In this document: piece by piece, positions 1-34,959 of the stretch | Layout of the letters: each line of letters begins with the position of its first letter | Numbering within the stretch: position 1 is the first letter of the stretch | Assembly (NCBI GenBank): GCA_022361315.1 | Contig: JAKSBB010000756.1 | Location: 1-34,959 of the forward strand | Origin: Desulfobacterales bacterium | Lineage (GTDB): Bacteria; Desulfobacterota; Desulfobacteria; Desulfobacterales; Desulfobacteraceae | Length of the DNA stretch: 34,959 bases | Reading direction: 5' to 3' | Position numbers and translations under genes: made by a program | The notes under the pieces: generated by a model | The model's input: the letters and a program-made list of their open reading frames with translations, nothing else | The model's database searches: none | What the model was told of the DNA's origin: nothing

Positions 1-715
1 AATATTTTGATTTTATTCATGTATTATACCCTGGACTGTACGCGATAGGCGACTCTGATTGGTTTTAAAGAAATGAAAAGATTTGTCATGCCACAATCTA
101 CAACGCTTTATAGAGATAAAAAGGAAATATATTTTTCTATAGCAGTATTTGTTTGTGGTGTAAACGATAATAATCATGCGAGTGCTGTTCTGGGGCAGGA
201 GGCTTAAAACCTGTTATAACAAAGATAATAAAGAGATATGAGTAGCTTGATTTTTTCAATAGATTCATTTGCTTGTATGAAGACTGTATTGACCTGATAC
301 ATCCGCATTATACCCCAAGAAATTAGGCTAAGTCCTATTCTTTGTTGCTGTTTTTTTGTGGAATACCATTGAAGAAGATGATATAAAATGCCTCATCTTA
401 CATGTTTGGACTTGAGGAGTTCATTTACTGCCATCGGTGAAGGTAACTGTCTATATCTTAATTGATTTCATCATACGACAAGCTCTTATGAAATCGACTA
501 ATTCAGCAGGCAACTGGGGTACAGGACGCTCTCTTCTTACTGTTTTTCGTTGGCGGTCATTTCCAGCACTTATCATAAGTTTATAAATTTGTTGTGACTA
601 CTTAATCTTATAAACCCTGAAATAGGGGGATGACCACCAACTTTTCTCGATGATTTTTTGGCAAATACTTTACGAGAGCAGAGAATTTTTGTTGTACTTT
701 AATAAAAGCCTTCTC
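1..715. other. AT-rich gene-poor region, possible decayed gene
   Basis: This stretch is visibly AT-richer than the rest of the window and carries no confident gene. On the minus strand there are short open stretches: 41 codons with an ATG at 576 and a stop at 451, and about 61 codons without a good start ending at 204. They lie in different frames and read like pieces of a decayed gene, but I cannot assign a family. An 8-bp inverted repeat, GATTTCAT at 464-471 and ATGAAATC at 488-495, lies in the middle. No tRNA, clear promoter or intact transposase is seen. Confidence 0.4.
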
Positions 716-2122
716 TCAGCAGCTTTCCATATATTCTTTCAGGTGTCGTTCTTCTTCTCCGGATATCAGGGATTGTGGTGCCTGGGCCAGCCGCTCCTCC
801 ACCTGGTTGGCAGCCCTTTCCAGGAGGCTGTCGTTTTCCCCGGAATTGGACCCGCCCCAGTCTGAGATCCGCGGCTGCCAGCAGGATCTGAAATTCTGCA
901 GGGTATTCATATGGGTGAGATAATCCCCCCGGCCCACCTCAACGATCAGGCCTTTTTCCCGTGCGACGGCGGCTTTGGACGCATCCATGCCCTGTCTCAT
1001 ATGCAGCGCCCTGGAAATGATTTCTTCATCAATGATGAATTTCTCGTAACTTGTGGTCATGAAGCTTTCCAGACATCCCATGGCCTCCACCAGGATGTGG
1101 GCGCCGGAAAGCACCGAGGTCAGCCCGCTTGCCATGGATTCCAGGCCGGCCTGGCAGTCCGGTGTTTTGGCATCGGACATGCCGCTAAGGGACCTTGTGG
1201 GCAGGCCGTAGTATTCCCTGCCCATCTGGATGCCGCCTGCATGGATCAGGGGAAGCTCCGGAGGACCGGTGATGAAGGCTGCGGTTTTCATATAGGCCGC
1301 AGTTGAAGCACAGGTGTATACCACAGGGGTTCCCGGATTGATCAGCTGGACCAGGGCCAGGCCGGCCAGGATCTCCGTGTTCTGGAGAATAACGGTACCC
1401 AGTGGATTGATGGGGCCGGTGACCCCGGCCATAATGGCGGGGGGAATGAATATCGGCTGGTTTTGTCCTGCATAGGCAAATAGGGTTTCAATGGCGTCGG
1501 GGCTGAAAGAGAGGGGGCTTAAGGGGTTTACGGCCACACAGATCCAGTGGTTGTCTGAAAAGGGGTGATCCGTATACGGTCTGACAGCCAGGGCCATCAT
1601 TTCAAGTGCCTCGGTGGCTTCTTTTCTATGGCCGGCCATGCCGATCACCGGTTTGTCCGTGTGCTTCAGCACTTCGTAAAGCATCTGGAGATGCTTGGTG
1701 TCCTGGGGAAGGTCAGAAGGCTCCACGGGGAGTGAACCCACCAGGTTGACCACATCAGAGGTCTGGGCCAGCTTCTGCATGTTCACAAAATCCTTGAGCA
1801 CTGAATGTCTGCGGCCGTTTTTCATATCGTGTATGTAAATGGGGCCGATGTTGGGCTGGACCCCCAATGCATCCCTGCCGATAACAATGGTATGTTCGGG
1901 ATTTCTGGCCTGCCATTCAAATTCTTTGGGTGCCCGGGACAGGGCGTCATCAACCAGTGTCTCGGGGATGAATACCCTGTCGTTTTCCACACGGGCGCCA
2001 TGTTTTTTGAAAAGATTCAGTGCATCAGACGAGTGAAAAACCACCCCTGTCCTGGATAGAATTTCCAGTGATGCCCCATGAATGCGGTCAAGTTCCTCCG
2101 GGTTAAATGCGGTCAGTCGCAT
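716..2122 (-). CDS. MttB-superfamily methyltransferase (non-pyrrolysine)
   Basis: A 468-residue member of the trimethylamine methyltransferase superfamily. Characterised non-pyrrolysine members (MtgB, MtpB, MtcB, MtyB) move a methyl group from glycine betaine, proline betaine, carnitine or gamma-butyrobetaine to a cob(I)alamin-carrying protein in the cytoplasm. The family is recognised from the N-terminal start (LDRIHGASLEILSRTGV), the central run around INPLGTVILQNTEILAG, and the C-terminal DCQAGLESM and EKFIIDEEI segments. The frame has no internal amber codon, so no pyrrolysine is encoded. The substrate cannot be read from sequence. It lies 20 bp downstream of an SDR gene on the same strand, and the two are probably one operon driven by the sigma-54 promoter near 3019. 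No corrinoid protein gene is adjacent, unlike classical mtt or mtg operons. Confidence 0.9.
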   Translation of the reverse strand: MRLTAFNPEELDRIHGASLEILSRTGVVFHSSDALNLFKKHGARVENDRVFIPETLVDDALSRAPKEFEWQARNPEHTIVIGRDALGVQPNIGPIYIHDMKNGRRHSVLKDFVNMQKLAQTSDVVNLVGSLPVEPSDLPQDTKHLQMLYEVLKHTDKPVIGMAGHRKEATEALEMMALAVRPYTDHPFSDNHWICVAVNPLSPLSFSPDAIETLFAYAGQNQPIFIPPAIMAGVTGPINPLGTVILQNTEILAGLALVQLINPGTPVVYTCASTAAYMKTAAFITGPPELPLIHAGGIQMGREYYGLPTRSLSGMSDAKTPDCQAGLESMASGLTSVLSGAHILVEAMGCLESFMTTSYEKFIIDEEIISRALHMRQGMDASKAAVAREKGLIVEVGRGDYLTHMNTLQNFRSCWQPRISDWGGSNSGENDSLLERAANQVEERLAQAPQSLISGEEERHLKEYMESC

Positions 2123-2142
2123 GGTGTTCTCCTGGGTGTTAT

Positions 2143-2919
2143 TTATTCATTGCTTTCCGTAAATCCGTCAACGGCAATGGCCTGTCCGGTGATCTTGTTT
2201 CCGTAATCAGAGCACAGGAAAAGGATGGTTGAACCGATATCCTCAGGCGACACAAAGGTTCTCAGGGCATTGCCCCGGGTGTAGTTCTCCCGGACCTGGG
2301 CTTCGGATATGCCTTTTGCCGCTGCCTCCCCTGCAATCACACGGTCCATCCGTTCACCTTCCACCACACCGGGGCAAACCGCATTCACCCGGATGCCGTA
2401 CCTGCCCTGCTCCAGGGCCAGGGTTTTGGTAAAACCGATGAGTCCCCATTTGGCTGCGGCGTATGGGGATCGCATGGCATAGGCCAGAAACCCTGCCGTG
2501 GATGAAAAATTGATAATGCTGCCGCAGCCCCGGGCTTTGATCCTGGGCACGGCCAGGCGTGCACAGTGGAAGGTACCGTTCAGGTTGACTTCCACGGTCC
2601 TGCGCCATCCTTCGGTGTCAATTTCGTCCACAGTGCCGATGCTGCCCCCGATTCCGGCGCCGTTGATCAGAATATCAAGGCCCTTTAAATGCCGGTCGGC
2701 CGCTTCAAACAGATTCTCCACCTGACCGGGATCGGAAACGTCGCATACCGTGCCGCCTGCCTTTGGATGCGACCCGCTGAAGTCTTTGACGGCAGCGGGA
2801 TCAACATCACAGATATGTACGGTTGCTCCTTCGGCCAGAAACATATCCGCCACAACACGGCAGATACCTGAACCGCCTGCTGTGATCAACACCTTTTTGT
2901 TTTCCATCGAAATCTTCAT
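2143..2919 (-). CDS. SDR-family NAD(P)-dependent oxidoreductase
   Basis: A 258-residue classical short-chain dehydrogenase/reductase. The cofactor loop is TAGGSGIC at residues 13-20, so the last glycine of the usual TGxxxGIG motif is a cysteine. The NGAG motif is near 86-89. The catalytic Ser140, Tyr153 and Lys157 are in place (SPYAAAKWG), and PGVVEGERMD follows in the usual substrate-loop position. A Shine-Dalgarno-like AAAGGA precedes the ATG. It is first in a two-gene operon with the MttB-like gene, so it may oxidise or reduce a carbonyl or hydroxyl on the substrate or demethylated product. That role is inferred from position only. FabG-like or sugar dehydrogenase activity is not excluded. 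Confidence 0.88.
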   Translation of the reverse strand: MKISMENKKVLITAGGSGICRVVADMFLAEGATVHICDVDPAAVKDFSGSHPKAGGTVCDVSDPGQVENLFEAADRHLKGLDILINGAGIGGSIGTVDEIDTEGWRRTVEVNLNGTFHCARLAVPRIKARGCGSIINFSSTAGFLAYAMRSPYAAAKWGLIGFTKTLALEQGRYGIRVNAVCPGVVEGERMDRVIAGEAAAKGISEAQVRENYTRGNALRTFVSPEDIGSTILFLCSDYGNKITGQAIAVDGFTESNE

Positions 2920-3018
2920 TGATTCGGTCCTTTATTCATTTCTTTGTTGTCGCCGGAGGTTCGCGTTCCCATATCCCGGCTTTAACTCTTACGTATCTCT
3001 ACCTTAGCAAATGGCAAT

Positions 3019-3034
3019 TGCAATCCCGGTACCA
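3019..3034 (-). promoter_or_regulatory. Sigma-54 (-24/-12) promoter for SDR-mttB operon
   Basis: On the minus strand the sequence reads TGGTACC-GGGA-TTGCA. Against the sigma-54 consensus TGGCACG-N4-TTGCW only two fixed positions differ, and GG and GC have the required 10-nt spacing. Transcription would start near 3008 and leave a leader of about 90 nt before the SDR start. The divergent neighbour is a sigma-54 activator, which strengthens the call. Confidence 0.72.
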
Positions 3035-3074
3035 GTGTATTGCCGTTTACTGAGAGGTAGGCAAATTCTGATGT

Positions 3075-3094
3075 TTTTTCAGTGTGTTGAAAAA
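3075..3094. promoter_or_regulatory. Palindrome, candidate upstream activator site
   Basis: Perfect 7-bp arms TTTTTCA (3075-3081) and TGAAAAA (3088-3094) are separated by GTGTGT. The site lies about 67-86 bp upstream of the start predicted from the sigma-54 promoter, where enhancer-binding proteins commonly bind. The neighbouring activator is the natural candidate ligand. This is inference. Confidence 0.4.
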
Positions 3095-3281
3095 GGGTAC
3101 TATATGAGACTGTGATTTTGATGGCATCATAAAGATCCGAAAATGATACTTTCTTTTCATGAATATCTTCAGGTAAACGGTAAAAGACACAATAATGATA
3201 CCCAAAATTGTGACTAACTACTTTAAAATTAATGTATAAAATGATAAACAGTCTCAAAAATGGAACTTTTCAGGAGAGCTC

Positions 3282-4775
3282 ATGTCACTGAATATCAGAG
3301 GATTCAACCCCACAGCCCTTAATTCCTATATCGCAGAAGAGATGATCCATTCCCCCGATGATATCCATAAGATCATCAGTCTGCTGTTTGAGCATTCCTA
3401 CGACGGATTCTGCGTTGTCCGGAACGACGGACAGATGATCGTCATCAACAAAGCGGCGGCCGGCTACCTGGATCTTCCCGTTGAAAGCGTTTTGAATAAT
3501 AATGTGAAGCAGGTTCTCAAAGCAGGGCATTATGACCATTCAACCGCGCTGGAAGTGATCCGGAAAAAACGAAAACTGACGCGGATCTATAAAACCCGCA
3601 AGGGCAGAAATATCCTGACCACCAGTATCCCAATTTTCGATGCATCGGGAGGGGTGCTGTACGTTGTTCAGAACGAGCGGGATATTACGCAGATAAAAAA
3701 ACTTGAGCAGCGGTTGAAGCGGGAACGCTCCATTAAGAAAAAGCTTGAACAGGAGATCCGGCAACTTACGGGCAGGTTCCCGGAAAAAGGCGGGATCGTC
3801 AGCATCAGCAAGAAGATGAAGACCGTACTCAACTTCATACGAAGGTGCGCGGAGATGGATCTGGACGCCCTGCTTGTCCAGGGGGAGACCGGGGTGGGCA
3901 AAGGGCTGCTGACCAACTATTACCACACCATCAGCAAATGCTCTCAAAAACCTTTTATCCAGATCAACTGCGCGGCGCTTCCGGAAAATCTCATTGAAGC
4001 GGAGTTGTTCGGATACGAGAAAGGGGCATTCACCGGTGCGGGAAACAAGCCGAAACCAGGCTTGTTTGAACTTGCCGAAGGCGGCATTCTTTTTCTCGAT
4101 GAAATCGGTGAACTGCCGCTATACTCCCAGGCCAAACTCCTGCACTGCCTGGAGGAGAGACGGATATCACGGATAGGCGGCACCCGGTCCCGTAAGGTCA
4201 ATTGCCGTGTCATTGCCGCAACCAATCAGAATCTGAAGCGGATGTGTGAACAGAAAAAATTTCGCCCGGATCTCTATTACAGGCTGAATACAGCCAATAT
4301 AACCATCCCGCCCCTGAGGGAACGGGCAGAAGATATCGCCCCTCTGGCCAGGCACTTCCTCGATCGGTTCAATTCAAAGTACGGATTGAATAAAAAGATT
4401 GCTGCCCAGACCTATCTGGCCCTCGGAAAATATGGTTTCCCGGGGAATGTAAGGGAGTTGTCGAATATCATAAACAACGCTATTATTATGTCCGATGACG
4501 CGCAATTTCTGGACACGATGATTCTTGACCATATCTGTACCCCGGTTGTTTCAGCACCGCCGGCAGAGGGAATGCCCGGTACACAATCCACCCGGCGTCC
4601 CCTCAAAAAGCAGCTTGAGGAGTATGAGAGAATGCTGCTTTTACAGGCCGTCAATGAACATTCGACTGCCATCAAAGCTGCAGGGGTGCTCGGTATCAGT
4701 AAGACCTCCATCATGCGCAAATTAAAAAAATACGGATTGCTGAAAAAGGACCTGAAAACCCGGAGACGTTCCTGA
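3282..4775 (+). CDS. PAS-domain sigma-54-dependent transcriptional activator
   Basis: A 497-residue enhancer-binding protein. Residues about 27-140 form a PAS sensor, followed by a short coiled linker. The AAA+ domain has Walker A GETGVGKG at 201-208, the sigma-54 contact loop GAFTGA at 248-253, Walker B ending FLDE near 271-274, and the arginine-finger region FRPDLYYRL near 327-335. A Fis-type helix-turn-helix ends the protein (AAGVLGISKTSIMRKLKKYG). There is no receiver domain, so control is probably by a ligand or signal on the PAS domain rather than by a histidine kinase. The start follows AGGAGAG. It is transcribed away from the SDR-mttB operon, whose promoter is of sigma-54 type, so local activation of that operon is the simplest reading. 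Confidence 0.93.
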   Translation: MSLNIRGFNPTALNSYIAEEMIHSPDDIHKIISLLFEHSYDGFCVVRNDGQMIVINKAAAGYLDLPVESVLNNNVKQVLKAGHYDHSTALEVIRKKRKLTRIYKTRKGRNILTTSIPIFDASGGVLYVVQNERDITQIKKLEQRLKRERSIKKKLEQEIRQLTGRFPEKGGIVSISKKMKTVLNFIRRCAEMDLDALLVQGETGVGKGLLTNYYHTISKCSQKPFIQINCAALPENLIEAELFGYEKGAFTGAGNKPKPGLFELAEGGILFLDEIGELPLYSQAKLLHCLEERRISRIGGTRSRKVNCRVIAATNQNLKRMCEQKKFRPDLYYRLNTANITIPPLRERAEDIAPLARHFLDRFNSKYGLNKKIAAQTYLALGKYGFPGNVRELSNIINNAIIMSDDAQFLDTMILDHICTPVVSAPPAEGMPGTQSTRRPLKKQLEEYERMLLLQAVNEHSTAIKAAGVLGISKTSIMRKLKKYGLLKKDLKTRRRS

Positions 4776-4825
4776 AGATCTCGGCACTGGACGCAATTCA
4801 GCAGATTGATTCAGAGACATTGGCA

Positions 4826-6784
4826 TCAAGGGCCCATGTATTTCTCCAGATCTTCTTTCAGGTGCCCGGCATTGAAGGCCCGGAGAAAGTGGATGTCCCC
4901 GGCGGTTGTTTCAATTTTCAGTACCGGTCTCCAGAAAAGGAGGGCGTAGCCGGTTGTCCGGAAAAAATAACGGGGGTGCCACGGGACCACGTCAAGGGCG
5001 GTAATTGTATCTTTCCGGATTTCCTGCACTCGGTTGCCCACCAGGTAGACGGCGTCGTCAATCACATCAATACGCGCAAAATAGCGGAATAGGAACCGGT
5101 AGATAAGCAGGAAGACGGTGATAAAAATCAGGGGATCCGTAATGGTCAGAATATAGGAATAGGGGACATCAATGGTGCGGCGGAAGAAGGCATCTCCCAG
5201 AATATATTTTTGTCCCAGAAACTCCAGCCATCCGGATGTTAGTGGCGCCAGAAATAGGCAGATTAAGAAGACACCGAATCCGGTGATACGGCTGCTTAGT
5301 CGTCTTGTCATCAAAATATCCCGTTTTGAGTAGGATATGTTACCGGTCCATCTGTCCATGCGGTAAAAGTTGAAATAGGCCAGAAAGAACACCAGGTAAT
5401 AAGCAATGCTGATGACCGCCATTTCCACGGGAAAGAAGTAGTAATCCCTGTTGATATAGGAATAGGTGTTTGAAGGCGTGAAGACCTCAGCGATAATCTT
5501 TCTGAAATCCTCGTGGCTGATGGCGCGGAAGATATCATAGGAGGTCTGGTCTGTGATCCCGTGTTCTTCTCTCAGATACTGGGCCGTTCCAATCATGTCC
5601 ATCAGTGAGGCATGATCGTGTTCAATGGCGGTATAGGTTTTTTCAAATCGTTTCAGCGCGTTTTGAATCGTTTCATCCGGCAGATGAATCCGGTCTTGTT
5701 TAATGGTGTCCCGGACGGTGGTGATATTGGTTTCAAAAGCCTCCCTGAGACCGTCAAACCTGACGCTGGCCACCATGGATTTTTCCCTGCCGAAGTGATT
5801 TGGGGAGATGGTGTACGTGTCCCCCCGCCGGTTTCTAAGGACCTGCTGAAGCCGCTGGGCCAGGTTGGATACATATGCGTCGAGAACAATATACTTTTTA
5901 TAGTCGTCAAGGACATAGGTGGCCCCGATAAATCCTAGATTTTCATCGGTTCCTTCAATAAATCTGAAGTAGGGCCTGTTATTCAATACGGGCGTGTTTT
6001 CCGGTGGCGTTGCCGTTTGGGTGCCCTGCCTGGTTATACCGCCGTAAGTCCTTTGTATCAGTTCTGTCATTCGGACGGCATCGAAATTGCCCGCAACCCT
6101 CAGGGTGGTGTTTGCCGGATAATAATAGGACGTGTAGTGGTCCAGAACATCCGTGAGCGTGACGTTGCGGTATGCCTCTCTGATTTTATAATGGGGGACC
6201 CGTTCATCCGGCAGCGAAATACCGAAGTTTTCCTTGTAAAAATCATCTTCCGGCGGAAAGATTTTTTCCGTTGTTCTGAAAAGATGCCACAGGGGTTTTT
6301 CATACCATTTTTCCGCACCGAGCTCTGTCCGGATGGCACCGAGTTCGGCCGTCAGGTCTTCCTCGTCCAATTGTTTGTCAAATAGCATTCCGGAGATGGT
6401 TTCCACCACCCAATAGGATTTTGAACTGTCGATGACCGCCTGGAATTCGGTTGTGTAGCCACTGGTAAATCCGTTGACATAGGTGGCCCCTTCATCCTCC
6501 AGATAATCCAGGTAGTCCCGGTGCGGCACCCGGCGATCCCGGAACACCATGTGCTCCACCAGGTGGGAAAGACCGCGGGTGGTGTCGTTTTCTATTTCCG
6601 TACCCACGTCGACGATCACCGAGACCTGGGTGTTTACTGCCTTGGTGTCGCTGAGGAGGTAAACCTGCAAACCGTTGTCCAACCGGAAGTAGTTAATATT
6701 TTTGTAGGGATCCCGGATATCGCCTGCAACGGTGCCGGCGACGGAAAAAAAGGTAAAAAGAAGGACGTAAAATATCAACCGCAT
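4826..6784 (-). CDS. M16-family zinc peptidase fused to a membrane domain
   Basis: A 652-residue protein. An N-terminal signal peptide or anchor (about residues 1-21) precedes an M16 domain with the inverted zinc motif HLVEH at 74-78. Glu154 lies exactly 76 residues after the second histidine, where the third zinc ligand is expected. The second, inactive M16 half runs to about residue 430. The rest, unusually for M16, contains about three hydrophobic segments (near VEMAVISIAYYLVFFLAYF, GFGVFLICLFLAPL and DPLIFITVFLLIYRFLF) and then a soluble tail of about 80 residues that resembles a small beta domain. The active site should face the periplasm. It is convergent with the sigma-54 activator and divergent from the decarboxylase gene. 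Substrate unknown. Confidence 0.85.
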   Translation of the reverse strand: MRLIFYVLLFTFFSVAGTVAGDIRDPYKNINYFRLDNGLQVYLLSDTKAVNTQVSVIVDVGTEIENDTTRGLSHLVEHMVFRDRRVPHRDYLDYLEDEGATYVNGFTSGYTTEFQAVIDSSKSYWVVETISGMLFDKQLDEEDLTAELGAIRTELGAEKWYEKPLWHLFRTTEKIFPPEDDFYKENFGISLPDERVPHYKIREAYRNVTLTDVLDHYTSYYYPANTTLRVAGNFDAVRMTELIQRTYGGITRQGTQTATPPENTPVLNNRPYFRFIEGTDENLGFIGATYVLDDYKKYIVLDAYVSNLAQRLQQVLRNRRGDTYTISPNHFGREKSMVASVRFDGLREAFETNITTVRDTIKQDRIHLPDETIQNALKRFEKTYTAIEHDHASLMDMIGTAQYLREEHGITDQTSYDIFRAISHEDFRKIIAEVFTPSNTYSYINRDYYFFPVEMAVISIAYYLVFFLAYFNFYRMDRWTGNISYSKRDILMTRRLSSRITGFGVFLICLFLAPLTSGWLEFLGQKYILGDAFFRRTIDVPYSYILTITDPLIFITVFLLIYRFLFRYFARIDVIDDAVYLVGNRVQEIRKDTITALDVVPWHPRYFFRTTGYALLFWRPVLKIETTAGDIHFLRAFNAGHLKEDLEKYMGP

Positions 6785-7203
6785 TTAGAATCTCCCGATA
6801 ACTCCGATGGGTTTGCCGGACCTTTCACCATGGTCATCTTCGGTTACCCCTGCATGATTTGGTAAATCCATGGCCGGTCCGCAGAATTTTGAACAACCAG
6901 GTGAGGCATATCAGCATTCCGGCATATAGTAAAGGCAATATGGATGGGGCCACAGGCAGACCGGTTCTATTTATTTGACTATTAATCCTAAAACAGCTAC
7001 GTTCAGGATATCTGTTCCCGGGTGTAAGAATTTCTTTGAACCCGTTTCCCCGGTATGGGGTTTCCACCAGCTTCCGAATGACGGCTCCGATTTCATACCC
7101 ATGTGGATAACCCGGAGAACACATCAGCAATCAATATCACCAACCACCGGACCTGTCCGTATTCTTGTCCGGTTATCATCAATCTCATTCAAGGAGGCCT
7201 GCC
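6785..7203. other. Divergent intergenic region upstream of decarboxylase
   Basis: These 419 bp lie between the divergent M16 and decarboxylase genes. On the plus strand TTGACT (6975-6980), 17 bp and TACGTT (6998-7003) make a modest sigma-70-like promoter that would give a leader of about 190 nt. A perfect 7-bp inverted repeat, ACCGGAC (7146-7152) and GTCCGGT (7167-7173), could fold just upstream of the ribosome site AAGGAGG (7191-7197). A minus-strand open frame at 6834-7130 was considered and not accepted. Confidence 0.4.
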
Positions 7204-8340
7204 ATGGAAATGTGTCATCGGATTACCATTGTCCTTCAGGACATGGTGGAAAGGGATGAAAAACTGAAATGGGTATTGGGAAAGTGCATCGCAGATGCGG
7301 AATGGACACCGCCGGGGTGGGAGCAGCCCATATCCAACCTGGATGACTTTTATCTTTACCTGAACCAGCTGATGGAGACCACCCCGGTGGAATCCACCTT
7401 CAGCAATCTCTTCCACGGTCTTTATTTTATTATCAGCCAGCAGGAGAACGTGCTCCAGAAAGAGGACCGGTTTGCCGGATTTCAGCAATGGCTGGTGCTG
7501 TTCACCGAGCAGTACGGCAGTTTCATGAACTCCGCAAAATCAGCCAACAACCTCTATTCATTTACCCATGACAAGACCTTTGAAATGGATCTCTTCGAGG
7601 TGCCGCCGGGGGGATACAATAGTTTCAATACCTTTTTCTGCCGTCATATCCGGCCGGGGAAACGCCCCATCGGCACCCGGACACATGCCTTTGACCCGCC
7701 GGCAGAGGGCCGCCCCATCGGGGCTTCTCCGGTGGAGGATGTCAACCTTATCCATGAACGGATGTGCGACGACACCGTTGTCACCATGCCGGCGGACAGC
7801 GTTTACAAGGGCTGCTGGGCCATTGACGAGCAGGATAAGATCACCGTGTCTAAAGGCAATACCTATTCCGTAGAGACCCTGCTTTCGGGCAGCCGGTATG
7901 GGGATAAGTTCAAAGGCGGGCTGTTCACCCACAGCTACCTTACCGTGTTCACCTATCACCGGTATCATGTGCCGGTCCGGGGCAGGGTGCTGGAAACCGG
8001 TGTTATCTCCGGGGATGTCTATGCAGATGTCTACCAGTCGCCGGACGGCGATCTCCATGCAAAAGACGGTACCGGCTACCAGTTCCGCCAGGACCGGGGG
8101 CTGCTGGTGCTGGACTCTCCGATCGGGCTTGTGGCGCTGCTCCCCATCGGCATGGATGTGATCTCCTCCTGCAATATCACGGTGGACCCCGGGGACTACG
8201 TCAACAAGGGGGATGAGTTCGGCTATTTCCTCTTCGGCGGCTCCGATATGATCGTGATTTTCGAGAACCGTAGTGTTGACATCGTTCTGCCGGAAGTGGA
8301 CAAGCTCTATAAATTGGGCCAGGTGTTCGCCAGAGTCTGA
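7204..8340 (+). CDS. Phosphatidylserine decarboxylase-family enzyme
   Basis: A 378-residue pyruvoyl-type decarboxylase of the phosphatidylserine decarboxylase family. The start at 7204 follows AAGGAGG with proper spacing; an upstream in-frame start at 7165 lacks such a site. The N-terminal ~100 residues resemble the helical extension found in larger family members such as tryptophan decarboxylase PsiD. The core contains THSYLTVFTYHRYH with the catalytic histidine region, and ends with FGGS (Ser347), the serine that would self-cleave to form the pyruvoyl group. Bacterial enzymes usually have LGST, so GGS is a variant. No phosphatidylserine synthase gene is adjacent. An amino-acid or other small substrate is as likely as phosphatidylserine. 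Confidence 0.82.
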   Translation: MEMCHRITIVLQDMVERDEKLKWVLGKCIADAEWTPPGWEQPISNLDDFYLYLNQLMETTPVESTFSNLFHGLYFIISQQENVLQKEDRFAGFQQWLVLFTEQYGSFMNSAKSANNLYSFTHDKTFEMDLFEVPPGGYNSFNTFFCRHIRPGKRPIGTRTHAFDPPAEGRPIGASPVEDVNLIHERMCDDTVVTMPADSVYKGCWAIDEQDKITVSKGNTYSVETLLSGSRYGDKFKGGLFTHSYLTVFTYHRYHVPVRGRVLETGVISGDVYADVYQSPDGDLHAKDGTGYQFRQDRGLLVLDSPIGLVALLPIGMDVISSCNITVDPGDYVNKGDEFGYFLFGGSDMIVIFENRSVDIVLPEVDKLYKLGQVFARV

Positions 8341-8352
8341 TACCTTAAAACA

Positions 8353-8383
8353 AAGCCCGGACCATGGGTGTCCGGGCTTGTCC
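8353..8383. terminator. Bidirectional intrinsic terminator
   Basis: A perfect 10-bp stem, AAGCCCGGAC (8353-8362) and GTCCGGGCTT (8370-8379), has a 7-nt loop. T-rich tails lie on both sides: TCCTTTT on the plus strand and TTTGTTTT on the minus strand. It sits between the convergent decarboxylase and transporter genes and can serve both. Confidence 0.88.
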
Positions 8384-8385
8384 TT

Positions 8386-9579
8386 TTACACCTCTATCCG
8401 TTTCAAGCTGTGAGCAAGTACCATTCCCACCACGGCACCTATGGCGAGATTCGAGGCCAGGGTTACGGCCAGGATTACCGTCACCACAAAGATCTCATTC
8501 CGGGTATTCATGTCGATGATGGTCATGGCCAGCTGGCTGCCGGCAAAGATCAGCAGCACCCCAAGGATGGCCATGGGAATGAGAAAGAGGATGGACAGAA
8601 ATCCTGCCCCCAGAATCAGCGGCAGCCCCATCATCAGGCCGCCGATAATCAGATTGGATCCGGCGGTTTTCGCCCCGAACCGGTAATGGGCGGCCAGACC
8701 GCCGGCACCGTGGCACATGGGCATACCGCCGAAAAGAAAACTTAAGACATTGCCTGCCGCCATGGAGACGCACAGGGAGGCATAGGTCATTTTTTCGGCC
8801 GCATCCCCGAAGTAGTCTTTGGACAGGTCTGCCTGGGCAAGCACGGCATTCCCCAGGGTCATGGGCATCTGGGGAAGCACCACTGCGAGAATGACAAAGG
8901 AAAAGTCCGCCCCTGAAGGAAACCCGTGGGGCAGCAGCTCCGGGAAGTAGAGTCCGGGGCTCAGGGCATCCAGCCCCTCTCCGGTGCCGAATACAAGACC
9001 GATGACCATCCCCAGCAGAATAACGATAAGTCCGGCCGGCAGTTTCCGGTTGTTCAGAAACCCCAGGGTGGTGATAATGCCGAGGGTGCCGATGACAAGG
9101 CCGATGGGCAGCGGCCCCAGGGTCTGGAGGGTGAGATAGGGTTCCGCCAGGTTCTTGAGGTGCTGGATCGTGGAGTTCCCCCCCATCATCTCCACGCCTT
9201 TTACCATCAACAGTAACCCTGTGGACACCTGAATGCCCCGGATCACCGCCTTGGGGATATACCGGCCGAACCGGTCGATTGAACCGGTGGCGGCAATCAG
9301 CGCCAGGGTGCCCGCCATGAGCAGGGTTGAGGCCTGGATCTGCTGCACCGACATGGCCGTGGCAATGGCATAGGCCCCGATCACCTTCATGGGTTCCACC
9401 GGCACGGTGAGCCCGTAATAAACGCCGGTGAGGGCATAGAACAACCCCATGGAAAAGAAAACGCCCATGGGGCTGAGGCCGTTGACCATGATCATACCCA
9501 GGGCTAGGGGCAGGATGGTGCCCAGATCCCCGAGGGACCCTGCGAACTCGTTCCTGTTGAACCGGTATTTCGGCATCAT
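8386..9579 (-). CDS. Putative molybdate/sulfate transporter (MOT1 type)
   Basis: A 397-residue integral membrane protein with about ten or eleven hydrophobic segments, of the MOT1/SulP-related family of molybdate or sulfate transporters. The diagnostic N-terminal motif FAGSLGDLGTILPLALG is followed by VPVEPMKVIGAYAIA and later by PQMPMTLGNAVLA and GGMPMCHGAGGLAAHYRFG, all typical of this family. Its start codon overlaps the trmO stop (ATGA), so the two genes are translationally coupled. The molybdoenzyme operon beginning 1.7 kb away gives a plausible reason for molybdate uptake here, although sulfate cannot be excluded by sequence. Confidence 0.87.
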   Translation of the reverse strand: MMPKYRFNRNEFAGSLGDLGTILPLALGMIMVNGLSPMGVFFSMGLFYALTGVYYGLTVPVEPMKVIGAYAIATAMSVQQIQASTLLMAGTLALIAATGSIDRFGRYIPKAVIRGIQVSTGLLLMVKGVEMMGGNSTIQHLKNLAEPYLTLQTLGPLPIGLVIGTLGIITTLGFLNNRKLPAGLIVILLGMVIGLVFGTGEGLDALSPGLYFPELLPHGFPSGADFSFVILAVVLPQMPMTLGNAVLAQADLSKDYFGDAAEKMTYASLCVSMAAGNVLSFLFGGMPMCHGAGGLAAHYRFGAKTAGSNLIIGGLMMGLPLILGAGFLSILFLIPMAILGVLLIFAGSQLAMTIIDMNTRNEIFVVTVILAVTLASNLAIGAVVGMVLAHSLKRIEV

Positions 9580-10055
9580 TTGCTGCTGAACCTGTCGTCT
9601 GAACGTTTATTCTCCGCATCGTTCTGGGTCTGTTCCAGCCAGCCCGATGCCGTCACCTCTTTGACATCAAACCGCGGAACGTAGGGCTTGATATCGATCA
9701 GCGGGGTTTGGTCCAATACGTCAATATCCTCAATCTCCAGTATCCGTCCCTCCCGTGAGCGCAGGCGGACAATGGAAAGTCCGATGGGGTTGGGCCGCCT
9801 GGGGGCCCGGGTGGAGAATAATCCCCGGGGTGTCTTGTCCAGAAAGGGCGTGACCGTCAGGTCGTATCCGTCGGACCTGTGAAACTGGTAGAGCAGGATG
9901 AGGTGGGAAAACCCCTCAATGTCATTCAATCCTTCTTCATAGGCCGGTGCGATATGGATTCTGCCTTTGACGCCTTTGGCTCCCGTGGGCTGGATGGGCA
10001 TGCCTTCAAGGGAGGTGAACGGTGTTTCAATCATGCCGATGGGTGAAATTTCCAT
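9576..10055 (-). CDS. trmO: TrmO-family tRNA m6t6A37 methyltransferase
   Basis: A 159-residue TsaA/TrmO-family protein. Family members methylate t6A at position 37 of tRNA using S-adenosylmethionine through an unusual beta-barrel fold. The sequence opens with the typical ISPIGMIETPF, then IEGFSHLILLYQFHRS, and the signature STRAPRRPNPIGLS, followed by DVLDQTPLIDIKPYVPRFD. It is shorter than E. coli TrmO because it lacks the C-terminal extension. AAGGAGA at 10062-10068 precedes the ATG. It is first in a two-gene operon with the MOT1 transporter. That pairing leaves open whether this copy acts on tRNA or has a role linked to molybdenum. Confidence 0.88.
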   Translation of the reverse strand: MEISPIGMIETPFTSLEGMPIQPTGAKGVKGRIHIAPAYEEGLNDIEGFSHLILLYQFHRSDGYDLTVTPFLDKTPRGLFSTRAPRRPNPIGLSIVRLRSREGRILEIEDIDVLDQTPLIDIKPYVPRFDVKEVTASGWLEQTQNDAENKRSDDRFSSK

Positions 10056-10071
10056 AATGATCTCCTTAGAT

Positions 10072-10100
10072 GTTCCCCGTCAGCCCCGGTATAGTGGAAC
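10072..10100 (-). promoter_or_regulatory. Possible leader hairpin upstream of trmO
   Basis: GTTCC and GGAAC (10072-10076 and 10096-10100) can pair in the mRNA four bases upstream of the trmO ribosome site. The same 140-bp divergent region has AAGCCT/AGGCTT arms (10154-10159, 10185-10190) and near-repeats of CCCGGTATGG at 10085, 10139 and 10174. A molybdenum-related riboswitch was considered but no consensus could be confirmed. Confidence 0.25.
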
Positions 10101-10195
10101 TTCCGTGCAAAGTCCAGTAAAATCAATTGGGGGAAAGGCCCGGTATGGCCGGCAAGCCTGTTGTTCCTTTTTTCCGGGTATGGTAGGCTTCGTCC

Positions 10196-11503
10196 ATGTC
10201 AACTGAACATCTGCCTGCAGAAATTCTGACCCGTCTGGGCCGCCAGCTGGAAGACTTTCTTCGCCTGTGGCCCAAACATATGGGGAACGCCGGGTACCTT
10301 GAGAATACCACGGCCAGGCGCAGTGATACCATTCTTTCATATGAGTGGTTTCTGGAATCCCTGGGGGCCGTGGCAGAAAGCGGAGACCCCCCGTCCTTTG
10401 GTGAACTGATTTTAAATAAAGACAACTGGGCGGCCCATTTCATTCTTACCTCCCGCCGTCACCGGGCCAGGGGCGTGACCGGGGAGATGTTCATCGGTTG
10501 CCTGAAAACCCTCGTTCATTCGGTGCTGGAAATGGTCCATGACGGAGATGAGCCCCTGCAGCAGAAACTGCAGGCCGTCTCCTTTATCCGGATGTGGGCG
10601 GATGCCCTGGAGACCATCATCATTCAGGACTGGGCCAATATGTCACAGAGGGAAGCAGACAGTTCCCTGGATCACGCAAACCGCCGCCTGACCCTGGAAA
10701 AGTGCAAGTATGAAAACGTACTGGATTCAATATCAGAACTGGTGTTGATGATCAACGGCAGGGGGGAGGTGCTGGAGGCCAACCGGTCTGCCCGGCGGTA
10801 TTTCGGCACGGATCCATCGGGTACATCAATTCTGGATTTACTGGGAATCGGCGAGGCCGACGGGAACACCGTTTACGCTGAACATACCGCGGAGGCCCCC
10901 CTGGAAGTTTCACTGGGTGATGATCTCTACTTCCACTGTGTCTTTGTTCCCCTTCATGAGATCAGCCTTTCTTCGGACGGGTACCTGGCCGTACTGAAAG
11001 ATATTACGGTCCATGTCAAACAGAGCGAAATGCTGGAGACCCTTGTGTCCGAGAGAACTTCGGAACTGGTGAACAAGAAAAATCAACTGGAGGAGATGAA
11101 CGTCACCCTTCGAACGGTGATGAAAACAGTGGATAAGGAGCGGGAGTCATTCGAACAGAACATCAGCCGCACCGTCAGCCGCACCCTGATTCCCACATTG
11201 CGCACCATCCGGAAGGAAACCTCCGGTGACATCCGCGGCTCATACATCGACATCCTTGAGGATCAATTGTACAAACTCACCCAGGGCGGTGAAACCGGCC
11301 GCCAGGCCATGCTTTTAAAACTGACCCCCATGGAGATGAAGGTCTGCAAATTCATCCAGGCCGGTGTCACCTCCCAGGAAATCGCAGATGCCCTGAATCT
11401 GTCCATCGTCACCATCCAGACCCACCGGCGAAACATACGCCGTAAACTGAATATCCAAAACCGAAAACTAAACCTTCATACCTATCTGAATCAAAACGCA
11501 TAG
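10196..11503 (+). CDS. PAS-LuxR-type transcriptional regulator
   Basis: A 435-residue one-component regulator. Residues about 1-165 are mostly helical and match no family I can name with certainty. A PAS domain follows (about 175-280, VLDSISELVLMINGRGEVLEANRSA), then a long coiled coil from about 280 to 330, and a C-terminal LuxR helix-turn-helix (LTPMEMKVCKFIQAGVTSQEIADALNLS with the recognition helix near VTIQTHRRNIRRKL). The coiled coil and HTH are similar to those of the regulator at 32682, so the two are paralogs in architecture. It lies directly upstream of the transporter-molybdoenzyme-mttB operon on the same strand and is its likely regulator. The ribosome site is weak. Confidence 0.87.
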   Translation: MSTEHLPAEILTRLGRQLEDFLRLWPKHMGNAGYLENTTARRSDTILSYEWFLESLGAVAESGDPPSFGELILNKDNWAAHFILTSRRHRARGVTGEMFIGCLKTLVHSVLEMVHDGDEPLQQKLQAVSFIRMWADALETIIIQDWANMSQREADSSLDHANRRLTLEKCKYENVLDSISELVLMINGRGEVLEANRSARRYFGTDPSGTSILDLLGIGEADGNTVYAEHTAEAPLEVSLGDDLYFHCVFVPLHEISLSSDGYLAVLKDITVHVKQSEMLETLVSERTSELVNKKNQLEEMNVTLRTVMKTVDKERESFEQNISRTVSRTLIPTLRTIRKETSGDIRGSYIDILEDQLYKLTQGGETGRQAMLLKLTPMEMKVCKFIQAGVTSQEIADALNLSIVTIQTHRRNIRRKLNIQNRKLNLHTYLNQNA

Positions 11504-11542
11504 ACGTAAGCGTCGAAATGGTTTCTTTCCCCAGATCTTAAA

Positions 11543-11566
11543 AATGGGTATATAAAAATACCCATT
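11543..11566. promoter_or_regulatory. Palindrome upstream of the transporter operon
   Basis: Perfect 9-bp arms AATGGGTAT (11543-11551) and ATACCCATT (11558-11566) flank ATAAAA. The centre contains TATAAA, a possible -10 box without a good -35, as expected for an activated promoter. It could be the operator of the LuxR-type protein encoded just upstream. A weak terminator is the alternative, because CTTTTT lies 7 bp downstream. Confidence 0.45.
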
Positions 11567-11706
11567 AATTACTCTTTTTGTCGTCTTTCATCCCCTTCTT
11601 TTGTCCTGTAGAGTGGATTCACATCTTCAGAAGAGAAACCCGATATCGAGTTTGGCAAAAACGGAAGAAATACGTACCAACCACAGGAAAGAATGAAGGA
11701 GATCAA

Positions 11707-12759
11707 ATGGAAAACACCATGCAAAATACCACGGGATTAAATGCCCGGGAACAATATGAGGCCCGGGCATTAAGCTTCGCCAAAGTGGGGATCGGGTTTG
11801 CCGCAGCATCCGGTATGCTGTGGGGGCTGGATACGGTCATCCTGGGACTGGCCTTTGCCCTGATTCCGTTCAACGTATCGGAACCCGTATCCCTGGTCCT
11901 GGCCGCCGGGGTGGCAAATGCCGCACTCCACGACGGGTTCGGCACGATATGGCTGGCACTGTATAACGGATTGATCAAGGGAAAAATTGTTGAATACTTC
12001 AGGGTGATCCGCACCAAACCGGGATTTTTTATTCTCCTGGCGGGATTTTGCGGCGGCCCCATCGCCATGGGGTGTTTTGTCATCAGTATCAGTATGGCCG
12101 GCACATATGCCGTTTGTATTTCCGCCACCTACCCGATTTTAGGCTCCCTTGCCGCCGCTGTGTTTCTGAAAGAGAAAATCAACAAACGGGTGTGGATCGG
12201 TATGATTGTGGCCGTTGCCGGTGCCATTTATCTCTCCTATTCACCCCCGGAAGGCGATTTGCCCAATAATTTTTATCTGGGGCTGGTCATTGGTCTGGCA
12301 GCAGGACTGGGCTGGGGATTGGAAGGGGTATTCGCCTCCTACGGCATGGATCTGGTGGACGATGAGGTGGCTGTCGGGCTCAAGCTTGCCGCCCAGTTCG
12401 TTCTTTATTTCGTCTTTGTCCTGCCGGTCTTTGGGGCCGTGGTCTTCTTTTTTGATATTTTTTCAAGTCCGGACATCGGCAAGCTGCTACCCATCATGGC
12501 CATGGCCGGTCTGGCCGGCGGCATGACCATGCTGTGCTGGTATAAGGCTTTCGTCACCACAGGGGTGAGCCGGGCCATGACCTTTAACATCACCTACGCC
12601 CTGTGGTCCATCGTGTGGAGCCTGCTCTTTTCCGCCCTGGGTATCATCGAGTATTCCATCAGTCCTGAGCTTGTCATCGGGGCCGTGGTTGTGACCGCCG
12701 GTGCTATACTGGTGGTGGCAAATCCCAAAGAGTTGTTGAATCTGAGATCCCTGGACTGA
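11707..12759 (+). CDS. EamA/DMT-family transporter
   Basis: A 351-residue membrane protein with two EamA-like halves and about ten hydrophobic segments, of the drug/metabolite transporter superfamily. The start at 11707 follows AAGGAGATCAA; the longer open frame from 11578 has no such site and a non-membrane-like leader. Conserved features include GMLWGLDTVILGLAF near the start, SATYPILGSLAAAVFLKEKI at the end of the first half, and LCWYKAFVTTGVSRAMTFNITYALWS in the second half. It opens the operon with the molybdoenzyme and mttB genes, 41 bp upstream of the next gene. Uptake or export of the methylated substrate or product is inferred from that position. Confidence 0.85.
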   Translation: MENTMQNTTGLNAREQYEARALSFAKVGIGFAAASGMLWGLDTVILGLAFALIPFNVSEPVSLVLAAGVANAALHDGFGTIWLALYNGLIKGKIVEYFRVIRTKPGFFILLAGFCGGPIAMGCFVISISMAGTYAVCISATYPILGSLAAAVFLKEKINKRVWIGMIVAVAGAIYLSYSPPEGDLPNNFYLGLVIGLAAGLGWGLEGVFASYGMDLVDDEVAVGLKLAAQFVLYFVFVLPVFGAVVFFFDIFSSPDIGKLLPIMAMAGLAGGMTMLCWYKAFVTTGVSRAMTFNITYALWSIVWSLLFSALGIIEYSISPELVIGAVVVTAGAILVVANPKELLNLRSLD

Positions 12760-12800
12760 TAAGACATCATACAATTACATCGTGTAAAAGGAGAAAGCAA

Positions 12801-13082
12801 ATGGGTACAGCCGTATTACCTCTGAAATACAGTCTGGTCAAATATATGAACGGGAAGGCCAAGGTCACTGCCAAAGAATTGTTTGACAGCGCAACCCCCC
12901 GTTACGGAAACGAAAAACAACTCTCCCTGGCCAATGTGGAGAAGCATCTGTCCGCATTACGGGCGGCCGGGCTTATCGATATGGTGGACGTCGCCTTCAA
13001 TGGTGACGGAGATCTTAACTGCTCATACAAACTTACGGATTACGGTCAAAGCCGGCTGAAGAAATATGTCCCCCAAGGATAG
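12801..13082 (+). CDS. Small winged-helix-like protein
   Basis: A 93-residue protein that I cannot place in a named family. Its pattern suggests a winged helix-turn-helix: an N-terminal helix, VTAKELFDSA, a probable recognition helix around LSLANVEKHLSALRAAGLI, and a C-terminal strand pair ending in YKLTDYGQSRLKKYV, a segment typical of the wing and last helix of many small DNA-binding proteins. AAAGGAGAAAG precedes the ATG. Its 3' end overlaps the chaperone gene by 17 bp, so it is part of the operon. A local regulator is plausible. A role in assembly of the molybdoenzyme is also possible. Confidence 0.7.
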   Translation: MGTAVLPLKYSLVKYMNGKAKVTAKELFDSATPRYGNEKQLSLANVEKHLSALRAAGLIDMVDVAFNGDGDLNCSYKLTDYGQSRLKKYVPQG

Positions 13083-13704
13083 TATAAAGGATAATAAGGT
13101 TTCAGAACCGGCCGCCATGGAAAAAGGGCATGATCCGGCCCCCGGAGAATGCCCTCTGACCCCGGGCTGTATCGCGGGGTTACGGGACTTCTTCGCCGCC
13201 GTTGACGCCGCCGCCCTGCAAGCCGCCTATGCCGCCACCAACAACTTTCCATTGGACAAGGTGGACTGGCAGCAGGTGGAGTATGATTTCAACCGGCTCT
13301 TTGTGGGGCCGGCAGCGCCGGCAGCTCCGCCCTATGCATCGGTGTATTTGGATGAAAACGCCGATCTCATGGGAAAATCCACCCTCGGGATCCGCCAACT
13401 TTACAACTCACTTGGGATGCAGGTACCAGACCCGGGGGCGCTGCCCGACGATTTCATCTCATATGAGCTGGATGCCCTCCTGGTGATCCTGGGGCAGCAA
13501 CCGCTGGATATGAAGGCATTGAAATCTCTGGTTTCGAGGCACATGGGGGCATGGGTGCCGGCATTCTGCGAACGATGCAGGCAGGCGGACAGGGTGCCGC
13601 AGCCTGTCCGCCACATGGTAGACCTGCTGGAATCCCTGGTCCACACCCTGTCACAATCAATAACCAACCCAGTACCAGATTCAAACTCAAAGGGGGATAG
13701 GTAA
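13066..13704 (+). CDS. TorD/DmsD-family molybdoenzyme chaperone
   Basis: A 212-residue all-helical protein of the TorD family. These cytoplasmic chaperones bind the apo-form of DMSO-reductase-family enzymes and hold it ready for cofactor insertion. The motif YDFNRLFVGP is followed by PPYASVYLDEN, then LMGKSTLGIRQLYNSLGM, all standard for the family, and by DFISYELDALLVIL. It starts inside the previous gene and ends 4 bp before the catalytic subunit gene, as expected for a dedicated chaperone. The enzyme it serves has no Tat signal, so its task here is presumably cofactor loading rather than export proofreading. A start at 13117 is possible but lacks a ribosome site. Confidence 0.88.
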   Translation: MSPKDSIKDNKVSEPAAMEKGHDPAPGECPLTPGCIAGLRDFFAAVDAAALQAAYAATNNFPLDKVDWQQVEYDFNRLFVGPAAPAAPPYASVYLDENADLMGKSTLGIRQLYNSLGMQVPDPGALPDDFISYELDALLVILGQQPLDMKALKSLVSRHMGAWVPAFCERCRQADRVPQPVRHMVDLLESLVHTLSQSITNPVPDSNSKGDR

Positions 13705-13708
13705 ACCC

Positions 13709-15925
13709 ATGGGTATCAATGATCAGATGGAATGGCTTAACGAGGGGCTGTCAAAGATCCGGCAGCTGGCCTCCCGTGTCAATTTGCCGCCCAAGCTTTT
13801 AATCCCTGAAAAAAAGCCGGCCCGGGTGTTTGATGAGACTCAGTATCAGGTTTTCAGAAATGCCTGCCCCCGGAATTGCTATGATACCTGCAGTATCAAG
13901 ACCTATGTCCGGGACGGGGTGGTCGAATTCATAGAGGGGGATGGCGGTTCCAGCTATACGGACGGCGGCCTCTGTGTAAAGGGGTATTCATATCCCCGCA
14001 GACAGTACAGCCCGGACCGGATCAAGTATCCCATGATCCAGGACAAAAGGGGCTCGGGAAAGTGGCGGCGTATTTCCTGGGACAGGGCAATGGATATCAT
14101 TGCGAAAAAGATTCTGGAAATCAAAGATAAGGACGGATCTCTGCTCGGACTGGCGCTGTCCAAATTATCCGGCCACCACGGGGTCACCAACCATGCCGTT
14201 GAAGGCATGATGAGTTCCCTGGGGTACACCACACGATTTGTGGGCACCCCCTGCTGGCCCGCCGGGATTGATGCCCAGACCTACGACATGGGCGACATCT
14301 GGTGCAACGACCCCGAAGATATGAGTGAGGCGAAGTATATCATTCTCTGGGGGGTAAACCCTGCCTGGTGTGCGGTTCATTCTATGAAATACATCATGGC
14401 GGCCCGGCAGAGAGGGGCAAAGATCGTCAGTATTGATCCGGTATTCACCCAGACCAGCGCCAAAAGCGATGAATACTGGCAGCCCCATCCCGGCACCGAC
14501 GGGGCCCTGGCCCTGGGGATGGCAAGGCACATCCTGGACCAGGGCCTTACGGATGCAGATTTCGTTTCCGAAAATACCGTGGGATTCGATGCCTTCAGCA
14601 CCTATTTGCGTGACCATATCGGGGTTGAATGGGCGGCGGAAAAAACCGGAATTCCGGCGGACCGCATCAGGGCCGTGGCAGAGGAATTTGCCCAGGCAAG
14701 TCCGGGGACCATCTGGATCGGTTATGGGCTGCAGCGCCATACCAACGGTGGGGCAACCGTCCGGGCCATAGATGCCCTTGTGGCCATGTGCGGCCACATC
14801 GGCAAGGTGGGGGGCGGTGCCCGGTATGCCCACCTGCGCACCTGGGGATTCAACTATCATGCGGAAACGCAGTCGCCGCCGGAAGGGTCTGTGGGGGTGC
14901 CCGGGAACACGGAGCCGGGACCTGGTTATTCAGACCGGCATTTGAACATCAACAAAACGGCCCGGTCTATTCTGGAGGCTGATGATCCGAAGATCCGTAT
15001 GCTCTGGGTGTCATGCCGGAATGTATTTGCCCAGGACTTTGACCGGAACCTGATGGAAAAGGCCTTTGAAAAACTGGAACTGGTGGTCAGTGTGGAGCAG
15101 TTTTTCACCGAAACCGTGAAATACTCGGACCTGGTGCTTCCGGTGACCACCTTATTTGAGGAGTTCAGTGTCAATGTTTCCTACTGGCACTATTGGCTGG
15201 CTATAAACGAGGCCGCAGTTAAGCCCATGTACGAGGCCAAATCCAACCTGGAAATTGCAGCACTGCTGAGCCGGAAAATAAACGAATTGCGTCCGGGATC
15301 CTGTACCTTTCCCCAGCAGGCAGATGACCGTGAATGGACCATCAAGGAGTTTAACCCGGACCTGCTGGAGGCCTTCGGGCTGGAGAGCTGGGAAACCCTG
15401 CGGTCCGGTCCGGTGAAGATGAAGATGGACAGTTCCGCAGGCTGGCATGACAACCGGTTCATGACGCCCTCGGGGAAGTACGAGTTTGCCTCCGAACTAT
15501 GCGCCCGGGACGGATATGATGCGCTGCCCGTTTTCAAGGAAGGGCGAAAGGCCTACGATAAGTACAGGCTGCTCACCCCCCACTCGAAATTCGGTATCCA
15601 TTCACAGTTTAACAATCTGGACTGGGTGGCCTCCTTTAACAAGGAACCCTATGTATATATCCATCCGACCCTGGCGCAGCACAAAGGGATTTCCGACCTT
15701 GACCGTATCCGGGTGTTCAATGCCTTGGGGACGCTTACGGCAAAGGTGAAAGTCTCCCGGAACGTTCCGGAAAAGACCATATTGATGTACGAAGCCTGGT
15801 TCAAAGATTTTGATTTTAACGTCAACACATTGGTGGACGACAGGGAAGCGGACATGGGCAGCAAAAAAACAGGCGCCCCGGGTGTGGCCCTCCATGATCA
15901 GTTTGCAGATATTGAGAAAGTCTAA
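13709..15925 (+). CDS. Molybdopterin oxidoreductase, DMSO-reductase family catalytic subunit
   Basis: A 738-residue catalytic subunit of the DMSO reductase superfamily, with bis-MGD cofactor and one [4Fe-4S] cluster. The cluster ligands are Cys53, Cys57, Cys61 (CPRNCYDTC) and Cys89. The expected molybdenum-ligand region reads VGTPCWPAGID, with Cys182 the likely ligand, where true DMSO and TMAO reductases use serine. The C-terminal molydopterin-dinucleotide domain starts near LLTPHSKFGIHSQF. The N-terminus has no twin-arginine signal, so the enzyme should stay in the cytoplasm. It is followed by ferredoxin-type and membrane-anchor subunits, forming a DmsABC- or Psr/Phs-like complex. Substrate unknown: candidates are an S- or N-oxide, a sulfur compound, or a methylated-amine intermediate suggested by the mttB gene in the operon. 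Confidence 0.92.
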   Translation: MGINDQMEWLNEGLSKIRQLASRVNLPPKLLIPEKKPARVFDETQYQVFRNACPRNCYDTCSIKTYVRDGVVEFIEGDGGSSYTDGGLCVKGYSYPRRQYSPDRIKYPMIQDKRGSGKWRRISWDRAMDIIAKKILEIKDKDGSLLGLALSKLSGHHGVTNHAVEGMMSSLGYTTRFVGTPCWPAGIDAQTYDMGDIWCNDPEDMSEAKYIILWGVNPAWCAVHSMKYIMAARQRGAKIVSIDPVFTQTSAKSDEYWQPHPGTDGALALGMARHILDQGLTDADFVSENTVGFDAFSTYLRDHIGVEWAAEKTGIPADRIRAVAEEFAQASPGTIWIGYGLQRHTNGGATVRAIDALVAMCGHIGKVGGGARYAHLRTWGFNYHAETQSPPEGSVGVPGNTEPGPGYSDRHLNINKTARSILEADDPKIRMLWVSCRNVFAQDFDRNLMEKAFEKLELVVSVEQFFTETVKYSDLVLPVTTLFEEFSVNVSYWHYWLAINEAAVKPMYEAKSNLEIAALLSRKINELRPGSCTFPQQADDREWTIKEFNPDLLEAFGLESWETLRSGPVKMKMDSSAGWHDNRFMTPSGKYEFASELCARDGYDALPVFKEGRKAYDKYRLLTPHSKFGIHSQFNNLDWVASFNKEPYVYIHPTLAQHKGISDLDRIRVFNALGTLTAKVKVSRNVPEKTILMYEAWFKDFDFNVNTLVDDREADMGSKKTGAPGVALHDQFADIEKV

Positions 15926-15936
15926 GGAGACCTCCC

Positions 15937-16530
15937 ATGGCTGAACAGAAAGCCTTTCTGGTAAACGCGGACCGGTGCATCGGCTGTTATACCTGTGCGA
16001 TGGCCTGCAAGAGTTACAACGGCCTGGAAAGTGATGTGGCCTGGCGGCAGATTTACCCCCTGGCTGAAAATCATTTTCCCTATGATGACAGGGCCTTTTA
16101 TTCACTGGCATGCAACCATTGTGCAGCTCCGGTATGTGAGGCGGTTTGCCCCACCGGGGCCTATAAAAAACGGCGGGATGACGGGATTGTGATCCATGAT
16201 CAGGATGCCTGTATCGGATGCACCAATTGTATCCGGGCCTGTCCCTTCGGTGCCCCGAAGTACAATAAAAAACTGAAGAAGGCCGAGAAATGCAGCCTTT
16301 GCCACCACCGCCTTGATGCCGGACTGGCGCCGGCCTGTATCCAGGCCTGCCCGGTACGGGCCATTGAACTGGTGGACCTGAATACACTGAATCGGGAAAT
16401 GTTTGATCAGGACACGCCGGAGGCCCCGAAGCTGCTAGAGACGCCCCCCGGCTTTCCCGACGGGGAGGGGCTTTATCCCTCCGTCCGGTTTGTTTTGCCG
16501 ACACTTCCCAGAATGATGATAATGAGGTGA
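15937..16530 (+). CDS. Four-cluster ferredoxin subunit (DmsB type)
   Basis: A 197-residue iron-sulfur electron-transfer subunit. Sixteen cysteines fall in four groups: CIGCYTCAMAC near residue 16, CNHCAAPVCEAVCP, CIGCTNCIRACP, and CSLCHHRLDAGLAPACIQACP, matching four [4Fe-4S] clusters. These carry electrons between the quinone-linked membrane anchor and the molybdenum subunit. Like the catalytic subunit it has no export signal. AAGGAGACCTCCC precedes the ATG. It begins 11 bp after the catalytic gene and ends 4 bp before the anchor gene, so a three-subunit complex is well supported. Confidence 0.93.
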   Translation: MAEQKAFLVNADRCIGCYTCAMACKSYNGLESDVAWRQIYPLAENHFPYDDRAFYSLACNHCAAPVCEAVCPTGAYKKRRDDGIVIHDQDACIGCTNCIRACPFGAPKYNKKLKKAEKCSLCHHRLDAGLAPACIQACPVRAIELVDLNTLNREMFDQDTPEAPKLLETPPGFPDGEGLYPSVRFVLPTLPRMMIMR

Positions 16531-16534
16531 TGAT

Positions 16535-17332
16535 ATGCGATCCGTTCTATATGGCAGGCATCTGACCCTGGTGGCCCTGACGGTGACCACCCAGGCTGCG
16601 GCGGGTCTTGCTGTTTTCAAAGTACTCAGGCTGTTGGCTGGTCACGGAGCCGGTGGTGTTGCTGACCTTGTGCTCCTCTTTATGCTCGCATTCTCCGGTG
16701 CCGTGGTGTCGGTATTCCACCTGGGGCACCCCCAAAAAATGGCCACCGCATTCATGAATTTACGCTCCTCCTGGCTCAGCAGGGAAGGGCTCCTCTTGTC
16801 CCTGTTTCTGGGGGTGTCGTTTTTCCAGATGGTGTTGGGGCTTTCCCATGGATTGTTTTTCAGCAGTTGCCTGGCCCTGGTTGGTATCGGGTTCCTGTTC
16901 ACCCAGGGGATGGTGTACGTGGTCCCGGGTTTTTCAGCCATGCGACATGGCGCGCCTGTGGTGCTGTTTTTCTTTTCAAGTCTGACCACGGGGATCTGCC
17001 TGTCCGCCTGGTTTGGGGATGCGGCCTGGCGTGAGCTGCTCGCCCGGATCGGATCCATGGTGTTTGCCTCCGGTTTTGTGGGGGGGCTGATGCTTCCCCT
17101 GATATGGAAATCCGGGACCGTTGTGGTGTCGGATACGGCCAGGGCCTGGGGGCGCTCCCCCCTGTACTACCTGTGGATGGGATTGGGATATGGGTTTCCA
17201 CTTTTGATTGTCTTTTCACTAAAGACACTGCCGGTGTGGCTGTGCCTGTTTGTCAGTGTTGCAGAATGCACGGGCCGGATCCTGTTTTTTACGCAAACCC
17301 GGCATACTTCTGATTACATCGGGCATTTGTAA
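16535..17332 (+). CDS. DmsC-family membrane anchor subunit
   Basis: A 265-residue integral membrane protein with eight hydrophobic segments, of the DMSO reductase anchor (DmsC) family. Family members bind menaquinol and pass electrons to the ferredoxin subunit. The family motif VFHLGHPQKMATAFMNLRSSWLSRE is visible in two adjoining pieces after the second membrane segment (VFHLGHP near 65, and NLRSSWLSRE). It ends with GHL and a TAA stop that also forms the first unit of a short tandem repeat. It is a little shorter than E. coli DmsC. With the catalytic subunit lacking Tat export, the soluble domains would sit on the cytoplasmic face. Confidence 0.87.
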   Translation: MRSVLYGRHLTLVALTVTTQAAAGLAVFKVLRLLAGHGAGGVADLVLLFMLAFSGAVVSVFHLGHPQKMATAFMNLRSSWLSREGLLLSLFLGVSFFQMVLGLSHGLFFSSCLALVGIGFLFTQGMVYVVPGFSAMRHGAPVVLFFFSSLTTGICLSAWFGDAAWRELLARIGSMVFASGFVGGLMLPLIWKSGTVVVSDTARAWGRSPLYYLWMGLGYGFPLLIVFSLKTLPVWLCLFVSVAECTGRILFFTQTRHTSDYIGHL

Positions 17333-17387
17333 AATGACCATCCCGGTCACTTGTAATAGTGACCATCCCGGGCATTTGTAAAATTTT
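17321..17387 (+). repeat. Three-unit tandem repeat between anchor and mttB genes
   Basis: Three imperfect units of 24, 25 and 18 bp start at 17321, 17345 and 17370. Each begins GG(G/T)CA(T/C)TTGTAA, and the first two end GACCATCCC. Unit one includes the last codons and stop of the anchor gene. Unit two contains a 7-bp hairpin, GGTCACT (17345-17351) with AGTGACC (17358-17364). It could moderate mRNA stability or translation of the mttB gene downstream. Confidence 0.7.
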
Positions 17388-17410
17388 AAGCTATAAAAGG
17401 AGAGGCGATT

Positions 17411-18832
17411 ATGCCGAACTTGATTACGAAAGAGCAAATCGAAACAATATATGGTCAGGCCGCAGAGGTATTGGCCACCGTCGGGGTTGAATTTGAGATG
17501 GAAAGCGCTCTGGCACTTTTCAGGACACACGGGTTCCGGGTAGAGGACAAACGGGTATATATTTCCCGGGACCTTCTGGACGACACCCTGAAGCTGATGC
17601 CTGCCCATACATATGAGGCCACAGGGACAAAACGGCTGGTTGCCGCCTCCCCCTTTTCCAATTCCCCCATGATCCTGGATGATGCCACCGGTGAAAGCCG
17701 GCGGGGAACTGTTGAGGATGCCGTCAGGATGTACCGGCTGGCCGAGACCTGTGAGCTGTATGAGACCGTGAACCCCGGGGTGGTGGATCCCGTGGACAAC
17801 GACAGTGAGGACCCATACATTTCCCAGATCGCCATGCTTTTGAAATACTCGGATAAATTTCCCAACCTCGGTCTGCGGGCCACCAGGTCCAATACCAGGA
17901 ACGGGGATGTCTACGGCAGCGCCAAAAGGGCCATACAACTGATCAAAGAAATTAAGGGAACCAATGACGGCCCTGTGATGGCCCAGGGAATCTGCCCGAA
18001 TCCCCCGCTGGCTTACGATGAGGAAAGCCTGATTAATCTGACGGTGCTTGTGGAGGAGGAACAGGATATCACCATCTTTCCCTGCACCCTCTCATACATG
18101 ACCGGCCCTGAAAGCCTGATGGGCATCGTCATCCATGATGTGGCCGTCTCCCTGGCCGGTGCCGTTTACGTTCAACTGCTCAAACCCGGTACACCGGTGG
18201 GGTTCAGCTGCTTTTCCACCATGACGGATATGCGCACCATGCAGCCCGTCTATGCCAGCCCGGAATACCTTAACGTTCAGATCATGTTTTACGAAGTCTG
18301 TCTCCACTTCGGCCTGAACTGCGCTGTGTGCGGCTGTTTTGCCGACGGTATTAAAAACGACTACCAGGGTGGATTTGAATCCTGTATGACCGCTATCGCC
18401 CCCTATTTCATGACGGAAGTGGACGAGATCTGGTGCTATCCCGGCCTCATGGCGGCCTTTGCCGGCGGCAGTTTTAACAAGATCATATTTGACGAGGAAC
18501 TGCTGATCAATTGCAACCGCCTGCTGCAGGGACTGAACCTGTCCTTTGATCCGAAACTGACGGAGAAACTGGCCAAAGCAGCGGAGACCCGGAGTTTTCT
18601 TGCCATCGGCGATGTGGGGATTTACAGGCAGGAACAACGGATTACCCCTGTGTTTAACAAAAAGGGGATCGATCCCAACGCTTCCGCTGCTTCCGCTGCT
18701 GCCCAGAGCCTTATCGATCTGAATGCGGAAAAAATCATAGAAAAACGGTGTGCATCATATGCGCTTCCCGAACGCAGCGAATCCCAACAGGCGTTGCTCC
18801 AGAAGTATCTTCCTTCCCAGTGTAAATATTAG
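17411..18832 (+). CDS. MttB-superfamily methyltransferase (non-pyrrolysine), second copy
   Basis: A 473-residue trimethylamine-methyltransferase-superfamily protein. It shares with the copy at 716 the same length, the N-terminal TKEQIETIYGQAAEVLATVGVEF-type helix, the central SLAGAVYVQLLKPGTPV run and the C-terminal DYQGGFESCM and KIIFDEELL blocks, but overall divergence looks large, so the substrates may differ. No in-frame amber codon is present. AAAAGGAGAGG precedes the ATG. It is the last gene of the run from 11707, 78 bp after the anchor gene with the repeat between them. Family chemistry predicts transfer of a methyl group from a quaternary or tertiary amine to a corrinoid protein, but no such protein is encoded in the window. 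Confidence 0.88.
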   Translation: MPNLITKEQIETIYGQAAEVLATVGVEFEMESALALFRTHGFRVEDKRVYISRDLLDDTLKLMPAHTYEATGTKRLVAASPFSNSPMILDDATGESRRGTVEDAVRMYRLAETCELYETVNPGVVDPVDNDSEDPYISQIAMLLKYSDKFPNLGLRATRSNTRNGDVYGSAKRAIQLIKEIKGTNDGPVMAQGICPNPPLAYDEESLINLTVLVEEEQDITIFPCTLSYMTGPESLMGIVIHDVAVSLAGAVYVQLLKPGTPVGFSCFSTMTDMRTMQPVYASPEYLNVQIMFYEVCLHFGLNCAVCGCFADGIKNDYQGGFESCMTAIAPYFMTEVDEIWCYPGLMAAFAGGSFNKIIFDEELLINCNRLLQGLNLSFDPKLTEKLAKAAETRSFLAIGDVGIYRQEQRITPVFNKKGIDPNASAASAAAQSLIDLNAEKIIEKRCASYALPERSESQQALLQKYLPSQCKY

Positions 18833-18847
18833 AGATTCCCTCGGCGC

Positions 18848-19552
18848 TTACCATTCGATCAGGCGGCGGTCCCGGAAGAATCCTCCGGTGGGGCCGTCAT
18901 CCGGAAGTGTTGCCAGCCATACCGGTGTCTCCGCCCCCTTCTCAGGGGACCGGGTTGCCATCTGGCCCCCCATTCGGGTGCGGACCCATCCCGGGCAGGC
19001 GGCATTGATTTTGACCTGACGGCCCAGGGCCGGTGCGAAGGACAGGGTTAATGCGTTGAGCGCCGCTTTACTGACCGCATAGGCCGTGGGGCCGGCGAGT
19101 CCTTGGTCAAAGGCCCCCCAGCCGGAGGAAACATTGACAATCCGCCCCCAGCCCCGGGCTTTCATGCCGGGGCCCAGTTCACGGATCAGGGCAAAGGGAG
19201 AGATCGTGTTGACGGCCAGGGAGGCGGTCAGATCATTTGCGGTAATTTCCAGGGCGGACCCGGGGAGCATGATCCCCGCGTTGTTCACCAGTATATCAAT
19301 GGGGCCGTGTTCGGCTTCAATGGTTTTTACCTGTGCCCCGGCAAGGGCCGGGTCGGAAAGGTTCAGAACCACGCCGATGGTATCCCTGCCAATCTTCACG
19401 GAGGCTTCCTGTGCCGCTTCACCGGCGCGGACACAGGCCAGCACCCGGATGTTATCCTTTGATGCAAGCGCTTTGGCAATGGATAATCCGATTCCCCGGT
19501 TGGCACCGGTGACCAGGGCGGTTTTTTTCATGGTTTCAGCTTTAATCATCAT
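18848..19552 (-). CDS. SDR-family oxidoreductase
   Basis: A 234-residue short-chain dehydrogenase/reductase. The cofactor motif TGANRGIG lies near residues 15-22, NNAG near 87-90, and the catalytic YAVSK follows NVSSGWGAFDQG. AAGGAG precedes the paired ATG codons at 19552 and 19549. A start at 19531 is less well supported. It faces the MttB gene convergently with only 15 bp between stops, and has its own promoter region at 19553-19773. No specific substrate can be named. It is not closely similar to the SDR at 2143, which has an altered glycine motif. Confidence 0.85.
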   Translation of the reverse strand: MMIKAETMKKTALVTGANRGIGLSIAKALASKDNIRVLACVRAGEAAQEASVKIGRDTIGVVLNLSDPALAGAQVKTIEAEHGPIDILVNNAGIMLPGSALEITANDLTASLAVNTISPFALIRELGPGMKARGWGRIVNVSSGWGAFDQGLAGPTAYAVSKAALNALTLSFAPALGRQVKINAACPGWVRTRMGGQMATRSPEKGAETPVWLATLPDDGPTGGFFRDRRLIEW

Positions 19553-19773
19553 GATCTCCTTTTGATGGTCCGATGAAGAGTATAGCCTGACGCGGTGGTA
19601 AAAGATTGTACCGGGGTATTGATTTTTTGAAGATTATTGCTGTGTTTGCACCAATGCCCGAAAGGCGCTGAGGGTAAGCCCCTGGTATTAAAGCGCTGTA
19701 GAATCTATCGGTGGCGGTTTGCTTAAGGGCAATGCCTATTGCTTCCGGTAAGCGGGATGTGCATAATAGGGAT

Positions 19774-22395
19774 ATGCCTGATTTACAAAAACCAAAATCC
19801 TCAGGAGAAGATCAAGATGTTAAAACGGTTTTTGAGGCAAATCTGAAATTCTTAGACCTTTTTCTCGTTAAAAATTTAATATCCGAAACACAATTTAACC
19901 AGTGTAAAACTGCACTGAGTAAACGGTTTGGGCAGGGTGAACAACAATACCTGGATCTGCTGCCGGAATTGACGGAGTTGATTCAGCCCGAATTGTTGCA
20001 CAAAACCTGTTATAAATATAATCAAATCATACTCAGATTGTCCCTGCAGTTTTTGAAAAACACATTACGCCAGCAAATCCAGGACCACCCCGATGCGGCC
20101 GGCAAAGAAGAACTCAAAGCCGCATTAAGTGAACTTGATCCGTTTTATTCCGACTTTCTGGATGAGATAACCCGGAATTACCTGGCCCGAAAGTGCTGTT
20201 GTGTTGACCTGATGATGCTGGAGAAAAACATCATCGATTCGTCTCAACTCAGGTTTCTTCACGGCAATGCCATTCACCTTGAGATCAAGGCCATGGATAA
20301 AAAATTCGGAGAACTTGCCGTCACCAACAGGTTTGCCACGAAGCAGGGTATAAGAAGCGCGCTGTCAGAGCAGACCCGCCGCTATCTTGACACGGGAAAA
20401 AATCATATCATTGGCGATATCCTGGTGGAACGCAGGGAGATGACACCTCAGATTCGGGATGACATTCTCCTGCTTCAGAATCGCTTTCCGGATGATGCCT
20501 GGGAACGGTCCCTTAGGGAGGCTGTGGGCTCTTTTATTGAACAAAAGGAAAAAAGCGCCCTTTTCGGTGCATTGGTGATTCGGGAACAATTACTGGATGA
20601 AGCCAGTGTCATCAGCGCCCTGAAACAGCAGAGTCTGGAACGGATCGCCTATGAAAGAAAAGTGAGAGACGCGGAGAACGAAGATCCCCCGGCGGATGGG
20701 GCATCTTTCCCTTCGGCAAATTCCGGGATTCAACCCCCCCGCAGGATTCAGCCTCCCCGGTGGATCGGTGATATCCTGGTTGAGGATTACGGTCTTTCCG
20801 AGTCCGGCCGAAAACGGGTACTCACCCTACAGATGGGTCAGAGAATTGAAATCATAAATCTTAAATTTGGTGTTGCTCTGGACGGTGCACAAAAAGAGTT
20901 GATAGAGGCGTTGGACCAGATGTTTGTGAGCCTTTACACTGAAAACAGGCTTCAGGCTGTTTTAAGGGTGGAAAGAGAGATTCCGGATACCCTGACCACC
21001 ACCAATATCGTACTTTGGCTCTACCATAAAAAGGTGACCCACGGCATTGTTTCATCAGCCATCCGAAAACTGGCTGAGAACAGGGTTAAACCCGGAGAAA
21101 AAATTGTTGTGGCCCAGGGTACTGCGCCGATTCCTGACAGGTCTTTGACCACACAACTATTTATGAAAGTCCCCGGGTTTTCAGGTCCGGCAATTGTGAA
21201 GAAGGATGATATTCTTGTCAAACTTGAACGTCAGCCCGGGGAATCGGGTGTGAATGTCAACCATTGCTATATTTCACCGCCGGTAATCCCTTCTCCCTTG
21301 AATGCCGGCATCAATGTGCGCCGGATGAACAACGAGTTTTTCGCTGAATGCGACGGTGCTGTATCTGTTTCCCCCAGAGGGACAGTGGACATTTCAACCA
21401 CGGTGGATATCCCCGGTGATTTAGACGAAAACAGTCCGGTAATTGATCATGATTGCGACGTTCGTGTGCGGAAACGGGTATTGGTAGATATCTGCGTCAC
21501 ATGTCGTGATTTTAAAGCCGTTGAATTCAGAGGCAGATTGATATCCCGGGGAGAGGTGGGGGTTGACGCCTGGGTAAGGGGCGCTGAAATTTCAGCCCGG
21601 GGCGTTATCAATCTGGCCGGGGTTTCCGGCGCCAGGGTCACCGGCAACCGGGATGTTTTAATTAACGGGGCGAAATCAACGAAAGATGAAGAAACTTTCG
21701 CTGTCAGAGAGAGTATAATTATCTGTCAGGGCTCCTGTATCGTCAGCGGTCTTAATGTCGACGCGTCTGTGCTTAGTGCAGGGGAAAAAATCATTCTCAG
21801 AAATACAAGGGTGGGCAGAGATTGCCGGCTGGTGGCCGGAGATACACCTGACATATACCCGCTGAAAGAAGAATTGAAGGCGAAAGATCACGAGTTTCAA
21901 AATGCTTTAGATGATATCAGAGCCTTCCAGAAAGAGATGCAGTTCATCTATTCCGGTATTAGTGAGATGGATTTTACGGCTCTGGACCAGCAGATCAGTA
22001 CGTTGAATTCCAAGATGCCGAAAACCAAATCCGATATTGATCAACTTCGCGAACTGAAAAAGCAGCGCCGCCAGTTGGAGAAGGACAAGGGTGAGTTTTA
22101 TAATAAACACGGCAATACTCTCTTAATTCTGTCAAAAAAGATTTCTTTTGCCAAATACAAGGTCAAAACCCTTGAAGAAGAGAATCAAATATTGGAGAAA
22201 CAGATTCAAAAGATGTACAAAGGGAAACACAGTCTTAGGGAAATTGACGCCCGTAAAGCAGTCCTGACAAAAGGGGTAACCCTTGAATTTCCCCAGGCCA
22301 GTCTGACCCTTGACAGTGATTCAAGCGGGTCGGTATTTCGTGAGGAATTCTGCAGCGTTGAGAAAAAATTCAAAGTCAAGAAGTACAAATGGTAG
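19774..22395 (+). CDS. FapA (DUF342) protein with tandem GDILVE-type repeats
   Basis: An 873-residue protein from the ATG at 19774. An upstream GTG at 19711 would add 21 residues; neither has a strong ribosome site. The N-terminal third carries four similar modules at about residues 178-200, 213-235, 264-286 and 331-353. Their pattern is (I/F)G(D/E/A)(I/L)(L/A)V followed by a hydrophobic, a helix and AL..Q, like the N-terminal repeats of MshE/GspE ATPases. A degenerate copy is near 27-50. The FapA domain follows, with hydrophobic beta-helix-like repeats from about 540 to 720, then a coiled coil. FapA proteins were named for flagellar assembly, but no flagellar gene is nearby. Related to the protein at 29843. 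Confidence 0.82.
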   Translation: MPDLQKPKSSGEDQDVKTVFEANLKFLDLFLVKNLISETQFNQCKTALSKRFGQGEQQYLDLLPELTELIQPELLHKTCYKYNQIILRLSLQFLKNTLRQQIQDHPDAAGKEELKAALSELDPFYSDFLDEITRNYLARKCCCVDLMMLEKNIIDSSQLRFLHGNAIHLEIKAMDKKFGELAVTNRFATKQGIRSALSEQTRRYLDTGKNHIIGDILVERREMTPQIRDDILLLQNRFPDDAWERSLREAVGSFIEQKEKSALFGALVIREQLLDEASVISALKQQSLERIAYERKVRDAENEDPPADGASFPSANSGIQPPRRIQPPRWIGDILVEDYGLSESGRKRVLTLQMGQRIEIINLKFGVALDGAQKELIEALDQMFVSLYTENRLQAVLRVEREIPDTLTTTNIVLWLYHKKVTHGIVSSAIRKLAENRVKPGEKIVVAQGTAPIPDRSLTTQLFMKVPGFSGPAIVKKDDILVKLERQPGESGVNVNHCYISPPVIPSPLNAGINVRRMNNEFFAECDGAVSVSPRGTVDISTTVDIPGDLDENSPVIDHDCDVRVRKRVLVDICVTCRDFKAVEFRGRLISRGEVGVDAWVRGAEISARGVINLAGVSGARVTGNRDVLINGAKSTKDEETFAVRESIIICQGSCIVSGLNVDASVLSAGEKIILRNTRVGRDCRLVAGDTPDIYPLKEELKAKDHEFQNALDDIRAFQKEMQFIYSGISEMDFTALDQQISTLNSKMPKTKSDIDQLRELKKQRRQLEKDKGEFYNKHGNTLLILSKKISFAKYKVKTLEEENQILEKQIQKMYKGKHSLREIDARKAVLTKGVTLEFPQASLTLDSDSSGSVFREEFCSVEKKFKVKKYKW

Positions 22396-22421
22396 ATGGC
22401 TCTTGCACGAAAGTACGCCTG

Positions 22422-23306
22422 TTATTGGAGAGATGTCCGAAAGGCTTTGGGGGTAAGCCCCAGGTGTTGCTTGAACACCCGGCTGAAGTGGGCCTGATCG
22501 GCGAATCCGCAATCCAGGGCAATCTCGATGAGGGGCGTATTGGTTTGCGATAGTCGTTTCTTGGCCTGTTCCACCCGGTAGGTCATGACAAAATTCATGG
22601 GGCTCTGCCCGATGGTTCGCTTGAACAGCCGTGAGAAATGGGAGGGGCTCAGTGCCGCAACCGACGCCAGATCCTCCAGGGAGATGGTCTCGGGGTACCG
22701 GTCTGCCACAAAATCCAGAACCTGTTTATAATGGCGGGCGGTGAAACCTTTGGTAAAGGCGATTTCTTCATCGGTGCGGTCCCCGTATTTTTGGATGAGC
22801 TTCACCAGAAATACCCGGGCCAGGGATTCGAACAGAACCTGGGAGCCCACGTCTTTTTCAAGGAGTGCGTCCCGAAGCATCACACCGGCCTGGCAGATAT
22901 CCGGATCCTTAAACAATGGCAGGTTTTGAAGCTGGGAACCGGTGAGCAGCACCCCGACTTCACTTTGGGCGAACCGCTGGAGCTTTGCAGGTTCCAGGGT
23001 GATGACAATCACCTTGGATCTGGCATGCCATCGCCAGCCGGACCTGACTCCGGCCGGCGTCACCACAATTTCATCCTTGTAAAAGGTAAAATCCCGATGT
23101 TCGCCGTCCCTGAAGTTTTCAAGACGGTGGGGAATTTCCTGGAGGTTCAATATGACGTGGTGCTGATCGAAAATTTCGGCCGGCATTTCACCGGGCTCGG
23201 CTTCGAAGTATTCCAGGGTGAGCAGGTCCGCTGCCAGGGGGCGTGCCGCCACTGTGCTGTCCAGCAGCGGTGGTGACGGATAGATGTCCTGGTAGCGGAT
23301 GCCCAT
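22422..23306 (-). CDS. AraC-family transcriptional regulator
   Basis: A 294-residue regulator. The N-terminal ~180 residues look like a cupin-type sensing domain. The C-terminal ~100 residues form the two helix-turn-helix units of the AraC family, with SLEDLASVAALSPSHFSRLF and PLIEIALDCGFADQAHFSRVFK as the two recognition units and GLTPKAFR at the end. It starts 9 bp downstream of a flavin-reductase-like gene on the same strand and probably is co-transcribed with it, so control of that small operon is likely. The effector is unknown. Confidence 0.9.
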   Translation of the reverse strand: MGIRYQDIYPSPPLLDSTVAARPLAADLLTLEYFEAEPGEMPAEIFDQHHVILNLQEIPHRLENFRDGEHRDFTFYKDEIVVTPAGVRSGWRWHARSKVIVITLEPAKLQRFAQSEVGVLLTGSQLQNLPLFKDPDICQAGVMLRDALLEKDVGSQVLFESLARVFLVKLIQKYGDRTDEEIAFTKGFTARHYKQVLDFVADRYPETISLEDLASVAALSPSHFSRLFKRTIGQSPMNFVMTYRVEQAKKRLSQTNTPLIEIALDCGFADQAHFSRVFKQHLGLTPKAFRTSLQ

Positions 23307-23315
23307 CTCTTTGAA

Positions 23316-23885
23316 TTACCCGAATTTTTTGCCCGAATCAAATCCCCTGCCGACGACTTCACCCAGTGACCAGTATTCCCGGATACCGTGGCCGTAGACA
23401 AAGGGTGCTACCTTTTCCATCATGGGCAGATTCTTATCGTTGAGGATCTCTTCATCAGCCTTGATGTCCATGATTTCGCCAACGAATTGGGTATGGAGGC
23501 CGATTTCATGGGTATGGATGACCCTGCACTCCAGAATCAGCGGAAATTCGTCCACATAGGGGGCATCCACCTTATCCGAGGCCACCGGTGTCAGGCCGGT
23601 ATCGGTGAACTTGTTTGTGCGTTTGCCCGAAACCATACCGAAATAGTCGGTTTCGGCCAGGTGGGTTACGGAAGGGATGTTGATGGTGTAGGCCCCTCTC
23701 TCCATGATATTCCCGTAAGTGTAGGTGGCTTTGCGCAGGGAAATGGTTACCGCTGCAGGCTTGGAGCAACAGATGCCGCCCCAGGCAATGGTCATGATGT
23801 TGGGGCGGTCTTTTTCATCGTAACTGCCGACGCACCACACCGGATTGGGATAGGCCAGGGTATCTGGGCCAATGGATTTTTTCAT
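23316..23885 (-). CDS. Flavin-reductase-like FMN-binding protein
   Basis: A 189-residue protein of the flavin reductase-like split-barrel family. The start at 23885 follows AAGGAGACACCC; the longer frame to 23936 has no such site. Recognisable blocks are PNPVWCVGSYDEKDRPNIMT, ISLRKATYTYGNI, AYTINIPSV, and TDYFGMVSGKRTNKF, typical of the DIM6/NTAB-type flavoproteins common in anaerobes. Such proteins bind FMN and pass electrons to oxygen, iron or other acceptors. It forms a probable two-gene operon with the AraC regulator. A second member of the same family is at 26994. Confidence 0.87.
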   Translation of the reverse strand: MKKSIGPDTLAYPNPVWCVGSYDEKDRPNIMTIAWGGICCSKPAAVTISLRKATYTYGNIMERGAYTINIPSVTHLAETDYFGMVSGKRTNKFTDTGLTPVASDKVDAPYVDEFPLILECRVIHTHEIGLHTQFVGEIMDIKADEEILNDKNLPMMEKVAPFVYGHGIREYWSLGEVVGRGFDSGKKFG

Positions 23886-23966
23886 GGGTGTCTCCTTAAT
23901 TTGATTTATAGTGACATGATATGTTGAGATTTTCAAACGGTGATTACGGGTAAGGGCGTCTCAAAT

Positions 23967-24944
23967 CTACAAAACGGCCACGATCTTACCTTTGACATGG
24001 CGCCGGGATATTCGGGTTAATGCTTCAGGTACGGATGCCAGGTCAACGGTTTCAGTGAGCAGGGTGGCGAGTTTGCCTTCCCGGACCATGGTGATGAGTT
24101 CTTCACCCATGGCAGCCAGGTCGGCCTGGGCGTTTCGGCCCCCGTTCAGGTGGGCGGACCCCAGGGCAATTTCGTGGACGGACACGGCTTTGGTGAACGG
24201 TGTCAACCGGCTGATATCCGGCAGGCCCACCACGGATGCCAGGTGTCCCCCGTGGGCAAGGAGGTCCAAATCCCGGGTGGCAGAGGCCTCGTCAATGGTA
24301 TTGATGATGACATCCGCTCCATTTTGATCGGTGAGTGCCATCACCCGTGAATGCAGGTCTTCATTTTTATAGTCAATGGCATGGTGGGCGCCAAGGTTTT
24401 TCACATGATCGAAGTTTCCTTCGGAACAGGTGGTGAGCACCCGGGTGTTGAGATGACGGGCCAGTTGAACGGCGAATCCGCCGACACCGCCGGCACCGCC
24501 GTGGACCAGAACGGTGGACCCTGATCTGACGGGAATTCTGCGGCTTAAAATCTGCCAGGCGGTATATCCGGCACAGGGAATTGCTGCGGCATCTTCAAAG
24601 GTGACACCGTCGGGAATCCGGGTCACGATATGGGCCGGGGCGGTTGTATATTCCGCATACCCGCCGGGTTTGGATAAATCACCGTGATAGAAAACACGGT
24701 CTCCGGGCTGCCACCCGGTCACCGATTCCCCCACACGTGCCACGACACCGGCCACATCTAATCCCAGAATATGGGGCCATTGCCAGGTGGGGAAACCCAT
24801 CGCAGCGGTCTTGTAATCCACCGGATTCAACCCCACGGCTGCCACATTTACAAGGACATCGTCCGGAGACGGTATCGGCTCCGGGTGCTCGGCCAACTTC
24901 AAGGTACCGGGGGCACCGGTTGTTTCTAAAATCAAAGCTTTCAT
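23967..24944 (-). CDS. MDR-family zinc-type alcohol dehydrogenase / quinone reductase
   Basis: A 325-residue medium-chain dehydrogenase/reductase. The GroES-like N-terminal half has NPVDYKTAAMGFP and HILGLDVAGVVARVG. The Rossmann half has VHGGAGGVGGFAVQLARHLN, a nucleotide-binding loop, and ends with SRRHVKGKIVAVL. The catalytic-zinc cysteine of classical alcohol dehydrogenases is not evident, so a zinc-less NADPH:quinone or enone reductase is the better guess. Its promoter carries a MarR-type operator shared with marR and the flavin reductase at 26994, which fits a role in handling reactive quinones or electrophiles. Confidence 0.87.
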   Translation of the reverse strand: MKALILETTGAPGTLKLAEHPEPIPSPDDVLVNVAAVGLNPVDYKTAAMGFPTWQWPHILGLDVAGVVARVGESVTGWQPGDRVFYHGDLSKPGGYAEYTTAPAHIVTRIPDGVTFEDAAAIPCAGYTAWQILSRRIPVRSGSTVLVHGGAGGVGGFAVQLARHLNTRVLTTCSEGNFDHVKNLGAHHAIDYKNEDLHSRVMALTDQNGADVIINTIDEASATRDLDLLAHGGHLASVVGLPDISRLTPFTKAVSVHEIALGSAHLNGGRNAQADLAAMGEELITMVREGKLATLLTETVDLASVPEALTRISRRHVKGKIVAVL

Positions 24945-24966
24945 TGGAAATTTCCTCTGTAATTTA

Positions 24967-24980
24967 GTTGTGCATACAAA
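24967..24980. promoter_or_regulatory. MarR-type operator upstream of MDR dehydrogenase
   Basis: GTTGTGCATACAAA matches the TTTGT-N4-ACAAA palindrome found at 28082 and 27603, with one arm mismatch. It overlaps the -10 box TAATTT (24978-24983). The -35 TTGACA is at 25000-25005, spaced by 16 bp. The layout fits repression by the nearby MarR protein. Confidence 0.65.
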
Positions 24981-25062
24981 TTAGATCCTTGCCTTCCGAT
25001 GTCAAGGTGTGTTTTAAAATAACCAAATGCGGTTATACGGATTCCACGTTTGGATAGCCGGC

Positions 25063-25091
25063 TTGAATCCGGTGGGCAAGGCGTGTAATCT
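25063..25091 (+). promoter_or_regulatory. Sigma-70-type promoter for sixA
   Basis: TTGAAT (25063-25068), a 17-bp spacer and TAATCT (25086-25091) precede sixA by about 35 bp. The gene has a strong ribosome site, AAAGGAGAAAG, before the ATG. Confidence 0.45.
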
Positions 25092-25124
25092 GGACGCTGA
25101 ATTATACAGGAAAGGAGAAAGCAT

Positions 25125-25595
25125 ATGGCAATATTTTTGGTTCAGCACGGGGTTTGCCTGTCCAAAGATGAGGATCCTGAAAAAGGGCTCTCTCCCCTGG
25201 GTGAGGAAGAAATTGCACGGCTTGCACCGGTGGCAAAGGGATATGAAATTCCGGTGACGCAGATTTTTCACTCAGGAAAAAAACGGGCGCGGCAGACAGC
25301 GGAACGATATCATGCGGCGTTGGGGCTGGAATCTGCACCGGTGGTAATGGAAGGTATCGCGCCGCTGGATAATATCAGGACCTTTGCCGATACCCTGGAT
25401 CCGACCTGTGGATGGATGGTGGTGGGGCACCTGCCGTTTATGGAACGGCTGGTGTCGTATCTGACCACGGGGGATGAAGGGCTTCGGGTATACCGGTTCC
25501 AGAATGCCGGTATTGTCTGTCTGGATGCGGAAACGGGGGCGGACGGGACGCCGGACTGGTTCATTAAGTGGACCCTGAATCCGAATATTACCTGA
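25125..25595 (+). CDS. sixA: SixA-type phosphohistidine phosphatase
   Basis: A 156-residue small histidine-phosphatase-superfamily protein. SixA removes phosphate from histidine on phosphorelay or phosphotransferase proteins. The catalytic block usually read as RHG is QHG here (LVQHG, His8), so the arginine neighbouring the nucleophile is replaced by glutamine. HSGKKRARQTAE supplies the second arginine cluster, and MVVGHLPFMERL holds the second catalytic histidine. The DEDPEKGLSPLG segment is typical of SixA. The gene stands alone on the plus strand. No target phosphorelay gene is adjacent. Confidence 0.85.
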   Translation: MAIFLVQHGVCLSKDEDPEKGLSPLGEEEIARLAPVAKGYEIPVTQIFHSGKKRARQTAERYHAALGLESAPVVMEGIAPLDNIRTFADTLDPTCGWMVVGHLPFMERLVSYLTTGDEGLRVYRFQNAGIVCLDAETGADGTPDWFIKWTLNPNIT

Positions 25596-25605
25596 ATAGA
25601 TTTAA

Positions 25606-25629
25606 AGACCCGTTTTAGAGACCCGTTTT
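25606..25629 (+). repeat. Two-unit direct repeat after sixA
   Basis: AGACCCGTTTT occurs at 25606-25616 and 25619-25629, with a 13-bp period and AG between the copies. It lies just after the sixA stop in a 181-bp gap. No terminator stem was seen. Function unknown. Confidence 0.5.
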
Positions 25630-25776
25630 GCAGACCTGATTATTTGATCCGGCTTGCAGATCATGATTTAAAGCTTACATTCTTTGTCAGCCGTTCCATG
25701 CGTTAACCCTTGATGAAAAGAGGCAATGGAGACGGCGCTGACCAACCCGCTTGTCCTGGACCGGAAAGGAAGATGA

Positions 25777-26979
25777 ATGGATACCTACACCTTTCAGGAC
25801 AGGGCCAGTTTTTCCATGTCCGTCGCCTGGACCTCGGGCGACACGACCCACACGGACCATTTCTATGTTCACCGCCTGAACCCATGGCGGGATTTGTTAC
25901 CCGGATGTTTTTTAGAGCAGGGCCTCAAATTGCTGGCCCAGGGACCGGTCTCCCGGGAATTCGGTCCCGGAGAATTGGTGCGGAACTTCGATCCGGAGCT
26001 GGTGAAGGTAATTCCCAAAGACCGGATTCACATGGACTTCAGCCGGATTGTCCCGGGCAGATACTATCCCCAGGGGATGGTGTCCGGTATCCCCGGTGTG
26101 TTCCGGGGAAATATGACCCCGTTTCGCTGCCTGGAGAAGGATAGCCGCCGTATTCTGGGGGATTTTAACCCGGCCCTGGCAGGATTTTCGTTAGCGGTTA
26201 CCCTGTCTGATTTAAAGACGGGACAGGCAAGGGTGGAACGGGGCGGTGCCTGCACGGATTGGATGGAAACGGCATTGACGGGGCCCGGGATGCAGGCTCG
26301 GGAACGCTCCGATGTGGCTGTGAAACCTGCATTAATACCGGCGGATTTTAAACGGGCAGATGAAGAACCGGATGATCTGTTTTACAGGCAGCCACGGTTT
26401 GTCCAGCATATTGACACCCGTGCGGTAAAGACACTTTCGGACTGGTACGCCACCCTGGTATCGCCGGAAAACCGGGTACTGGACCTCATGGCGGGCTGGA
26501 CATCACATCTGCCCGAAGGTTTCCATCCGGCCGAGGTGTTCGGTATCGGACTGAATGAGCGGGAATTGTCGGCAAATAAACATTTGACCGGGTTTGCGGT
26601 TCAGGATCTCAACCAGAAATTCCAACTTGATTTTCCGGATAACCGGTTCGACAGGGTGATCTGCTCCCTGTCCGTTGAATATCTCACCGACCCGGTGTCT
26701 GTGTTCAATGAAGTGCGCCGCATACTTGCACCGGACGGCGTGTTTGCCGTGGCCTTTTCCAACCGCTGGTTTCCGGAAAAGGCCATTGCCCTGTGGCCGG
26801 ATCTCCATGAATTTGAACGGCTGGGGCTGGTGACGGATTTGTTCAGGGCGGCCGGTGGATTTACCGATATCTCCACGGTTTCTTTCCGGGGATATCCCAG
26901 GCCGGTGGATGACAGGTATTACCCCGGCCTGAGAGTCTCCGATCCCGTATTCGGTGTGACAGGGCGAAAAGCGGATTGA
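25777..26979 (+). CDS. Class I SAM-dependent methyltransferase with N-terminal extension
   Basis: A 400-residue protein. The C-terminal half is a Rossmann methyltransferase, with an unusual motif I, VLDLMAGWTSHLPEG, in place of the common GxGxG loop. I associate this form with the LDLMSSWVSHLP type known in other bacteria. Motif IV lies in FDRVICSLSVEYLTDPVSVFNEVRRILAPDG. The N-terminal ~190 residues include VPGRYYPQGMVSGIPGVFRGN; I could not identify this part with certainty. GGAAAGGAAG precedes the ATG. No partner gene points to a substrate. Small-molecule methylation is the safest reading. Confidence 0.78.
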   Translation: MDTYTFQDRASFSMSVAWTSGDTTHTDHFYVHRLNPWRDLLPGCFLEQGLKLLAQGPVSREFGPGELVRNFDPELVKVIPKDRIHMDFSRIVPGRYYPQGMVSGIPGVFRGNMTPFRCLEKDSRRILGDFNPALAGFSLAVTLSDLKTGQARVERGGACTDWMETALTGPGMQARERSDVAVKPALIPADFKRADEEPDDLFYRQPRFVQHIDTRAVKTLSDWYATLVSPENRVLDLMAGWTSHLPEGFHPAEVFGIGLNERELSANKHLTGFAVQDLNQKFQLDFPDNRFDRVICSLSVEYLTDPVSVFNEVRRILAPDGVFAVAFSNRWFPEKAIALWPDLHEFERLGLVTDLFRAAGGFTDISTVSFRGYPRPVDDRYYPGLRVSDPVFGVTGRKAD

Positions 26980-26993
26980 TTTAGAGGTCCGGG

Positions 26994-27578
26994 TTATTCT
27001 GATTTCAGCTTCTTTTTGAGGGTTTTGCCCGCATTCCAGGCACCGGCAACCGGCTCGCCCAGGGACCAGTATTTGAGGCTGGCCATATCAAAGAGAAGGG
27101 GATCCACCCGGGCGATGTCTATTTTACCGGCCTTTACAACATCCGGGTCGGCATAGGTTTCAATGACTTCACCCACAAATATCTCATGGGTATCAAAGTC
27201 CAGGGTGCGGTCCAGGCGGCATTCCATGGTCACCGGGCAGGCCTGAAGCATGGGCGCGTTTTCCGACTCCCCGTAAAATACGTCGAGGATGTCGCTTTTA
27301 TCCGTGCTTTTGCCGGTGACGATGCCGAAATAGTCGGTTTCCACCACCAGGTCTTTTCCCGGGATATTCACGCTGAAGGATTCGGTGTCACGGATACCTT
27401 TGTTGGAGTAATGGCTCTTGTGAAGGCCGAAGGAAAGGTACTGGGGGGTGCCGTGGTTCATGATACCCACGTGGGCAATGGTAATGAAGTTGGCTTTTCC
27501 GTCCACCTTTGTGCCGAGGATCGTTGTCAGGCTGGGGTAGAGTGCATTCACTTTGTCCAAAGTCTGTTTGGTTGTCAT
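26994..27578 (-). CDS. Flavin-reductase-like FMN-binding protein, second copy
   Basis: A 194-residue flavin-reductase-like protein, related in outline to the one at 23316. Shared blocks are FSVNIPGKDLVVETDYFGIVTGKSTDKS and the C-terminal YWSLGEPVAGAWNAGK. AGGAGATCACC precedes the ATG at 27578. It stands downstream of marR on the same strand with its own promoter, TTTACA (27625-27630) and TACAAA (27603-27608), into which a MarR-type operator is built. It therefore belongs to the same predicted regulon as the MDR dehydrogenase. Confidence 0.87.
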   Translation of the reverse strand: MTTKQTLDKVNALYPSLTTILGTKVDGKANFITIAHVGIMNHGTPQYLSFGLHKSHYSNKGIRDTESFSVNIPGKDLVVETDYFGIVTGKSTDKSDILDVFYGESENAPMLQACPVTMECRLDRTLDFDTHEIFVGEVIETYADPDVVKAGKIDIARVDPLLFDMASLKYWSLGEPVAGAWNAGKTLKKKLKSE

Positions 27579-27602
27579 GGTGATCTCCTGTATTGTTTAA
27601 TG

Positions 27603-27616
27603 TTTGTACACACAAA
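27603..27616. promoter_or_regulatory. MarR-type operator upstream of flavin reductase
   Basis: TTTGTACACACAAA has perfect TTTGT/ACAAA arms around a 4-bp centre. It covers the predicted -10 box TACAAA of the minus-strand promoter. The -35 TTTACA is at 27625-27630. Confidence 0.65.
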
Positions 27617-27656
27617 TGTTTTTATGTAAAATATCCCGCCTTCGTATTGGAGGGAA

Positions 27657-28079
27657 CTAAAGCTTTTTACTGACAGCGTCCAGCTGCCGGGTGAGTTCAA
27701 TCCCGTTGTTCTCGCCCAGAATGTCGCTGTAATTGTCGTACAGCCTTTTCCATGCCGCTTCAATAACCGGCAACAGCTCTTCTCCGGCCGTTGTCAGGGT
27801 AATGGATGCGGTTTTGCCCCGGGTGGTTTTTTCAGCGAATCCTTTGTGGATCAAAGCGTCCACAAAGCGGGTCACGGTGGACGGGGCCAGGTTCAGCGCC
27901 TCACACAGTTTTTTGGGGCCGATGCCGGGTTCATCATGAACCAGCATAACAATAAAGGCGTGGGAGGGGGATAGGCCGGCAGGCCTGAACGCCTCTTCCG
28001 CCATCCGGGTGATTTTCCGGGACAGGGAATTTGCCGTAAAGTAAAGACAGTTGTGTAATATGTGTTTTGTTTTTTTCAT
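27657..28079 (-). CDS. MarR-family transcriptional regulator
   Basis: A 140-residue MarR-type repressor, counting from the ATG at 28079. A TTG at 28094 is open but less likely. The winged helix-turn-helix reads IGPKKLCEALNLAPSTVTRFVDALIHKGFAEKTTRGK, preceded by the dimerising helix region MAEEAFRPAGLSPSHAFIVMLVHDE. An operator (28082-28095) lies three bases before the start codon and suggests auto-repression. The same palindrome sits at the flavin-reductase and MDR-dehydrogenase promoters, so this protein is the likely regulator of all three. MarR proteins of this kind often respond to phenolic or electrophilic compounds. The ligand here is unknown. Confidence 0.88.
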   Translation of the reverse strand: MKKTKHILHNCLYFTANSLSRKITRMAEEAFRPAGLSPSHAFIVMLVHDEPGIGPKKLCEALNLAPSTVTRFVDALIHKGFAEKTTRGKTASITLTTAGEELLPVIEAAWKRLYDNYSDILGENNGIELTRQLDAVSKKL

Positions 28080-28081
28080 TG

Positions 28082-28095
28082 TTTGTGCATACAAA
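28082..28095. promoter_or_regulatory. MarR-type operator and marR promoter
   Basis: TTTGTGCATACAAA has perfect TTTGT/ACAAA arms. On the minus strand the -35 TTGACT is at 28115-28120 and the -10 TATATT at 28094-28099 with a short 15-bp spacer, or TATTTG at 28092-28097 with 17 bp. The site covers the -10 and start-point region. Confidence 0.65.
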
Positions 28096-28155
28096 TATAG
28101 TGTTTTGGGAAATGAGTCAAGCGCTTTTTGGGGGACGGTTCAAAATTTTCGATAC

Positions 28156-29862
28156 TTATTTGTTATCGCTTTTACGCAGTTCGATCAGAAGCTCTCTGGC
28201 GTGTCCCGTCTGATCCGGACCAAGCAAGTCTTTCATGCCCTTTTCATCCGAGAGTACCATGAGCATGGCAGCGGCAAATAATTTGTTGGTTTGAACGAGT
28301 TTGGTCAGGTGGGTGGTCATGGGGCGGGCCTTGGTCCCAATATAGGTGATAAAAAAGAGCCGGTAGAATTCCCGCTGGGGTTTATAATGGCGGGCATAGG
28401 CGTGGAGCCGTTTTTTTATACCAAGGGCAGCCCTGTCGGCGGTCAATGATTCCCGGGTATATTCATCAAGGGCTGAAAATGCTGATGTCACAAGGGTGTC
28501 CCGGATGGCTGCCATGATCTCCCGGGTGGTGTCCTGGGTAACCCTGCAGATCTGTTCATTTGTCTTCATCAGGGTGTCAAGCTGGGTATATGTCATACGG
28601 CCTATCAGATCCACATAGGCCTCACGAACCGTCTGTTTTTCTTCGGGCAGATCCAGGGGCTCCAGAATGAGGTTATCCACTGCCCGCTGGATTTCGGTTA
28701 TTTGCTGACCCAACAGCCTCAGTTCGGTTTCCGTGCTTTCCCGGTCCAGACCGGAGAGCTTGTGGGCCAGATCTTTGTAAAGGAGACGAAACAGATCAAA
28801 GTAAAGCCGCTGATAGCTCTCCTCAGATTTGAAACGGCAGCAGTAGGTTGTGATGGCCGGGTATTTGAAAAGCATGCCCAGGCGGTAGCGGGCTGCGGAT
28901 ATACCCAGGGTTGCCACCAGATCCACCTTGTGTAGTTTGTCGATTCTGTCGGTTTTGGCCCCGAAGAAAAGGCGGGTCAGGTTCTGCATTAGGATGGGAT
29001 CGGTTTTTCCCATCACCACACCGGGGGAAAGGTCGAGGATACGCATGAAACTTTGGGCGGCTTCCAGATACGCGTTTATTTTTTGGAGTACCGTCAGGGT
29101 GGCCTCATTCATCTTCTCCATGGCCTTCAGGAATTTCTTCTTGTTTTTTTCTTTGAGGGCCATCTGTTCCCGGGTCATCAGTATTTTGGAGAAAACATCG
29201 TTGAGGGATTTGATTTCATGGCGGGACTTGGCAATGATGCCTGCCAGGGCGGCTTTTTCCATGGAGGGCAGTTTCGCGCCGGCAAGGCGGCAGACCAGAT
29301 CCGCATTGTTGATATCATCCAGGTATTCCCGCCAGGGTTTATCCTCCGCCAGGCTGCCGATGAGGGTGGTCAGGGTCTTGCTGACCAGGGATTTGTAATC
29401 CCTGCCTGCACTGCTTTTTGTGATGATTTCCTGGAGCCCGGGTTTTAAAATGGCGGTATCCACAGTGCCCTTGTGGGTTTTCAGGTTGTTGAAATATGTG
29501 ATGATCAGGTTGGTGGTGAGCAGCTCTATGGTGTTTTTATTATCGGCATCCTGGATATCCTCTTCCGAGATGCTGAATCCGCAGTCAAATGAGATGGGTT
29601 CGGCTTCTTTGCTGAGAATCCGGAACAGGGTATAAAGGCTGTCAAAGTATTGATCGGGATAGGGGGTGCCTGCCTTTTCCATTTCTGTAAAGAAAAAGCG
29701 GGAAATGGATTTGGTGGGGACGATCAGAAGGCCTTTTTCATCTCTTTTGAACTTTTTAAGGGGCTTTAACCCCTTGGTCCCTTGCTGGAGAAGTTTGGAA
29801 ACTTTTCGCCGGTAGAGTCTTTCCCTGAACTTTTTGACCGTTTCATCGCTTAAAGTTTTCAT
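28156..29862 (-). CDS. Uncharacterised helical protein downstream of FapA
   Basis: A 568-residue protein of a family I do not recognise. It is rich in charged residues and looks almost entirely helical, with no signal peptide, membrane segment or cysteine cluster. A basic N-terminus (KKFRERLYRRKVSKLLQQ) and long helical runs give it a scaffold-like character. Its start overlaps the FapA stop by 20 bp, so the two are translationally linked and likely act together. The gene ends 77 bp before the marR start, in which the marR promoter lies. Calling it a FapA partner is an inference from position only. Confidence 0.75.
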   Translation of the reverse strand: MKTLSDETVKKFRERLYRRKVSKLLQQGTKGLKPLKKFKRDEKGLLIVPTKSISRFFFTEMEKAGTPYPDQYFDSLYTLFRILSKEAEPISFDCGFSISEEDIQDADNKNTIELLTTNLIITYFNNLKTHKGTVDTAILKPGLQEIITKSSAGRDYKSLVSKTLTTLIGSLAEDKPWREYLDDINNADLVCRLAGAKLPSMEKAALAGIIAKSRHEIKSLNDVFSKILMTREQMALKEKNKKKFLKAMEKMNEATLTVLQKINAYLEAAQSFMRILDLSPGVVMGKTDPILMQNLTRLFFGAKTDRIDKLHKVDLVATLGISAARYRLGMLFKYPAITTYCCRFKSEESYQRLYFDLFRLLYKDLAHKLSGLDRESTETELRLLGQQITEIQRAVDNLILEPLDLPEEKQTVREAYVDLIGRMTYTQLDTLMKTNEQICRVTQDTTREIMAAIRDTLVTSAFSALDEYTRESLTADRAALGIKKRLHAYARHYKPQREFYRLFFITYIGTKARPMTTHLTKLVQTNKLFAAAMLMVLSDEKGMKDLLGPDQTGHARELLIELRKSDNK

Positions 29863-31960
29863 GAATCTGGATCTGGTATCCTTCCTCCCCCTTCTTCGTG
29901 GACATCAATTCTTTGATTTTGACGTTGGCCAGCGGCTCAGGAATTTCTCTTGTGGCATGGGGTCCTTTGATCAGGGTGGCTGCCGTAACCCTTCCGGTAA
30001 CCGTGATTTCAGCAATCCCGGGGTTTATTTCCTGCCACTCTGTGAAATTGGCCAGCTCATATTGGCGGTCTTCCAGTTCGTCCGCAAGTTCCCCCTGTGT
30101 TACTTCCATCTCCATGATCCGGGTTTCATTCTTTTCGATCCGGTCAAAGTACTTGTTCAGATCTGCATCCAGCCGTGCAAATAATGCTTTGTTTTTCTGA
30201 ACCTGGGATTTCAGAATCCCGGCTGTCTGGGAGCCCTCTTTTTCTCCGGCCATTTTTTCATCCAGATGGATTCCCTCATCCCGGGCCAGGTCCATCTCAT
30301 AGGCAAGCCTGCCGGTGGACTGGTGCAGGGCCTGAATGTCCCTTTCAAGGGCTGTGATTTTTTCCCGGATTTCTTCAATCTGTTTTTCGTTGCGGCGGAT
30401 GATCTTTGAGATGGATTTCACCTCTTTGGCGGTGAAGGCGTCAACACCCATGGTGACGGTATTGGGTACGGATTTATCCGTTCCCAGGTGCCGGGCTGTC
30501 AATCCCATATTGGCCGTTATATCCGAGGCGATCACTTCGCCGTTGGGGATAATGACCGCACCACTGGTTTCAATGGTGGTATCCACAATCTCTTTGTGTG
30601 TGGTGACATTGCCAAGGCATAGAATTTTTGAATTCTGGATAAATTTCGCGGTGACATTTCCCCTGGCATAAATGGTGGCATCGTTGATTCCGTTGGTCAC
30701 CGTGACATCGCCTTCGGCATAGATTTCGCCGCCGTCCACGGTGTTGATCCGGATGGTGTCTCCCTTGACCCGGAACCCGGACTTCAGGGTGCCTTTTATA
30801 TCGATGTTACCGGCATAATCCAGGTGGCCGGTTTCATAGTTGACATTCTCCTTCACCAGGAAAACATCCGAGACCTGAACATTACCGGACCAGGTCAGAC
30901 GGGGATGTCCACTGATTTCCGCATAGAGCCGCTGGTCGTCTTCCGAGGGAACCACGCCTGTTTTATACCGCAGCGGGATATCCGTAACAACCGGCACTTC
31001 AACCATCTGATCAAATATATTTGTGCCGTTGTGGGCCGGTACCATGGGAAATCTTTCCACCAGCAGGGCCCCTTCCTCCACCCAGGGAATTGCCCCCCTG
31101 TCCTTGAAGTCGATATTGCCCTCGTCGTCAAATCCGCCGGCCTTTAAATGGTCGGTATCAAAGTAATATTCGATTCTTGCGTCTTTGCCTTCCACCGGAG
31201 GTTTACCCGTGGCCACCTGGAAGGGTTTTGTTTTAAACCCACTGGACCGGATGAACCCGTGGAGCTGTTCCTCTCTTACCAATCCGTAAAATATACCCTC
31301 ATCCCCAAGGAGGTCCGATAACTCGGTTGCGGACAGGCTGTCGTCGAATTTATCTGTCTTGGTGATAAAGGCGTTCATCCCGGTGTGATCTATTTCCAGG
31401 GTAACGCCGCACTCAAGCTCTTTTTTAATGGAGTGATCTTTTTCTTCCTGTGGTTTGTCTTCTACCGTTTCTTCTTTCGGCGGTTTTTCTTTGGGGGCCT
31501 GGGCTTCCTGGGACACTTCCGCGGTTTTTTCTGGGGCCGGGGGCTGAACCGGTTTCGGCTTCGGGGAACCCCCTGGCTTTTTTTCCTGGATTCTGAGGAT
31601 CTTCAGGTATTGCTCTTTGGTCAGTGTGCTGTTTTTGAGCCAGATTTCTCCGATGAATGTGGGAACGCCTTTGGTGCCGGCGGCCTTTTTCTGCCGGGCG
31701 ATTTCCTCCTGGAATACGGCCTTGTCCACAAAGCCAAGTTTCACTGCAATGGTGCCGAAGATGGTATTTTTCCGCATTACCTTCAAGGTCTGGAAGGTGG
31801 TGATCACCTGCTTCATCTGGGGAACGGGAATGAGCCCCTGTGAGAGAAAATAGTCCTTTAGGGCCAACTCTATGTTTTTTGATCCCTGGCAAGCTTTCAG
31901 TGCCTGGGCACACTGCTCCCGGGTGATGAGATTTTTTTGTAAGGCTATTTTTTCCAGCAT
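29843..31960 (-). CDS. FapA (DUF342) protein with tandem GDILVE-type repeats, second copy
   Basis: A 705-residue protein. Four modules fall at about residues 3-23, 34-57, 68-90 and 103-125, e.g. IGEIWLKNSTLTKEQYLKIL, with the same repeat pattern as the protein at 19774. A proline- and glutamate-rich linker (about 128-175) follows, then the FapA domain (about 180-510) with short hydrophobic beta-helix-like turns such as GGEIYAEGDVTVTNGI, and a coiled coil to about 640. The ribosome site is weak. It lies in a likely three-gene operon: PAS protein, this gene, unknown helical protein. Its role is unknown. The domain set suggests a cytoplasmic polymer-forming or regulatory protein. Confidence 0.82.
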   Translation of the reverse strand: MLEKIALQKNLITREQCAQALKACQGSKNIELALKDYFLSQGLIPVPQMKQVITTFQTLKVMRKNTIFGTIAVKLGFVDKAVFQEEIARQKKAAGTKGVPTFIGEIWLKNSTLTKEQYLKILRIQEKKPGGSPKPKPVQPPAPEKTAEVSQEAQAPKEKPPKEETVEDKPQEEKDHSIKKELECGVTLEIDHTGMNAFITKTDKFDDSLSATELSDLLGDEGIFYGLVREEQLHGFIRSSGFKTKPFQVATGKPPVEGKDARIEYYFDTDHLKAGGFDDEGNIDFKDRGAIPWVEEGALLVERFPMVPAHNGTNIFDQMVEVPVVTDIPLRYKTGVVPSEDDQRLYAEISGHPRLTWSGNVQVSDVFLVKENVNYETGHLDYAGNIDIKGTLKSGFRVKGDTIRINTVDGGEIYAEGDVTVTNGINDATIYARGNVTAKFIQNSKILCLGNVTTHKEIVDTTIETSGAVIIPNGEVIASDITANMGLTARHLGTDKSVPNTVTMGVDAFTAKEVKSISKIIRRNEKQIEEIREKITALERDIQALHQSTGRLAYEMDLARDEGIHLDEKMAGEKEGSQTAGILKSQVQKNKALFARLDADLNKYFDRIEKNETRIMEMEVTQGELADELEDRQYELANFTEWQEINPGIAEITVTGRVTAATLIKGPHATREIPEPLANVKIKELMSTKKGEEGYQIQIHENFKR

Positions 31961-32021
31961 AGGTTGCCCTGTTCCGCTGAGGGGGGCAGGTCCCCCTTTT
32001 TATCTAATATTTTCAGCGTCT

Positions 32022-32447
32022 CTATCCTTCATCAGCGGTAACATCCCGCTGGATGGCCATAAAATGGGAGGTGACGCCGGTGGGGCCGGCAATGGGGACA
32101 ATCTTCCATTCCATCATGAAGGTTGTTCCGTCCTTTTTATAATTAATCGCCCGGCCGTGGAACAGCCTTCCTTCGTTCAGGTCCTCTGCCAGCCGTTCCA
32201 GAACCTCCCCGTCTGTTTCCGGGCCCTGAAGAATTCCCGGGGAGTTGCCCAGAACCTCTTCAGGGGTGTATCCGCTGAGGGCGCAAAAGGCCGGATTAAC
32301 GTATACAATGGGGTATCCGCTGCCGGCTTCGGTGATCATAATGGCATCAAATGATTCCTCAATGGAGGCAACCAGCATCCGCTTCATAATGGATTTGAAA
32401 TTTTCGTCGTGGTCAAACAGGTCACTCACATGGTTGGGATTTTCCAC
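32022..32447 (-). CDS. Single PAS/LOV-like domain protein
   Basis: A 141-residue protein made of one PAS domain. The GTG start follows AAGGAG with good spacing. The fold is clear: ESFDAIMITEAGSGYPIVYVNPAFCALSGYTPEEVLG at the start, then FMMEWKIVPIAG and HFMAIQRDVT. The helix block reads GNSPGILQGPETD. In photoactive LOV domains this block is GRNCRFLQG, so the flavin-bonding cysteine is replaced by proline and light sensing by that route is not expected. It is upstream of the FapA gene by 61 bp on the same strand and may feed a signal to it. Confidence 0.83.
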   Translation of the reverse strand: MENPNHVSDLFDHDENFKSIMKRMLVASIEESFDAIMITEAGSGYPIVYVNPAFCALSGYTPEEVLGNSPGILQGPETDGEVLERLAEDLNEGRLFHGRAINYKKDGTTFMMEWKIVPIAGPTGVTSHFMAIQRDVTADEG

Positions 32448-32515
32448 TGCGGATGTCTCCTTTCATCGCCGGGGTCGAACTATTTTACGGAAACTTAATA
32501 TCCCTGAACAGCCAA

Positions 32516-32558
32516 CATTGTGACCCATTGTGCGCAAAACATCAAGAAAAAACAATGG
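32516..32558. promoter_or_regulatory. Repeated CATTGTG motif in divergent region
   Basis: CATTGTG occurs at 32516-32522 and 32526-32532, ten bases apart, and the inverse ACAATGG of CCATTGT (32525-32531) at 32552-32558. The region lies between the divergent PAS protein and PAS-LuxR genes and may bind a regulator. Confidence 0.25.
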
Positions 32559-32622
32559 TTGAGCGATTCGCATCAAAATTGGGGGTGGGATTTTCCGTAT
32601 GCCTTGTCAGGCAAGTCCGGAG

Positions 32623-32651
32623 TTTACACAGATAAAAATCTAGGGTTTAAT
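32623..32651 (+). promoter_or_regulatory. Sigma-70-type promoter for PAS-LuxR regulator
   Basis: TTTACA (32623-32628), 17 bp and TTTAAT (32646-32651) lie 30 bp before the start at 32682. Confidence 0.45.
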
Positions 32652-32681
32652 GGGGGATACGAAAAATTAGGAAACCACAGC

Positions 32682-33575
32682 ATGACAGACCCGAATCTCA
32701 CATATTCAGACCAGCTAATTCGTAGTATTTTCGATTCGTTATCCGCGCATATCGCCATTCTTGATCACCAGGGACGTATCCTTGAAACCAACGCGGCATG
32801 GCGAAATTTCTCCCGGGACAACAGGGCGGAAAACGGCGGGGACACTGTGGGTGGTATCGATTTCACAGGCTTGAACTACCTGAATATTTGTGAAGCGGCT
32901 ACGGATGACGGGGCTCAGGACGCGTGGAACGTTGCCGGGGGAATACGGGACGTGATTCAAAAAAAACGGGAGGAATTTCTCTATGATTACCCCTGCCATT
33001 CCCCGGAGGGAAAACGCTGGTTTTACATGCGGGCCATCCGGATGGCAGGTGCGGATCCGGTCCGTGTCATCGTCAGCCATGAGGACATCACCGAACTCAA
33101 ACTGGCCCAGGAGTCCCTGAAGCAGCATCAGGAAATTTTGGAAGAACGGAACCAGAGCCTTGAGGAGGCCAATATTGCCCTCAAGGTATTGATTGAGCAG
33201 CGGGAAAAAGACAAGGCGGAAACCGAAAAACATTTTTTAACCCATATCCGGGCCTTTGTGCTGCCCTATCTCAGTAAGCTTAAGTCCGGTAACCTTGGTG
33301 AGCGGGACAGGACGCTCTTGGGTATCGTGGAGGACCAGCTCAACCAGGTGGCGGCCCCCCTCATGAAGCGGATGGATAACGCCGGTGTCATGCTCACCCC
33401 CCAGGAGATGCAGGTGGCGGCCCTGGTGAAAGAGGGAAAAACCACGGCTGAAATTGCAGATGTCCTCTACATTTCCGAGACCACCGTCAGTTTTCACCGG
33501 AAAAATCTGCGGACAAAACTGGGCCTGAAAAACAAACAGGCCAATCTGAGATCTTTTCTGCTTTCCATGTCTTAA
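32682..33575 (+). CDS. PAS-LuxR-type transcriptional regulator, second copy
   Basis: A 297-residue one-component regulator. The ATG at 32682 follows AGGA with workable spacing. The open frame from 32520 would add 54 residues of non-PAS-like sequence upstream of a good promoter, so the shorter protein is preferred. A PAS domain (about 8-140, SLSAHIAILDHQGRILETNAAW) is followed by a coiled coil (about 145-185) and a LuxR helix-turn-helix (MLTPQEMQVAALVKEGKTTAEIADVLYIS and TVSFHRKNLRTKL). It resembles the C-terminal half of the regulator at 10196 but lacks its N-terminal helical domain. The targets are not evident. The divergent PAS-FapA operon and the downstream rubrerythrin gene are candidates. 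Confidence 0.86.
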   Translation: MTDPNLTYSDQLIRSIFDSLSAHIAILDHQGRILETNAAWRNFSRDNRAENGGDTVGGIDFTGLNYLNICEAATDDGAQDAWNVAGGIRDVIQKKREEFLYDYPCHSPEGKRWFYMRAIRMAGADPVRVIVSHEDITELKLAQESLKQHQEILEERNQSLEEANIALKVLIEQREKDKAETEKHFLTHIRAFVLPYLSKLKSGNLGERDRTLLGIVEDQLNQVAAPLMKRMDNAGVMLTPQEMQVAALVKEGKTTAEIADVLYISETTVSFHRKNLRTKLGLKNKQANLRSFLLSMS

Positions 33576-33606
33576 TTCGAGCCAATGGGTTTTGTTTCCC
33601 GCTTTA

Positions 33607-33635
33607 TTGACATGCCCTTACCGATGCCTTAAAAG
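33607..33635 (+). promoter_or_regulatory. Sigma-70-type promoter for rubrerythrin-like gene
   Basis: TTGACA (33607-33612), 17 bp and TAAAAG (33630-33635) lie 46 bp before the ATG, with AAGGAGAG as ribosome site. Confidence 0.55.
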
Positions 33636-33681
33636 GATAGGCAAGTAAAAGTTAATTTAACCCGTTATTAAGGAGAGACCC

Positions 33682-34185
33682 ATGAGTGCATATGATTTTA
33701 ATGCCGCAGAAGTATTCGATATGGCCATCAAAATCGAAGAAAACGGTGCAAAGTTCTATCGCCGGGCAGCTGAACTGCAGAAAGAAGCCGCTGATAAGGC
33801 GTTCCTGGAAACCCTGGCAAAAATGGAAGACCGTCATAAAGCCACCTTTGAAGAATTGAAAGCCGCCCTGTCCGATGCCGAAAGCAAGGGCACCGTATTT
33901 GATCCCCAGGAGGAACTGACCCTCTACCTGAACGCCATGGCCGATGCCCATGGCGGAGAAGGGGACCCGGATGTGGTGGACAGCTTCACAGGCGAGGAGT
34001 CCATGGCGGAAATCGTTGCCATTGCCGTGGGCCTGGAAAAGGAAAGCATCCTGTTTTATGTGGGTATCAAGGATATGGTACCCCCCAAGTTCGGCCAGGA
34101 TAAGATCGATACCATCATCAAAGAAGAGACCCAGCATGTGGCCCAGCTGAAGGGATTTCTGAAGAAGGCGGAGAACCTGTCCTAA
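33682..34185 (+). CDS. Rubrerythrin-like ferritin-fold diiron protein
   Basis: A 167-residue four-helix-bundle protein. The expected diiron ligands are visible: Glu19/20 in helix 1, Glu49-x-x-His52 in helix 2, Glu121 in helix 3 and Glu149-x-x-His152 in helix 4. It lacks the C-terminal rubredoxin domain of classical rubrerythrin, so an external electron donor would be needed. Such proteins reduce hydrogen peroxide in anaerobes. Its own promoter and terminator make it a single-gene unit between the PAS-LuxR gene and uvsE. Confidence 0.88.
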   Translation: MSAYDFNAAEVFDMAIKIEENGAKFYRRAAELQKEAADKAFLETLAKMEDRHKATFEELKAALSDAESKGTVFDPQEELTLYLNAMADAHGGEGDPDVVDSFTGEESMAEIVAIAVGLEKESILFYVGIKDMVPPKFGQDKIDTIIKEETQHVAQLKGFLKKAENLS

Positions 34186-34215
34186 CCGGCAACCACTAAA
34201 AAATCAGTTTCTCAG

Positions 34216-34251
34216 CGGCCTGTCCGGGTGTTTGTCCGGCCAGGCCGTTTT
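34216..34251. terminator. Intrinsic terminator after rubrerythrin-like gene
   Basis: CGGCCTG (34216-34222) pairs with CAGGCCG (34241-34247), and CCGG (34224-34227) with CCGG (34236-34239), followed by TTTT. It lies between convergent genes. On the minus strand no strong T-run follows. Confidence 0.85.
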
Positions 34252-34257
34252 GTTCAG

Positions 34258-34959
34258 TCAAGGCCCGGGTATCCGGACGGCGATGCCTTTTGCCTGAAGC
34301 GCGTGACCCAGAGCCGCCACAGCCAGTTCTTTATCTTTTGCCTCCACTTCAACCGTTATATCCAGGTCCTTCCAGGCATCGGGAAAATCCTCCGGATCTA
34401 TAACATCGTGGTGCTTTTTGAGATTCTTTCCCATCCATCCTTCCAACGGTGAGGATAGATGAAACAAGGGCTCCCGTTTCCAGGTGGCCAGTGCCGCCCC
34501 GGTGGCGGCCGCCACATCCAGCCCGTCCGGCAGGCAGCGGTGATGATGAACATCGTAGACCAGGGGCACCCCGGTGGCCCGGCAGACCGGCAGCAGATCT
34601 TCCGGTGTATAGCTGCGGTCGTCGTTTTCCAGGGTGAGGCGGTTTCGGACCTTATCCGGCAGGGAGCGGATGACGGTGGACAGCCGTTTCAGGGCCGCCG
34701 GTTTATCTCCGTAAACCCCGCCGCCATGAATATTAATGACATCCGCCCCCACCCATTCCGCAACTTCCGCCTGATAGATCAGGTCTGCAACAGAGCGTTC
34801 CACCACACCCGGAGCCGGCGATGAGAGTACGATAAACTGATCCGGATGAAATCCGGTGCGGATATCATGGCGCCGGCCGAATCTGCCGCAGTCCTCAAAC
34901 AAAGATATAATTAAATTTCCTTCCGGCAGATCGTGGAGATCATAGCCGGCGTCGGGATG
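34258..34959 (-). CDS. uvsE: UV DNA damage endonuclease UvsE (partial)
   Basis: The gene runs off the window end: 233 residues are visible and the N-terminal part is missing. The open frame continues to base 34959. UvsE/UVDE is a metal-dependent TIM-barrel endonuclease that nicks DNA 5' of UV photoproducts. Recognisable blocks are GFHPDQFIVLSSP, ADVINIHGGGVYGDKPAAL, LTLENDDRSYTPEDLLPVC and VPLVYDVHHHRCLPDG, which hold the expected metal-binding His, Glu and Asp residues. It converges on the rubrerythrin-like gene. UV repair and peroxide defence next to each other may be coincidental. Confidence 0.9.
   Translation of the reverse strand, partial: HPDAGYDLHDLPEGNLIISLFEDCGRFGRRHDIRTGFHPDQFIVLSSPAPGVVERSVADLIYQAEVAEWVGADVINIHGGGVYGDKPAALKRLSTVIRSLPDKVRNRLTLENDDRSYTPEDLLPVCRATGVPLVYDVHHHRCLPDGLDVAAATGAALATWKREPLFHLSSPLEGWMGKNLKKHHDVIDPEDFPDAWKDLDITVEVEAKDKELAVAALGHALQAKGIAVRIPGP

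What the first reader, a model, noticed from the sequence alone, without database searches (positions are those of the whole stretch)
11707..18832. Seven-gene operon joining a cytoplasmic molybdoenzyme complex to a non-pyrrolysine MttB
EamA transporter, winged-helix protein, TorD chaperone, molybdopterin subunit, ferredoxin subunit, DmsC-type anchor and MttB-like methyltransferase are closely spaced and on one strand. I know of no described pathway that pairs these. A possible scheme: the permease imports a methylated S- or N-compound, the quinol-linked complex reduces or oxidises it inside the cell, and MttB removes a methyl group. The route would tie methyl-group supply to respiration.
Basis: partly seen in the sequence, partly recalled or inferred. 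Interest (0 to 1): 0.8.

Follow-up and report, generated by a model that had tools for sequence, protein, structure and literature searches.

The report
Inward-turned molybdoenzyme operon with methyltransferase
A bacterium related to sulfate reducers carries one operon in which a membrane molybdenum enzyme that is normally exported has lost its export signal and seems turned to face the cell interior, merged with an importer and a methyl-removing enzyme of the quaternary-amine type; the merger looks real but was seen intact only here, and its substrate is unknown.

Summary
The seven genes are confirmed: one strand, gaps of at most 78 bases, wHTH and TorD overlapping by 17. They merge two modules. 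PAS-LuxR, TorD, MopB, FeS and DmsC form a stand-alone, mostly Tat-exported module in relatives; 0 of 41 such loci show EamA, wHTH or MttB within the stretch held. EamA plus wHTH is a recurrent pair, usually beside MttB-family, choline-lyase or microcompartment genes. Three results support a cytoplasmic, co-regulated complex. The Tat signal is decayed. DmsC's positive charge changed sides: +6, against -8 to -1 in 38 Tat-bearing relatives. A likely LuxR operator, GGGTA-N8-TACCC, follows luxR in 26 of 32 relatives and stands here before EamA. MttB belongs to a clade with extra invariant cysteines; four modelled glycine-betaine contacts of MtgB are replaced. Against generality: no other intact copy was found; L004 keeps only a DmsC remnant before MttB. 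Relatives of a corrinoid protein, THF methyltransferase or activase were not found in the window. The substrate, and its sharing by both enzymes, are inferred.

The parts
8389..9579 (-). MOT1-type molybdate transporter gene, divergent neighbour (association only)
   Evidence: Pfam MFS_MOT1 162.7 bits, cut-off 30
10196..11503 (+). PAS-LuxR regulator, part of the ancestral molybdoenzyme module
   Evidence: Pfam GerE and PAS_8; a LuxR relative (over 100 bits) lies near 32 of 41 related MopB genes
11543..11566 (.). 9-bp-arm inverted repeat with core GGGTA-N8-TACCC (11546-11563), likely LuxR operator
   Evidence: exact core within 360 bases at or after the luxR end in 26 of 32 relatives, once in 516,543 other bases; only match in the window at up to 1 mismatch, which by itself is not above chance (mean 0.94 in shuffles)
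11707..12759 (+). EamA-family permease, likely importer of a quaternary-amine-type compound
   Evidence: Pfam EamA; contexts of relatives
12801..13082 (+). small winged-helix protein paired with EamA
   Evidence: HTH_20 below cut-off; a relative lies beside EamA in 17 of 18 stretches of one phylum
13066..13704 (+). TorD/NarJ-type chaperone, overlapping wHTH by 17 bases
   Evidence: Pfam Nitrate_red_del 84.5 bits
13709..15925 (+). molybdopterin catalytic subunit with decayed Tat signal
15937..16530 (+). DmsB-type 4Fe-4S subunit
   Evidence: Pfam Fer4_11 90.2 bits; NCBIfam DMSO_dmsB 157.4 bits, under its 214.1 cut-off
16535..17332 (+). DmsC-type quinone anchor with reversed charge pattern
   Evidence: Pfam DmsC 26.3 bits
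17311..17381 (+). three diverged copies of a 22-base unit over the DmsC stop and the gap before MttB
17411..18832 (+). non-pyrrolysine MttB-superfamily methyltransferase of a cysteine-rich clade

Best explanation
This is a merged operon. An ancestral periplasmic respiratory module (PAS-LuxR, operator, TorD, MopB, FeS, DmsC) took up an import-and-demethylation cassette (EamA and wHTH placed between the operator and torD, mttB after dmsC). MopB then lost its Tat signal and DmsC was reoriented, so that the complex now faces the cytoplasm, where the imported compound and MttB are. Most likely one imported methylated compound of betaine, choline or sulfonium type, or its oxide, is handled by both: the complex exchanges electrons between menaquinol and an oxidised form of it (reduction is the likelier direction), and MttB moves a methyl group to a corrinoid protein encoded elsewhere, from which it goes to tetrahydrofolate. 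Shown: gene order, coupling, Tat decay, charge reversal, shared operator, homologies. Inferred: cytoplasmic location in the cell, quinol use, the methyl acceptor, the substrate, and that both enzymes act in one pathway. My odds are about 0.85 for merger, relocation and co-regulation, and about 0.4 for a shared substrate.
For: Spacing and overlap. Module structure: 41 relatives, LuxR 32, TorD 38, FeS 41, DmsC 41, EamA, wHTH and MttB 0. Tat: 39 of 41 loci have RRx[FLMVIA]; L048 lacks it and L049 cannot be told (contig end). Among the 120 listed protein hits 6 lack it, 3 of them (P0001, P0002, P0103) with full-length different N termini and 3 with shortened ones. Tat loss needs at least 3 changes on a tree of 128 rows. 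DmsC K+R on the subunit-B side minus the other side: window +6, Tat-less L048 +6, 38 Tat-bearing relatives -8 to -1, mean -3.3. Operator in 26 of 32 relatives and before EamA here. EamA relatives: CutC in 8 and CutF-like ALDH in 9 of 9 Desulfospira-order stretches; of 18 stretches in the other phylum 6 have MttB-family genes, 5 CutC, 4 other BMC genes, 3 none. EamA-wHTH-MttB of this MttB clade's nearest outgroup in L019 and L020. L004 keeps a DmsC end before MttB, 56% like the window's against at most 44% for the other DmsCs tested. The window's MopB and P0002 share 6 changes at sites conserved in at least 97% of the other 118. In print: EamA between mthB and mthA in the choline cluster of E. 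limosum (PMC12155760, passages).
Against: The intact arrangement was found once. 18 of 18 sulfate-reducer-type MttB loci lack it (short contigs in part; L008 has a distant molybdopterin gene, 27% identical, about 9 kb away), and so do 41 of 41 MopB loci. No corrinoid protein, THF methyltransferase or activase relative in the window. The Tat-less L048 has no EamA or MttB in its stretch and no operator in 1,057 bases upstream, so relocation can happen without MttB. Six of 32 relatives lack the exact operator. Loop borders for the charge count were set by eye on the window's DmsC (result kept with borders moved by -2 to +4) and the relatives are not independent. The MopB model was poor (pLDDT 55) and was not used. 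The six MttB-family genes beside EamA in the other phylum are not of this MttB's clade (they match the window's second MttB better).
Confidence: 0.45

Rival explanations
1. Same operon and relocation, but two functions: MttB feeds methyl groups to tetrahydrofolate, and the complex is a cytoplasm-facing reductase for a different acceptor (or an oxidase for a different donor) that takes part only in balancing electrons of the same growth mode.
For: Common operator and tight spacing need only co-regulation. MopB scores are split between several reductase and dehydrogenase families and reach no NCBIfam cut-off. The module stands alone in 41 relatives.
Against: The relocation to MttB's compartment and shared changes at conserved MopB sites with P0002 suggest a new substrate inside the cell, though P0002's own neighbours are not known.
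Confidence: 0.27
2. Co-location without function: mttB, solitary and variable in context in related genomes, landed behind dmsC and is carried along.
For: 18 of 18 related loci show MttB in other contexts; the intact pairing was found once; a three-copy repeat lies at the DmsC-MttB junction.
Against: EamA and wHTH, which accompany the MttB of L019 and L020, are in the same operon; wHTH and torD overlap; the operator precedes EamA; the DmsC remnant beside MttB in L004 suggests that the pairing is older than this genome.
Confidence: 0.18
3. The complex is an ordinary exported DmsABC-type reductase whose start codon was misplaced, or the window is a wrong assembly.
For: Most relatives are Tat-exported; a single contig was seen.
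Against: No earlier start in the frame; P0002 shows the same loss; DmsC charge is reversed as well; the modules are interleaved, with overlapping genes.
Confidence: 0.04
4. The complex is a quinone-linked formate dehydrogenase that finishes oxidation of MttB-derived methyl groups.
For: Would complete methyl oxidation; NCBIfam Fdh-alpha scores 237 bits.
Against: Far under that model's 666-bit cut-off; invariant Cys182 is followed by Trp-Pro, not by the His of formate dehydrogenases (motif recalled).
Confidence: 0.06

Closest known systems
DmsABC / PsrABC-type molybdoenzyme complexes with TorD/DmsD chaperone
   Same: Catalytic, 4Fe-4S and DmsC-type subunits with chaperone; PDB sequence relatives include DMSO, TMAO, thiosulfate and perchlorate-type reductases
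   Different: No Tat signal, DmsC charge reversed, all NCBIfam cut-offs missed, controlled together with EamA and MttB
MtgB and other non-pyrrolysine MttB-superfamily methyltransferases
   Same: Fold: model of P0121, nearly identical to the window's MttB, matches MtgB 9yce with TM 0.76 at 24% identity; no pyrrolysine
   Different: Four modelled glycine-betaine contacts of MtgB (Y94, N199, R309, H345; PMC6855144, passages) align with S83, C195, A305, C342; extra invariant cysteines
mth choline demethylation cluster of Eubacterium limosum (PMC12155760)
   Same: MttB-superfamily gene with an EamA permease in one cluster
   Different: There with corrinoid protein, THF methyltransferase and kinase and, in the passages read, no molybdoenzyme; here the reverse
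Choline TMA-lyase (cutC) microcompartment loci
   Same: Relatives of EamA, in part with wHTH, lie beside cutC
   Different: No CutC or microcompartment relative in the window
Cytoplasm-facing nitrate reductase NarGHI with NarJ (recalled)
   Same: Chaperone-dependent molybdoenzyme on the inner side of the membrane
   Different: DmsC-type anchor of another family, and the catalytic subunit is of the DmsA/PsrA kind

Membership tests
MttB superfamily (PF06253) | Pfam MTTB above gathering score, TIM-barrel fold | tested here: met
   158.3 bits against 25; P0121 model with pLDDT 83 matches 9yce, 2qne, 4yyc, 7xcl
MttB superfamily (PF06253) | Methyl transfer to a cognate corrinoid protein | not testable with these tools
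   No partner relative found in the window; activity needs experiment
Pyrrolysine TMA methyltransferase MttB | In-frame amber codon for pyrrolysine | tested here: not met
   No internal stop; Phe310 at the X position of 7xcl; TIGR02369 113 of 525 bits
Glycine betaine methyltransferase MtgB | Y94, N199, R309, H345 (modelled contacts, PMC6855144) | tested here: not met
   S83, C195, A305, C342 by one pairwise HMMER alignment, gaps near two of the sites
DMSO/selenate reductase DmsA/YnfE (TIGR02166) | NCBIfam cut-off 777.7 bits | tested here: not met
   261.5 bits
DmsABC-type complex, broad sense | Molybdopterin domains, 4Fe-4S subunit and DmsC anchor in one operon | tested here: met
DmsABC-type complex, broad sense | Tat twin-arginine signal on the catalytic subunit | tested here: not met
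Formate dehydrogenase alpha | (Sec/Cys)-His at the metal ligand (recalled) and NCBIfam cut-off | tested here: not met
   Cys182-Trp-Pro; 237 of 666 bits
EamA transporters (PF00892) | Pfam gathering score | tested here: met
   43.7 against 28.2 bits
TorD/NarJ chaperones (PF02613) | Pfam gathering score | tested here: met
   84.5 against 22.2 bits
HTH_20 winged helix (wHTH gene) | Pfam gathering score | tested here: not met
   20.3 against 27 bits

The most novel reading that the evidence does not exclude
A one-compound pathway that joins respiration and methylotrophy: an imported S-, N- or As-oxide of a methylated compound (for example dimethylsulfoxonium propionate or an arsenobetaine-like oxide) is reduced inside the cell by an inverted, quinol-linked molybdoenzyme, and an MttB with a cysteine-lined, possibly metal-binding active site demethylates the product. 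It would also be a case of a DmsABC-type complex turned around in evolution, with Tat loss and anchor inversion occurring together in more than one lineage.
Probability: 0.2. Interest if true: 0.88.

Novelty: new variant of a known kind. Interest (0 to 1): 0.62.

Why it matters
If the complex is truly inverted, it shows that a Tat-exported respiratory molybdoenzyme can be moved to the cytoplasm through loss of one signal plus redistribution of charges on its anchor, and it gives a sequence test for this (window and L048 against 38 relatives). If MttB and the complex share a substrate, sulfate-reducer relatives would have a route that links methyl-group supply to quinol respiration. The predicted operator, permease and regulator give direct ways to find the substrate of a large, uncharacterised MttB clade.

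Tried and rejected
Contig-length comparison: no contig length was shared between the 120 listed MttB hits and the 120 listed MopB hits (120 of 4,442) or the 46 EamA hits. The test is weak: the window's own MttB is hidden in the cluster of P0121 (contig 2,093), so it fails its positive control; no weight given.

The same holds for the three EamA relatives of 75-81%.

MopB structure: pLDDT 55, not searched. The Mo ligand could not be fixed: Cys182 is 120 of 120, but the profile alignment puts it one column from PsrA Cys173 (ligand role recalled).

Viral contigs: no MttB relative. Plasmids: 183 records, best rows 22-24% identity, not pursued.

Papers: listings only; opened were PMC12155760 (abstract and outline, passages, Discussion), PMC9842639 (passages) and PMC6855144 (passages). 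(MttB superfamily, DMSO reductase, molybdopterin): 0 papers; 1 paper, on chlordecone, not opened. (DmsC, NrfD, Tat signal, cytoplasmic, topology): 0.

Cysteine reading tempered: C195 also occurs in 6 of 8 other MttB-family proteins tested and C225 in 1 of 8; L020 has Ala at 342. C297, C342 and C368 occur in none of those 8.

Rows dropped: L141 left out of the charge count (+4) because the extraction returned the end of its FeS gene; L044 (G059, 3.4 kb contig), G1349 and G1313 not examined, so 41 of 44 MopB places were. L049 counted as without Tat, but its gene is cut by the contig end and has stops. Two of 21 EamA genomes (G1013, G1149) and two second copies were not looked at. In the large genome searches only a few MopB candidates per genome were scored, so misses are possible.
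Full report
Observation. The seven genes lie on the + strand at the stated coordinates with gaps of 41, -17, 4, 11, 4 and 78 bases. Pfam and NCBIfam support each name except the small winged-helix protein, which stays under its Pfam cut-off. No NCBIfam cut-off was passed by the molybdoenzyme or MttB proteins (for example 261.5 of 777.7 bits for DmsA/YnfE, 113 of 525 for pyrrolysine MttB). No whole genome is held for the window, so its source is known only through relatives: the MttB matches proteins of Desulfospira, Desulfotignum, Desulfamplus and related MAGs.

Two modules. The MopB family has 4,442 database hits (120 listed). I examined 41 of 44 genomic places found. In the stretches held, up to 8 kb, a PAS-LuxR relative occurs in 32 of 41, TorD in 38, FeS in 41, DmsC in 41 and EamA, wHTH or either MttB of the window in 0. 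The regulator 10196-11503 therefore belongs to this module. The EamA and wHTH genes form another recurrent pair. Nine of 291 genomes of the Desulfospira order have a distant EamA (27-30%); 8 of the 9 stretches hold cutC and all 9 a CutF-like ALDH gene, a wHTH relative in 3 (CutC confirmed by NCBIfam in L033 and L106). Of 348 genomes of the phylum of the Eubacteriaceae MAG, 21 have EamA at E <= 1e-30; in 18 stretches fetched, wHTH lies beside it in 17, MttB-family genes occur in 6, cutC in 5, other microcompartment genes in 4 and none of these in 3. Two MttB neighbourhoods (L094, L096) have an APH-family kinase. L019 and L020 hold EamA-wHTH-MttB with an MttB 43-44% identical to the window's. 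In print, an EamA permease lies between mthB and mthA in the E. limosum choline cluster, with the transporters MttP and LicB as its top hits (PMC12155760, passages).

The merger. In the window EamA and wHTH stand between luxR and torD, and mttB follows dmsC. A 9-bp-arm inverted repeat at 11543-11566 has the core GGGTA-N8-TACCC. Palindromes were first listed in relatives, then this core was counted: 26 of 32 relatives with LuxR upstream have it within 360 bases at or after the luxR end (29 with at most 1 mismatch), against 1 exact match in 516,543 other bases. It is absent upstream of the 9 MopB loci without LuxR and from the MttB and EamA loci tested. In the window alone a match with up to 1 mismatch is expected by chance; the weight comes from position and conservation. 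The simplest reading is that the molybdoenzyme's regulator now controls the whole operon.

Relocation. The N terminus of MopB aligns with Tat signals of relatives, but the RR motif and hydrophobic core are gone, in P0002 as well. Of 120 listed proteins 6 lack the motif; three of these are merely shortened, leaving P0001, P0002 and P0103; L048 is a further case. On a tree of 128 rows the loss needs at least three changes, with P0001 and P0002 together at full support on a long stem; L048 is a long branch and its place is unsure. If MopB stays inside, the anchor must turn round. Counting K+R in loops on the FeS-facing side (topology of DmsC recalled) minus the other side gives +6 for the window and +6 for Tat-less L048, but -8 to -1 for 38 Tat-bearing relatives (mean -3.3); moving loop borders by -2 to +4 keeps the separation, and leaving out both termini gives +2 and +3 against -9 to -2. 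L141 was dropped for a failed extraction, and L049 (-4) has an unreadable MopB start. The relatives are not independent, but two separate Tat-less lineages agree.

MttB. A scan of 84,980 genome assemblies gave 20 loci. In none of the 18 sulfate-reducer-type loci is the operon present; several contigs are short, and L008 has a distant molybdopterin gene about 9 kb away. Wider searches returned only genomes already seen (3 of 242 and 12 of 86). L004 has 36 residues of a DmsC end just before mttB, 56% identical to the window's DmsC and at most 44% to the others, with nothing else of the module recognisable: a sign that dmsC-mttB once existed there too. The modelled sequence (P0121, nearly identical to the window's) folds like MtgB (TM 0.76). 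The four modelled glycine-betaine contacts of MtgB (PMC6855144, passages) align with S83, C195, A305 and C342. In the 120 listed relatives C225, C297, C342 and C368 are 120 of 120, C471 118, C195 and C309 115, C304 111 and C307 102; C195, C225, C307 and C342 sit at or just after strand ends of the barrel. C195 is, however, common in other MttB-family members (6 of 8). A cysteine-lined, perhaps metal-binding pocket is thus possible, not shown.

MopB specificity. Cys182 (GTPCWPAG) is invariant and is my candidate Mo ligand. The window and P0002 share E80G, Y153L, F157H, A250S, N363H and A571M at sites conserved in at least 97% of the other 118, consistent with a changed substrate.

How it most likely works. 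EamA imports a methylated compound. Under LuxR control the inward-facing complex exchanges electrons between quinol and an oxidised form of it, and MttB passes a methyl group to a corrinoid protein encoded elsewhere. No relative of the corrinoid protein, THF methyltransferase or activase queries was found in the window. The choice of substrate and the direction are inference. The rivals are separate but co-regulated functions, or co-location without function.

Verdict. The strongest new results are the co-ordinated Tat loss and anchor charge reversal and the inherited operator; the weakest point is that the intact operon is known from one contig.

Noticed in passing
716-2122 (-), 2143-2919 (-), 3282-4775 (+): A second MttB-family gene (25% identical to the first) beside a short-chain dehydrogenase and a PAS sigma-54 activator: possibly another methylated-compound cassette.
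   Followed up: partly
8386-10055 (-): MOT1 molybdate transporter and TrmO-like gene divergent from luxR; molybdate supply next to a molybdoenzyme operon.
   Followed up: no
whole window: TAG is depleted: 268 matches on both strands against a shuffled mean of 513.
   Followed up: no
17311-17381: Three diverged copies of a 22-base unit spanning the DmsC stop codon; may mark the junction with mttB.
   Followed up: no
32520-33575 (+): A second LuxR-type gene, 23-24% identical to the operon's regulator.
   Followed up: no
L048:3996-5114 (-): The Tat-less MopB operon of L048 is followed by a Cys/Met-metabolism PLP enzyme gene; a hint towards sulfur compounds.
   Followed up: partly
L096:1806-9570: EamA-wHTH with MttB-family and B12-binding genes near microcompartment genes and PylB-like and ATP-grasp genes.
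   Followed up: partly
P0103: A third MopB lineage with a full-length N terminus without Tat motif; context unknown.
   Followed up: no
L020:2451-14318: Dorea MAG: microcompartment genes, B12-binding protein, EamA-wHTH-MttB and a corrinoid activase-like gene in one run.
   Followed up: partly
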